Assembly: GCA_021432635.1 (NCBI GenBank)
Contig: MU270017.1
Coordinates: 186,001-250,000 of the forward strand
Source: Thozetella sp. PMI_491
Taxonomy: Eukaryota > Ascomycota > Sordariomycetes > Chaetosphaeriales > Chaetosphaeriaceae
DNA length: 64,000 nucleotides
Reading direction: 5' to 3'
A model generated the notes under the pieces. It was given only the letters and a program-made list of their open reading frames with translations. It did not search any database and was not told the origin of the DNA. This document shows, one piece after another, positions 1-64,000 of this stretch. Within the stretch, counting starts at the first letter, position 1, and every line of letters begins with the position of its first letter. The position numbers and the translations under genes are program-made.

Positions 1-24
1 AGTCGAACCTCTCCGCCCGTGATT

Positions 25-2083
25 ATGGACGGCGCTTCTGTCCCTCGGTTGGTCAGCCCTCATTAGGCCACTCCCCACCACCCCCCCGAGGTGACCTGCC
101 CTGGATGGCGTGCAGCCTAACTTTGTTGAAGCAAGCGCAAGATCCGAGAGGAAAAGCGGCCTGCCTGTGAAGCCTGCCGGTCAATGAAAATACGCTGCGA
201 TGCTTCTCTGGACTATTCCCGATCCTGTTCAAGATGTCTCAAGAGGGGCGTCGAATGCACTGTGCTCCAGGGGAGGCGGAAGGGGAACTCCATGTCGGAC
301 ATAAGCATCGGAGCCTCGCCCGACGCCCCTCAGAGGACACCACTCAAGCACCAAGCAGACCAAGCAGACGCATTAGCTGGGGTCCACCCGGCGACTTACC
401 CTGACACGCGAACAATCAATGGGGTTGAGGTTTCAGCCGACTTGATTGATGTGTGTTTTGATCTGTACTGACCCCTGGTCCATCACTGGAAAGATTAGCT
501 CTGACACTACTACTACTAAATGTCTAGATTTAATACTCGCTACCATCCTATCGCACCTATCTTATCGTCCATGCTGACGCCTGATGAGACGTTCCACGAA
601 TCTGAGTTCAAGTTTTGGGTCATTGTTGCCATCGGGTCGCGGCGATGCACCCAGGATCCTACGCTGTTCCCAGCGATATCAGCTTCTGTGGAAGATCTAG
701 CCATCAACTCCATACGGCTTCGCGGCTCGCCTTACCCTGTGATTGAGGCATTGCTCCTCATGTGCACCTGGCCGCTATCTTCTGACAAACCTTTCAGCTC
801 CAGTATCTACCTGACCATTAGCACTACAGTGCTGCCTTTGACACTACAAGCCGGCCTGCATCGCTGTTGGAGCATGCATGCCGTTTTTCGAGAACGTGAC
901 CTAGATGTTGACCAAGATGGAACACGTGGAGCCAGGCTATGGGCTTACGCAGTTATCATAGCCCAGAGGTACGCTCATCTCACTCTACTCTCTATCAATC
1001 CGCCTAATCTGGATGTCTCCAGTGCCATGTTTTCTAGTGGTTTCCCCGTGATGCATCATTCTGGATCTCAACATCTCTTTAAAGGAGGTGACTGTTGTCT
1101 CGGCTTGCCACCTTGGCTCCTTCAACGCGGCCGCACCACGGGCGTGTTGGTGAGAGGCCAACAGGCCCTGTCTGAGCTGGGTATAGAGAATACCACAGCA
1201 TCAAATAGCCTCGCCATCACCAGTCTTGTCTCGGTTCTCGAATTTGAGTTAGCAAGCCTTCAGCCACATAGTAAGTTATGCGTTCGGTCCTCGAGCGGCC
1301 TTGGCAACCGAACTTCTAGCCTACTCTATTTATCTGACAAGCCATAGACGACCCCATGGGGGACCTGCAAACTTCAACGGCACTCCTCTTTATACGTGCC
1401 ATGTATCTGCTCGCGGTCGACAAAACCCCGGATATGATACACATGGCCAAACTCCTCACTTCGGCGATCGAGATGATGGACACAGTTAATCGCTTCGATG
1501 AAGCCATGCTTATCTCTCAGCACTGTCCCGAATATCTCTTTGAGGCTCTTGTGCTCGCAGCTGCCGTCCTCTTGAAGCTTATCAAGGGCCTCCCGGAGGC
1601 CGGGTTAGACCGATCGGCTGGTAAAGCAGCTTTCTTTTCGGCTATTAACATATTTAAATCCATCTCAACCGTAAATAATGACGTCCCGGGACGGGTAACG
1701 GCCATTTTCACGGACCTTTGGTCAAGCGCCCGGGTCTTCAAGAACTCAGAAGGCGACTATGTTTGCCCTATAAGAGTTCGGAACCGTCTGGTCATGAGCG
1801 TCGCATTTGATTGCTTCTGGTGGTATAGAGAGTCGGTATCAGGATGGCCAAACCGGCCTGCCATTCAAAGTATGTTGACTCCGGGCGATTGAAATATGCT
1901 AGGTTGGTTCGCCCTTGCTAAGCCGAAGCAGATAATCCCGGATCCGAAGTACCTTACTCGGAGCATACACCGCAGATCAACAGCTTTACGGACGACCTTT
2001 TTGACTTCTGGAACATTGATTGGGCTACCATAACGCCAGGGGTCACACTCAACAGCTCGTATCCAGATGCCCCGGGGCTGTAG
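25..2083 (+). CDS. Zn2Cys6 fungal transcription factor
   Basis: Probable nuclear regulator. Proposed exons: 25-47, 132-464, 528-968, 1023-1270, 1348-1869 and 1932-2083. The first intron (48-131) has a CTAAC branch site just before its AG, and joining it gives a basic stretch leading into a complete binuclear zinc cluster with CEAC, then C after six residues, then CSRC and a final C. After a short linker comes a fungal_trans-like middle region beginning FNTRYHPIAPIL. The C-terminus is acidic and aromatic (DLFDFWNIDW). The 969-1022 intron is 54 bp, in frame and stop-free, so it may be retained. The start at 25 is inferred; an upstream exon outside the window is possible. The gene lies 460 bp ahead of the P450-reductase gene on the same strand and may regulate it (inference). 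Confidence 0.8.
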
Positions 2084-2543
2084 ATTGCACGGGCAGAGCA
2101 TACGTGGACAAGAATGGCGGAGCAAAAGTACTCCTTGGCGAGGATACGTCAATGTCCGTGTGTAAAACGAGGCCCCATTTCCATTTCACCCGATATTTGC
2201 CCGAGGTTTCTTTGTGGCAGTGTTCTAATAGCGCCGATTCCTGAGTCGGAGTTATCGAAAAGCGCCGAATCTACAAACCACAAGATTGAGCAAATATCTC
2301 CGAGTCTATCGTCCCACATTGACAGCGAAACCTCTAGGGGAACGTCCATCATGTTTCCGCGGGCTTTCCGGTGTTTTCACACTGCAAGGCTCGTGAATTG
2401 TTGCTGCTGTATTGATCCTCATATATCGCATCATGATTTCAAGATGTAGATGTGCGTGCCTCCTCCATGACTGTTGATTCAAGACGTTCACCATTAACAT
2501 CATCTCCTTGCAACTCTGGCGCAGATCAAGGTCTTTAAATACA
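2084..2543. other. intergenic, presumed P450 promoter
   Basis: No convincing coding exon in this 460-bp stretch. It should hold the regulator's 3' end and the promoter of the P450-reductase gene. No repeat or recognisable operator was seen. Confidence 0.5.
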
Positions 2544-5500
2544 ATGGCGACAACTGAAATACCACAGCCTCCGGGCTGGCCGATCATCGGTAACTTGTTG
2601 GACAGGAATCCTGCTCGACATCGCGAGAAATATGGTGCGATTCGTGAGGACATGACTATTAAAACTTGATGTATCCTGACAAAATACACTAGGGCCCATA
2701 TTTAAGCTCCAACCTGGAGCAGGGGTGCCATCCAGAGTTATGGTTTGCTCCGTTGAGCTGTTGAACGAAATCTGCAATGAAAAAGTCTTCGCTAAGAGTC
2801 CAAGGGCCGGCGGCCTTAAGCAAGTGCGAAACCTGACCCACGATGGACTATTCACGGCTCTCCATGGTGAAGAGAACTGGGGCATTGCACATCGTGTTCT
2901 CATGCCTGTTCTTGGAAGTGTGGCTGTCAAGGACATGTTCTATAGTGTGTTCAATCCCTGTCCCTCCTCACCTTGCTTCTCGTTAGGTCACGGGAAACAA
3001 TGGGCACTAACGTGATCCTAGAAATGCATGACATTGTGTGCCAGTTGGTACTCAAATGGGCTCGGCTTGGCGAAGGAGCCACAGTCATGGTGACTGAGGA
3101 CTTCACACGTCTGACGCTAGATATCATTGCTCTGTAAGATCTCAGTCGGTGTCCCACGCTGCGTCTCAGACATTCTAATTCGGGCATATAGGTGCGCCAT
3201 GGACACTCGATTCAATTCGTTTTATTCAGAAACCCCTCACCGTTTCGTTGAATCTATGTATGCGTTCCTGGAAGAGTCGGGTATGCGAAGTATCCGACCC
3301 TCTTTCCTAAACGACTATGTCTATACGGGTTCGTCACACAAATACTGGGAAGACGTCAAGGTCATGAGGGAGGTAGCGCGTGGTGTGATCGAGAATAGGC
3401 GCACCACTAGCTCGTCTCACAAGAAGGATCTGCTTGACGCAATGCTCAACGGAATGGACCCGAAGACGGGCAAGGGTTTGGAGGAAGAGACAGTCATCGA
3501 TAACATGATTACGTTCTTGATTGCTGGTATGGTTCTTCCCCTCCGTCCATCTCTCTGGGCCATTTTTTTGCCCGAAATTTCCTTCGGCGGCAGACCAATG
3601 GCTGATGAGACGCAATATTAATGAAGGCCATGAAACTACGTCTGGTCTGCTCTCTTTTGTCTTCTACGAGTTGGCCAGAAATCCCGCAGCACTGAAGACA
3701 GCTAGAGAAGAAGTCAATAGTGTTCTTGGGCACGGCGCGATAACTCCGGCTATGCTTTCTCAACTTCCCTACATCACAGCTGTCATCCGCGAAACCCTTC
3801 GGCTAAACCCAACAGCACCTGCATTCTCTGTGATGCCCAAGTCAAACAATCCTGCCGACTATCCCATCTTTATCGGAAAAGAAAGGTACCCGATAGCTCA
3901 AAACCAACAATGCGTTGCCGTTCTGAGCGAAATCCATCGAGACCCGGCGGTGTATGGAGACGATGCCAATGAGTTTCGTCCGGAGAGAATGCTAGATGAG
4001 CCCTTCGGCAAATTGCCAAAGGGAGCTTGGAAGGTAATGGAACAGACCATAACTATACCCTGTCGAATTATCCCTACCGATTCATTTACGCAATGTACTA
4101 ATGATGCTAGCCCTTTGGAAATGGCGCGAGATCATGCATCGGCCGAGCAATTGCTATGCAAGAAGCAGTCATGACCATCGCAATTCTCCTCCAGTGCTTC
4201 GAATTCGAACTGGCCGACCCAGACTACAAGTTGGTTATACTCAAGACGCTCACAGTGAAACCGAAAGACTTCAAGTTGCGTCTGAGACTCCGCGATGGTC
4301 TCGATCCAACCACTCTCATGGGGCGTCTTTTGAGTGGCAGCGCTCATGGCGTGGCCCCGCCCCAGGCTATGAATTTGGGCAGCCTTGGAACTCGTTCCTT
4401 AGGCTCAGAAGCTGGAGCCTCTCCTCTGTCAACACCCTCGGATCAGCAGACGGAGCTTTTCGTGTGCTACGGATCAAACACAGGGACTTGTCAGAGCCTG
4501 GCCCATACCCTTGCGGCTGAAGCACCACAGCACGGGTTTTCTCCATTGGTTATGCCCATGGACGAGGCAGTTGAAAAGATGACAGACAACAAGGCTCCGG
4601 TCGTAGTTATCACTGCGAGCTACGAGGGGGAGCCGCCGGACAATGCTGCATCATTTATCAAATGGCTTACAGCTATGGCTCAAGGCATGAAGGACGGCGG
4701 AAATCCGTTGGCTGGGCGGTTACACGCAGTATACGGCTGTGGACACCGTGACTGGATCGACACTTTCCAGAAAATACCAACTCTAGTGGATGGCACGCTT
4801 ACTAGGTGCGGCAGCAAGCCAGTCGCGGTAAGGGGGTTCTCGGATGCTGCGAATGACGACATCTTCAACGAGTTCGACTCATGGGCTGACGGCTCACTAT
4901 GGCCAGCTCTCGAAAGAGAGTTCCAAAAGAGTCAGAAATCCATGGAAAATTCGGGCAGCAGCGCGGACTTCGGCAAACACGGGAGAAGAGCTCCATCGTT
5001 GAATGGGGGAAGAATAGCAGACCTGGAGGTAGTTCGAAGTCGTAGAACTGCCGAGTTGCTACAGAACGGGTGCGAGGCCACCGTTCTGGAAGCAGAGACT
5101 CTCACTGCACCAGAGACACCTGAGAAGCGACATCTTAAATTGCGACTCACTAAGGATGTGAAGTACGCTAGCGGCGATTATCTTGCAATTTTGCCGGTCA
5201 ACCATGAAGAGACAGTCAAGGCTGTGATGAATCGATTTGGTTTGGCTATCGACTCAGAGGTTCTCCTTGGTGGCAACCTCCAAAGTATCGGATCTGGACA
5301 GATCAGCCTACATACACTGTTGCGAGAATTCCTCGAGTTGAACCACCCCGCCACAGACAAGGTAAGAACTTTCTCCTTTCTCAGTGGTCACTGAACTTTG
5401 TAAACTCACGAGTAGTTTAGAATATTCGCGCCATTTCCCAGTCCATCCCCGAGCAAGCACAAAGGAACTACCTGGAAAAGATAGCAGCGTCTAGAGGAGC

Positions 5501-6290
5501 TGGGGAACAACGTCCGACGGCGCTACAGCTACTCCAGCTGTTTCCAACCGCTAAATTGTCGTTGGTGGAATACCTCGCGATGCTCCCGCCGTTGCACGTA
5601 CGCCAGTATTCTATATCATCTTCGCCGCTCCAGGAAGCCGACACATGTACTCTTACGTATGGCGTCCTTGATGGGAAGAATGGAAAACATAACCAGCTTG
5701 GAGGTGCCGGATTGCCTGGGGCGGCATCCAATTATCTCGCCGACCTGAAACCTAATGACCGCCTATGGGTTTCTGTGCGCCCAAGCCACCATGCCTTCCA
5801 CCTCCCTAAGGATCTCACGGCTTGCCCCTTGATCTTAGTGTGCTCTGGTTCCGGCCTTGCACCATTCAGGGGCTTTATCCAAGAGCGGGCGGCCGCCCTG
5901 AAAGCACAGCCAAAAATATCGCTAGCAAAGTGCACACTCTTCATTGGCTGCCGACATCCCGACATTGACGCTATCTATGCACAGGAGCTCCGAGCCTGGG
6001 AGAAGGACGGGGTGGTCGAGCTACGATACGCGTTCAGCACAGCCCCGAAAAGAAGCGAGGGTTGCAAATACGCCCAGGATTTGCTGTGGAAGCATAGAGG
6101 AACTTTCATGCCACTTGTCACAGACAACCAAGCCAAGATCTTTGTCTGTGGATCTTCAAAGCTTGTTGATGGCGTCAGCAAGTGTGTCGTTCAGGCATAC
6201 GCTGAGAGAATGCGGAAGACGACAAAGGAGGCCGACGCTTGGTTTAGGGCTATCCGAAACGATCAGTTCATGAGCGATGTCTTTAATTAG
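2544..6290 (+). CDS. self-sufficient cytochrome P450-reductase fusion (CYP505 type)
   Basis: Single-chain monooxygenase: an N-terminal P450 fused to a diflavin NADPH reductase, as in P450-BM3 and fungal CYP505 (P450foxy) enzymes, which mostly hydroxylate fatty acids near the omega end. Exons 2544-2634, 2693-2944, 3022-3133, 3192-3526, 3627-4033, 4111-5361 and 5421-6290 give 1105 aa, close to the family's usual size. Key P450 motifs are intact: HETTSG with Thr268, the ExxR pair at Glu319-Arg322, and the haem loop [10 protein letters not shown] with Cys408. The FMN domain starts near residue 514 (YGSNTGTC) and the FAD/NADPH part fills roughly 690-1080 ([20 protein letters not shown]). There is no membrane anchor, so it is probably cytosolic. 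The substrate is unknown. Confidence 0.93.
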
Positions 6291-6546
6291 GCTCAAAATG
6301 GCCAACAACCACTTAAATGGTGTTGGGCAGCGTGTCCAGGGTGGTCTTTGTTCGATAACTTTTGCTACTGTCAGGTTCCTAAACCGTAGAGACTAATATA
6401 GAAAGGAGTTGCGTGGCCTGTGCAAATAATATTCTAAGACCTTCGGTAAATCACTTATTTGGATATCGATTGGGATCTGGTCATTAGGATTCAATTGTAG
6501 AGATCATTGGGTTTAGAGCGTCCAATGCGATAAATCTGTCTAATAT

Positions 6547-8371
6547 TCAAGGGTCGATTTCCTCTAGAGGTATCGCTGTATACTCCGAAGTCTTCTCATA
6601 CTCAACTCGTTCATCCAGCCTGGTGCAAAACCCAACGGCGATCAATGCAAACAAGCCACCAAGGCGTAAAAACCATACAACACCCAGAGAGCTATCCTTC
6701 GTCCCTGTAGACATCCAGATGATCCCCATCATGGACATCATTATGATCTGGGGAAGGCAAATTGCCAGATTGTGAATTCCATATATCAACCCTTGGCGGT
6801 CTGATAAGTCTTCTTCACCCCATTCTGAAGACGGCCGGGACAGCTCGTCGCCGAGGAGGGAATAGGGCACGCGGGATGTGACGGCCCAGCCAACACCTAC
6901 ACTGCCAAAGAGAAGAACTGTCCCGAGGGCGGAGGTGATAAAGAATGTACCCAGCATAGCAATTCCGAAGAGGAAATTTGAGGCTGCCCAGATATTGCGG
7001 GCAGTGAGAGAAGTTGCGCTAGCTACTTTGGAAAAAGACTGACTGGGCCATAAAGCGGCCACCGAGAGTGAAATAGTCGAATGGACGAGAGGAGCTAACG
7101 CGCCCATGTTATTGTCCTCTGTTGCTTCATGTTTTTCTGGACGATAAAATGATTAGTAACATAACTTGCATATTCCTTAGTAGCCACATACGTAGACTGT
7201 TGACATATCTGTACACAACAAGTTAGCTTTTTGTTCTTATCGTGGCAGAGAATAGCAGGGAATCAGGTGCCGCCTACGTTACAGTATAGAACAAGAACGG
7301 AAACCAAGCGGCCCAAGAGAAGAATTGCACGACACAGATAGTCCGTATTTGGTTAGATGGGCCAAACAATATCCTCTGTAAGATTCGGAAGTTTCCCTTT
7401 CTCCCCGTCGCTTGCCGCATGGAAGTCTTGTGATTCTGCTCTGATGTGCACAGACAGGTGATAGTTATGGAAATTGCCAGATACACTGTCGTGACGACGC
7501 TAGTACGTGCAAAGACCGTCTTTCCAAATCCGGGCAAGTGTCGTGGGAGATCTAGATACGCCGCAAGATATGCTAGAGCTCCTGCTAAGTTGCTATGCCG
7601 ACCAGCCCAGGTGTTTGCTCTGGCTTGCTGGATTGGCGTGCAGTTGTCTGTGATCAAGGCCCGGAGCCCTACCTGGACAGCTTCTAGGAGATCGTCAGCT
7701 ATTTATCAACATTTCAGGAGTATCTCAGGAGGCAAGATCATGTCTCGCGAGAAAGTCCCATGCCGAAAGCTCAGTGTGGCCTATAGTTACTCCCCTTATG
7801 TTTCTAGAAGCGGGCCAAAGAACACGGCAAGTACTTACGGACCGCTACAAACATGGTAAATGTAAGTGCGATAGAGAAGAAGACCAGGAAATGTTGAATA
7901 TCTCCACGTGTGGCATCGCGCGAAAGAAGTACCGGCGTGATCGAATCCGCCCAAGCCAGGCAAAGGATCGATACAATCAAAACCGCACTCCCGACGACAA
8001 TGAAAGGTCTCCGCCTCCCCCATGAAAGCCGGCAACGGTCACTCCAGCTGCCGAAATACGGCTGAAATACTGCACCACATATTGGGCCGGAGAGCAATGT
8101 GACGGCGATTTCTGAAGGACTAAGGCCGAGGGACTTGAGATGGATCTACGAATCTCGCAAGTCAGTGAGGCGCCCAGAGACATCTGAACAGGCTGGGTAG
8201 CTCATACGACTGCTTGGCCAGAAAAGAGGGTGAAGAAAACCTGCGTTCTAGCATGTAATTATTACACCTTAGCATCTGTATTCACATGGAGACTGGTAAA
8301 ACTTACCCCCCAAAACCGATGGTTGTTACCACTGGATAGGACCGGCGCATTTCCCGTATAGATGCGCTCAT
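6547..8371 (-). CDS. MFS sugar-type transporter (SLC45/sucrose-proton symporter family)
   Basis: Predicted plasma- or vacuolar-membrane carrier of 474 aa. Exons on the minus strand: 8371-8307, 8247-8208, 8145-7839, 7683-7278, 7208-7192 and 7136-6547. The splicing restores the family's first loop: GPICGAVFQPYFGSWSD followed by RCRLSWGRRRPF, with the GxxSDR and GRRRP pattern typical of the GPH/SLC45 group. A 17-nt exon (7208-7192) is needed to join the sixth-helix region to the central loop. The C-terminal half has several hydrophobic helices and ends in a soluble tail. It converges on the P450 gene with only about 256 bp between the stops. Substrate unknown; glucosides or disaccharides are typical of the family. 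Confidence 0.85.
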
Positions 8372-8781
8372 TTTAGTGCGAGTGAGAAACTGGCGGAATC
8401 AGTACATTGCACAAACGAAAACCATAATCAACCACCGCTTCTCCAACTCGAGTCGAGCGCTTGCTCCCTGAGGCGAGAAGGAGATAAGCGTCCAATAAAA
8501 GTAGACGAGTAAGTCAAGGCAAGAGAAAGAGAGAAGTGGAAGAGGGGGAAAGAAGAGTCGGGTTAAAAATACCGGCTGATTGGCGTGGCGCCGCCTCACT
8601 ACATGCCGTTGGAACTCTTGCTTCATGCGACACGTGACCCAAGCAACTGCAACTCACAAGTTATTAAGCACACCAACTAGTCTTTGCCGTACTCGTACGT
8701 CCGATAAACCCTTTTGAAACGTTCCGCCTTTTCCTCCTTCCTATTTCTCACCCTCTGATATCATCTGGTCGCGACATCAGC
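8372..8781. promoter_or_regulatory. shared upstream region of two divergent genes
   Basis: This 410-bp gap separates the starts of the MFS carrier (minus) and the gluconokinase-like gene (plus), so it must hold both promoters. It is pyrimidine-rich near 8700-8760, as is common before fungal starts. No specific operator was identified. Confidence 0.55.
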
Positions 8782-9402
8782 ATGTCAGAATCGCTTCAGT
8801 CCAAAGCTTCATCTTATGTTGTGCTGCTATCTGGGACTCATGTCGCGGGGAAAGATGTCCTTGCGCCCGCTCTTTCCAAAGCATTAGGCTGCCCATGGCT
8901 GAAAGGGGAGACATGCCATGCGCCCGCGACTTTGGCGGCTCGTTCTCAAGCAAGGAAGGGATATGAGTATGGCAAAGTTTTCGGGCGAGTCTGGTTTTCC
9001 AAGCTCCAGCGAATCGGGTTTCTAGCCGACAAAAGCGAGTCGGGTAGAAACTCTCAATCTGCGGCTCCTAGGAGGTTTGGAACAGATTGCACCGCGGTCA
9101 TCACCTGTTGGGCAATGCGTAAGCCCGCTCGAGACGCTATGCGAGATATCATGTTGGCAAACTCGATCCGCCCGCTATTTGTCGTCATGCAAATTACCAA
9201 GGAGACTCTTGTTGGACGAACCCTGGGGGCGGAGGATCCCGAAACTTTCGTGAGGGTTCTAGAAGAGAAGGTAGCAGATATTGAAGAACCTCTGGAGGAA
9301 GAAATGTTAACGGATGTGATTCGGATCGATTCAACCCTGGAGCCTGCGTATCTATTCTTGGAGATTATGGATGGAATCAGACAGAAGCTTTCGGCCATAT
9401 AG
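8782..9402 (+). CDS. gluconokinase-like P-loop protein with degenerate Walker A
   Basis: Single-exon gene of 206 aa. The N-terminal part resembles thermoresistant gluconokinases and related shikimate-kinase-fold proteins: a short beta strand, a P-loop-like GTHVAGKD at residues 18-25, and then a helix and WLKGETCH where gluconokinases have the gluconate-binding segment. The Ser/Thr that normally follows the P-loop lysine is Asp25, which would disturb Mg-ATP binding, so catalysis is doubtful. The C-terminal half has the spacing of the lid and last helix, including FVRVLEEKVADIEEP. It may be a diverged non-catalytic paralogue or an unrelated NTP-binding protein. Confidence 0.6.
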   Translation: MSESLQSKASSYVVLLSGTHVAGKDVLAPALSKALGCPWLKGETCHAPATLAARSQARKGYEYGKVFGRVWFSKLQRIGFLADKSESGRNSQSAAPRRFGTDCTAVITCWAMRKPARDAMRDIMLANSIRPLFVVMQITKETLVGRTLGAEDPETFVRVLEEKVADIEEPLEEEMLTDVIRIDSTLEPAYLFLEIMDGIRQKLSAI

Positions 9403-9585
9403 TAAAGGAGCGAATCGAGGCGCGCATGGATTTCTTCCGAAAGGAGGGTTGCAGTAACGGTAAGTTTGTCCCTCGCTCTCACCTCGTCCCTTCCCAGATA
9501 CCCCACTTTATCTTCACCTTACCGTCACCTGGCAACCGATACCAGTAGTAAAGGCTCAAATTTGGACCTGTTTTGCTGTTCAGAA

Positions 9586-9690
9586 GCGCGGCGTACTTGG
9601 CTCAGTCGTTAGGCTGGTCAGGGCCCTGGAAACAGGAATCTCCGCATCTTCCTGCGTGGAGGGTTCGAGCCCCCGGGTTCGAACCAGCGA
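9586..9690 (+). other. tRNA-like sequence with A-box and B-box motifs
   Basis: The stretch holds TGGCTCAGTCGTTAGG, close to a Pol III A box, and 60-65 bp later GGTTCGAGCCC, a full match to the B-box pattern. I could not fold a clean cloverleaf: the T stem pairs only partly and the acceptor arm is unclear. It may be a decayed tRNA, a tRNA-derived SINE head or chance. Confidence 0.3.
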
Positions 9691-9985
9691 AGCGCGGTTC
9701 AAAAACACCCCCGGGAGTGTTCTGGCATGCCTTCGGGACCTTCCCCTTCCCCTTAGGGGGCTGGGGGAAGGGACAGTTTTGCCAGTTGTCTCCTTTTTGC
9801 TGCTAGTTTCGGCGCGGTTGTGCGCTGTCAAGTTGATATCGCTGACAAGGGATTGGCAGTGATCCTCGAGATATCCTAGGAGAGCTATATTTTTACTGCT
9901 ACATACATGCCTTCGGCGGTCACGCTCCTCTTTTCGAAATATACGACGTGGACTTGGATTGGGGGCGAATTTCTATGTCCCGGCA

Positions 9986-10126
9986 ATGGAGAAGTGCGAA
10001 GTTTTACTTGCTCTTTTCGCATTTGCCTCACTTGTTCAGTCTTATTCCACTCCATCACTCGATCTTCGACCGGTATATTCGCCTTTGCGGTTTGCCGCCA
10101 GCCTGGAAACTGAGTTGGAGACCTGA
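9986..10126 (+). CDS. possible small secreted peptide (46 aa)
   Basis: A short ATG frame encodes MEKCEVLLALFAFASLVQS followed by a 27-residue tail ending LETELET. The first 19 residues look like a signal peptide with an Ala/Ser-rich cleavage region. There is no cysteine in the putative mature part and no family is recognised. It stands alone in a gene-poor region, so it may be chance or a remnant of a larger secreted-protein gene. Confidence 0.25.
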   Translation: MEKCEVLLALFAFASLVQSYSTPSLDLRPVYSPLRFAASLETELET

Positions 10127-10859
10127 CCAATTTTTGTCTAGTAACTTGAAGTCTAGCGTCGGTTCTAATAGCCATGTTGAAATATTGGCTAGGCCCTCGT
10201 CATCCTAGATGCGAGGGAGCTCGCTGGATATGCGTAGGGCGCAATTTTGTTTCTGTCAGACTACCTTATTTTTATTCTCGGCCATGCCTCCATCGTAGTA
10301 GCTGCAATTTTCCCATTTAGGCATTTGTTGTACCGAGAAATTGCAGATTCGGGTTCAGTCTTTGCTATTGACAACAACCCGAACGGCGCGTGTTGCTTGT
10401 TGATATTAGGTTGTTAACTGTGGAGCCAAATTCTCCACACTCCTCATCAGTGACGGAGGCAACTGTCAGCCGTTGCGAGTCGTGTCTTGGCGTCCGATTA
10501 GCGCCCCGCCCGGTAGCGAATGGCCATTGGAGCGGCCTATTCCGGGCGCCTTATCCGCTGATAGATCTCTGTGGGGCGAGCCCCAGCGCATGATCGCCAT
10601 ATCAATGACGTCGATCCGACCCAGCTGCGGGATACCACTGGCTTGGGACGATGCGGTATGAACGAATGCGACCGTGTCGTAGGCGAACCAAGTTGTCAAG
10701 GCACGGGATAAAATGGCCACCTCCCGCTTTGCCCTCCTGGGCTTGGGCTAAAATTCACTCTTCTAGCACCCGACCGGGCACTTGCGGTTTCTTTTTACAC
10801 TTTTTTGCCTACTCATCTCACTAGACGTTGTCCATGAAGTCGTCAGTCCAACTCTAATC

Positions 10860-12675
10860 ATGTTCCCGGGAGACCGGCCGAGCGCCCGGCCCAAACCTTC
10901 TCGAGCGCCAGTCGATCGCAACCCATCAACGATTCGCCTGCGCTATCTACCGTCCCTAGAGAACCCGAACGAAATATTTCGAATACCAGAGGAAGCGGAA
11001 GCTACACAAACAAGTAGACCCCGTGCGAGTACAGATCCTGGCACGTTGCCCTCGATTCCACCGCCTGCAGAGACTGGTACCATCGAGCAGCGCCTAGGCT
11101 TAACGGCCTCTGGCCCACAGGCACCTCCCGAAGTCGAGGTGGGCCAAGATGGACGCCCGACCCACCAGGGCCGTGGCAGGGCCCGTTCGCTCCTTGGTGG
11201 CTTGGGCATCCGCCGTCGCGTCCCCGGCGATCAGGTAGACCGAGCGGAGGGGGATGAGCAGTACTACAGCCCAAAGTTTGTGGATATACTTGATTGCTTT
11301 GGTAAGGCCACTTTGACTGCTTGGCTTTGCCATACCTCAACTCCTAGACGCCATCCGCTAACGTCGGCGACGAGTAGATCCGGAAGTCTCCACGCTGTCG
11401 TCCATCACCAATGTGCAGAATTCGCTCTTCGTTCCCTCCTTGGGTCGATATGTCAACAGGCAGCCCACATTCGACTTGGGGCCTATCTCATATCCGACGG
11501 TGAATCCCGAGGTTAGGCAAGAATCGAGGCGCAGAGCCCCTGGGATAGAAGAGGAGCGGGAGAAGCGGAGGAAGACCGACGAAACTCACCCCGGTATCCC
11601 TCACCGTCCAGGGAGTCTGCTATACGACGTAGGAGAGCGGTACGCAGTCCTCCCCGATGGTGTTTCGCTGGAGGGTTGGAGCGAGGAGGAGGTAGCCCAG
11701 CTCAACGACCGCGTGCGGCACATGCTGCACTCTAGGCGGTCTCGCATGAAGCGCAGCCTCAAGGCATTTCGCCAGTACGTTAAGAAGCCGATGGGATTTT
11801 TGGTCACGTTGTACGCCACCCTCATCACCCTCTTCGGCCTGGCGTGGGTGTTGTTCCTGATCGGGTGGATCTACGTCGGCGAGAGGCAGCTCTACGCCAT
11901 CAACGTCATCGACTACATCCTCGTCGCCCTGTTTGCCATTGTGGGCGACGGTCTCGCGCCGTTTCGCGCCATCGACACATACCACATGATCTGGATCGTC
12001 CATTACCACCGCCTCACGTGGAAGCTACGCAAGAGCATCGACTTGCCCAAGCTCGAGAACAGGAACGACCTTCCCACCGAGTTTCCCGTGATCGAAGGGG
12101 CCGGAGATTATCGTAACTTGGACGTGGAGCTGGGACTCCGGCCCCGGGGCCAGGGATCGGACGAGGTGGACCTAGGCGAGCATCGGGCAGACGACGAGCG
12201 TGTGATCTTGACGCCCAAGCAGCAGGCGAAGCTTGTGCACCACCAGACCAAGTTTGCCAAGTCGCACACCTTCTACAAGCCGCATGAGACCCAGGCCCAC
12301 CATGCCTTCCCGCTCAATTTTCTCATCGCCATTGTCCTCCTGCTTGATCTGCACAGCTGCCTGCAAATCTCACTCGGCGCCTGCACGTGGGGTATCGATC
12401 CCGCCGTGAGGCCGATGGCGCTGACAGCCACCATTCTCTCCTGCTCCATCACCGCCAACTGCACGGCCGGTATACTCATCAGCATCGGTGACCACCGCAC
12501 CCGCAAGAAGGAGGTCATCGATTGGCTATCCCGACAGGAGCTTACCGAAGCTGCTATGAAGAAGATGAAGAAGCAGCGGGAGGCTGCGGCTGAGAGCTCT
12601 GGCGCACCTGAAGTTAGCACTACGAATGGTGCGAATCTTGTGCAAGGAAAGAGTAGGGGCTATGTCCAGGAATAG
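10860..12675 (+). CDS. DUF2985-type integral membrane protein
   Basis: Two exons, 10860-11301 and 11378-12675, give 579 aa. The first in-frame ATG is 10860; the open frame upstream of it has no ATG. The N-terminal 150 residues are Pro/Arg-rich and probably disordered. The splice restores the conserved run LDCFDPEVSTLSSITNVQNS, characteristic of this fungal family. Membrane segments follow around the VTLYATLITLFGLAWVLFL region, the INVIDYILVALFAIVGDGL region, and two more near the C-terminus (LNFLIAIVLLLDLHSCLQI and TATILSCSITANC). The tail is charged (EAAMKKMKKQRE). The family has no established function. Confidence 0.85.
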
Positions 12676-13074
12676 AGAAGGTCAACGAATAATGAGCTTC
12701 TATCTATAGATACCCATGTCACAAGTAGATAATATTTAGACAGATATACTCGTGCTGGCTGCATTCGCTGATAACACTCCCAATAGAGTAATTTGCTATA
12801 TTATGTTGGGTCGATTTCTATCTCAGTGACTTCTACTATACCGTCCCAATACCGTACCCGATTCACAGTAGAGTTGTTAGCTGGGCTTAATAGTTGGTTG
12901 TCAATAACTATTGCTAAAGCTTTCATGATATTTGGCCACTTTTCACTCCCCATACTTTAACCCTCAAATCAGCTGCAAAAGTCCCGATCCAACCATTTAA
13001 ACTACAACGGTGGCGTACTAGAGTGAGAATGGCGCCCAGAAACCATGAACTCCTTCCATCCAGAATATTGCAAA
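12676..13074. other. convergent 3' flanks
   Basis: About 400 bp, fairly AT-rich, between the stops of the DUF2985-type gene and the dioxygenase gene. It should contain the two polyadenylation regions. No gene or repeat seen. Confidence 0.55.
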
Positions 13075-14221
13075 CTACATCTCCGATACACCCTTGGAGC
13101 CAAAGTCCTTGGGGACCTCCGGCCCCCAAATAGAAAATGGCCCGACTACCTCTCGCGTCGTAGGCGTGTCTTTGTTGACGACATCGCCGTCCGCGTAGTG
13201 CTCAATTTTGAAACCACTCGGATCGGCCCAGTAGTCAAAGATCTGGCTACCCAATACGTGGCGTCCGACGCCCCAGACGCTCTTCCAGCCCTTCTCGGCG
13301 AGCCAGTTGTGGCCGATGAGTTGCGTGTCAAAGTCGGCAACTTCGTAAGATGTGTGGTGGACAAACGTCTTTTTGACGTCCGGCTCGGCTCTCTGCATGA
13401 AGAAGCAGTGGTGGTCAGAGTACCCCTCGCCGAGGTCGAGGTGCATGAACACGAGCACATCCATGTTGGAGAAGTCCCAGTGGAACAGGGTGTTTGAGGG
13501 GACGAAATTGAAGTTGGTGGTGTACCATGCGAACTCGTTGTCGAAGTCGGGGCACACGTAACCAAAGTGTCCCAGCTTGTGTACCAATGCTGGGCCGGGG
13601 TGGTAGCGCTGAAACTTTCCTGCAATTGGAGTCAGAATGTGGGAGTTCCGATGAAAACAAGCTGGGGTGCGAACCTTGTCGGGGCTTGCTAAATGGCAGG
13701 TTGAATCCGTACTGCTCGTCATGGGTCGCGGTGGGTTCCTGCGACGCCACTTCCCTCTCTTCCTGGCCAAACACAATGTGGAAGCGGGTATCATCCACGC
13801 GATTGAAGGTGACCATCTGGCCGCCTCCTGGGGCATCGCTAAGGGAGACAGCGTTTGCACCCTCAAGCTTGGCGGCTTTGTCAAACTCCTCCTGCGAAGC
13901 GGCTACGAATGCCGCGCCACGGAACCGCGGCTTGCCATCCTTGCTCTTGGATGCTACGTAGACGTACGGGTCTCTACCGTAACCTCGGAAGTAGATCTTG
14001 CCGTCTTTTCTGTCCGCCTCGACGAAACCAAAATCCTTGGCGAATGCGCAGAACTTGTTCAGGTCCGGGTGCTCAAAGTAGACGTGCGAAATCCGAGCCA
14101 ACTGGACCTTGGACGGGTTGTTGGTGACCTGGGGAACGCGCATGTCGGGCATGATGGCGTCGCGAATAAATCTCGGTAGCTTTGTGAGAATCGTGAAGAA
14201 GATCTTGAAGATCAGTGACAT
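13075..14221 (-). CDS. extradiol ring-cleavage dioxygenase (catechol 2,3-dioxygenase-like, VOC fold)
   Basis: Two exons on the minus strand, 14221-13675 and 13619-13075, give 363 aa. The protein has the two-module vicinal-oxygen-chelate layout of type I extradiol dioxygenases. The C-terminal module carries the expected iron ligands: His200 (LGHFGYVCPD), His271 (VHHTSYEV) and Glu322 (KIEHYADGD). It also has HLDLGEGYSDHH and WADPSGFKIEHY, typical of the active-site strands. A hydrophobic, basic N-terminal 25 residues is unusual for a cytosolic enzyme and might be a targeting or membrane-associated segment. It is divergent from the FAD hydroxylase gene, whose product would supply the catechol. 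Reaction: meta cleavage of a catechol-type ring. The exact substrate is not known. Confidence 0.88.
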
Positions 14222-14949
14222 ATTCACTTTACACTATACAGCCGGGAGGGGCGGCGGTGTCGCAGTTTGTGATGGAGAGAATAACTACTAAGAAAGTCAG
14301 ATAGAGGCTCCAATCGTCCATTTATCCCCCACGTCTTCTCGCGTCTCACGAAAAGTGCCGTGTCGGCTAGGCCGGTCTCACCTGCACTGTCACTATGTTC
14401 CTTTCGGAAGAACCTGGGGCGTCGTCGGAGGATCTACCGACAAACACCAATCGCGGTGGGACCAGGACCTGTCCGGAGAGTTAAAAGGCGGGGCAAAAAT
14501 GGCAACAAAATGGGATCTGGCATAGGCCCCGCATGGGGTGAAGCTCACTGTATTGACTTCGTTGGTTGGTGCGTCGCACGCCTGGCTGGATGTAGCTAGC
14601 CCGCTCAGTCCCTCCAAATAGAGCAGTCTGGCAGTCACTGTTTTCTTTTCTTGGGGCGGGAAAGATCCTCCGCGGAGGCTCTTGCTAGTGCGCCGGAAGA
14701 TCCCCCTGTACTGAAATAAATGCCCTGGTACAGAACATCTGCTGGATTCGGTGGGCAACTATTCTAACACGCCGAGACAGTTTTCCCAACAGCAAATAGG
14801 GACTCAGGGAATGAATCAAACTCGGAAGCCACATGTCTCCGTAAAGAGGCTGTCCCGAGAAGCATTAGTATATATTTCATAATTATAGCGCCTGACAGGC
14901 AGGGCAGCGATCTTTAGCTCCTCAAGACCTTTGCACATCTCCTCCTACA
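14222..14949. promoter_or_regulatory. divergent promoter of the dioxygenase and FAD hydroxylase genes
   Basis: This 728-bp region separates two catabolic genes transcribed away from each other. It contains the word TCGGAGGATCTACCG at 14425-14439, which recurs exactly in the other divergent promoter of the cluster (18982-18996). A second, reversed CGGAGGATC sits at 14664-14672 inside a 12-bp palindrome CCTCCGCGGAGG (14667-14678). CGG half-sites are what Zn2Cys6 regulators bind, so these are candidate operators for the cluster regulator. Confidence 0.6.
14425..14439 (+). promoter_or_regulatory. candidate operator TCGGAGGATCTACCG, copy 1
   Basis: 15-bp word in the dioxygenase/hydroxylase promoter, repeated exactly at 18982-18996. 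CGG and CCG ends eight bases apart form an everted or inverted Zn2Cys6-type site. Confidence 0.5.
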
Positions 14950-16967
14950 ATGAATGAGACTCAGGTTATCATCGTGGGAGCCGGGCCATCTGGCCTTGTT
15001 CTGGGCCTTGCCTTGGCACAATTCCGAGTCCACGTACGAGCAAGTTTTCTCACTTTCTAAAACCTATTCGCTAATCTGCGACACAGTCTGTTGTCTTGGA
15101 GAAGGATCTAGAGGTCACAGCGGACCCCCGGGGTGTGTACCTTACTGGGGATGCCATAAGAATCCTTCATAGCTTAGGCCTTGGCTCTGAGCTCCCCAAC
15201 ATAGGACACGGTATGGACTCATTTGCTTCCCCAGCCCGAGATATCCTAAACCGACCTCTAACGATCGACAGAGGCGAAGGAAGTCAATTTCCATCAGACT
15301 TCGTTCAGCTCGAAACCATTCCATATTCTACGTCTTGGAGCCTCAAACTCCATGCAGCAAGCAGTCCCAGAGGGGATGCTACAGAGTCAACCCAAGCTAG
15401 GTTTGTCTCCCGTATCCGAAGAAATCTTGAAGAGGAACCTTCTGACAGGGTACCAGAGTATGCCCTGAGGCGCGAGATAGAGCGTAGTGAATATTGCACG
15501 CTTCGCACAGGATGCAGAGTGTTGAGCCAATCTGGTGAGGACCCGCCGAGTATCGAGTTCCTCGACGAAGCGGGTGCGCGCAACCAGCTCAAGGGGCACT
15601 GGCTTATCGGTGCTGATGGCAAGGTGGGAGTTGTCCGGAAGCACTTTCTTGAGCCTACCGCAGGCATCAAGCAGGAAATAGGTCGCTATGAGTACGACGG
15701 AACTTGGGTGGCCGCCAACCTGAAGATATCCCTGCCGACACCCGAGACCCACCCGCAGTTCCCGCTCTGGAGCCTTGGGTTCTCCCCAGAAGACGTGTAC
15801 GACCTTTTCTGGCCAAAGGGATGGCACTTCTGCTGCCCTCCTGGCAAGCCCACAGCGACTGGAAGATTCGGACCGATAGAAGAAAGGCTCTGGCGCCATG
15901 AGTTCCGGCAAGACAATTGGAACGACGAGATGGATGCCGAGGCGCTGTTGTGGGAGCACATCACGCCCATGATTACCTTGGATCACGGAAACGGCCGCCG
16001 GTTTCCCGGCCCGGTGCAGTTCCCAGTAGACTGCGTCCAGGTTCTACGCTGTCGGCCGTTCAACTTCACACACAAGGTGGTGAACAGGTGGTTCCACAAG
16101 CGGACGGTTCTCATCGGGGATGCCGCCCACGTCTTCCCGCCGTTCGCTGGCCAGGGCATCGCGAGCGGCGTCCGCGATGCCCACCAGCTCGCCTGGCGAC
16201 TCGCATTGCTTCTACAGAGCGACGGTTCGAAAGAGGCACAGTCGGCGTTGTCCGACAACATTCTCACCGCATGGGCGCTCGAGCGGCGCAAGAGCGTGGA
16301 CGATGCAGCGCACTTTTCCAAGCTGAACGGGTGGATGTGCAACGACTACCCGCCGTTTTGGTTCCGCCTGATCCTGTGGGTGCAGACCATTGTGGACTCG
16401 ATTCCCTTCTTACCCAATTTCCCCGATGGCCAAGGACTCAAAGAATGGGAGGGCTTCACTCCCGTGCAGGGCGGCTTCTTCCTTCCCGAACATCACGGCG
16501 GCGCCCGTATGGCTCAGATTCACGTCCAGTCTCCATTTATCAATACCCCCATTTTGTCAGATCGTCTGCTTAAAAGGCCAACCGGCATTTTTGCGCTCCT
16601 TGTCCTTGGCCCCCCCGGCGAATATGCTAAACTGTACGAAGATGCCAGAGTCGCCGTGGCAGCTGCCTCTATCAGCCCAGACGTAATGTCGGAGAAATCC
16701 ATCTTCGGCTATATACCATCCAACGGAAAGCGAGCCGATAATTACTCTCAGAACGGTATCGAAGCTTTCACCGCCGCTGGGGCCTTGGAGCTACAGGCTG
16801 GGCATGTTCCAAGCGCCTATGTCGATCGTCTCGGGTCGGAGACGAGATTCGCTATCGTTCGGCCTGACTTCTTTGTGTTTGCTTGTGCGAAGGACAAGAT
16901 TAATTTGGCCAAGTGCTTGGGTTTGCTTCAGGAGTACCTCAAGACTGGGGTGCGGCCAGGATACTGA
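14950..16967 (+). CDS. FAD-dependent aromatic hydroxylase (phenol 2-monooxygenase/MhpA-like)
   Basis: Exons 14950-15033 and 15087-16967 give 654 aa, the size of fungal phenol-hydroxylase-like class A flavoprotein monooxygenases. The Rossmann GAGPSGLVLGLALA motif lies within the first exon, the DG motif is WLIGADGKVGVVR, and the GD motif is VLIGDAAHVFPPFAGQG. The last 170 residues resemble the thioredoxin-like C-terminal domain of phenol hydroxylase. It would hydroxylate a phenolic ring with NAD(P)H and oxygen, giving the catechol cleaved by the neighbouring extradiol dioxygenase. No signal peptide; cytosolic or peroxisomal location is undetermined. Relatives act on phenols, 3-(3-hydroxyphenyl)propionate or resorcinol. 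Confidence 0.9.
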
Positions 16968-17622
16968 AAGGTATTTCGAGATAGTTTGGGGCTGGATTTA
17001 CGATCTTGGGTTATTTGACTGGGCAGACGGAGTATAGTTTCTTGTAATAGACATGATTAATGTTGGGCGATATATCGTAGCTATAGACAACAGGGATATC
17101 TGTGCGAGCTTACTAGAACGACAGCAAGCTAAATCGGGTATGTGGATATTCATGCAAGGCTACGTATAGGCAATGTTTAATGGAGAATCTAGAATAAGCA
17201 ATTTGGTATACCTATGCAAAACATGGATCCATCGGTAGGTAGGAAGCCTGCAAGTGTTGGCGTAATCGCCCCGAATCTACCAGCCCAAACGTTTAGTCCC
17301 TGCCGACTAAAATTGACTGTTATCTCTTACCAGAAGAGGAACTTTTCTTGCTAGACATTTGACGACGAATAAGCTTAATAACGCTATCCTACTTGGTCTA
17401 TACCTGCTAGTCACACCCCAACGAAGTTCCAAGAGTGCCTAGGTCCAAGAGTTCACAGTACATAAGTTGACGCCTCTCTAAGTTACCTGTTGTATACCAG
17501 TCACCACCACCGAGTCGCTATTTGAATCACAATCCATTGTATGTAGAGGATCACATGAGTAAAGAGTGTAACCCTTCCGATCGCTGTCAGCAGCCAGCTC
17601 GGAATTGACTGGCCACGAATGC
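16968..17622. other. convergent intergenic region
   Basis: 655 bp between the stops of the hydroxylase and the FAH-family gene. It is fairly AT-rich and has no convincing exon on either strand. No repeat or RNA gene was recognised. Confidence 0.5.
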
Positions 17623-18763
17623 TTACTGAAAGGTGATCTTGTTTTTGAGAGTTCCAACCTTGGCCATCTCGACCTCCACCACATCTCCGTTTTGAAGGAA
17701 TGTTCTGGGCTTCAAAAACACACCCACACCCTCAGGAGTTCCCGTCATCACAGCAGTGCCAGCCGGGATTGTGGTGCCTTTCAGGATTGTCAGCGCAGTG
17801 CTTTTTTCGACCGACAGTGGTAAATGTCCTCTCACCTTGGCTCATGTGGCTAAGCACCTTCTTCGGCGAGAAGATCATGTCTTCGCTAAACTTGGCCGTC
17901 TGGCGCGCCTGGCCGTTCACCTTGGTGACGAAACTAAACGAGGAACCGTCCCCGAATAGCTCTGGGCTGATCAATGTCGGGCCGATCGGCGCAAACTTAT
18001 CGAAAGCCTTGGCATAAAAGAACTGACCGCCCGATTTTTCAGGCATCTGGAAGAGGCGGCAGGACAAGTCATTTCCGACCGTGTAGCCCAAGATGTGATC
18101 TCCAGCGTTCTCTGGGGACACGTCACGACAGTCTTTGGAGGTGACAAAGACAAGCTCACCCTACCGGCCCGTGGAAATTATCTATTAGCATTGGATGTTT
18201 CCGTGGAATGGTTCAACGCAAATAGCTCTCTCACCTCGTAATCCAGCAGACTTTTGGCGCAATAGTCGTTCACGGGAATGTCCTCGTCCGGATGCGCGAG
18301 TGATGCTGCAGGTTTCGTCCAGAGTGGAGGGTATTGTGGGACGGAAAGCTACTCGCCCAATCGTCATGTGAGAATTGAGAGGAGTTTGTAGTTTCATGCA
18401 CGGGTGCGCTTACGCTTGCTTCAGTGGCGTGGCTCCGATAATTGAGACCAACACAGTAGATCGGGATGCCGTCTTTAGGGAGTGGCGCGAGCAGCTGCCA
18501 TTCACGAGGCGGAGTTTAGTATATAAATGCCCCATAGAAGATGGCTTTTCCAAATCGCTATACAATCGCGCGGCTCGATAACTTACCTTCTTCACGGTGA
18601 CTATTTCTTGGCCGGCCTTACTGGCTAGGTCGTCGAAGGACTTGTACGCGCCGAGCTTGGTGCCCAGCGCCGGCGGGCCACTGGCGTCAGGCCCAAGGTC
18701 GGCAAAATAGGAGCTGCCGCTCTCTTCGCTTTCAAAGCGAACTAGGTGCGAGAATGGTGCCAT
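17623..18763 (-). CDS. fumarylacetoacetate hydrolase-family enzyme
   Basis: Five exons on the minus strand, 18763-18587, 18494-18414, 18348-18235, 18160-17836 and 17777-17623, give 283 aa. The FAH fold is evident: IYCVGLNYRSHATEAS, then SLLDYEGELVFVTSKDCRDV with the metal-binding DYEGE, then GYTVGNDLSCR, and the end PAGTAVMTGTPEGVGVF. The N-terminal 60 residues form the short cap seen in fungal 2-hydroxyhepta-2,4-diene-1,7-dioate isomerase/hydrolase relatives. In a pathway with extradiol cleavage, this enzyme class hydrolyses or decarboxylates the ring-fission product. It shares a divergent promoter with the regulator at 19204. Confidence 0.88.
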
Positions 18764-19203
18764 CACGGCTGGGGGGCAGTCAGGAAGCAGGTGGTAAACC
18801 GTGGGGCAGCTATTAGGGCGGGACCTGATCTGTAGGGGATCGTAGAATGAGGAATTCCTGGTATGTTATACACCGAACCGGGGTGAAGTCAATGGCCTCA
18901 AATAGCTTCCCCGTTTGCACGGCTTCCCCTAGTTGCCGCAGCCCGAGGTATACATTGACCCCCTTCGGAGGAACCGCCCAATCGGAGGATCTACCGGAGC
19001 ATTCCTCTCCAACACGTTTTCTAGGGGAGTTTTGTCGGACGCATAACCCGGTTCCCTCGCATCAGTCTGACTAACCCTAGTGGGGCGCGGGCACCTACCC
19101 CAGAGAATCCCCCCGCCGGAGCATCTTTTTGCTGGGTCCTCCGACTTTTAGTCCCACATGTGTGCCCTATCTCGGACGCGGAACCACGACGGCACATCCC
19201 AAG
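18764..19203. promoter_or_regulatory. divergent promoter of FAH-family gene and cluster regulator
   Basis: This 440-bp region contains TCGGAGGAACCG (18965-18976), then TCGGAGGATCTACCG (18982-18996), the same 15-mer found in the dioxygenase/hydroxylase promoter. A reversed copy of the core, TCCTCCGA, occurs at 19137-19144. A further reversed GATCCTCCG lies at 19424-19432, inside the second intron of the regulator. The tandem CGG arrangement suggests co-regulation, possibly with autoregulation. Confidence 0.6.
18982..18996 (+). promoter_or_regulatory. candidate operator TCGGAGGATCTACCG, copy 2
   Basis: Exact second copy of the 15-bp word, in the FAH/regulator promoter, six bases after the related TCGGAGGAACCG. 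Confidence 0.5.
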
Positions 19204-21178
19204 ATGCTGCAGCAGCCATCTCGGTCCGGCCCATTCGAGATCCCGGAGGCCCCGTCGAGCTCTATCTCTAGGGTCTGCGACAGTTGCATCCGGTAGATAA
19301 CCCCACAATACCTACCGACGCCCTCGGGCCCGGCCCCTTGACTGCTCCCCGTGCTGACGCCATGGCCATGCAGACAGAAGGTCAAGTGTAGGTCGGCAGT
19401 GTAGCTCTTTGATGACACGTGGAGATCCTCCGAGTTCCATGCAGCTGACTAGTGAAACCATCTGCAGGTGATCAGGTCCGGCCGAGGTGCTCTCGTTGTC
19501 TCGAGCGTGGCCACACTTGTACGTACTCGTCTACGCGTCGCAGACCCGGCCCTGCTCGAGGCTCCCACCGCGGCTCACTCATCTCGGGCCGGGCGACAAG
19601 GCCATCGGGTAAGGATGCTTTTGCCAAGAGCCTGTTCGAGGCCTTGTGCCTCGCTTAGCGACTGCCGTGCTAACCAGTCTCAATTTGCTAGAGATAGGAG
19701 CTCGTCAGAGCCGCGGCACCAGCCGGGAAGGACCAAATCAAGACCAAACAGCTGTTACAAATACGCGCTCTGGCGTGTGGATTGACAGCTTGTCCGATGA
19801 TCCATCTGCGGCTGCTAGCTCCGGGTCGTCCCGAGATGGCAGGGCTCGGAGCGATTATTCCGCAAGCCAGACAGAGATCTTACCCGAGGAGGAGCAGTGT
19901 TTGTATGTCCTCCATAGCACATCAGCCACATGTCTTGATCGCGAATAATTAATCTATTATGTAACGGTTAGGCTACAGAAGTACTTGGAAGTTCTCAATG
20001 ACGCCCTTCCCATCTTCTCTCCGACTAAGTTCTATACCAGCTTCGACGGTTCGGTGGCGAGCAATGAACTAAAGCTATCTCTAGTCTTAGTGACAGCTAA
20101 GCTAACAGGGTTCACGTTTGCCTCTACTGGGTTTAATCTTGACGCTTCCATCGACTTTATACTAAGTTCTGCCTCGCTCGAAGAGAGCATGTTTTCCGAG
20201 TCGCCTTCACTCCACCTATACCGCAAATTCTGCCTTCTAGTGTTCTATGAGTTCCACCAGTTCCCAGGCCCACAAGCTTGGATGTTGATGACAAAACTCA
20301 CACGCTCTGTCTACTGGATAGGTCTAGACCGCCTCGATGATCCTGCTTCTGGTGGGCATTCGTTGAGCCATGGCGACATCGACGAATGGCGTTTGGTATG
20401 GTGGGCCGTATTCCGCTTTGACTCGTATGCGAACATCGCCGTCGGAATGCCTTACATTGTGGATGAGTGCGTCGTCCGAACCGCGCTGTTGAGAGATCGC
20501 GAAGAGGGTGGCATGCAGGAGGGTCAAACTGAGAGGGACAGCCTATTCCTCCCAGCGCAACCCGAACGTCTGTGGGAGCTGCCCTCTCAAACCGCTTCAG
20601 ATTCGTTATACACCTCGTCTTTCAACCTTCACATCCTCAGTACTACTGTCCTGCGGTATATCGCACGGACACTGCGGACGGCCAATTGGAGACGCGGCCA
20701 TCGGGAAACAGCTAGCGTTCCGGATGTCGAGAGGTACCTCGCTACGTTTCGACTATCTCTCCCCGTAAACTTCCTCAACCCAATGCGAAATGCCTTTCTG
20801 AACGAGACAAGCGCCAATCATCATGCTAGGCTAGTCACAATGCTGCACCTGCTTATGGCACGCCTTCTCACATCCCTTGCGCTCTCGATTTCCACGGAAG
20901 GGCACGACTGGACGACGAGATGGCAGCAAGTGTTGGAGACCTGCCAGGACATTGCTTCAGTAGCAGAGCAGTGGAGCAGTACCTTCACGCTCAGCGTCGA
21001 CCCGGCGATATCATTCATCCTGTTCACCGCCCTCATCTTCGTGGACGTGCATAAAAAGTACCACGCAACGCCCGCACAGCTGGTGTCCAGCTTAGAGCAT
21101 TGCGAGACTGTGCTTCTCCTACAGCTTGAACAGTTTGCTAGCACTTGGACGCTCCCTAGGCTGCTTATATGTAAGTAA
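19204..21178 (+). CDS. Zn2Cys6 transcription factor of the aromatic cluster
   Basis: Five exons: 19204-19292, 19374-19387, 19468-19608, 19692-19902 and 19972-21178, giving 553 aa. The zinc cluster is divided among the first three exons, and only with the 14-nt second exon does it read as perfect CX2CX6CX6CX2CX6C (CDSC, IRQKVKC, then RPRCSRC and LERGHTC). A Ser-rich linker is followed by a fungal_trans-like region starting LQKYLEVLNDALPIF. The end is uncertain: the frame stops at 21178, but a GTAAGT there could splice to a coding-like stretch running to 21408. It is flanked by catabolic genes and its promoter carries CGG motifs, so it is the likely pathway regulator (inference). Confidence 0.82.
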
Positions 21179-21637
21179 TGACTAATGCCTCTCCAATGAG
21201 CAAAGTATATTCAGAAGCTAATGGAGCCATCCAAGTATCTAGTAAAAGCTTCAAGGAGTCGTTGGCTGGCCCGCTCGTCGAAGCCCACATCCGTTTCATC
21301 TTATCTCATTTTGAAGCACCGTTGCACCCGAGATGGATAAAGTTTCTCTCTTCTGCGCAAGCCGACCTGGAGGCATTGGATGCCGAGCATCCGGCCCAGA
21401 GAAGTTGATCCTTGGAGCACAATCTTGGAAGCCTTGGAATTCTCCACCAGGCCCTGCTTTGCGTGCTTTTTTTAGGAGCTTAATCTCGTGATAGAAATTT
21501 AATATCCTCTCTGGACTTTTCTTCACGTCTTGGTCTCTCAATCATAAAATGATCTCTGCCGGTGTCCATCATAAGCAAAATTGAGTGTATCGACTTTTGC
21601 GCTCCCTGGTTTCCCGCTCAACTCGAAACTCCTATAG

Positions 21638-23905
21638 CTACGCCCGTTGCTCACGCATCTCAGGAACAGCTGGTGCCGCCTTCTGTTTCCTTCTCTTAAT
21701 CTTCCCAAACAATAGTGAAAATTTGACACCAAAACCGATCGTCTGGTCTCTCGCTGGATCTTCGGCAATATCCTCCAGAGTTCGATTAGGGAGAATCAGC
21801 TTCTCTAGGAATGACTTCCCTTCTGCATGCGCGTCATCGGCGGCACCTTCGTGTTCCTCACTCCTCCCATCAGAATCTACGGTCCGCAAGCTATCAGTCT
21901 CAGCCCCGTCGCTCCCATCGGACACGTCATCAAGCTGGCCTCTAGGGAGCTGGACCTCCGGGATCCACGCCCACGTAAACAGGGCCCCTAGTAACATGGC
22001 AGGACAGAGACCAAGCAGGAGCCCCGCAAAAGCATCGCGCCCCTTGTTTCTCACAGCCTGGTTGATGATGATTTGGACGGTAATGGCTCCGAGCTTGCCG
22101 GCAGCCGCGCTCAGTCCATACAGTATACCGCGATACTGTGTCTTGAAGAGTTCGGCAGGCAAGATCCAAGTCATGGTGTTGGGGCCCAAGTTAAGTAGCA
22201 GTTGGGCTAACACATAGAACACGATAGTCATGGCGTGCTTGTCATTCATATATGACACGAAGTAGGTCCCACCCGTGACTGCAAACAGCCCACCAAGGGA
22301 GACAAACGTCCAACCCAGCCAGGCTGCGCGAGGAACATCTGCGCAGGAAATGGAGTTAATATCGAACCTCTCTCTACGATTATATTATTCGAAGGAAAGG
22401 AAAGGGTTGACTGGACAAGACGAAACTTACAGTCAATAGCGAGCAGAATGATAATACTGCCGGGGAGTGCGCCGGTGGAGATAGTTTGAAGGTTGCGAAT
22501 CGCATCCTCCTGTAACATGTTATAGATGGTGATGTTGGGTTGAGAGGGGTCCGTGATCCATGTCTGGTCGCATGGTATGCTGGGTGCCGCCGAAGACAAA
22601 TACATCTGCGAGATTACCTGTAGATTATCTAATCCGAGGCCATATACAGCTGTAAAATGGGTAGAAGTCAGCATCTTCAAGATATCCTGCGATGGTCAGT
22701 CCAGACTGGAGGGGGGAACTAACACAGGTCTAGCAAGTACCAGGCTATTACCACCCCGAAGAAGCAACGCCAACGACTCTTTTGGGATAGGTACTCGGTG
22801 AGCTCCACGAAGTAAGTCTTTATGCTCCGCCACAACGTTTGTGGTTTGGCACTATCCGCATGTGCTTCTCCTGCCCCCTCCTCTTGCTGTCCTCCCGACC
22901 ATGACCCAAGCATAGGGGTTGCAGCGGCGTGAAACACCCCCGCCGTCTCGGCCGTAGCGATGTTAACACTGCGGTGGGTTGCAAGCCAGCGCGGTGTCTC
23001 AGGCAGTAGCCTACGCAGCAGGAAGGCCAGAAACGCTGGGAACGCACCAACCCCAATGACGACTCGCCAGATAGCATCCACAGCTCTCTTGGCTACCTCA
23101 GGATCCGTCGTATCTGGGTTTAGGCCAAGCCGAGGGCCCAGGCCCGCTAAAACAGCGAGGGTGACTGCGTACGCCGCGACCTGTCCGACGGCTTGCATAA
23201 GGAAGACCGAGGCCATCATCCGGCCGCGAGTCTTGGTAGAGGACCACTCCGCTGCGATCACTGCAGATAGGGTATACTGAATGTGCGTTAGCCTCCAGAT
23301 CACGACGATTCTGCGAGAGAGCAGATGTAACAAACTTCGGCTCCTAATCCCAAACCCATCACAAACCTCCAGAAGCCGATCCAGCCATAGACATCCATAG
23401 ATCCATAGCCTGATGATGCCTGAGTCAACCCTATAGTTGCAATTATGACGATTCCCAACTCAAGCCCGTATACGTGCTTCCTCCCATATTTGTCTGCGAG
23501 CCAGCCAAAAAGGACCATGCCTATGGCGGTTCCGACTAGAGTTGTTAGGTTGACTACGAAGGGCTGCTTTGCAATAGAAGCACAGTCGCCGGGCAGAGGA
23601 TAAACGTAATTCAGTGCGGGGACAATGATATTAGAAGCAAAAATGCAATATGAGGTCGTAAAGAACCCCGAGGCCGCAACCCAGCACACCCGGCCCTTAA
23701 AGCCGTCCAGCTGACGATGGTCGAGGATTGCGAGGACGGCTTGCTCGCTGTCATTGGGATTCTGGTCGGTGAGAGTGTTGTCAGCCTTGTGGAGTCACTG
23801 TTGACTTTGCGTAAATGGCCGAAAACTCACAAACTCGACTTTGACTTCGGTGCGTTCAGAGATTAACCCTTCATCACCCCACATACAAGACTGTATTTGT
23901 CCCAT
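21638..23905 (-). CDS. MFS transporter, Pho84-like (phosphate/organic anion proton symporter family)
   Basis: Five exons on the minus strand, 23905-23831, 23761-23336, 23276-22724, 22649-22431 and 22338-21638, give 657 aa. The family hallmarks are LFGWLADKYGRKHVYG between helices 2 and 3, the WRFVMGLGLGAEYTLSAVIAAEW run restored by splicing, PETPRWLATHRS, and LGPNTMTWILPAELFKTQYRG in the second half. The third junction uses GTTAGT and a later TTTTACAG acceptor to give LLDLSVYGLGLDN, which matches the family better than the nearest acceptor. Its position in the aromatic cluster suggests import of the substrate or another organic anion, but phosphate transport cannot be excluded. Confidence 0.85.
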
Positions 23906-24790
23906 GGTGTTTAAGGCATGAATAAATCAGTGTGCTAAAGGTGTTACTCGTAAAGGGTGCTCTCAGAGGAGAGGTTTAGGGTAAGGGTATATACCAGCCC
24001 GGGAACCGTATTAGGCGAACCAGAGGCGTACGGCAAGGCTCTAGGCATTGTATCGGCCGCGGCCAGCGCTCAAGCTTTCTTAATAAGGCAACTATTATTT
24101 TTGCGCGACTATTAGGCCGGAGGCTGGCGGACCCCTGCTCGGAGCTGCGTTTCTCAGCTCGATCGTCGTAAACGTTGACTTACGGCGGTGGCTGAGTACT
24201 GAATTTTCTCGCCGCCAACCTCTTGGGTTTGGGCCAGCTGAGGTCCGTATGCAGCCAAAAGAATGAGGCACCGTTAGTCTCGTCCAAATTCGGTTTATAT
24301 AGGAAAAATCGTGGATCCGTGGTTGCCTTTCGAACAGCCTTGGAAAGAATCGGGTGCCGACTTGCCTTTCGACCGCCTCGTGGGATTTTTAGCCGAGAGC
24401 CACCGACGGTTTGATATTGTCTGCAGACGGTGAAAAATTCACGCAGGTGAGACCCTTTCATGCACCTGGGGGCCTGATTCGGTCAAATTCTGACCATGGG
24501 CATCGTGGACGGCAGGGTGGGTACCAGCTCATATGTGTGTGGCGTTCTCGGGAAGCCTCAGTCCGCCCGGACTCACCTTGTCGCCCGGATTCTACCTTCT
24601 CATAACTGGTACACACTAGATTCAGACGATTGGGGACCATTCCTTTTCCACTTTCTTTACCGAACACTCCTTGGGTTATCCCATACACCCCAAGCATCGC
24701 GATGATGAAGCCAATCACGACAGTCCCTAGTTGAGGGACACGGCAGCCGTTATATCTCCTTTGTACCGAGGAGTGTGAAGCCGCACCGTC
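23906..24790. other. divergent intergenic region
   Basis: 885 bp between the starts of the MFS carrier and the HeLo-like gene. It contains only weak relatives of the cluster motif (CCGGAGGCTGG near 24117 and CTCGGAGCTG near 24139). No coding exon or repeat was recognised. Confidence 0.5.
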
Positions 24791-26869
24791 ATGGATGGCC
24801 TCTCTGCCGCGGCTTCGGTTATAGCAGTGGTTCAGGCCTTTCAGGCTACCATTTCTGTAACTCGAAAAATTGTCACCCTGGCCGAGGGCCGTAGGCCATA
24901 TTACAAGAAAATCTCGGAACTGTGCGACCATCTCCAGATCCTAGAGGCTCACATCAATACCCATCATGCCTTTAATCAGAATCCAGCTGGTCAGGGACCA
25001 AGTGGCACGCCAGATCCGGCAAACCGCCAGATTCTCAAGATGGTTCGCGAAAAACTAACTGCAGTTCACGATTGTCTCAAGAGTTGCGGTCCTGTCGATG
25101 TTCCTATCTCAAGATGGTGCCTCGAGCTCCTAAGGGAGGATGCGTTCGATCTTGATAAGTGTATGGAAAATGTCCGCGACTGCTATTCAATACTCAACCT
25201 TGGATCTATCGGTGTGCTCTTAGACGTGTTTGTTGCACCCATGTCCCTTCTAACCGCGAGGATGTAGAACTGGACATACTAACCCAACGTGCTAATTAGC
25301 CAAAGGCGTCGAGAATCTATGTACGCGGTGCCCTTGGCCTTGGAGCCCATCCGAGAGACTGGAAACGGATCAAAGCTTGGGCCACTTTCGGCATCCATCC
25401 TCGGAGAACTGGACAGTCTCATGTCCGAGCCTGGCCTAATAGCCCAAAGCCCGAGAACAATCACCGAATCGGTCGATGGCACAGGGACCACCTTACCAAA
25501 CTCAGACCCTGCTCGTACCTACACCGTTGACAGTGGATTCTACAGTGATCTATCTCATAGAGCATCCGCTGTCTCCCTTGCATCATGCAGATCTATACCT
25601 CCGAGCAGCCACTCCTTTAACAGCTCAAGGAACTCATTAACTTCACAGGGAGACTCTCGGAGGTCATCTCGGGTATCTAAGAGGTGGTCTGTATCGGCTG
25701 ACAGCCTCATCCAGGACGGAGAAGGTTTCGATGGCAACACAGTCGTCAAGCTGTGAGTGACCGCACAATAAATGATAAGCTCCCAGTGTACACATTTCTA
25801 ACCTCCACCTACGAAGCTACCTTAACGGCCAACAGCATCAGGTCCGGCTCGTGAACATGGATATAAGTTCTTCTTCGATAATATTACAATGGGAGGAAAT
25901 ATCTTCGGTCACGAACGGTCGCCTATGGATACACAGCTGTACGTTCAAACCGAAAACCTGCCCGTGTGTAGCTAACAGCCCACCCTGGGCTCAGTCCCGG
26001 AGACATGCTGGGGGTTGACGGATCCCGACGTAGACATATCCCCTAGCAAGAGTTCTAAGTCTAATGAAGGATCCTACCGGCTAGAAGTTATGCCAAGGGG
26101 CTTACACCACCTCTGGCATGAACTTCACAATGGTTCCGCTCGCGATTTGGATATGAGCGAGGCCAAGTATCTTTTTAGCTCGACTAAGGCACGTGATAGC
26201 TTCGAGAAGCAGGCTTTTGGCCTATCCCATCTCAAAGTCTTCAAGATACTGTCGATTCACGAGAACATGGGCCAATCCGACAAGAATATGTCCCTCGAGA
26301 CCTATCTCAAGATTTCATATCGAGAAGTTTCACCTCAGGAGCCGACATTTGAGTTTGCCATCCCCCAGCGGGGAAACTACACTCACCGCAAGTTCAAGAT
26401 CCGAAATTTCCTACCTTCAGCTTTCCTGGAGGATTACAAGGATTCCAAAAAGGCGATCCTGTATTTCCAGGACGCTCCAGTTATGTCACCAGCACGCACC
26501 AAGACCGAAGCCCTCTACCCGAGAGAACTTGGCCAGATAGTCGACAGCGGGGTTAGTAGAGGGTGCAAGGGCTTGATAATAAGCTTTGAGAATACCAAAG
26601 GTTAGCCCCACTTCCCCCTAATTTTCTTCCAGCCCGTAGGTTTTGTGCCACTACTGAACTCGAATACCTAAGTAGATCGCAAAACTTTCCTCTCCAGATG
26701 CTTTAAGCTTCATCAGCAAGAATTCCAGGCCGGGTCGACTCCACTGAAGCAGAGCCTGCCAAAACAACCTCTTGCCCCGCTGAGCCTCTCTGCTGAAGAA
26801 GGCTCGAATATAAATGGTTGGCGTCCGGACTTTACCTGGCATGATGCGGCGATCCAGGTACCTCGATAG
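24791..26869 (+). CDS. HeLo-like N-terminal domain protein with PH-like regions
   Basis: Five exons, 24791-25227, 25300-25752, 25817-25938, 25995-26600 and 26676-26869, give 603 aa. The start MDGLSAAASVIAVVQAFQ and the helical 130 residues after it match the Helo_like_N / fungal STAND N-terminal family found on NLR-like and related fungal proteins. Residues from about 150 to 295 are Ser/Arg-rich and probably disordered. The C-terminal half has two stretches ending in a PH-like closing helix: YLFSSTKARDSFEKQAFG and, restored by the last intron, ISFENTKDRKTFLSRCF. There is no NACHT, NB-ARC or kinase domain. A role as a stand-alone adaptor in incompatibility or stress signalling is possible, but this is inference. 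Confidence 0.75.
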
Positions 26870-27486
26870 AGTTCGCCGAGGTCATGTATTTGAAGCATTC
26901 CTTGTTACCAGCGTCCTGTTACGTTCTGAGCATCGAAGATACGATTAGACTTGCGCGGATATGAGGGCAATATAGTAGATTAGGAGCTATATATATAAAA
27001 ACCGGCTGGCTGTATGTTTGAGAAAAGAAATACAGGCGTTTTATTTTTCTCGCAAGGAAAGAAGTGGGCAACAGAAAGAAGCAATCCCAAACTCGGGAAT
27101 CGAACCCGAAACGACGATCCCCAGAGGAGCTTGGTTCAGTCTGGACTGAACCAAGTGCGACCCGCCATGATACCATTACACCAGTTTAGGATCTTAACAA
27201 CATGAGAGAGTGTTTCCAAATATATGTGGCGTACCGGAAGAATGAATCGAGCGCGACTGTGGTTTGATTCTGCGACGAGTCTGGGCTTTAGAATAGAAGC
27301 ACCGAGCTAGATACACCACTATTAGCCAAGCACTTCCGTCGGCGGTGGGCTTCCCTAACACTCTAGCAGTCCGATGCAGGAGGACAGAGAGCAGTGGTGG
27401 CTAAGCGATCCAATCGCGAAGGCGAGGCCAGGCAAGAACAGCTCCCACAACATGTCTCATATTGGTCCTGATGATCGACTTCAGGA
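26870..27486. other. intergenic region with a tRNA-like locus
   Basis: 617 bp between the HeLo-like and RTA1-type genes. The recognisable content is the tRNA-like sequence at 27086-27190 on the minus strand. The 27200-27486 part should supply the first exon or promoter of the RTA1-type gene, but no matching exon was found. Confidence 0.5.
27086..27190 (-). tRNA. tRNA-like gene with hairpin insert, isotype uncertain
   Basis: Read on the minus strand, CCTAAAC pairs with GTTTGGG as a seven-base acceptor stem with one G-U. The T arm TCGGG-TTCGATT-CCCGA is perfect and includes a full B box. TGGTGTAATGG fits the A box. A candidate anticodon stem GGCGG/TCGTC would frame the loop GTCGCAC, suggesting anticodon CGC with U33 and A37. 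The extra length is an insert dominated by a perfect 12-bp hairpin at 27130-27155. No strong T4 terminator follows, and the variable arm would be short. It may be an intron-containing tRNA or a tRNA pseudogene. Confidence 0.5.
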
Positions 27487-28352
27487 ATGGCTGTCCTCCT
27501 ACCGATATACCGCTTATGGAATCCCGATGACAGAAGGAACTGGTTATGTTTGCCATTCGTCATAGGTGGAATCTGTAAGTCGAGGTTGCTTGCAGTTTTC
27601 AATCAGTACTTGGTATTTCCAACAGGCTGATATGTTTGGTCCCTGCAGTTGAAGTAGTCGGCTATGTTGGACGAGCGTTAGCATACAACGCGACCGGCGA
27701 CCTCATCCCTTATATATTGCAGTCTGTTCTCCTGCCGCTAGCACCGATTCTCTTCGCCGCAACACTCTACATGACTTTAAGTCGTGTCATTATTGTCGTC
27801 AATGGCCAAGAGTGTTCCGTCATCTCGACACGCTGGTTAACGCGCTTCGTCCTCGGCGACTGTTTCAGCTTTCTGATACAGGCTAGCGGTGCAGGATTTC
27901 TCGTCAAAGGAAAAGATGCCAGTAAAGTTCAGATAGGACAGATCATCGTCATCGTCAGTCTCGTGTCTCAGATCGTCATTTTCGGCATATTTGTAGCCAC
28001 GATTCTGGCCTTTCACCTGCGCTTCCACAGGCACGTCGAAAATCGCCGGGTTACACACATTCCGTGGCAGGGTACGCTGACCATGCTGTACTTGACCTCT
28101 GCGGCGGTCATGGTGAGGAACGTATACCGCACGGCTGAGTACGCCTTGGGACGAGAGGGTTATCTTTCGGTAACTGAATGGCCTACCTATGTACTTGACA
28201 GCTTGCTCATGCTTTTTACTATGGCTGCTTTTTACTTGCAGTGTCCGAGCAAAGTGCGCCGACAGAAGCATTATGAGCACTCGGATTTGGAGCCCATGTC
28301 ACAACCGCGCCGGGCCGCGCTCGAGAATGGCTCATACAGCAGCATTGCATGA
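27487..28352 (+). CDS. RTA1-like lipid-translocating/resistance membrane protein, N-terminus incomplete
   Basis: Exons 27487-27574 and 27649-28352 give 263 aa. The splice restores FVIGGIFEVVGYVGRALAYN, the diagnostic second-helix region of RTA1-like proteins, followed by YILQSVLLPLAPILFAATLYM, a GDCFSFLIQASGAG helix and three more helices. The tail is hydrophilic. Family members have seven helices and begin with a first helix of the FAVLFG type; here two in-frame stops lie just upstream of the only ATG, and no exon carrying that helix was found. The gene is therefore either 5'-truncated or has an unrecognised upstream exon. Relatives are linked to sphingoid base or drug tolerance. Confidence 0.72.
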
Positions 28353-30029
28353 TCATGAAATGATACAGGCCATCAATATACCTAAGACGGCGAGCTTGCT
28401 CTAGATTCGGGGGCTAGCGTGTCGCGAATATTATTAGTTTGGGTTCAGATAGTAGGGGGTGTTGTTTGAAACTACAGGGACGAGATAATTATGGGAACTT
28501 TTCGGGTCGGCTCATTTAGATCAAATAAATATTTTGTGATTGTATTTACCAGTGAGAGCAGGAGAATACATTCATTCTTTAGAGCAAATCTTGGTGTTTT
28601 TTGCTTCAAAGCCCTTGCTAGACAACGGTTACATGGTCGGAATACAACACTGCAGCATTCGAGTAAACATTGTTTGTTTTGATAGAATTACATCACGAAC
28701 ATCAAATATGCTTTGGACAATTAAAAATCCTTCTCATTATGTGAACTTATGTAGCTGGTGTTCTGGTCTGTTGCCAATGATGCATGCAGGCTTCAGTTCG
28801 TCTCAACGCTTGGGTATCCATCCAATCTCCTGGATCGGCCAACTTATCCACAAACGATGGACTTCATCCAGAGCTGTCTATATCCTGTCAATTAGGGGTA
28901 TACCCCAGCCTTTGAGCCACCAACTGGGTCCGCAAAGACTGTTACTATTAGTTTGCAATATCGGTGTCACCCTGACAGCCCTTAAAAGAAGTGTGGGCAC
29001 AGATCAGGATCCGTTTTTAGCCCCTTTGTGGCCACAGCTACTCGAGTGGGCCGTTATAGTCCCTACCTACTGTACAATAGACCTCTAAATAGGCCTGTCA
29101 CAGAGTTGACTTTTCTCTTGAGCACTGTCAAATGGACCCCCTTTGAAGTTTAACAAACTGATTACACTGTCCCGGTTGAGGAGGCACTGCTGCACCTTGA
29201 AATGTATGCTTTTGTGGACATTACGGTGCCGGAAGGAAAGGGTCTCCTGACCCCTTTCTCTTGACAACATCGACAAGTCGAGAGCCGGCTAGCCATGAGG
29301 TCCGGAGCCGAGTAATTGAAGAAGGTGCACTCGAGTACGTACTTGAATGACCCCCCAAAATTCATTTACTTGTCAAATGTCCCCATAGCAGCGATCTTGA
29401 TGCTTTGCTAGGTGCCGGACTCGGGATAGAGCAAGGACCGCTAATGAGCCGACAGCTCAGGAAATTGTATGCTGACATCCAACTTTAGGCTCGTCGATGA
29501 CCCCCTCCCCTATCCCGACCATTAGATACCTTATCCTGTCTAGATTACGTAGAAGTGCTTGAGATACCTGCAAATCTCGTCCAATTGGACCTTAACCCGA
29601 CACGGTTCTGGACCCAGGACCCGGACTCAAGGTCATCTACCGGCGTAGCCGCAGCCCATTATCCCGGGAGAAGCGGCTCGCTTGTAACCCAAGAGAGAGG
29701 GAGGCGGCCCCGCGGCTACCGGCTGTTTGGTATAGCGTGTACTTGGCCGCATTTATCCAAGTTGTGGTTCGCTGTCTAGTACATCCATCGATCTAGACGC
29801 ATCTGACGTGCAGCGGGACCCAATTGAATGGCAATCAATATAAATGGTACTAGGGGTCTTAAGGGTCTGACCTCCGCACCTATTCAGTATTGTATACGGT
29901 ACCGTAGCTTTCGCCGGTAGTGCAACCGAGGAGGGGCGCATTGTATATATTGACCAGTGCATCCGGTCAGACGGGTCTGGAGGATTGCATCGGTCTCCTA
30001 GTCACGGTGGCATCAGACGCTTCGTCAAG
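28353..30029. other. gene-poor stretch
   Basis: 1.68 kb without a convincing gene. A 182-codon open frame at 28540-29088 has no family resemblance and an atypical composition. The last 200 bp should be the promoter of the GMC oxidoreductase gene (TATAAATG near 29842). No terminal repeats were seen. Confidence 0.45.
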
Positions 30030-31906
30030 ATGTTGAAAGCCCTCCTCTTGTCCGCCTTTGCTGCGGCTGCTTACGCCGCCAACGCTACCTATGACTATAT
30101 CGTAGTGGGTAGTGGCCCTGGTGGCGGGCCGCTGGCTGCAAATCTTGCGAGGGCCGGCCACTCGGTGCTTCTTCTCGAAGCAGGTGATGACCAAACTAGC
30201 AACCCCAACATCTCTGTTCTCCCCAACTTCATCCAGGCGTGCAACGATGAGAAGACGGCCTGGAACTTCTGGGTCAAGCACAGCGATGATGAGGCCAGAG
30301 AAAACAAGTACGAGCGGACGACCTGGAGAAAGAAGGATGGCTCCTATTATGTCGGTCTCGACCCTCCTGCGGGGGCTACGAAGCTGGGAATATGGTACCC
30401 CCGAGCGGGTACCCTTGGCGGTTGCGCCATGCATAACGCTGGGATTATGTTCCTACCTTACGATGAGGACTGGATTCAGATCGTGAGATGTTCCCTACCT
30501 CCAGGCAAGTGTAGGTACGCACTGCTAACTTTCTGCAGGCTAATTTGACCGGAGACAAGTCTTGGGACCCGGCACACATGCGGCAGCTGTTCATCAAGTT
30601 GGAGAATAACACCTTCCTGCCTCAGGGAACGCCTGGACACGGCTTCAATGGCTATGTCTCGACCATCGCGCCTGACTTCTGGGCAAATACCGCGTCCGAT
30701 CGCAACTCGGACTTGGTGAAAATCGCCAAGCAGCTAGCCATTGCTACTGGACAGAATGACTCGGCTCTGGCTACTCTGCAGCACCGAGACATCAACGCGC
30801 CCGATGCCAAGCGTGATGAGGACACTGGGTTCTTTGCGATGACATTCCACGCGACTCCAACGCTGGAGCGCTCGGGCCCAGCGTCTTACATCAAGTCAAC
30901 GCTCGCAGACACCAAGAAGTACCCGCTGACACTGGCCCTGAACAGCCTCGTCACCAAAGTGCTGTTCTCCGAAAACGCCACAACGCCAACGGCTACCGGT
31001 GTCGAGGTCCTGCAGGGAAAATCGCAATACAGCGGTGACGGCAGATACAAGAAGGAAACCAAGGGCACAGTTGCACGGTTTTACGCCAAGAAAGAGGTCA
31101 TCATCTCCGGAGGAACTTTCAACACACCACAAATCCTCAAGCTCAGCGGTATCGGGCCAGCGGCAGAGCTCAAGAAGTTCAACATCCCTGTCGTCAAGGA
31201 CCTTCCCGGAGTCGGAGAGAACATGGCTGACAACTACGAGTCGAGCATCATGTCTCTTGCCAGCCGGAACATCACCGGGGATGCGCGGGGCGCGTACAGC
31301 ACCGTCATGCTGCGGACCCCGACAGCCCCCACCTCGAAGCGCAACATCTATGCTTGGTGCGCTTCATTCAGCTTTGAGGGCTTCTGGCCCGGCTTCCCAG
31401 AGGACTACGGCCCATCGCAGTACGAGTGTGCTCTGGTGCACATGTCACCGCGTAGCCAGGCGGGATCCGTGCGCCTAAAGTCAGCAGATCCGCAGGACAC
31501 GCCTGACATCAACTTCCGCTTCTTCGAGCACCACGGAGATGAAGACCTCACTGAAATCCTCGACGCCCTCAAAGTGCTGCGGAAGGGCGTTAGCGGCACC
31601 ACCGCGCCACTGGCTCCGTGGAAGGAACTGCACCCCTGCCCGGGCACGAACAAAACCTGCACAGATGCAGAGCAGAAGGAACTCATCAAGACACAGGCTT
31701 ATAGCCACCACGCGACATCGTCGTGCGCCATCGGGGCGGACAGTGATCCCCAAGCGGTGCTGGACTCCAAATTCCGTGTGCGAGGCGTCAAGAACCTCAG
31801 GGTTGTCGACGCGAGCGCGTTCCCGAGAATCCCCGGCGCTTTCCCCGTGCTGCCTACCATGATGCTGGCGGAGAAGGCAACAGAGGATATCTTGGCAGGG
31901 AACTAG
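30030..31906 (+). CDS. secreted GMC-family FAD oxidoreductase
   Basis: Exons 30030-30482 and 30539-31906 give 606 aa. The first 16 residues (MLKALLLSAFAAAAYA) are a signal peptide. The dinucleotide-binding GSGPGGGPLAANLARAG and both GMC signatures are present: TLGGCAMHNAGIMFLP and ISGGTFNTPQILKLSGIGP. The C-terminal motif SHHATSSCAIG supplies the usual catalytic His. At the second catalytic position the segment reads RIPGAFPVLPT, where many relatives have GHP or GNP, so the base pair of the active site differs from glucose oxidase. Several N-glycosylation sites fit secretion. The substrate could be a sugar, aryl alcohol or cellodextrin. Confidence 0.9.
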
Positions 31907-34253
31907 GCCGTTATCGGATACGCTGAGACTCCATCAGATGGCGCTGTCATGGATGAATGAAGGAGTGGTAGAGCTTCTGAGAGCCGACCCAGCGGGGTGT
32001 ATGGCCAGACACGAAATAGTTTGTCAAAGAAAATGAAATTTTGTTTCTGTTGGGGTCTCAACGAATCAATTATCCTAATATTACGGGAACACCGGTTAGC
32101 CATTCTTAAGCCGGACGACTTGATCCGTACCTAGGTTCCCCGTAATGATGAGCACTAGAAAGACGTGCAAGATTTAGCTACAATGTTGGGAGGGTGAGAT
32201 TACCAGACCACCTGGCCACTGCAGCGTTGGGACTGGTTATCAGTGGTTCGATGCGCGCGCGTTCCAAGTCATCAGGAGCATGAGATACGAAAGTCCCACC
32301 TTAAAATATATCTGCCACAAGTGATCCTGGCCTTCTTCATTGGGTTGCTAGTTTGGTCGTCACCTGCTTCGAGAAGAAGCATCGAATGGCTAGCCCTAGC
32401 TCATCAGTCCGATATACATTTCAATCCAGCTAGCAGTGGCAGCGCAAATAGGGGGAACCAAGTAGGCGTAAAATTATCGAAGGCTCCGCTATCATCACGA
32501 ACCCCCGGCCCGGGAGTCCGCGCACCACTCCAGAACATCGACCTAAATTCGATCTGCCCTTTTCATTCTCCCCGAGGGAGAGATTTCTTACTGAAGTGTG
32601 CAGGGCTATGCTTCCCCTGTCACCATAGGGTTGAGAGGACAAGCGGGAAGGGGGGTTTGAGACCGCTTAGAGTCGCAATCGAATTAGGGAGCAAAGTGCG
32701 AGCTAATTCAAGGACGACGAGACCCAAAATTCATATTTCTCCTAGGACCATAAGAATTGTTTAACAGGAATATAAAAGCGTCAGTAAGGCTGAACGACGG
32801 TGTAGGTCACAAACAGGACACACCGAGGGACCCGACTGAGCGGCTCCGGCTGTAGAACCAGTTGCCCACCTAGAGAAGTAAGGTGATTACTGTTTAGCCT
32901 ATTAGTACCTTGTTCAAAAGAAATTTATGAGCGGCCGCAGCCGCATTGCACCTCCAAGGACCCCAAATCAACTTCTATCTAATCAATTATTATTCTTTCG
33001 TCTTGGCATAGTTACCTAGACTTGTTAGACGACGGCCTCTGTGTTCGGCGACCAAATGAACCGTGGACTGCTCCTCCGACACTGACCTGGCCTCGTTTCG
33101 GCATAGACGTCCGCAGCGCAGCCCTTATCAATACTTCAACTGGGACGTGGAAACATAAAATGTATTTAAGCCTCTAGGATTCTGGCTCTCTGTTCTCGGC
33201 CTGCTGTCACTGAGATAAAAACTTGGAAGCACAACCGGTGGCATCAAATTAATTTGGTGATAGGCTAGTAGGAGGTGATGGCTTTCGTTATGACGCCGTT
33301 AATTTACAACGTTGCTTACCTATCTTAGGCATCCAAGCGACGGCGGTAGCTTAGATGGCATCTTACGTTGTATAGCAGCGGTAATTCGGTGGTTAGTGAG
33401 GTAGTCTCGCCGATACATATAGCTATATAGCGCATATGAGAAACCACCGAAAGCAAAATTGAGCATCTTGTATTTTAAATCACCGGTGGACCGGTCGCAC
33501 TATCATACTGAGGCCACGCTCACGGCTAGCCCTGCAGCCTTCCCTGCAGTTCGGTCTCCGTGGGACTTGTGAGTGTTTGGCGCGAAGAAGTCTACAACGA
33601 ATTACTAACCACGACCCAGACGAGTCCATCGACTTATAACACCAACCCAAGACCTTAAGGCCCGCTTTCGCAGGTATTTCCATTGTATTGCTACCTGGGA
33701 TAAGTAAGTTGTTGGTATAGATTTGACATAAAGAAATCGCAGACCAGAATAGTTGATCCGCTTTTCACGTTACCACCAAGTATAAAGTCTCTCTTTTGGA
33801 GACTATTTCTAATTCATCCAGAAGCGATTTTGATGGCAAGCGTCGGGAAATAGAGCTTTATCTTTAGGGGAGATACTCTACTACGACCCTGCCTTAGTCT
33901 CTAGGCGTGAGGCCCGCGCTACGGAAGCTTGGAAAAGCTTGAAATAGTATATAGGTAGAGCATGTAGATGTTGTTCTTATTACCAAGCAGTGCAGCTAAC
34001 TAGGAGTAACACTTGCTTCGAACGCTATGTCACCATCTAAGGCGGCCTCGCCCTTTACGGCATGACCCCATCGAAACACATGTACAGCCTTACTGCATAT
34101 CAGTCTGCGCGCTATCGCGGGCATGCAGGCATTCAATTTCCATACTCCCGGCCGAATAGGCTCTGCTCCATACAAAGAAAATCTAATCTATCGCCTCTGC
34201 TTGTCCCAGTCCTTAAATTCGAGGTGTCAAATAGCCCTATCGGTCGGTACGCA
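31907..34253. other. long gene-poor region between convergent genes
   Basis: 2.35 kb between the stops of the GMC and NRPS genes, AT-rich in 32930-34020. It carries one recognisable relic, the inverted GMC-like piece at 32342-32400. No transposase, long terminal repeat or tRNA was recognised, but a decayed mobile element cannot be excluded. Confidence 0.45.
32342..32400 (-). pseudogene. 59-bp inverted fragment related to the GMC oxidoreductase gene
   Basis: The minus strand matches GMC gene positions 30147-30205 at 53 of 59 bases, and five of the six differences are transitions. Translated, it gives ARASHSMLLLEAGDDQTSNP against ARAGHSVLLLEAGDDQTSNP in the intact gene. Similarity ends abruptly on both sides. 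This is best explained as a relic of an inverted partial duplication or of a deleted paralogue. Confidence 0.65.
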
Positions 34254-37200
34254 TCAAGCTGCTAGTGCCAACTGGGGAGCCACTGGCGGCTTCTCGCCGT
34301 CGGTTCCTATGATGGAAGACCTTTTAGCCGGTATTTTGGAATCATGGCAGGGCCAGTCGATGGTCGATAAGAGCTGTAGCCGGTTCGAGTCGCACAAGAA
34401 CTGCACGGCTAGCACAAATAGATTACCCATCGAATTCGCCTGCTCCTCCGAGACCACGTGCTCGTCATAACTCACGGTTACCTTGACCCCTTCTTCAGCC
34501 ATGTCACACTTGAACAGGATAATGTCGTTGTTGAAGCGCTGTATGCCTCCCCCCTCGTCATCAAACTCAAAGATATCTGTGTACTCGGTTCGATACAGCG
34601 GCTCGATAACCAGAATAGTCTGGAATTCGCACGCCGCAGAGCACTCGGGAGACAGCTGTCGTATGGTTTGGAGACCGAGCTGGGCGTGTGGCGTCATCTC
34701 GGCGCTATCAGCCTGCACCTGCGAGAGGAAGTCTTGCAACGTTTGTTGCGAATCAACCCTAGTTGCTCGGGGCATGGTGGCAAACGTTGGGTTTACTATA
34801 CTATCGACACCCGGCACGGAAATCTCGCGTCCGGAAACTGTCTCAAGGTAGTTGACCCTCGAGGACTCGGTCATTTGGGCTATTGTCAGGGCCAATGCAG
34901 CGCGTACAACATTCGCTGCTGTGATGCGAGACTCCTTGGGCTGGTCAAGGCGAACATAACGCGAGAGAACGCCAGAAGAATGAGGTCGGTATGCGGGATA
35001 TGGAACCTTAGGATATGTTGCGACATCACCCGCTTGGTACTGCGACAGCCAGTATTCTCGAGATGAGGAATCATCTGAGCCCTTCGTATGGCTGAGAAAG
35101 CGAGTAAAGGGCACTTCAGGCTCCAGAAGCTCTCCTCGGTACGCCCTAGCGAGAGCATTTAGGAATAGGAGTACTGAAACACCATCATAGACTGTGTGGT
35201 GGGTGGTCCAGACAATCAGGTTGTCGGACAAGCTCGGGTTCGTTTGCGGTCGGTCATCTTTGATGTAAGCAAAGCGGGTGAGCGGCTCACCGAAGTCAAC
35301 ACGGCTACCGAGATCCTTGGCAATGTACGTCTCCATCGAGGTGGCCACGCGCCATCTAGCCGTCTTCCTTACCACAACTGCGTATGTGCTAGTACCCGAC
35401 TGGATGACTCTGGTTCGCATGAATGCAAATGCTTTGGTGACGGTGTGCCAAGCGGCGCGAAACTTTACTTCATCAACCCCCTTACACAGGCGTATCGGAA
35501 AGTGCGCGACATAGCTCCCGTCGTTTGCCAGTGACAAAGCCCATAGTCCCTCCTGCTGAGGTGTGAGCGGGTGGATGTCTTCAATGTCTGTCGGAGCGAC
35601 CCGACATTGGGTGGCCGCGTCACGGATGATTCTGTTCTTCTCGGTCTCTGGTAGCAGCTGGAACGGCTCAGGATCAGGGACCACGCCAAGCTCCTCTATC
35701 TGAACAGCCTTTTCAGCCAGAGCCGCAAGACTGTGTGAGTTAAAGATTTCAGTGTAGCCGACGAGGTACCCACGGTCCCTTGCCGCCGCAATTAGCTCGA
35801 TTGCAGTGATTGATGAGCCTCCCAGGGCAAAGAAGTTGTCGCCAAGTCCGATTGCCCCCAGAGGAAGACCTAGAGCACTGGCCCAAAGCTGCTGGAATAC
35901 GCGCTCGGAAGGGCTCAATAATAGACGGCGTTCGTCTTTCGGCGTTGACTGTTTGTCACTTGTTGTCTGCATGAGTTCATTAATGGTCAAGGCGGAAGCC
36001 CACTGGCGCAAGGCTTTCCGATCGAGCTTCTTTGACGCATTGTAAGGAAGCGACTCGATCTGGTGGAAAACTCGTGGGACCATGTACTCTGGCAGACTTT
36101 CTCTTAACTTCCCCTGTAAGAATGGGATCATAGCCTTTAGAGTGTCCATAGGAGCGGTCTTGTCCCTCAGCTGAACGAAGGCAACCAACGCCTGGTCTCC
36201 ATTTCCACCCGCTGGGATGATCAGATCCGCAGCAACGTCGGCAGTTTCACCGAGACTAGTCCTCAGTACCGTTTCAATTTCTCCAAGATCAATACGCTGG
36301 CCTCTAAGCTTGACCATCGCATCTTTGCGGCCGACATATGCCATCTCCCCGTTAGGCAGGTAGCGCATGAGATCGCCAACCTTGTAGAGTTTGCTCTCGC
36401 AGGGGGTTCCCACTGCTGCTCGCCATGCCGGTGGGTCAATCAGGGTTGCTTCAGTCTTCTCTGGATCGTGTAGGTATTCTTGGAAGAGGCCAGGTCCTTC
36501 TATCAGCAACTCGCCAACCGCCCCGATGGGAACCAAGCGCGCGTGATCATCCGGGTCCACAAGCCAACCGTGAATATTCTCAGGGCGACCAACAGATGTG
36601 CTGCGAGATGCAGGGTCTGTATATCCGAGCTCCTGAACAAACCAGGTGATACACTCCGCGGGACCGTACGCCTGCAGAACTCGGACCCTATCCACCCAGG
36701 CGTTGGCGTCCTCTGGGGTGACGGCTTCGCCACCCATAGAAAGCGTCTTGAAAGTCGGGATGTTGTAGCGGCGGAAGAAACGTGAGAAGGAAGGGGTGAA
36801 GAAGGCCCACTCGCATCTCATTCGGTTCATGGCTCCCTCCACGTCGTTAAGACGCTCATTTTCGGATGGGATGCACATGCAGCCACCATGGACGAGAGGG
36901 GCGTAAATCTCGGTCAAGCTGACATCAAACGTGTAGGCAGCCCACTGGAAGACTCTCGTCTCTGGCGCGTCTAGAAGCTGGCGCGGCGCGTTCTCAACGA
37001 TACCCGTGCACATCGATGTGTGGGTATGAACAATCCCTTTGGGAACACCCGTACTGCCTGAAGTGAACGAAATGAGACAGACATCGTGAGGCTCTATCTC
37101 TACGCCAAGGTTGGTGTCAGCTCCGTCTAACTGTTGAAGACATCCCCAGTCAATAACGACGGCGTTTGGGTATTCTGTATGTTGGAACAAGCTGTGTCGT

Positions 37201-38396
37201 TCTGGGGACGTGATCACAGCCGAAGCATCGACTGCCTTGATGATGAACTCATGGCGCGATTTAGGGTGAGCTGGATCCAAACAACAATACGCCCCGCCAG
37301 CCTTGAGCACGGCCAGCATAGCAACGACGGCCTCGGGGGATTTGTCGAAGCATAAGGCGACCCTAAACGTAGGCTTAAGCCCAGACTTAGAGACGAGGTG
37401 ACGGGCAAACCGGTTGGCAATGGAATTGAGATCCTTGAAAGTGACCTCGCCCTGCCATGAGTGGAGAGCTACATTTTCTGGGAACTTCGCGGCGGTTTCC
37501 TCCACGAGCTGGTGGAGCAGCGTCCTTTCCGGTTGGAGAAGTTGGTAATTCCAACTACCGATAATAGCCAGATCTTGCTCACTACAGGAGTTTACACGAG
37601 ATACCGTATCCTCGGGGTTTGCAAGGATATGCTCTAGTGTCTTTGTAAAAGCTCGAGCAACGTTGTTCGCCTGAAAATCGGTATGGACGCCCGGGTCGTA
37701 ACTCAAGGATGCCTGTATTGATGTCTCCGTGCATTCCACGACGATACTGAGATGATCCTAGAGCCATGAGCATGTCTGCCACGAAACGAGACAATGTATT
37801 ATACTTCTTACCTCTGAGAGAGACGATCTAGAGTCATCTTGCTTTGATGCCTTGGTGTGGTGGTTGTTAAGAGGGCACTCGATCACAAGGGTTGTATTCG
37901 TCGCTTGGCGGAACTCGTCTTCCGATGGGCTGGGCAGCAATTGAAGGATTGGCAACGGGTCGGCCCCATCTCCTGCAGGAACCGCAGCACGAAGAGCCGA
38001 AAGTACAGCATGAGAATGCGAGAGTTCCGGTTGGTACTTCGCTACGTACGCCTTGGGGCTAGTGCGGCTCTTGTCGCTACCGCCGGCTTGGGTATTCTCA
38101 CAATGCGACAGCGTCGTGCTGCGACGACGAGGTGGATTTGCTGCGTTATTCTCCAGGTATACGTAGCTAGTGAGGTCGAAGAAACGGTAGAGGGTGATTG
38201 CATAGCCAAGCCTGATAGTGGCGGAAACGGGGACACCATGGCTAGCGGCGAAAGTGTCAAAGTCGGCAGCCGACGGCATGCCAAGTGGTATCGACAACAT
38301 TGTGCGGCCTTCGCTGGACGAGGTTCGCCCTTCTGTCGTGGGGTCCAATATGAGTGCAACTTCTTGCCAATAGCAGCAACGTGGTAGGTTTGGCAT
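34254..38396 (-). CDS. single-module nonribosomal peptide synthetase (partial C, A, T, C)
   Basis: Exons 38396-37812 and 37757-34254 give about 1362 aa. The N-terminal 250 residues resemble the second half of a condensation domain but have no HHxxxDG, so they are probably a non-catalytic remnant. The adenylation domain (about 265-800) has A3 SFTSGSTGVPKG, A4 AAYTFDVSLTEI with the Asp that usually binds the alpha-amino group, A5 AYGPAE, the core YKVGDLMRYLPNGEM and A10 NASKKLDRKA. The carrier domain has DNFFALGGSSITAIEL with the phosphopantetheine Ser. The final condensation domain has an intact HHTVYDG. There is no thioesterase or reductase, so release may be by this C domain. The start is uncertain; a downstream Met at MLSIPLG is an alternative. 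It is the core of the neighbouring cluster. Confidence 0.9.
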
Positions 38397-39157
38397 ACAA
38401 AGGTACCAGTCTTTCAACTGCGCGTACGTTGAAAGGAGCGGTTTACCTCGCCGTCGGCCTCCAGCGCAGAAGCGAAGAAGGCTGATGGGTCTGCTGCGCC
38501 GCCTATATGCGTACTCCCCTTCCTAGCGCTCAACTGTACACCGGTTATGTACAGACGTTTACAGGGCTAGTTTCAGCGCTAGTCTAGGTTATAAGTTTCT
38601 TGGCATGTCTTACAGGGTCCTTTCGACTGTCCTTATGGGGCAATGGAGCTGCCCCCCACACCGATCTGACAACAGAGGGAACACTCCCTCATCTGTATTC
38701 ATCTGTAAAGCAGTCAATGATTTTATTGGGGATAGTTGCCAAGACTAGAATCGGCGGATTCTGCATAGAATCCTGGGTAGCATCCGGTATGGTGGCGGCT
38801 AGGCCTCGGCGGGCACTGCTTCTAGGCCCGTCCCGGCCTGCCTGTTTCCGAGTAACATCGCCGATGGATGCAGCACAGAGGCACTCACCTCCCAGTTAAG
38901 GACTAGGCCATGACAGGCAACAAATTTTCTCGGCTTGTAGCGGTGACCAAACCAGGGTACATTTGCACCCGCGCTCAATGGTGTCAGACAGGCGAGTCCT
39001 TTTGCCTCGTCTCACCAACTACTCTGCGCGCCTCACTTGACACACCACTCAAGCCTGGCAGTCCCAGCTAGTGCTTGGGTTGCACGGGTTTTCGACTAGT
39101 TTGAGAATATGCTATAGGCGTCGTCTCGTCACGTCTCCTTCACCAGCCTCTTGCACA
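38397..39157. promoter_or_regulatory. divergent promoter of NRPS and efflux carrier
   Basis: 761 bp between the starts of the NRPS (minus) and MFS (plus) genes, so both promoters lie here. A divergent core-enzyme/transporter pair supports shared control. No regulator gene was found in the NRPS block, and no repeated operator was convincing. Confidence 0.5.
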
Positions 39158-40849
39158 ATGGGCGAGAGTACAGCCAGCGGTCCGGGAGAGGGTGCTCCTC
39201 CGCCCGAGGCACGAGACGCCGCCGACGCCGCAGCGGCCAGTCCAGAGAAGATGCTAGTAACCACTTCGGGCTCAGAGAATGACGAGAAATCGTCTCCGCA
39301 GCCCCAAGATACTGCCGACGACGCGGAAGATGTTCCAGAGAGCCATCGCCTCAATCACCTGCAGCTGGTAACGCTGAGTATCGCGTTGGCGACCAACATC
39401 TTTGTGCTAGCACTCGACGAGTCTATCATCGCCACCGCAATCCCTCGCATAACGGACCAGTTCCAATCCCTGAGCGATGTCGGCTGGTATGGATCCGGCT
39501 ATCTCATGACCATGGCCTGCTTCCAGCTCACCTTCGGCAAGCTCTACAAGCACCTTCCGAGCAAGTGGGTGCTGCTCTCGGCGCTCACCATCTTCGAGCT
39601 GGGCAGTGCCGTCTGCGGTGCCAGTCCTTCGTCTAATGCCCTGATTGTTGGGCGTGTCATTGCGGGGATTGGGGCGAGCGGCATCGTCAGCGGTGTCCTG
39701 ATCATCATCTCCCAGGTAGTGCCGATGCGGCAGCGCGCCGTGTACACGTCCTCCGTCGCCAGTATATATGGTCTCGCTGCCGCATGCGGCCCCCTGGTCG
39801 GGGGCGCGCTGACGGATAGCTATCTCACCTGGAGATGGTGCTTTTACATCAACCTACCCCTCGGCGGAGCCGTGGCAGCCATCATCTTCTTTACCTACAA
39901 CCCGCCTCCGGAGAAGACGGAGAGGCTAGACAGCGTGCGTGAGCTAGTTGCGGCTCTAGATCCCCTTGGCCTCGTCCTATTCACTGGGGCCATTATCTGC
40001 CTCGTCTTGGCGCTTCAGACGAGCGGCATCGACGGGTGGAATTCTGCCCGACCGATTGCACTGATTGTTGTCTTCGGAGTCCTCCTGCTTGCCTTTTCGG
40101 GTGTCCAGATGTGGCTCAAGGAGGCTGGCACGCTGCCCCCTCGCATTGCCCGTATGCGCCAGGTGATCTTCTCGTCATTGTACGCGATGACGATCGATTG
40201 CTGCTATTACCTCGTGGCTTACTTCCTTCCAATCTGGTTCCAGGCCGTGAAGGGGACCAGCGCGCAGACGTCGGGCATTCAAATGCTTCCTCTCATCATC
40301 TCTGCGGTCCTAGCTTCTATCGTGGCGGGATACCTAGTATCCAAGACAGGCCACTTCTCTCCTTTCGTTATCATCAGCGCCATACTGGCCGCTATAGGCG
40401 GTGGCCTCTTCACGACCTTAAATCCACAGAGCGAGACGGGTCCCTGGTTTGGCTATCAGCTTCTGGTGGGTATTGGAGTCGGCTTAGGAATGCAGCAAGG
40501 TGCTGTGGTGGTTCAAAATGGACTGGATAGCGGGGATATACCGACTGCCATATCGGTTGTTACGTTATTTCAGGCGCTGGGTTCGTCGGTCATGGTCAGT
40601 GTCGGTCAGAGCGTTTTTGCCCAACGTGTCTACGATCAGTTGCACAGCATTGACCCAACCCTGACACGAGCCGCTATCATAAACTCCGGGGCAACTGAGG
40701 TGATCAGATCAGCCCCGCCCGGCCAGACGGAGGCTTTTGTCGAGGCCGTGAATGTTGCCCTTACACAGTGCTTCTATGTTGCAGCTGCTTCAGCATCCCT
40801 ATGTTGCTTCTTCTCTTTGGGACTAGGGTTTAAGAAGTTACAACAATAG
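39158..40849 (+). CDS. MFS drug:H+ antiporter, DHA2 (14-helix) type
   Basis: Single-exon gene of 563 aa. A 75-residue acidic, Ala/Ser-rich N-terminus precedes the first helix (LVTLSIALATNIFVLALDESIIATAIP). That segment has the motif D1 pattern LDxTIIxxAIP, here with Glu for Thr. Motif A is degenerate (GKLYKHLPSKWVLL), motif B is GRVIAGIGASGI, and motif C is GLAAACGPLVGGALT. The WRWCFYINLPLGG loop is typical of fungal efflux pumps for secondary metabolites. Position divergent from the NRPS suggests export of, or self-protection against, its product. The first in-frame ATG is at 39158; the frame upstream has none. Confidence 0.92.
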   Translation: MGESTASGPGEGAPPPEARDAADAAAASPEKMLVTTSGSENDEKSSPQPQDTADDAEDVPESHRLNHLQLVTLSIALATNIFVLALDESIIATAIPRITDQFQSLSDVGWYGSGYLMTMACFQLTFGKLYKHLPSKWVLLSALTIFELGSAVCGASPSSNALIVGRVIAGIGASGIVSGVLIIISQVVPMRQRAVYTSSVASIYGLAAACGPLVGGALTDSYLTWRWCFYINLPLGGAVAAIIFFTYNPPPEKTERLDSVRELVAALDPLGLVLFTGAIICLVLALQTSGIDGWNSARPIALIVVFGVLLLAFSGVQMWLKEAGTLPPRIARMRQVIFSSLYAMTIDCCYYLVAYFLPIWFQAVKGTSAQTSGIQMLPLIISAVLASIVAGYLVSKTGHFSPFVIISAILAAIGGGLFTTLNPQSETGPWFGYQLLVGIGVGLGMQQGAVVVQNGLDSGDIPTAISVVTLFQALGSSVMVSVGQSVFAQRVYDQLHSIDPTLTRAAIINSGATEVIRSAPPGQTEAFVEAVNVALTQCFYVAAASASLCCFFSLGLGFKKLQQ

Positions 40850-41565
40850 TACATCGGCTCGATGGTCTCCTTATTAAACAGCCGTTTGCCATGACTACCT
40901 CTCCCAATACCCTGAACCCGTTTGAAGCAAGCAGGCGGTATTGCAGCGAGTTGGTGTGCACATCTCTTGTAGGTTTGGATGATTCAGTCCAGCAGCGATC
41001 TCCAGTAGTTGTAAGACTGGTTTCCACAATATATGCCAGCAGCGAGTTGATCTGCATGCTATCGTCATACCTCCCACGTGGTCGTGTGGGCAAGTACAGT
41101 TTCCGGACCCGAAGAGCCGGTGTAGGAAGTCCCCAAATACCCCGGTACAAACAGGTATTGTCAGCGACATTCCTAGCACAGCTAGGCGAGTGTAAGTTCA
41201 GGTCCATATGGGGTTAAATAGTACACTGCAGGGGGGGTATTATGGGACCCATTAATCACAAATGCTAGGATTTACTACACTCTTTTAGGAATCTCGGCCC
41301 AATTGTCTCAGGCTAGCTCAAGGGATTGCACACTGGTCTCTTGGCAAGGTGACTGAGGTGGCTGCTGTAAGCTTACCTTTCTAGCTCGTGGACCGTTTTC
41401 TTCTTTGTCTTTACGACTTTAGGGTCTACAAAGGGCCTCGAATTATCAGACACTATACCGTTCTCTCCCCCATTGCGTCCCGCGGACAAGAGCAACTATA
41501 CGCCACATCATTCCCTAACCCTAGTAGTGGTATTCCTAGGGGAATTGAGCGTTCTGCAAGCAAGT
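40850..41565. other. intergenic region before the P5CR-like gene
   Basis: 716 bp with no convincing exon. It holds the 3' end of the transporter gene and the promoter of the reductase gene. No repeat or RNA gene was recognised. Confidence 0.5.
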
Positions 41566-42662
41566 ATGGACGACTCGACTAGCTTCCCTCTGACAATGGC
41601 CATCATTGGCTGCGGTAAGAACTTCATCGGCATGCCCTTCCCGATATCGTACTTATTTGCCAAGTCAAGGTCGGCTAGGTACGGCCATATTGTCTGGCTT
41701 GCTTGCAGCTCTTGGCCGAGATGCTGCCAGTGGATCAAATGGGGTCAAACAGACAGAGGAGATTCTTCCAAGTCGATTCCTTGCTTGCATTCGCACGGCT
41801 GAGCACGGTGCAGAACTGGAAACCAAATTTTCTGCGTACACCGTCCCGAATAGTAGCCCAAGTGTTGACATTTGGCGACACCACAATGTCGAAGCAGCGA
41901 AGCAGGCGAAAGTGGTGCTCCTCGCTTGCCAGCCGGCCCAGCTTCCCGGGATACTTGCCGAACAAGGCATGGCCAATGCCCTCCGTGGAAAGCTCGTAGT
42001 AAGCATCTGCGTGGGAATACCAGAAGCTGCAATTCAAGAGCTGGCTTTTGGGCCTTCGCAGGCAAATGGGACATGCCACACCGACAGCGATTGCCATATA
42101 GTCCACGCCATGCCGAACACGGCCAGCATGGTCGGGGAGAGCGCTACAATACTGCTCCAGAGAGAAACGCCGTTGCCGACAAGTTACGAAACAATGATAT
42201 CCTGGATGTTTGGTACCATAGGGACGGTCACCAAAGTTGCTCCGGATCTTATGAACGCGGCAAGCATAACGGCTGGGTCGACCCCCGGGTTTCTAGGCAC
42301 GTCAGTGCGGCTCTGTGCATCATAGCAAGATGGCTAATGTGACTATAGGTCCCGTCTTATTGGGAATTACCGCAGGGGCCGTGTCCGCCGGGTTGGATGA
42401 GAATACCGCCCTACGAATGGCTGCGCAAGCAATGAAGGGTACCGCGGAGATGGTTCTGAGGCTCAGCGAAAAGCCGGAGGAGATCATGGACAAGGTTGCT
42501 ACCCCCGGCGGATGCACGGAGCGCGGTCTACAGATGCTGCTTAACAAGGAGCACAAAGGGTCTGTCCCTAACGCTTTCGAAGAGGCAATGCGTGCAGCCA
42601 TTGCGCGTGCCTTTGAGCTCGGAGGAGGAGCAAAGAACATAGCCAACACTGTATCAAAATGA
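41566..42662 (+). CDS. pyrroline-5-carboxylate reductase-like enzyme
   Basis: Exons 41566-41614, 41670-42296 and 42349-42662 give 329 aa. The first splice restores the Rossmann motif IIGCGRLGTAILSGLL. The middle contains the family signature HAMPNTASMVGE, and the C-terminal dimer domain runs from PVLLGITAGAVSAGLDENTALRMAAQ to ATPGGCTERGLQMLL. The second intron must start at GC (AG/GCACGT, 42297) to keep frame; no GT donor gives the family sequence. P5CRs reduce a cyclic imine to proline. In NRPS clusters, such as apicidin, relatives make or modify cyclic imino acids like pipecolate. A role here in supplying or reducing a pyrroline-type unit is inferred from context. Confidence 0.82.
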
Positions 42663-43295
42663 TGACGCGACATGAACGATAACTGTAGTGCGGGCCTCAG
42701 GCCGATTGCGGCGCCCCGATCTCTGGGGTCTGGTCCGTGTTTCTCCTTTGAAGGCGAAGGAAGCGGGACACGTTTCTGCCCGCCTCAGTAAACGAGGATG
42801 TGGCCCCCCACCTGACCAAGTCCAGCCCCTTATCCTAGCACCCAAGTCTGTTTACTTCCGGCCCCGTGTAACCTGTCACAAGGCAACCCTCGAATATCCT
42901 CACTTGTGAGGCTTATCAGCGGAGAAGTCTCGGCACACTGACCGGCCGAGCCATCAATCACAATTGAAGCCGATTACTGATGTAAGCCCAAAGTACCAAA
43001 GGCAGGGATGCCGTTCACTGCCGAGACCACGCGATGGTGTTTGCTGGACTGAGCGGGGTAGCGGCAGAGCACTTTAGCCACTACCATCGACCCATTGGAA
43101 CGGGAAAAGTGACGTACCAGAGACGGCCAATTCGCACATAAAAGAATAGCCGGCGGTGAAGAATGTCCTGAAACGCTTGCATTGCATCGATCGAGGCTGA
43201 CCATCTCTCCCTCGTTGCTCAAGGAGCTTACAGCCACGGAGGCGTCCTTGTCGTTGGAAGAAAAGTTAGCTGGGACTCCCCTCACGAGCTTCGCA
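42663..43295. other. intergenic region before the FAD monooxygenase
   Basis: 633 bp, GC-rich near 42690-42860. The frame of the FAD enzyme is open upstream to 43182 but contains no ATG. No other gene was recognised. Confidence 0.5.
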
Positions 43296-44721
43296 ATGCC
43301 CGACTTCCCCAAGCTCCCCCCATCCGGGATCAAGGTAATTATCGTTGGGGCCGGTTTCGCAGGGCTTTCGGCGGCGATTGAGTGCGACCGGAAGGGCCAC
43401 AGCGTGACGCTATTCGAGAAGGTGGATCAGATCGAAGAGATCACACGGTTCGGCGACATCATTAGTTTCGACCCCAATGGCTCCCGCATCTTCGAGCAAT
43501 GGCCCGGTGTCATCGATGCTATGAACCGCATCATCCGGCACACGACGTGGCTCGACTACTACAAGTGGAACGGCGGTTTCCAGACGCGGCAGTCCTTCCT
43601 CGGCGAGAAGAAATGGGGACGCAGGTGAGACCACGGCCGCGCTCTAGAAGCGACTAGAAGCGTTTCTCCCAACTCGGGCTGGTCCTGACAGGTAGCAGAA
43701 TAAACGGTCACCGCGGCCAGCTGCACAGTATCATCTACCAGCACGCTCTGGACCGCGGCATCGACATCCGACTAGGGCACCGGGTGAGCGACTACTTTGA
43801 GGACGACGACAAGGCCGGCGTGATAGTTAATGAAGAACGCGTCACGGCAGATGTGGTGATCCCCGCTGAGGGCGTCCGCTCGCGTGGTCGTAAGATCGTC
43901 CTAGGATACGAGGACAACCCGAGATCTTCCGGATATGCCGTATACCGTGCCTGGTTTCCCTCCGACGAGCTTGCTAAAAATCCCATTACGAAGCACCTCT
44001 ATGAAAATGGAGACAGCCATGTAGTGTACATTGGTCGAGATATCCATTTTCTCAGCTCTTCGATACAAGGTGGGACGCAGCTCAACTGGGCCTTCACGCA
44101 TATTGACAATTATGACATCGTGAGTCCTGTCGCCTCTCAGGTGGTTCTGCTTTGGAGGCCTCATGCTGACTAGGAATCTGCCGACAGGAAGAGAGCTGGC
44201 AATTCCCGGGGACGGTGGAGGAGGCCCTGTCGTTTCTGGAAGGGTGGGATCCCGTGGTGCGTGAGATCGTCAAGGCGACGCCTAAGGGGAGGCTGATTGA
44301 CCACAAGCTGGTCTTCCGTGACCCTCTAAAGACCTTTGTGTCTCCAAAGGGCCGGATCGTCCTGATCGGCGACGGAGCCCACCCTTTCCTTCCGACTTCG
44401 ATCCAGGGAGCCAGCCAGTCGATCGAAGACGGAACTACCCTCGCCGTCTGCTTGGAGCTAGGCGGAAAGGATAGCATTCCTCAAGCTACCAGAGCCTACG
44501 AGGCCATTCGATATGGCAGAGTGCATAAGGCGCAGGCCACAGGCGTGTCGACCCGAGAGAGATGGCACCACGCGGATTGGGACGCCATCGCGAAGGACCC
44601 CGAGAGATTGCACTTGGTCAGGGAACAGTGGCTCCTGGGCTTTGACGCCGAGACGCACGCCTACAATGTGTTTGCCGATACCGCGGCCAATTTGGCAAAG
44701 GAGCCGGCAGCGAAGCTCTGA
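43296..44721 (+). CDS. FAD-dependent monooxygenase (salicylate hydroxylase-like)
   Basis: Exons 43296-43624, 43699-44119 and 44188-44721 give 427 aa. It is a class A flavoprotein: VIIVGAGFAGLSAAIE at the N-terminus, FEKVDQIEEI at the end of the second strand, and the GD motif VLIGDGAHPFLPTSIQGASQSIEDG. This subgroup in fungal clusters hydroxylates phenolic rings or epoxidises double bonds. It is not of the N-hydroxylating class B type. The DG-type stretch reads VIPAEGVRSRGR, with the usual Asp replaced by Glu. It sits between the reductase and methyltransferase genes, so it is a likely tailoring enzyme of the NRPS product. Confidence 0.88.
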
Positions 44722-44850
44722 CGGGGGCACACCGGGAGCAGGAGGGCACAGGTGGCAGGAGCCTCTGCCGTTCACTCGGCGATGGGAAGGTAGTCTATGA
44801 GCTTCCTCACTAGTATCCGCTAGCAGCACAAGTAAGCAATACATGGGTAA

Positions 44851-45642
44851 TCACTTCTCTACGAAAAGCACCGCCTGGGTCGGGTACTTTCTGTAAGTAG
44901 TCCAGAACTCTTCGCCCGTCTGCTCGATCGCGCGATCCGGGATCCGGAGAGGCGGCCACTGCAGTTTCCCGGTCATGCCGCCGGCTTTCGCCGCTTGCTC
45001 GTAGATGGCGCGGTGCAGGTGGTAGCTGCGGAACTTGACTTCCTCGGGGGTTCCTGGGCTCCCAATAATGTCGGCCTCCCATCCCTCTACACCAGCCATC
45101 TTCTCGACGTATCGAACCGAGACCCCCCACTTGCCGGGCGCCGCGTTCTCGGCCTCGGTGAATCCCTGGACAAATGTGTCTAGGTCCTCGGCCGGGTGTG
45201 GTGCGACCCCGACGAAAAGGCCGCCCGGTTTTAGATTTGCCGAGATGGTCTCAAACATCTGCGTCATCTCGGCTGCGGTGGTCGAATAGTTGAGGAGCCA
45301 GACCCCGAGGACAATGTCGAACGGCTCCTGGTCCGAGAGCTTGCCGAGGGTTATCACGTTGCCGACCCGGAACTCCAGCGATCGCGATACTTCCAGATCG
45401 TCGGGGAGAGATTTCTTTGCGGCTTCAATCATGCCCGAGGACATGTCGATGCCAAGGACGAAGCTTGCGCCCCACCCCAACAGCTTGTGCGAAAAGAACC
45501 CAAGGCCACAGGCAAGATCAAGCACCCGGGCCCCAGCGATCTTGTCTTTTAGAGCATCATGCACATTGTCCATCTCAACGATGGCCGCTGGCACTGTCTT
45601 GAGAACGCCATACTTGGCACCAATTTCGTCGTACTGCGTCAT
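44851..45642 (-). CDS. class I SAM-dependent methyltransferase (Methyltransf_11/25 type)
   Basis: Single-exon reading of 263 aa from ATG 45642. Motif I is VLDLACGLGFFSHKLL, followed by LGIDMSSGMIEAAKK and the acidic FDIVLGVWLLNY; a later LKPGGLFVGV is the usual fourth-strand region. The C-terminus has the variable substrate cap. The frame stays open upstream to 45999 with other ATGs, but MTQYDEIGAKYG looks like the natural family start. The gene follows the O-methyltransferase in the same direction. It may N- or O-methylate the NRPS product or an intermediate. Confidence 0.85.
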   Translation of the reverse strand: MTQYDEIGAKYGVLKTVPAAIVEMDNVHDALKDKIAGARVLDLACGLGFFSHKLLGWGASFVLGIDMSSGMIEAAKKSLPDDLEVSRSLEFRVGNVITLGKLSDQEPFDIVLGVWLLNYSTTAAEMTQMFETISANLKPGGLFVGVAPHPAEDLDTFVQGFTEAENAAPGKWGVSVRYVEKMAGVEGWEADIIGSPGTPEEVKFRSYHLHRAIYEQAAKAGGMTGKLQWPPLRIPDRAIEQTGEEFWTTYRKYPTQAVLFVEK

Positions 45643-45970
45643 GTCTGCTGTGCAACATAGAAAGATAAAGAAGATGCGAGGTTTGCGGGATGTGTTCCCC
45701 TCAATCTTGGAGCTGCCAGTAGGTGTAAGAGGGGCAACTCGAGGCCGCTCCATAGTAGGATGCCCAGCGTCGCATTCTGGTAGACGACAGCCGAAAATCA
45801 ATGGGTGCTCAGCTCGGGTATGCATCCCGAAGTTTTGGGCATGGGTAAGTTCCCCGTTACACGAGATTTGATGTGCGCCACGATGCGCGTTTACTATACT
45901 AGGCCTAGTTATCCGTCCTCCCCTGGTAGCAACCTCAGCCGTCGGCATGTACGCCTTGTCAACGCCCAAT
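45643..45970. other. gap between two tandem methyltransferase genes
   Basis: 328 bp that should hold the end of the O-methyltransferase transcript and the promoter of the next methyltransferase. On the minus strand it is open in the frame of the downstream methyltransferase, with ATGs at several points, so a longer N-terminus is conceivable. Confidence 0.45.
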
Positions 45971-46840
45971 CTAGACAGCAATGATCGTACTGATCTCAAC
46001 GACTTTCTAGTAAACGGTAATTAGCTTTCTCTCGCCTCGCAAGTGGCCCAAGACATGCGCGAAATGGGGAGCATCTTACCGGGCCACGTTCCTCTGGGTC
46101 GGTGAGATATGACTCGCTTTGATACTTCACGGCACCGCTCTCTCCGCTCCCTCCTTTCTTGACATACTCGAGATAGTCGGGCGCCCCAGGCATGTCCGTG
46201 TTGTCTGCGATGACAATCGACCCAACGTGAAACAGTTTCAGCTGCTCACAAAGCTGCAGGTCCGGCTTGTAGTGCTCCTCCCAGTGATCTATGAACGCCA
46301 TGTCAACTTTTCCGGGGCTCACCTTGCCATCGGCATGCAGTTGCTTGAGAGACTCGGCTGCCGGTCCCACCACTATCGTCACCACATCCTCGAGCCCCGC
46401 CAGCTTGATCAAGTCACGGGCGATCTGAGCCATCTTGGGATCCAGCTCGAAGGTATAGAGATGCACATCGTCTGCGCCTGGGTTGAGCTCCTTGAGAGTG
46501 GCGGCCCATCCGATGGCCGAGACTCCCACGAAGGTGCCAAATTCAAGGATGAGCTTGGGCTTCGGGTCGAGACCGGTGAGTGCGCGACGGGATATTTCCA
46601 TCTTTTTCTGCCGATAGATCATCCCCAGACCCTCGTTATTGGCGAAGTCCTCGATAGTACGACATAGTTTCCACGGCTGGCCCTGCAACTCCTCCGCTGG
46701 GAGAGAGAAGATGTGCGAGTGGAGAGCAACAGCACGCTCGCTGTGGGGAGGTCTCTAATAGTGTATTAGCAAATAGATACGTGCAAGCTGTCGGGGCGAT
46801 CCTAGCTTACCCCTGCTGGCGGGTTTCTCTTTGGGGGCAT
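45971..46840 (-). CDS. catechol O-methyltransferase-like enzyme
   Basis: Exons 46840-46811, 46754-46080 and 46006-45971 give 246 aa. The fold is that of class I small-molecule O-methyltransferases of the COMT type: LILEFGTFVGVSAIGWAA as the SAM-binding motif, YTFELDPKMAQIARDLIKLAG, and metal-site segments MAFIDHWEEHYKPDLQ and SIVIADNTDMPGAPDYL. A terminal 36-nt exon ends KVVEISTIIAV, which matches the conserved family end; without that splice the tail is unlike the family. Together with the FAD hydroxylase it could methylate a newly formed catechol hydroxyl (inference). Confidence 0.87.
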
Positions 46841-47485
46841 TTTCACACAGACGATCCTAGATGTAGCTTTGGGCGGATTGAGAGATCTGATGGAGGCGGT
46901 GGAAGCGGCCAATTCGGATTTCTAGGTAAGTAGCAGCGATGCAGATTCGAAGTCCGAGAGGTGAGCTTCATTGTTCAATATATACAAGAGTCTCGCCAAT
47001 GAAGTATGGGATGAAAAGGAAACGCGTTTCTACACCCTCTTGAGGAGTGCATTACGTATGCAGCTGTCGGGTCTACGAGTCAAGCCCATATACCACCCGG
47101 AATAGAAATATGCGCAGCCGTATCTCCGAGTACGCCGCGTCTAACCTTACGCATCGGGCAATATAGAAGGAAAATGCCCGATTAAGTGCCTACTATACCT
47201 TACCCGCACCTGCTTGTTAGCCTCCAGGCTATTTACTACGACTCGGTTACGAAAGCGGTCGATTGCATGGTAGCAGCTGGCCGCTGCTCGTAAAATACCA
47301 GATCCTTTGCCTGCCGCAAATGAAAGGTCGATTATAGTAGTGATGTATATCTAATTGCCACCTAACTAGGCTATCGTAAGCCAGCCGGGTCATTATTGAA
47401 ATGATAATCCAGTCCCCTAGGAGATGATCATTCTCACCAATGGCCAGCCGAGCCATTGCGGTGAGACGCGCGGCTCTACTTTCCG
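46841..47485. other. intergenic region between O-methyltransferase and SET genes
   Basis: 645 bp, AT-rich in parts, holding the O-methyltransferase promoter and the 3' flank of the SET-domain gene. No coding exon was recognised. Confidence 0.5.
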
Positions 47486-48970
47486 TTAGTACTTCCCAGA
47501 CACCCTCTGTTTCAACTCCGTCCAGAGTTCCTTTATCCCTTCAATGTTGTCGTGCTCCACGCCGCCAAATTTAATCCACTGCTTCTCAGTCAATGCAATA
47601 TACTCTCTCGCGCTGTCCCATTCCCCAATCTCCATGTACGCCCTGGCCACCACTTCGTAATACACAACGAGCTGGGGCTGGAGCTCCTCGGTCTCAATCA
47701 GCGAGAACAGCTCTTCAGCCAGTTCTGCTACGCTCTCCTCGTCTAGGCCGTACTCGCTGTCTCCTTCGTAAGATTCGGCAAGGCTAGCATGGATATCTTG
47801 TATTCGTTGGCGCCGGTCGTCGGATTCCTTCTTCTGCGCAGGCGACGAGGTGCACATCCAGCACGTACAGTTGAAGCCCCATTCGCGGACTACAAGCTGC
47901 CGCTCCTCCGCAGACTTTCCTAGTGGGACGTCTGCCTTTCAGTTAGATATGGGCAGTGGAGAGCATCGGGTGCTCGGCCTTAAGCAGCCAGGGGGCCTTA
48001 CAGCTGTGGGTGACCTCCTCTCCAGCTAATATGTCCCGCAGCGCAACTACTTCCATCGTCATTGTCTGGGGAGAGTATCGCCAATAGGTACTAGACGCCA
48101 AGTTAGCCCTCGTTCAAGAACTCATAGCGCAACAAAGGTGATACTTACTTGGGCTTGCAATTGTGATTCACCCTCTAGTCCTCATGTGTTAGTGACCGAC
48201 ACAAACACAGAAGGATGTGATGCGTTATTGCTTACCGAGCCCCCAGGGAATAATCCCATATGAGGTACGCCATCAAGCTCGATGCCAAATATGTTTGTCT
48301 TCAAAATGTCTTCGATGAGTTCTCCTCCGGTGCTTCTTGCAAGTGACAATATAGTCGTTTGCTGCTCTTTAGGCAGCTGCCTGACAGCTCGACCCAAAAG
48401 GGCTCTGCGTTGGTGGAGGCTGAAGTATCGCTGGTATTCCATCGGCAGAACGATAGCCGGCCAGCCAGCCATGACGACGCTCCACTGCGGAATGGTCCTT
48501 CGAGCGATTACGCCTTTTCCTCGCCCTGGAAGGTCCTCCACGTCGTATGTGAGGTTAAGGTGGTTCCGGGAGTCCATATAGCTAGAAGGGTGATACCTAT
48601 CTACATCTGGGACGATAGAGTCGTCGAGTGTTTCTGCCATGCTAGCCGCTAGATCTGCCGTGGTGATGACACTGATGCCATGTTGGCCCCTAAACGGAAC
48701 CGATGTGTAGAGACAGAATTCGGGGCTGTCCTTGGAGAGCCTTACTGCCTTAACACAATATGGCGGGTATGACCATGGAGCCCAATCTCGCCTGTGGGAT
48801 ACAGTTTTCTGGCTGATTGGAGTTGGGCATGTGCTGAGAATAGTTGAGAGTGGAAAACGCGAGCCGTAACGGCTCCATGCGCATGTGCCTAGATCTACCG
48901 GTTTGGCGGTTTCTGCTTGTAAAGTGCTTGGGATTAACAATGAAAGAAGAGATATCGAGGAGAATTTCAT
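47486..48970 (-). CDS. SET-domain protein with N-terminal signal peptide
   Basis: Exons 48970-48236, 48174-48149, 48090-48002 and 47931-47486 give 431 aa. MKFSSISLLSLLIPSTLQA is a signal-peptide-like start; longer starts at 48979 or 48994 are in frame. After about 120 residues with several cysteines comes a SET core: LPGRGKGVIARRTI, a helical insert, then RVNHNCKPN (the conserved R-x-NHxC-xPN, built by a 26-nt exon), then GEEVTHSYVPLGKS, and a post-SET-like CTCWMC. The C-terminal 130 residues are helical and TPR-like (YYEVVARAYMEIGEWDSAREYI). Secreted or ER-routed SET proteins are common in filamentous fungi, but their substrates are not established. Whether it belongs to the NRPS cluster is unclear. 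Confidence 0.83.
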
Positions 48971-49917
48971 AGCGCTGCCCATTGAGGGTAACATTGTCGT
49001 CAGGTATGACGGCGACACTCGGTGCTGAAGCCTGTCGCGCGTTGCGCTGCACGACTGCTCATCTCTGTGGGATATACGAACGCGAAGTCCGCCACGTTTG
49101 CGGTAAATCTGGCCTCAAGCCGTTCAATAACCCGGGCGTTATGAGTTATACGGGATCACCAAGCCGGCATCGCTAAGTCCCGTCGTGGTTGGTTGCTTGT
49201 GGCGGGACCGGGTAAACTCGAAACAGAACCACAATTTGGTGAATAACCATGCCCTCAGTTACATGTTATACTGAGCACCTCGAGCCATGATTCAGAGTAC
49301 TTAGATTCGTGCTTGCTACGCAGAGCCTAGATGTACGAGATCTCTAGTATCTAGGACGGTGTCTATTCCTTGAGAACAGAAACGGATTTACCTTCATACC
49401 ATACCACTTCTAGGTTCCGAAAAACATTGGAACAGCAACGAACCGAAATGACCGTTCACCGGCTTCAAATCCTTGAATTTGTCTGGCTAACAAGGCAGCC
49501 TTTATGGTTAAGTAAATTCTATACTGTTATCTTAATATTCCATGTTGAGTCTTTAGTCCACCTGCAAAGAGACCGACTTGGGCCAACGAGTGAGGAGTAG
49601 GTGGATACGCCCGTCTCATGTTGGCGTTAAACCCGTCGGATGAGCCACCTGCTCTCCCGACTGTCGGCCTGCGGCAAGCCAGGAAGAAGCCCTTGGTCAA
49701 AACAATGGCCATCTCCACCCAGGCGGGGTATGGTCTGCCGTCAATAGTCTCCTATGTTTCGCCACCTTCATGACTATCCGTCGGACTGCCGTTCTTCAGT
49801 ATCTCTTGCTTATCTCTCAACCCCACCACACGATCAGTCTACTAGTTGCCCCCCTTCGCCCCCCTCGCCTAGTCCGCACCGCTCCCTCAAGGTATAGCTT
49901 AGCTCTTGGTTTCAAAC
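48971..49917. other. divergent intergenic region
   Basis: 947 bp between the starts of the SET-domain and PhyH-type genes. The right end (49740-49917) is pyrimidine-rich, as expected for a promoter and 5' leader. No gene, repeat or clear operator was seen. Confidence 0.5.
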
Positions 49918-51069
49918 ATGGTAGCTAATTCAACTTCATTTGAGCGGCCCGATCCATCGGGTCTGGGAGCCGTGGCTTCCAAGGCGGGGATCGAGGCCCT
50001 AACCGCTAAGCCCGCCGGCGAGAACAGGGTTTTCAATAAGACCGGCGTGACCTACGGCGACTGGCGCGATGACCTCGTCCGCGATGGGTTTGTCGTGGTG
50101 AAGGGGGCTATACCGCAGGAACGGGCTGCCAAATATGCGGACCAGATGTTCACCTACCTGGAAGAGTTGTAAGTAGCCATATCCCATAGGTCTTCTATCA
50201 CCAAAGCCTGCCTCAGAGTGCTGAGACTATCTAGTGCCGGTGGCCTGGGATTCAAGCGCGACGACCCGTCGACGATCAAGGAGGCCAATCTACCAATCAT
50301 CAACTCCAAGGGCATGGTTAGCGGCTATGGTATCCCGCACGAAGACTTCACCTGGGCCATCCGCCAGGAGCCCGGAGTGGTCGAGGCATTTGCGCGGGCG
50401 TGGGATACCAATGACTTGATTGTGAGCTTCGATTCGATCAACTTTGCGTTCCCGAACCGTACCGACCTCGGGCCCAACACCCCCTGGCCGCACCAGGACC
50501 AGGATCCAGAGCGGCCAGGCTTCCGCTGCCTCCAGGGCATCGTGAATATCCTCCCCAACGGCCCCAAAGATGGCGGCCTGATCGTGTGCAAGGGGGGCCA
50601 TATGCTGAGCGAGGAGTTCCATCGCGCGTTCAAGCACGAACCGAACCCCGTGTGGCGCTGGACAAAGGAGTGGTACGGTTTCACAGATGCTGGCCTCGCA
50701 TGGCTCAAGGAGAAGGGATGCGAATGGATCAAGATTGAGGCGGAGCCGGGCGACTTGTTGCTCTGGGATTCGCGCACTCCCCACTACAATCTCTCGCCTG
50801 AGGGCTCCGTTCCGCGCTTTTGCGCGTACACTTGCTACATGCCCGCCGCCAACGCCACGCAGGAGGACTTGGCACGCAAGAAGAATGCTTTTGAGACGCT
50901 CTCTGGCACTTCTCACTGGCCTAACGCGCTCCACGTCCGGGAGCTTGACCTCTCCAAGAGGAACGGCGAAACCTGCCCCTATGACACCGGCAAGCCGAGG
51001 AAGCCAGTAGAGCTTACCGAGAGGGGATGGAGGCTAACCGGCATCCCATACATCGAGGCCGCGGTATAG
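49918..51069 (+). CDS. phytanoyl-CoA dioxygenase (PhyH)-family Fe(II)/2-oxoglutarate enzyme
   Basis: Exons 49918-50168 and 50235-51069 give 361 aa. The jelly-roll core shows the HxD iron motif in TPWPHQDQDP, the distal His in DSRTPHYN, and the 2-oxoglutarate-binding Arg shortly after (SVPRFCAYTCYM). The N-terminal helix-strand unit DDLVRDGFVVVKGAIP is typical of PhyH enzymes. There is no signal peptide. In fungal clusters such enzymes hydroxylate, desaturate or rearrange scaffolds. It is the last plausible tailoring gene of the NRPS block, but it could equally be an independent catabolic oxygenase. Confidence 0.88.
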
Positions 51070-51333
51070 AGCCTGCATAGAGTCTTTAGAAGAGGCATTA
51101 CGATAGAGATGAAACAAAATTTACTGTCTTTGTAGAATGAAGTTGCACCCACAGCTACTACCTTAGATCTCTGTCTGAGCGCCAATAACCTGGAGATATA
51201 GTCAAGCTCCAAAAACGAAGACGCTCCGGTGGGATTTTCCCAGTCTGCCAACTGCCTCGTTGATATGAGGAACGGAATGACCTTACTCTGGTTTATGCCG
51301 AACCCGAAGGCCGCCTCGGGGCCAGTCCAACAG

Positions 51334-51744
51334 CTATTGAGCCTGGGCTCTCCAGCAGGCCCAGCCCAGGAGGACAACGAAGGCTCCCCAGTGGCCGAAC
51401 ACCTTGGACCTAAACTCGTCACCCCCGTACGCCCAGACGATGATGCCGTCTCCCAGACCGGAGGTAGATATGACTGCGAGCACGGTCGTGACAGCGGCGT
51501 CGTTGCCCTGGTATTGCAGCGCGATGAGCGACAGGCCGAAGGCGAGCTCCCGGAGCCCCTTCAACTGGATCAAGGGGGAAACAATCCCCTCCGGCTCCTG
51601 GCCCTTGACCGGCGCGCCCTTTGGCCGTTCGAGGGGGAGGCCGAACCGGCGATATTCAGCCCGGGGAAAGATGAGCCCGTGCAGGGCGAGCCCGAGGGAT
51701 AGGCCGCCGACGGCGTAGGTGGGGAGAGGTGAGAATGACGTCAT
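51334..51744 (-). CDS. small DUF4267-like membrane protein
   Basis: 136 aa from ATG 51744; the frame is open further upstream but has no earlier ATG before 51798. About four hydrophobic segments are visible: YAVGGLSLGLALHGLIF, then LRELAFGLSLIALQYQG, then AAVTTVLAVISTSGLGDGIIVWA, and HWGAFVVLLGWACWRAQAQ at the end. The conserved RELAFGL and GDGIIVW spacing fits DUF4267 proteins, which have no known function. It converges on the PhyH-type gene. Confidence 0.65.
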   Translation of the reverse strand: MTSFSPLPTYAVGGLSLGLALHGLIFPRAEYRRFGLPLERPKGAPVKGQEPEGIVSPLIQLKGLRELAFGLSLIALQYQGNDAAVTTVLAVISTSGLGDGIIVWAYGGDEFRSKVFGHWGAFVVLLGWACWRAQAQ

Positions 51745-54700
51745 CGGGGCGGGCCCCGGCGGCGTGGAGCCAAAGGGGCCTGAGAAGAGTTCGTTCAAAG
51801 TGGTCTCGTGAGTGCGCTAGATGATGGATGGCACTGTGCCTGGCACGCTTGTTTGCTGAGCAGAGGCGAGACGGAAGGTTCGGAGAGGAAGAGTCCCGCG
51901 ATCCTGGTCGCGTAGGGGTATTGAAGTTTGGATGAATTCCGTGCCACAGGAGACACTTCCGGTAAGCAAAGTCAGACGCGTCTCCATACGATCAGCATCC
52001 TCCCCGCTGCCTGCTGGCACTGTCGCGGTCCATCACGATCTGGGTTACTCGCGAATTAGATGCTCGCAAAAAGTGTACGATAGGCATGATACGAGCATCG
52101 ACAGGCTTATTGCACCGCCGGCGCGCGGATGTGTCGGTATAGAACCAGTTTGGAGACGGCGGCGCTATCTGGGACCCAAAGGCATGTAGTTTGTCCGCTT
52201 CAAGAAAGTCGCCGGACTACTAGTCTGTAGGCAGTAGCTAAGTGACGGTGGAATCCCGTCATATTCCCTTCTCGCCGTGGGCTAGGCAAGGATGAAGACC
52301 CCGAGAGTGCAAGGATGAGGACCGAGTAAGCGCCCGGCAGCTTAGCAATGGTGTCGACTCGGGACAACTCATTCGGGTCCGGGTGCTGTTTGTCTCCCGA
52401 TAGCATGTGGAGACATGGGCGGCAGAGGCCCGTCGAGCAGCCAAAAGGCATTCCCCGCTATTTTCTTCAGCCGTCGCGGTCGTAAGAGCCGTGCAAGTTA
52501 CGTACAGTACTCCGTATACACACACATACATAGTACATTGATACATTAAGACCCTACTTTGTGTAATTGGTGCCGCGTGTTGGTACTGTACCCTCCTTAC
52601 TCAGGCTCGGGCTGCCACAACAGTGACAACCGTGCCACGCTGACCGTAGGTTGAGCCCTAAAATGTAACTGAGGGCGGCTTTGCTACGTTACCCACGTGC
52701 TCGGTGCAGTTTCCCGCTCCACGTTCGATTGTTGGCGCCGTATAAGGTAGAGAGCGAAATCGGTCCCAGGACCAGAGCCCCACAATCTCGGTTCGTCGCA
52801 GTGGTGTTGGCCGCACGCGCCGTCGCCAGGCATCGTCCCCCACCATGAGGCGTCGCGGGGCTGCGTATAGAACGTTTTTTTCTTCTTCTTCTTAATACTT
52901 TGAGTTGACGCCGCACGCCGCGATGACGACTTGGTGGAGTCGCGCTACGACGGCGGGAGGTCTTTCCGATCGTGATCCTCAATGATCAGGGGCTGTCTTG
53001 TTTTTGGCGATTCCTGGCGATGGCGACGAGGATCTTGTTAATGAACAAATTTCCAGCGACGCACGCCAGGGCAGCTTGGCGAGATCTGGTGTTCGTACTC
53101 GGAATGGTTAGCGTGGGTTTCGGGTCGTAGAAGCAACCCGAGCGGGAGTGATTTGCACGGTTTGGGCAGCCGGTCGGCTGGCGCCTAGGTAGCATCGCAG
53201 GGACCCAGGTTATCGGGGCAAGTGGATAATTTGAGCAGGGCGCCGGATGCGACAGGTCCGAGGAAAGAACGCGACCGTGGCTGGGACCCTCGGGGCTTCT
53301 TGGCCAAGGGCTAAATTGGGCTGCCGGCGGACTCTAGGGCTTACCAGGACGAGCTGCGAGTTTGCAACGGGATAATATGGCGCCAACAGGGCACCCGTAT
53401 GCCTGGGCCGAATTGCCATGTTGCAGCATGGGGCAGCAGATGTACCTCCACGGCCCGGTGATGCAAATCGATAACGCAACGGGTCGCGAGCCGGGTTCTG
53501 GGTGCTCCGGACGAATTGGATCCATATATCGCCGACCACTCTCCGACTTGCTTCGTGGCCGGGAGGGCGTTCCCAGGCAGGACGAATTAAAGCCACGAGG
53601 AGCCATGCTCCCAAGGGATGGATGGTCCTGGACTTTCCAGTGTTTCCGGAACAGGTGCCTCTTTTGGTTCGTGCGCAAACTGCGCTGCGTTCCCACGCGC
53701 TGAACAAAACACTGAAGGGGGAGGGGAAAAAAAAGCTTGAAGAAGGCCTAGGCCCCTCGTAAGTCGTAAATCACCCCCCAATCCTCGCCCTCCTTCCCCC
53801 CTTCCCCTCCATACTGGACAGTGGCCCCTTCCCCCACCACCATCTTCGGGAACGAACACGAGGGCTGCGGATAGAGAGGCTAGGGGTGGTGGCCAAGAAT
53901 TGGCTTTGAGATCCCAGGCAAGCTAGCCGACGATTGATCGCGGTGCCCGGCGTGGAAACCACGTAGAGGTGACGTCGAACCGGGAGGGACGACGTCGTGC
54001 AAGCTTCCTGACCTGGGTATACTTTCTTTTTCCCCATTTGTGATGCGCTTTCTTTTCATTTTTTGTGACTATTCAAGTCTAGGGTCTTTGACTTTGACTT
54101 GGGTCGAGCCTTCTCTGGCGCTATTCCGCGCCATCTGAGCTGTTGGCCCGTGTGCCCCTGCCCGATTGGGAGGGTCTTTGCTGACATGGGTGGCGCTGTC
54201 CTTCCCCGGAAGTCGCATGGTTGGCCCCAAGACGGCTCGTTCTTCCTTCTTTTTCTCCCTCTTGATGCTGCCGGCATTTGAGGCATACGCGGGTTCTGTT
54301 GGGGACGGGCGGCCTTCGATTGTCTTACCTGCAGCCCGTTGCGGGCGGTGCTCCGATGTGGGTATGCAAGCCGGAGTCAGCGTCCGCCTGTAAGGCAATT
54401 GACGGTTGGTTGGTACAGTATGCTCAGCCGTGCAGCCTTGGATATACCAGACTCTTGGCCCGGCGGCCCAGCTGAGGGCTAGAGGATTCCAATGAGGGTG
54501 TGAATTGTGCGGGAGGTATTCCGTACAGTGTGGGAAAAAAATATATTCCATGCGGCACAGGGAAAGAATTGACAGAAACGCTCCGTCAAACGCAGGCGAC
54601 CCGGCACGAGGGTGACCCACAAGGTCGCCCCCCAACTTGTACATCTTGACAGGGGGGGTAGCTAGTGATCCACGCTCGGGTCTTGTCAGGACCCCGGATG

Positions 54701-55065
54701 GAGGCTTCAGTAGGCCCGAGCTTGCAGGGATGTATGGCTAGCAGCTAGCACCACTCTGTTATTCTTATGTGCTGGGGAAGCCGCTACGGTTCGGCCTGTT
54801 GACTTCTCTCCCACCACTCCTCGTGTAGCTGGTGTTGCTCTTCTCCGTTCAGTTGGGTTGCCTTTCTGGTCCCAATCGGACTCCTTTTATTCTTGTCCCT
54901 CCTTAATCCCCCCCCTCGGACCTTGAACCTTTTAACTATCTGCAACGGTAGCTTGGTAGGTAAATAAACCACCACTGCCTGCCTCGCGCTTGAGTGAATT
55001 TGCCACCTCGCAGTGCAGCGCGTAAAATCTGAGGCCCAGGAGCACACCGGGGCAGACCCTTCAAC
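51745..55065. promoter_or_regulatory. 3.3-kb non-coding region upstream of the PDR transporter
   Basis: No convincing protein-coding exon was found on either strand, although several 80-190-codon open frames occur. The composition varies: a pyrimidine tract near 52870, GC-rich stretches from 53200 to 53900, and a pyrimidine-rich leader immediately before 55066. A long promoter and spliced 5' leader for a drug-responsive transporter would fit, but this is inference. Confidence 0.45.
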
Positions 55066-58000
55066 ATGTCTTACATGGGCACTGGCTCCTTCGGGAGCTA
55101 CGACCTCACGGCCCAGAACACTGGCCACGCTGACTCGGCAGCGCCCTCACCTGCTGCCGGATCGCAAGAGCCTGAGGCGGCTTCTAAGGATGGGGGCAAC
55201 GATGCAACTAGGACCCGGGCGACATCTGTGACGGAGGTTGCCGACAGCGAGACGCGGCGGGACAAGGAAGGCACGCCTGGTATCGAGACGGACGCCGACG
55301 AGGATGCCATCGAGCAGGCACGCCGGGACAGCATCGTCCAGGCCCTCGCCCGCAAGATCACTAACCAGTCGACGCATACGCATGCCTACCAGGGCGCAGA
55401 CATTTTTGGCAGCGCGGTCGACGAGGAATCGCCATTGAACCCCAACGGACCCAACTTCAAGGCCAGGGCATGGGCTAAGGCTGTCGTGGATGCCGTGACC
55501 AGGGAGGGTGGCCAGTTCCGCACCACTGGTGTCGCCTTCCAGCACCTCAACGTCTTCGGCTTCGGAACCGCCACCGACTACCAGAAGGACGTGATCAATG
55601 TGTGGCTCGAGGTGGTCGGCACGGTCCGCCGGCTCCTCGGCGGCGGCAAGCGCCGTATCGACATCCTGCGCGACTTCGACGGTGTTGTGCGCAAAGGCGA
55701 GATGCTCGTGGTTCTCGGTCCCCCGGGTTCCGGATGCAGTACCCTGCTCAAGACCATTGCCGGTGACTACAACGGTATCTTTATCGACGACAAGTCATAC
55801 TTCAACTACCAGGGTATGACCGCCAAAGAAATGCACACGCGCCACCGTGGCGAGGCCATCCTGACTGCCGAGGTCGACGTCCACTTCCCCCAGCTTTCGG
55901 TCGGCGACACCCTCACCTTCGCCGCCCGCGCCAGGGCTCCCAAGTCCATACCCGTCCCCCGTAATGTTTTCGCCAACCACCTGCGCGACGTCGTCATGGC
56001 CATGTTTGGCATCAGCCACACTATCAACACGCGCGTCGGCAACGAGTACATCCGCGGCGTATCCGGAGGTGAGAGGAAGCGTGTCACCATTGCCGAGGCG
56101 GCTCTCTCAGGGGCGCCCCTTCAGTGCTGGGACAACAGTACCCGTGGTCTCGACAGTGCCAACGCTATCGAGTTCTGCAAGACCCTGCGCCTCCAGACCG
56201 AGCTGTTCGGCAGCACTGCCTGCGTCTCCATCTACCAGGCGCCCCAGAGCGCCTACGACCTGTTCGACAAGGCCGTGGTCCTTTACGAGGGTCGCCAGAT
56301 CTTCTTTGGCAGGGCAGACGAGGCCAAGCAGTACTTTGTCAACCTCGGTTTCGAGTGCCCGCCCCGTGCGACGACCCCCGACTTCCTTACGTCCATGACC
56401 AGCCCGCAGGAGCGCATCGTGAGAGAGGGATTCGAGGGCAAGGCGCCCAGGACCCCCGACGAGTTTGCTGCCGCCTGGAAGGCCAGCGCTGAATACCAGG
56501 CCCTCCAGGCCGACATCGAGGAATACAAGTCGAGTCACCCGATCGACGGCGCCGACGCCCAGCAGTTCCGCGAGCTCAAGCGCAAGCAGCAGGCCCGTGG
56601 CCAACGCGCCAACTCCCCCTTCACCATGTCCTTCATCCAGCAGATCCAGCTCTGCCTGTGGCGAGGCTGGAAGCGTCTTCAGGGCGATCCCAGCCTGACA
56701 ATCGGCGCTCTCATTGGTAACTTCGGCATGGCCCTGATCATCTCTAGTGTATTCTACAACCTCCAGGAGACCACCGGCAGCTTCTTCCAGCGTGGTGCGC
56801 TCCTCTTCTTCGCCTGCCTGATGAACGCCTTCGCCAGCGCCCTGGAAATTCTGACTCTCTATGCCCAACGCCCTATCGTCGAAAAGCACGACCGATATGC
56901 CCTCTATCACCCTTCGGCCGAAGCTGTCGCCTCTATGCTCTGTGACTTGCCGTACAAGGTTGCCAACTGTATCATATTCAACCTGACGTTATATTTCATG
57001 ACTAATCTCAGACGCGAACCCGGCGCCTTCTTCTTCTTCCTGCTCATCTCGTTCGCAACGGTTTTGGCAATGTCCATGATCTTCCGTACCATCGCTAGCG
57101 CATCCCGAACGCTCTCGCAAGCCATGGTCCCCGCCGCGTTGATCATTCTCATCTTGGTCTTGTTCACTGGGTTCGCAATCCCGATCAAGTACATGCTCCC
57201 GTGGTGCCGCTGGCTCAATTACCTCGACCCTCTTGCCTATGCCTTCGAGGCGTTGATGGTGAACGAGTTTTCTGGACGCCATTACATCTGCACCGACTAT
57301 GTCCCGAACCCGATCATCCCCGGTTACGCGAATGTCGGCGATGCGAACAAGGTTTGTTCTGCTGTTGGTGCCAAGGCTGGTCTCAGCTACGTGCTCGGCG
57401 ACGACTACATCAACTCGAACTTCGCCTACTACGCCGAGCACCGCTGGCGTGACTTCGGCCTGATTATCGTCTTTACTATCGGCTTCCTTGTCTGCTACAT
57501 TGTTGCTGCTGAGGGTGTATCCGCCAAGAAGAGCAAAGGCGAGGTCCTAGTCTTCCGCCGCGGCCACAAGCCGGCCTCGTTCAAAGAGAACAAGGGCGAT
57601 GCCGAGTCTGGTGGCACTCCCGTGGGCCCGGCCGCTGTTGCGCAGAAGTCGGAGAAGAATGACGGCAATGTCTCGGACAGGGAGGGCGTCTTGCAAGCCA
57701 GCACTAGCGTCTTCCACTGGAAGGATGTGTGCTACGAGGTCAAGATTAAGAACGAAACGCGCCAGATTCTGAACAACGTCGACGGATGGGTGAAACCCGG
57801 TACTCTCACGGCCCTGATGGGCGTTTCGGGAGCCGGAAAGACCACGCTCCTAGACTGCCTCGCTGATCGTACTTCTATGGGTGTGATTACTGGCGAGATG
57901 CTTGTCGATGGCCACTTCCGAGACACCTCTTTCCAGCGAAAGACCGGTTACGTACAGCAGCAGGATCTCCATCTCCAGACCACCACCGTTCGTGAGGCTC

Positions 58001-59936
58001 TCAACTTCAGTGCCCTTCTCCGCCAGCCCCGCCACGTTTCGCGTAAGGAGAAGCTCGACTATGTGGACGAAGTCATTAAGCTCTTGGACATGGAGGAGTA
58101 CGCCGATGCTGTCATTGGTATCCCTGGTGAAGGTCTCAACGTCGAGCAGCGTAAGCGCCTCACCATCGGTGTTGAGTTGGCTGCTAAGCCTCCCCTCCTT
58201 CTGTTCGTCGATGAGCCTACGTCTGGTCTCGACAGTCAAACGTCCTGGGCTATCCTGGATCTGCTCGAGAAGCTCACCAAGAGCGGCCAGGCTATCCTCT
58301 GCACCATTCACCAGCCCTCCGCCATGCTTTTCCAGCGCTTTGACCGTCTTCTCTTCCTGGCCAAGGGCGGACGTACTGTTTACTTCGGCGACATCGGCGA
58401 GAACGCTAAGACCATGACCTCGTATTTCGAGCGCAACGGCGGCTTTCCCTGCCCCGCTGAGGCGAACCCAGCTGAATGGATGTTGGAAGTCATCGGCGCT
58501 GCTCCCGGGACGACCTCTGCTATTGATTGGTTCCAGACGTGGCGCGAAAGCTCCGAGTACGACGCCGTCCAGGCCGAGCTGCAGCGTTTGAAGGATGAGC
58601 CCAAGGACCTGACCGCCTTGGCAGGCGACGACAAGAACAGCTACCGCGAGTTTGCCGCCGGCTTCTGGACCCAGCTCCTCGAGGTTACCTACCGTGTCTT
58701 CCAGCAGTACTGGCGCACTCCGTCATACATCTACTCCAAGACTGCGCTCTGCGTCCTCATTGCCCTGTTCATCGGTTTCGTCTTCTACAACGCCCCTAAC
58801 ACGATTCAAGGCCTGCAGAACCAAATGTTTGCCATCTTCAACCTACTCACCGTGTTCGGCCAGCTTGTGCAGCAGACAATGCCACACTTCGTCATCCAGC
58901 GTTCCCTCTACGAAGTCCGCGAGCGTCCCTCCAAGGTCTACGGCTGGAAGGTGTTCATGCTGTCCCAGATCATCGTCGAGCTGCCATGGAACACGCTTAT
59001 GGGCGCGCTCATGTACTTCTGCTGGTATTACCCTGTCGGTCTGTACCACAACGCTATGGAGGCCAACCAGGTGACGGAACGTGGCGCGCTCATGTTCTTG
59101 CTCCTGGTCGCCTTCATGTTGTTTACTTCGACCTTCACCGACTTCATCATTGCCGGCTTCGAGACGGCCGAGGCGGGAGGCAACATTGCCAATCTCCTGT
59201 TCACGCTCTGCCTCATCTTCTGCGGTGTCCTCGCGCAGCCTGATACGCTCCCCCGCTTCTGGATTTTCATGTATCGCGTGTCCCCCTTCAATTACATCGT
59301 ATCGGCCATGCTGTCGACGGCTGTGGCTAACACCAAGGTGGTGTGCGCTGATAACGAGTATCTGCACTTCGATCCTCCGCAGGGCATGGACTGCGGCACC
59401 TACTTCGGCAACTATACGATGGCCGTTGGTGGATATATGCTAGACGACAAGGCCACCACGGATTGCGCCTACTGCGCCATCGACGACACCAACACCTTCC
59501 TCAAGACCGTGTCGTCGAGCTATGATGACCGGTGGAGGAACTTTGGGTACGTCACCCTCTCCCCCCCCCCCCCCCTCCTATCGTGCTCAAGTCACACGCT
59601 AACTTGGTCCTTAGAATCATTTGGGTCTTTATCATCTTCAACGTCTTCGCCGGCCTCGGTCTCTACTGGCTCGCTCGCGTGCCCAAGAACAAGAAGGATA
59701 CTATCCAGATCAAGACCGCAAGCCAGGCCCTGGCCCTGGCCCAGACCAAGTCCAACGTCAGCGGCAAGTCTCGCGGCGTTGAGAGGAAGGTCACTAACCA
59801 GCAGGCGGCCCCGGGGCTGACCGAGAAGGCCGTCGCCCCCGCGCCTGAGATCGTCGCTGATGAAAAGCCGCCTCAAAGGACTAGCGTCGAGGACGCCGCC
59901 GCCACGGCTGAGCCTACTAAGGACAAGGAGCAGTAG
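55066..59936 (+). CDS. PDR-type ABC transporter (ABCG full-size)
   Basis: Exons 55066-59546 and 59615-59936 give 1600 aa in the reverse NBD-TMD-NBD-TMD order of pleiotropic-drug-resistance pumps. The first nucleotide-binding domain has the PDR-specific degenerate Walker [11 protein letters not shown] (near 218), signature VSGGERKR and Walker [12 protein letters not shown]. The second has canonical GVSGAGKTT (near 920), a degenerate signature LNVEQRKR and VDEPTSGLD. This asymmetry is normal for the family and leaves one active ATP site. Two blocks of about six helices follow the domains, with an extracellular Cys-rich loop near CADNEY to CAYCAIDD. The plasma membrane is the expected location, exporting azoles and other hydrophobic compounds. 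The intron begins with a long C tract. Confidence 0.95.
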
Positions 59937-60410
59937 CGATGCTGGTCCGTTGCTCTCCGTGAGGCGACGCATGCTCTCCGCACACTGGGAACCATGCTGG
60001 CGTTTTGCAATTGCACAGGTTGGAGGCGTTGGTGGCTCTCATGTCTCGGGGTCAGCGTTCCTTGCTGCTCTCGGACTCGTTAATTTCCTATCGTACTATA
60101 TACCTGACATACACAGTCATGCTACTGTATATTCCTTAATATCTGTCGAAGAGCAAAGAAATGGGGACACGTGTCGGACAGTGGTAAAAGGGCCGGGGAG
60201 AACTGTTATATAGACACAATAGATGTAAATGCATACATTGCCAAGATGAAACTATGACAAAGTTGTTTTGTCTACCAGAGTCTATGCCACGATGTGCGTA
60301 CTGTACAGTATTTCCTCGTAACCGTAGCGGTCTTCTTCGTTTGACATATGAGATGAGTGGTATCGTGCGTAGTTCCTACTTCTCTCGCTAGACTCCTCCC
60401 ACCAGGTGGG
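59937..60410. other. convergent 3' flanks of ABC transporter and SAM50
   Basis: 474 bp between two stops, AT-rich in the middle, presumably with both polyadenylation regions. No gene seen. Confidence 0.5.
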
Positions 60411-61911
60411 CTAGAGGAAGTTAATGCCCACGCCAACCTGGAGACCCTTCCTGCCTTCCTCGCCTTTCCTTAGGGCCAGCGGTAGGCTAAAGTTGAGCTC
60501 GAACCGCGCGACTGGGTGCGCATACACCAACCCGACACCAGCCGCAATGCTTGGTAGTCCGTTGCCGAATTCCCGGATCGCAGAGTTGATGCCCTTCAGA
60601 ACTTTGTCGGAGGACATGGGTTTGGCTCGCTCGCCATCCGTATCGGGGCGCGTCTTGCCAAGGGCCACGAGCCTACCTCCATTTGCGAAGAGCTGCAGAC
60701 GCAAGGGGCTCTCCGGGCCGACCTTGGGGATAGGTAAGAGCACGTTGACGCCGCCAGCCGCGAACAAGTCGCCACCTACGGCGTCCTTGTGATCCCGAGG
60801 CCCGATGCCGCCGAGCGTGAAGCCGCGCACGTCAGTCGGCCCGCCGAGCTGGAATCGGTCGTTGATTCGGCTCGGCTGCGCAGGGCCAGTGAGGCCGAAG
60901 CCGAATGGGAGCGGGTAGAGCAAGCCAGCACGGAAGCCACCACCGATCGAGATGCCCGTGTTGCCAGCGACGCCGGGAACTGGCACAGGCAGAGCGCCTG
61001 CCAACTCAACCTGGGCCTTGGAGAAGGAAACATCCCCCTTCAGGGGTCCCCAGCCGGCGAGCTCAGTGACAGTGCGCACGAGATAGCCGCTCTGGGGGAG
61101 CATCGGGTTGTCGCGCCTGTCGCGGGTGAAGGTGTGTGCGATGGAGCTCTTGGCGGTGTCACCAATGTCCGCCACGACGGTGGGCGATGCCCCTCCCTTC
61201 AGCCCAGTCAGCTGCCTCCAGATGCCCGAGTACTGTATGCTGTGGTTGTCCCCCTCGCTCGTCAGCCAGGCCAGACGCAGGTTGCCGCCCTTGAGCGCCT
61301 CCTCGTGGGATGCCCACGGCTTCTGGGTTGCACTAGAGAGGCCCTCAATGCTCAGCTGCACATCCGGGTTGCTGTTCACAGGTGTGGAGAAGACGGCGCT
61401 GTAGGCGGAGCGCGTGCGCGTTCCTGCGCTGGCGTTGATCGACAGCGTCTCGGCGCCGCCGAACATGTTGCGCCAGAGCGCATTGGTATACGCGGATCCC
61501 TCCACATTGCCGACATCTGTACCGGCTTTAAAGATGACACGTGACTGCTCGCGAACCTTAATGGAGATGTCGAGATCGGTGGCGGCCGCCTTGGGGTCGG
61601 AAGAGCGGGCGTCAGAGAGGAAGACTTCGGGACCGGGCTTAAATATACCTGCAACACGCGTTAGGAAAGCAGTTCGCTTGGAGGCAAGATGCCAATTGCA
61701 ACGCACCGAACCGGTCGAGTTTGCCCGTCACCTCCTGGAGCCGCAGCAACACGTCGCCCAGCGTGGTGTCGGCATTTTTGCTATCGTCGACCAGTGGTTG
61801 AAAGACCGGGTCAAGGAATCCGTGTCGCGTGTTCTTGGCTCCGTGGACCTCGATCGAGTTTATTGTGGTTGGTCTCTGCAGATGCTCCTGGATCTGGAGA
61901 TTGGCCGCCAT
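60411..61911 (-). CDS. SAM50: SAM50/Omp85 outer-membrane assembly protein
   Basis: Exons 61911-61707 and 61648-60411 give 480 aa, the usual length. The N-terminal 110 residues form a single POTRA-like domain (INSIEVHGAKNTRHGFLD, then GIFKPGPEVFLSD). The remainder is a 16-strand beta-barrel with the Omp85 hallmarks: TFTRDRRDNPMLPQSGYLVR, DRFQLGGPTDVRGFTLGGIGPRD with the loop-6 VRGF motif, and a last strand ending GLQVGVGINFL. It acts in the mitochondrial outer membrane, inserting beta-barrel proteins as core of the SAM complex. The start is not certain: the N-terminus is short compared with some fungal forms, and an upstream exon in 61912-62060 is possible. Confidence 0.9.
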
Positions 61912-62453
61912 CTTGGCTGGCGTCGACTGCCGACTCGGTCTCTACTACCGGGGTTTGGCTGTATCTTTGCAAAACGATCCCCATCGACCCTGCTCACATT
62001 GGCCTCCGACCTGTCCCGAGCCGAAGGGGAGCTTGGGCCATGCCGAGGCGACTTGTCTTAGGGTTAGGGTTGATCGCGCCGTTGGGCGTGCCGTGTGACT
62101 AATCCGGGGTAGCGTCGTCTTCCCTCCGTGTTCTCGACTTGGCCGGACTGCCCAAGAACCCCGACTCGACGACGCCTTTACACGGCTGGTGTAATCCTTC
62201 TACGACGGTCGGGGGACGCTTCTTTTTATCTCGCCGTTGCTGTTTACCGGTTTCGGGCGAAGCCAGCCCTCTTTATTCCGTGTTCGAGCGAGTCTCTCGT
62301 CGTTTCTAACCACTTTCGCTTTCAGCGCTCCAGTTTCGTCGTTCGGCTGTGACGTGACCTCATTCCTCTGTATCGCCACCCGCATCCACTTCAACCACTC
62401 CATCATCGCGAACCCTCTCCTCTTTCCCCTTCGACACTGTGACAGACGTCAAA
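61912..62453. promoter_or_regulatory. divergent promoter of SAM50 and UBC6 with telobox
   Basis: 542 bp between two housekeeping genes read in opposite directions. It contains TTAGGGTTAGGGTT at 62058-62071, a double telomere-type repeat known as a telobox. Short telobox motifs in fungal and yeast promoters bind Tbf1-type Myb factors. Part of the left end may encode a missed 5' exon of SAM50. Confidence 0.5.
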
Positions 62454-63389
62454 ATGGCGAGCCGCGCAGCGCACAAGAGGGTATGTCGCTTTATGAGGCT
62501 CCAGACAAGATGCAGCGATTGTTCTAAGGCCTTGTTGCTGACACGTGCACCCCTCTTCAGTTAACCCGGGAGTACAAGACCATCTCCGAGAACCCTCCGC
62601 CGTACATCACGGCCCATCCCTCAGAATCCAACATCCTCGAGTATGCCTCGCGCGCGCCTGTACCCCTTCTAGAGACCCGGCTGACACTCAATCCGCAGGT
62701 GGCACTACATCATTACCGGCCCCGAGAACACTCCTTACCATGGCGGCCAATATTGGGGAACCCTGATCTTCCCGCCCAACTACCCCTTCGCCCCTCCCGC
62801 GATCCGTATGCACACCCCCTCCGGCCGATTCCAACCCTCGACGCGCCTCTGTCTCTCCATCTCCGACTTCCACCCCCGCTCCTTCAACCCCGCCTGGGAG
62901 GTATCGACGATCCTTATCGGGCTGCTCTCGTTCATGACCTCAGAAGAGATGACGACCGGCTCCGTATCAGCGAGTGAGACGGAGCGCAAGTATCACGCTG
63001 CCCGCTCGCGATGGTGGAACTCGACCGGCGGTGGCTCCCACGTCAAGGCTAGTGGACCGGCGCAGAAGGGCAATGTGAAAGCCGGCGACGGCGGCGCCAA
63101 GTTCAAGGCTGAGTGGCCCGAGGTGGACGTTGAGAACTGGGAGTGGATGCGAGAAAACAAGGTGGACACCGCGACCGGCGCAAAGCTGGGACCCAGCGGC
63201 GGTGCGAACTGCGGGCCGCAGCTGGGGATCGCCGCCGGTAGCGGTCACCAGGCCCATGCCGTTGTGGACGCTGTGATGCAGCAGAGGGACGCCGGTCGCG
63301 GCTGGCTGTTCAAGAACAAGCTGGTGCTAGCCGGCGCGGCCATCTTCATCTATGTGCTCATCGCACGGCTGCTTGGTGGCGATGCTTGA
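62454..63389 (+). CDS. UBC6: ER-anchored ubiquitin-conjugating enzyme E2 (UBC6)
   Basis: Exons 62454-62480, 62561-62640 and 62699-63389 give 265 aa. The UBC core begins KRLTREYKTISENPPPY and includes HYIITGPENTPYHGGQYWG and the FPPNYPFAPPAIRM strand. The catalytic Cys87 in RLCLSISDFHP is at the position known from yeast Ubc6. The linker from about 160 to 240 is Gly/Lys-rich, and the protein ends in one hydrophobic segment (LVLAGAAIFIYVLIARLL), the tail anchor that places it in the ER membrane. It acts with Doa10-type ligases in ER-associated degradation. Confidence 0.95.
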
Positions 63390-64000
63390 ACCACCAGACT
63401 ACGGAGGCTATTCGAACAGTCTTCGGCTGGTCAAGCCGGCCACAACGGCAGGGGCTCTGGACGAGTACTAGGGCGGCTCAGGGAAACGCATACCTCATCA
63501 CACAAACGGCTGGACGGGGCGCTGCAGCATCGGCGTTAATGGATTGTACCGGCAACGGACTACCCTTGGTTCTACGGACGCGCGGTTTCCACGGGGTGAT
63601 GGCTTAGATAGCGCCACTCAATCGCTTCCCTCTCACACTTGATGTAATAGATCCGGACTGGTAGCGGAATGCCTCCTCGAGGCGGGGGCTGTACAAGCGG
63701 AGACCGTTTGAACGGAGTGTGTATTAGTTGTGAACAAATACGAGACATTCGCTTTTTCTTCCCAGCCATATACTACACCGAACGTACGGACACGGGTGCC
63801 ATTGTGGCCTCTAGCAAGCGTAATGGCCCCAGTGCCATGCCGGCACATGCCGGCGCATAGTCTGTAGGCGGGGGATTAGCCAAACGTCCGGGGAGGATTC
63901 TGGGTTCTGCTGACCCGAAATAGCGTACGTTACTTGGGCAACCCTTGATGGGCCTCTAGAAGTCCCTAGTCCCGACCCACCGAAGCCAACAAGAGTCAGT
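63390..64000. other. terminal intergenic sequence
   Basis: 611 bp after the UBC6 stop up to the window edge. It should include the UBC6 3' end; no exon of a further gene was recognised. Confidence 0.45.

Follow-up and report, generated by a model that had tools for sequence, protein, structure and literature searches.

Does the single-module NRPS gene of Thozetella sp. PMI_491 that lies among a pump, a reductase, a flavin monooxygenase and methyltransferases belong to one biosynthetic cluster, and what would such a cluster make? In the present study, we analysed a 64,000-nucleotide stretch of contig MU270017.1 (contig C3 below), from position 186,001 to 250,000; this stretch is called the window and is numbered from its first letter. 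The core block, at 34.3-46.8 kb of the window, holds the NRPS, a DHA2 pump, a P5CR homologue, an FAD monooxygenase (FMO) and two methyltransferases. Our leading reading, with a probability of roughly 0.4, is that this core is a cryptic fungal biosynthetic gene cluster combining indole oxidation with single-module aminoacyl transfer.

Gene content and extent of the block

The genome is 72.3 Mb in size and its genes bear introns, therefore the gene ends given here differ from the bacterial open reading frames used in the sequence-only reading, which had also overlooked the SET-domain gene. The features are as follows.

34254..37757, minus strand: NRPS main exon, with the end of a C remnant, then A, T and C; 1167 codons (Pfam, motifs)
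37812..38396, minus strand: NRPS first exon, C-lobe remnant (Pfam Condensation, partial)
38397..39157, no strand: intergenic region common to the divergent NRPS and MFS genes (gene models)
39158..40849, plus strand: DHA2-type MFS efflux pump (MFS_1)
41596..42662, plus strand: P5CR-like reductase, three exons 41596-41614, 41670-42296 and 42349-42662 (Pfam, NCBIfam)
43296..44721, plus strand: class A FAD monooxygenase, exons 43296-43624, 43699-44119 and 44188-44721 (Pfam, solved relatives)
44851..45642, minus strand: methyltransferase 1 (MT1), class I, ToxA-like (Pfam; 8rdl)
45971..46840, minus strand: methyltransferase 2 (MT2), COMT family, predicted exons 46811-46840, 46080-46754 and 45971-46006 (Pfam)
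about 47486..48990, minus strand: SET-domain gene (SMYD-like), candidate cluster member (PF00856, E=5e-12)
49918..51069, plus strand: PhyH-family dioxygenase, exons 49918-50168 and 50235-51069 (Pfam)

All the families named earlier, from the one-module NRPS with its divergent DHA2 pump through P5CR, FAD monooxygenase and two methyltransferases to PhyH, were found at the locus by Pfam. Gene content, domain order, motifs and family placement were observed directly. The genes are closely packed, with divergent and convergent pairs, and beyond the core come the SET-domain gene, which matches SMYD3 (E=8e-5), and then the PhyH gene. The PhyH match is weak yet above gathering (30.6 vs 22 bits); a structure prediction of its main exon, made with no alignment, gave a mean pLDDT of 32 and was discarded. 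Since PhyH is a multi-copy family in this genome (more than ten other places, the best 75%), it probably lies outside the cluster and is not specific to it. It was thus rejected as a core enzyme, and of the earlier claim its presence stands and its tie to the block is weak.

No transcription-factor domain was seen among the block proteins scanned, in agreement with the suggestion that the block has no dedicated regulator. The nearest regulator seen was a Fungal_trans protein at 19.9-21.2 kb, beside aromatic-catabolism-like genes. Across six promoters, no 8-mer was shared by at least four, no 7-mer by at least five and no 9- or 10-mer by at least three. A second copy of the cluster was not seen in the genome, where NRPS matches were at most 40% identical and the best other matches of MT2 and MT1 by E-value reached 36% and 34%.

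Co-location was evaluated with hand-picked lists of places (22 FMO, 3 P5CR, 5 COMT and 25 NRPS), counting pairs within 12 kb under independent placement. The expected numbers were 0.005 for P5CR-COMT, 0.02 for FMO-P5CR, 0.025 for P5CR-NRPS and 0.18 for FMO-NRPS; FMO-COMT and COMT-NRPS both had 0.04. Each pairing was observed once, always at this locus, and the pairs are therefore not independent results. Co-location exceeds chance for all pairs but FMO-NRPS, which alone is unremarkable.

The single-module NRPS and its possible partners

The main exon of the NRPS matched AMP-binding (E=2e-64), PP-binding (3e-10) and Condensation (8e-27) in Pfam, and an intron at 37758-37811 separates it from the first exon, whose candidate start codons are at 38396, 38300 and 38279. 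The first exon matched Condensation at profile positions 390-450 of 456 only (E=0.006); its 15.7 bits lie below the gathering score of 30.6, and this C lobe is degenerate. The A motifs, the T motif DNFFALGGSS and the C motif WTTHHTVYDGVS are all present, and the C domain keeps the His and Asp of HHxxxDG. The protein thus has one A, one T and one C domain with catalytic His and Asp, as an A-T-C conjugating NRPS requires. The A-domain code was read by hand as DVTFSGATWK, at the positions of the GrsA code. In a literature search, this code and five near variants had no match that would assign the domain to alanine or to another acid.

According to published descriptions, fungal A-T-C single modules transfer a single activated acid either onto a small acceptor or to a partner NRPS. 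In AneB, H794 and D798, which match the His and Asp of the C domain here, are reported to be required, and domains of the single-module NRPSs AneB and ThmA to be swappable (PMC10720950). The C motif of our protein, HHTVYDGVS, resembles those of elongation C domains, and a tree built from 33 C-domain stretches, all from this genome, places the domain among them, with a placement support of only 0.35. On this motif and tree it looks elongation-type, a form that is also compatible with a partner in trans. Hence, the module might load a starter and its C domain might feed an NRPS encoded elsewhere, as LPSB, described with the order A-T-C, feeds LPSA (PMC8902786), and the genome does encode several multimodular NRPSs. 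We consider this unlikely, as the flanks that were read hold no second NRPS. On contig C3, the only Condensation matches lie at 220.4 kb and, weakly, at 174.4 kb (contig coordinates), and the profile revealed no trimodular NRPS on this part of the contig. At C3:171.8-175.6 kb lies an A-domain protein with a weak C-like match and none to PP-binding; it was rejected as the partner for want of a carrier-domain match. A scan of viral contigs with the NRPS gave 0 relatives.

The reductase, the monooxygenase and the methyltransferases

The presence of a P5CR relative, proposed before, was borne out by a P5CR_dimer match (E=3e-23; 82.6 bits vs 25 gathering). The NCBIfam proC model gave 182.1 bits, below its cut-off of 196.75, which is set for bacteria and archaea. 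The second intron must be GC-AG, with the unusual donor GCACGT. The protein is one of three homologues in the genome, sharing 39.1% and 29.6% identity with its two paralogues, and has the position and phase of its first intron in common with the C13 paralogue (39% identical). The adjacent pump matched MFS_1 (E=4e-44, for a longer open reading frame from 39071) and scored 170 bits with the EmrB/DHA2 model, below the cut-off of 230.

These neighbours raise another explanation, in which the P5CR homologue would make pipecolate, proline or methylproline and the module would load this acid and transfer it to an alcohol or amine, in the manner of aculene or flavunoidine, with a non-indole scaffold for the FMO. 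A P5CR gene beside a divergent NRPS-MFS pair is also described for apicidin F, with APF3 and pipecolic acid (PMC4109984), and among single modules AneB is reported to load proline, ThmA Trp (PMC10720950) and FlvI dimethylpipecolate (PMC8902786). The presence of a P5CR copy that differs from the two others in the genome favours this explanation further. It is possible but doubtful, given that the nearest solved relatives of the FMO act on indoles, that the hand-read code has no literature match, and that no terpene synthase was seen among the scanned proteins of C3:156-260 kb, where 10 of the 15 long open stretches of the flanks were scanned.

The top solved relatives of the FMO were 7cp6 (entry title 'MAK1-like monooxygenase'), which we take to be FqzB, CtdE (7kpq) and PhqK (6pvf), with 289, 260 and 199 bits; the next reached 136. 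Salicylate and phenol-type hydroxylases trail far after these indole-oxidising enzymes, and we rejected a phenol hydroxylase on this ground. PaxM and MAK1, presumably also relatives of the FMO, had no PDB match among its solved relatives. By hand count on the alignment, D54, R115 and R193 correspond to D60, R122 and R200 of CtdE, and one Asp and two Arg are reported as essential in the FqzB/CtdE/PhqK group (PMC8260726, PMC11154958); fqzB is listed as Afu6g12060 (PMC7902601). Two paralogues, found on contig C82 (61% identical) and at 396 kb of C3, retain the same Asp/Arg/Arg, and C82 holds 0 of the 77 Condensation matches of the genome. Therefore, the triad is no proof of an indole substrate or of a link to an NRPS, and on these alignments the subfamily is broad. 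Viral contigs scanned with the C82 protein gave 0 relatives.

MT1 matches ToxA (8rdl, E=1e-22). In MT2, the Asp/Asp/Asn metal residues of the COMT family align, and a Glu stands at the site of Lys144 of COMT, which we assume to be catalytic, as we assume the roles of the metal residues; the alignment reads DHWEEHY against DHWK in its COMT relatives. Because this Glu replaces the catalytic Lys, catechol methylation by MT2 is doubtful, and we rejected MT2 as an ordinary COMT. Together with the indole-oxidising relatives of the FMO, this speaks against the catechol idea of the sequence-only reading.

Proposed pathway and comparison with known systems

Since the FMO has indole-oxidising relatives and A-T-C single modules are described as above, indole oxidation coupled to aminoacyl transfer is our best reading; its reactions and their order are what we infer. 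The A domain would activate one amino acid, the T domain would hold it, and the C-terminal C domain would pass it to a small-molecule acceptor. The FMO may oxidise an indole in this acceptor, with the aminoacyl thioester capturing the oxidised indole as in fumiquinazoline logic; alternatively, its substrate may be a Trp that the NRPS has loaded, as happens in terpene-tryptophan hybrids. The P5CR homologue could reduce a cyclic imine, either supplying a proline- or pipecolate-type acid or acting on an imine of the pathway. N- or O-methylation would fall to MT1 and MT2, and export of the product to the divergent pump. The gene set looks intact, and one activated amino acid is probably joined to another small molecule that is also oxidised and methylated, which supports the earlier expectation of a small, amino-acid-derived and probably methylated product. 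No scaffold-making enzyme was found by the Condensation and DMATS searches of C3 or among the proteins scanned for a terpene synthase, and the six promoters have no common word, both of which speak against our best reading.

In a narrower form, the FqzB-type FMO would oxidise the indole, the module would add the amino acid and the diverged P5CR would reduce the indolenine or pyrroline so formed. The outcome would be an indoline-amino acid scaffold, reduced and methylated, that is new to described clusters. We rate this form as quite unlikely; it makes the specific prediction of indole oxidation, then aminoacyl capture, then imine reduction. Should this prediction not hold, the locus would simply count as another uncharacterised cluster of a fungus, an ordinary outcome.

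By family descriptions, the apicidin F (APF) cluster has P5CR, FAD monooxygenase, O-methyltransferase, MFS and the divergent NRPS/MFS promoter in common with the locus. It also has a FAS, an aminotransferase, two P450s, a cytochrome b5-like protein and a bANK regulator, none of which was seen in the block; the scan of block proteins revealed no multimodular NRPS either. For its cyclic tetrapeptide, APF is described with an NRPS gene of 15.4 kb, APF1 (PMC4109984). One P450 lies at 2.7-3.6 kb, 31 kb from the block. The locus might be the remnant of a larger multimodular, for example apicidin-like, cluster whose modules were lost, the other genes being leftovers or unrelated, as in detoxification. 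The N-terminal C remnant, the families common with apicidin F, the GC-AG intron that the P5CR frame needs and the related FMO on C82, apart from any NRPS, are consistent with such decay. However, the spliced frames are open and the motifs are kept. In the fmq cluster a truncated C domain (C*) presumably belongs to FmqA. This cluster works, and its C* is marked in a figure legend (PMC10212144), so that decay appears very unlikely to us.

The paraherquamide and citrinadin clusters (PhqK, CtdE) have the FMO group in common with the locus. PhqD, which we take to be the P5CR of the paraherquamide cluster, adds the P5CR family, and methyltransferase families are common too. In contrast, the locus contig has no DMATS (the five Trp_DMAT matches lie on C69, C12, C25 and C7), and the block has no bimodular NRPS with a reductase. 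A subrubine-type cluster, as outlined in PMC13107220, likewise has a single module; it was rejected, since the contig lacks a DMATS and neither a P450 nor a decarboxylase was seen in the block. AneB, ThmA and FlvI, which serve terpene-amino acid hybrids, are by description single modules of A-T-C order that have the catalytic His and Asp in common with our NRPS, whereas AneB reads QHxxxDxxS where the locus reads HHxxxDGxS, and no terpene synthase was seen near the locus.

For the combination of six families, a literature search found no paper that named five of them. The earlier statement that no known pathway matches therefore holds for the full gene set and not for the core pair of FqzB-type monooxygenase and single-module NRPS, which has precedents among enzymes acting on indole compounds derived from tryptophan. 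In the fumiquinazoline and tryptoquialanine pairs (FmqB/FmqC and TqaH/TqaB, where we take TqaH to be the monooxygenase partner), an FMO of the FqzB/CtdE/PhqK group likewise stands beside a single-module NRPS. Unlike these, the locus has no nearby trimodular NRPS and has an extra P5CR, two methyltransferases and the C remnant at the NRPS start. FmqB is described as oxidising the indole, after which monomodular FmqC adds Ala (PMC10212144), and Af12050 and TqaB are further precedents for a single-module partner (PMC11546977). A cluster in which a single-module NRPS works with a flavoenzyme that oxidises indoles and with a diverged P5CR would extend the oxidation-acylation strategy of fumiquinazoline.

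Gene content of the locus

The window (C3:186001-250000) belongs to an assembly of 72.3 Mb in 157 contigs, and its comparison was based on this single genome of origin together with Pfam, NCBIfam, PDB and the literature. Short introns were found in the window genes, and families of fungal type (Fungal_trans, RTA1, PDR transporter) were recognized by Pfam; the genome is probably that of a filamentous ascomycete.

Genes of the block and its right side, modelled with a small spliced-gene finder and then checked by hand and with Pfam (window positions)
38396/38279-34254 (alternative starts), - strand: NRPS
39158-40849, + strand: MFS pump
41596-42662, + strand: P5CR homologue
43296-44721, + strand: class A FAD monooxygenase (FMO)
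45642-44851, - strand: ToxA-like methyltransferase (MT1)
46840-45971, - strand: COMT-family methyltransferase (MT2)
about 48990-47486, - strand: SET gene
49918-51069, + strand: PhyH dioxygenase

On the right of the block lie a DUF4267 gene, a PDR-type ABC transporter (55.1-59.9 kb) and two housekeeping-type genes, for an Omp85/Sam50-like protein and a ubiquitin-conjugating enzyme. On the left are a GMC oxidoreductase (Pfam) and an RTA1-like gene. The stretch at 13-24 kb holds what may be a separate set for aromatic catabolism, with genes for a glyoxalase/dioxygenase-like protein, a FAD phenol-hydroxylase-like protein, a fumarylacetoacetate hydrolase, a Fungal_trans protein and an MFS transporter. 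Further left, several predicted exons at 2740-6290 encode a P450, with a Pfam match on the first part and, on visual inspection, reductase-like sequence after it; the two may form a self-sufficient P450 fusion.

Judged from its sequence, the locus is a real, intact-looking and uncharacterised cluster. Within a 12 kb limit, with hand-picked place lists and independent placement assumed, the expected chance pairs were 0.005 for P5CR-COMT, 0.02 for FMO-P5CR, 0.025 for P5CR-NRPS and 0.04 each for FMO-COMT and COMT-NRPS; on the same assumptions FMO-NRPS alone gave 0.18, which is not low. No shared promoter word was found among six promoters. The sequence-only reading had included PhyH in the locus; its co-location carries little weight because the protein matches more than 10 other places in the genome, with up to 75% identity, and it had no meaningful match in the PDB. 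PhyH and the SMYD-like SET gene were left outside the cluster core. By eye, an upstream frame of the SET gene (47486-48990) has a possible N-terminal signal peptide. Clusters of such a kind are numerous in fungal genomes; one with the full family set was not found in the open-licence papers searched, in agreement with the first impression, in which the enzyme combination could not be matched to a known pathway.

The synthetase and the FAD monooxygenase

The one-module NRPS with a partial C domain, as first proposed, was borne out: by Pfam the first exon encodes only the C-terminal lobe of a C domain, and the A, T and C domains all lie within the main exon, which contains the motifs A3 ISFTSGSTGVPKG, A5 YGPAE, A8 GRKDAMVKLRGQRIDLGEIE, T DNFFALGGSS and C WTTHHTVYDGVS; A1 and A10 gave no match to the search patterns used. 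The best identity among the NRPS matches of this genome was 40%, so the gene is not a recent duplicate. FastTree, run on 33 C-domain stretches, placed it among elongation-type C domains, though with a support of only 0.35. A manual reading at the GrsA code positions gave DVTFSGATWK as the code of the A domain; neither this code nor five near variants had a match in the open-licence literature searched, and no substrate is assigned to it. Two further A-T-C open frames are present in the genome, on contigs C23 and C1. The former (C23:507126-510704; L011:2126-5704) carries QHxxxDxxS, and its neighbours encode an ABC transporter, a 2OG-Fe(II) oxygenase, an aldo-keto reductase and an MFS protein. 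A large protein of unusual architecture (C3:171843-175652; L001:5843-9652) is encoded about 45 kb away from the block NRPS; it combines an A domain and AMP-binding_C with a C-terminus that is weakly C-like, and gave no carrier-domain match.

Using phmmer, 55 PDB sequences matched the FMO at E<=0.001. The best were 7cp6 'MAK1-like monooxygenase' (3.6e-85), which we take to be FqzB, CtdE (2.4e-76) and PhqK (5.9e-58), after which the next match falls to 1.2e-38. FqzB, NotB, PhqK and CtdE are described as oxidising the indole C2=C3 bond (PMC8260726, PMC7902601). One Asp and two Arg are given as essential in the FqzB/PhqK/CtdE group, which also includes the N-hydroxylase PaxA and the nitrone-forming OxaD (PMC11154958). 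The aligned residues in our FMO are D54, R115 and R193, which should be read with caution because two paralogues of the same genome keep all three. For the closest paralogue (61% identity, C82:159840-161090; L007:4612-6111), the genome search gave no Condensation match anywhere on its contig, and the ten proteins scanned around it, MFS, cyclin, lipase and tannase among them, included no NRPS.

The P5CR homologue and methyltransferases

P5CR_dimer was found at three places in the genome. The block protein scores below the NCBIfam proC cut-off. Its identity is 39.1% with the C13 copy and 29.6% with the C46 copy; with the former it also shares a TPGGCT segment and the position and phase of the first intron. 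The predicted second intron (42297-42348) keeps the frame only as GC-AG, with the unusual donor GCACGT; spliced in this way, the protein aligns to the C13 copy with no indel at the junction. Such an enzyme is described as serving pipecolic acid in apicidin F (PMC4109984), and some clusters of swainsonine type are reported to carry an additional, unexplained P5CR-like gene (PMC8403587). The block enzyme is best seen as a supplier that would make a cyclic imino acid, or as a reductase that would act on an imine of the product.

The best solved relative of MT1 was ToxA (1e-22), ahead of comparable 'methyl transferase' entries, the strongest at 5e-21; this likeness suggests N-methylation, and is no proof of it. 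MT2 groups with COMTs in the PDB, namely 5zy5 (7e-29), from S. pombe, and 4p58 (9e-27). In this alignment the metal residues are present, but Glu takes the place of the catalytic COMT Lys. By E-value, the best other genome copies had 34% (MT1) and 36% (MT2) identity.

Comparison with known single-module systems

In the literature consulted, the acid activated by fungal A-T-C single modules is either attached to a small acceptor or passed to a partner (PMC10212144, PMC11546977, PMC10720950, PMC8902786, PMC13107220). The acceptor is an oxidised indole compound for FmqC and TqaB (PMC10212144, PMC11546977) and a terpene alcohol for AneB and ThmA (PMC10720950); FlvI attaches by esterification and LPSB passes the acid to another NRPS (PMC8902786), and esterification is predicted for SubK (PMC13107220). 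By analogy, the pairing of an FqzB-type FMO with an A-T-C module points to indole oxidation by the former, which would be coupled with aminoacyl transfer by the latter, no order or acceptor being implied. Stronger claims are blocked because Condensation matches on C3 revealed no trimodular NRPS, the block holds no multimodular NRPS, the genome search found no DMATS on C3, and no terpene synthase was among the scanned proteins (10/15 long open flank stretches covered). Like the C-domain lobe in the first exon of the block NRPS, a truncated C domain (C*) is indicated for the fmq cluster in a figure legend (PMC10212144). The motif QHxxxDxxS described for AneB (PMC10720950) is shared by the C23 frame; the C motif of the block NRPS has the form HHxxxDGxS.
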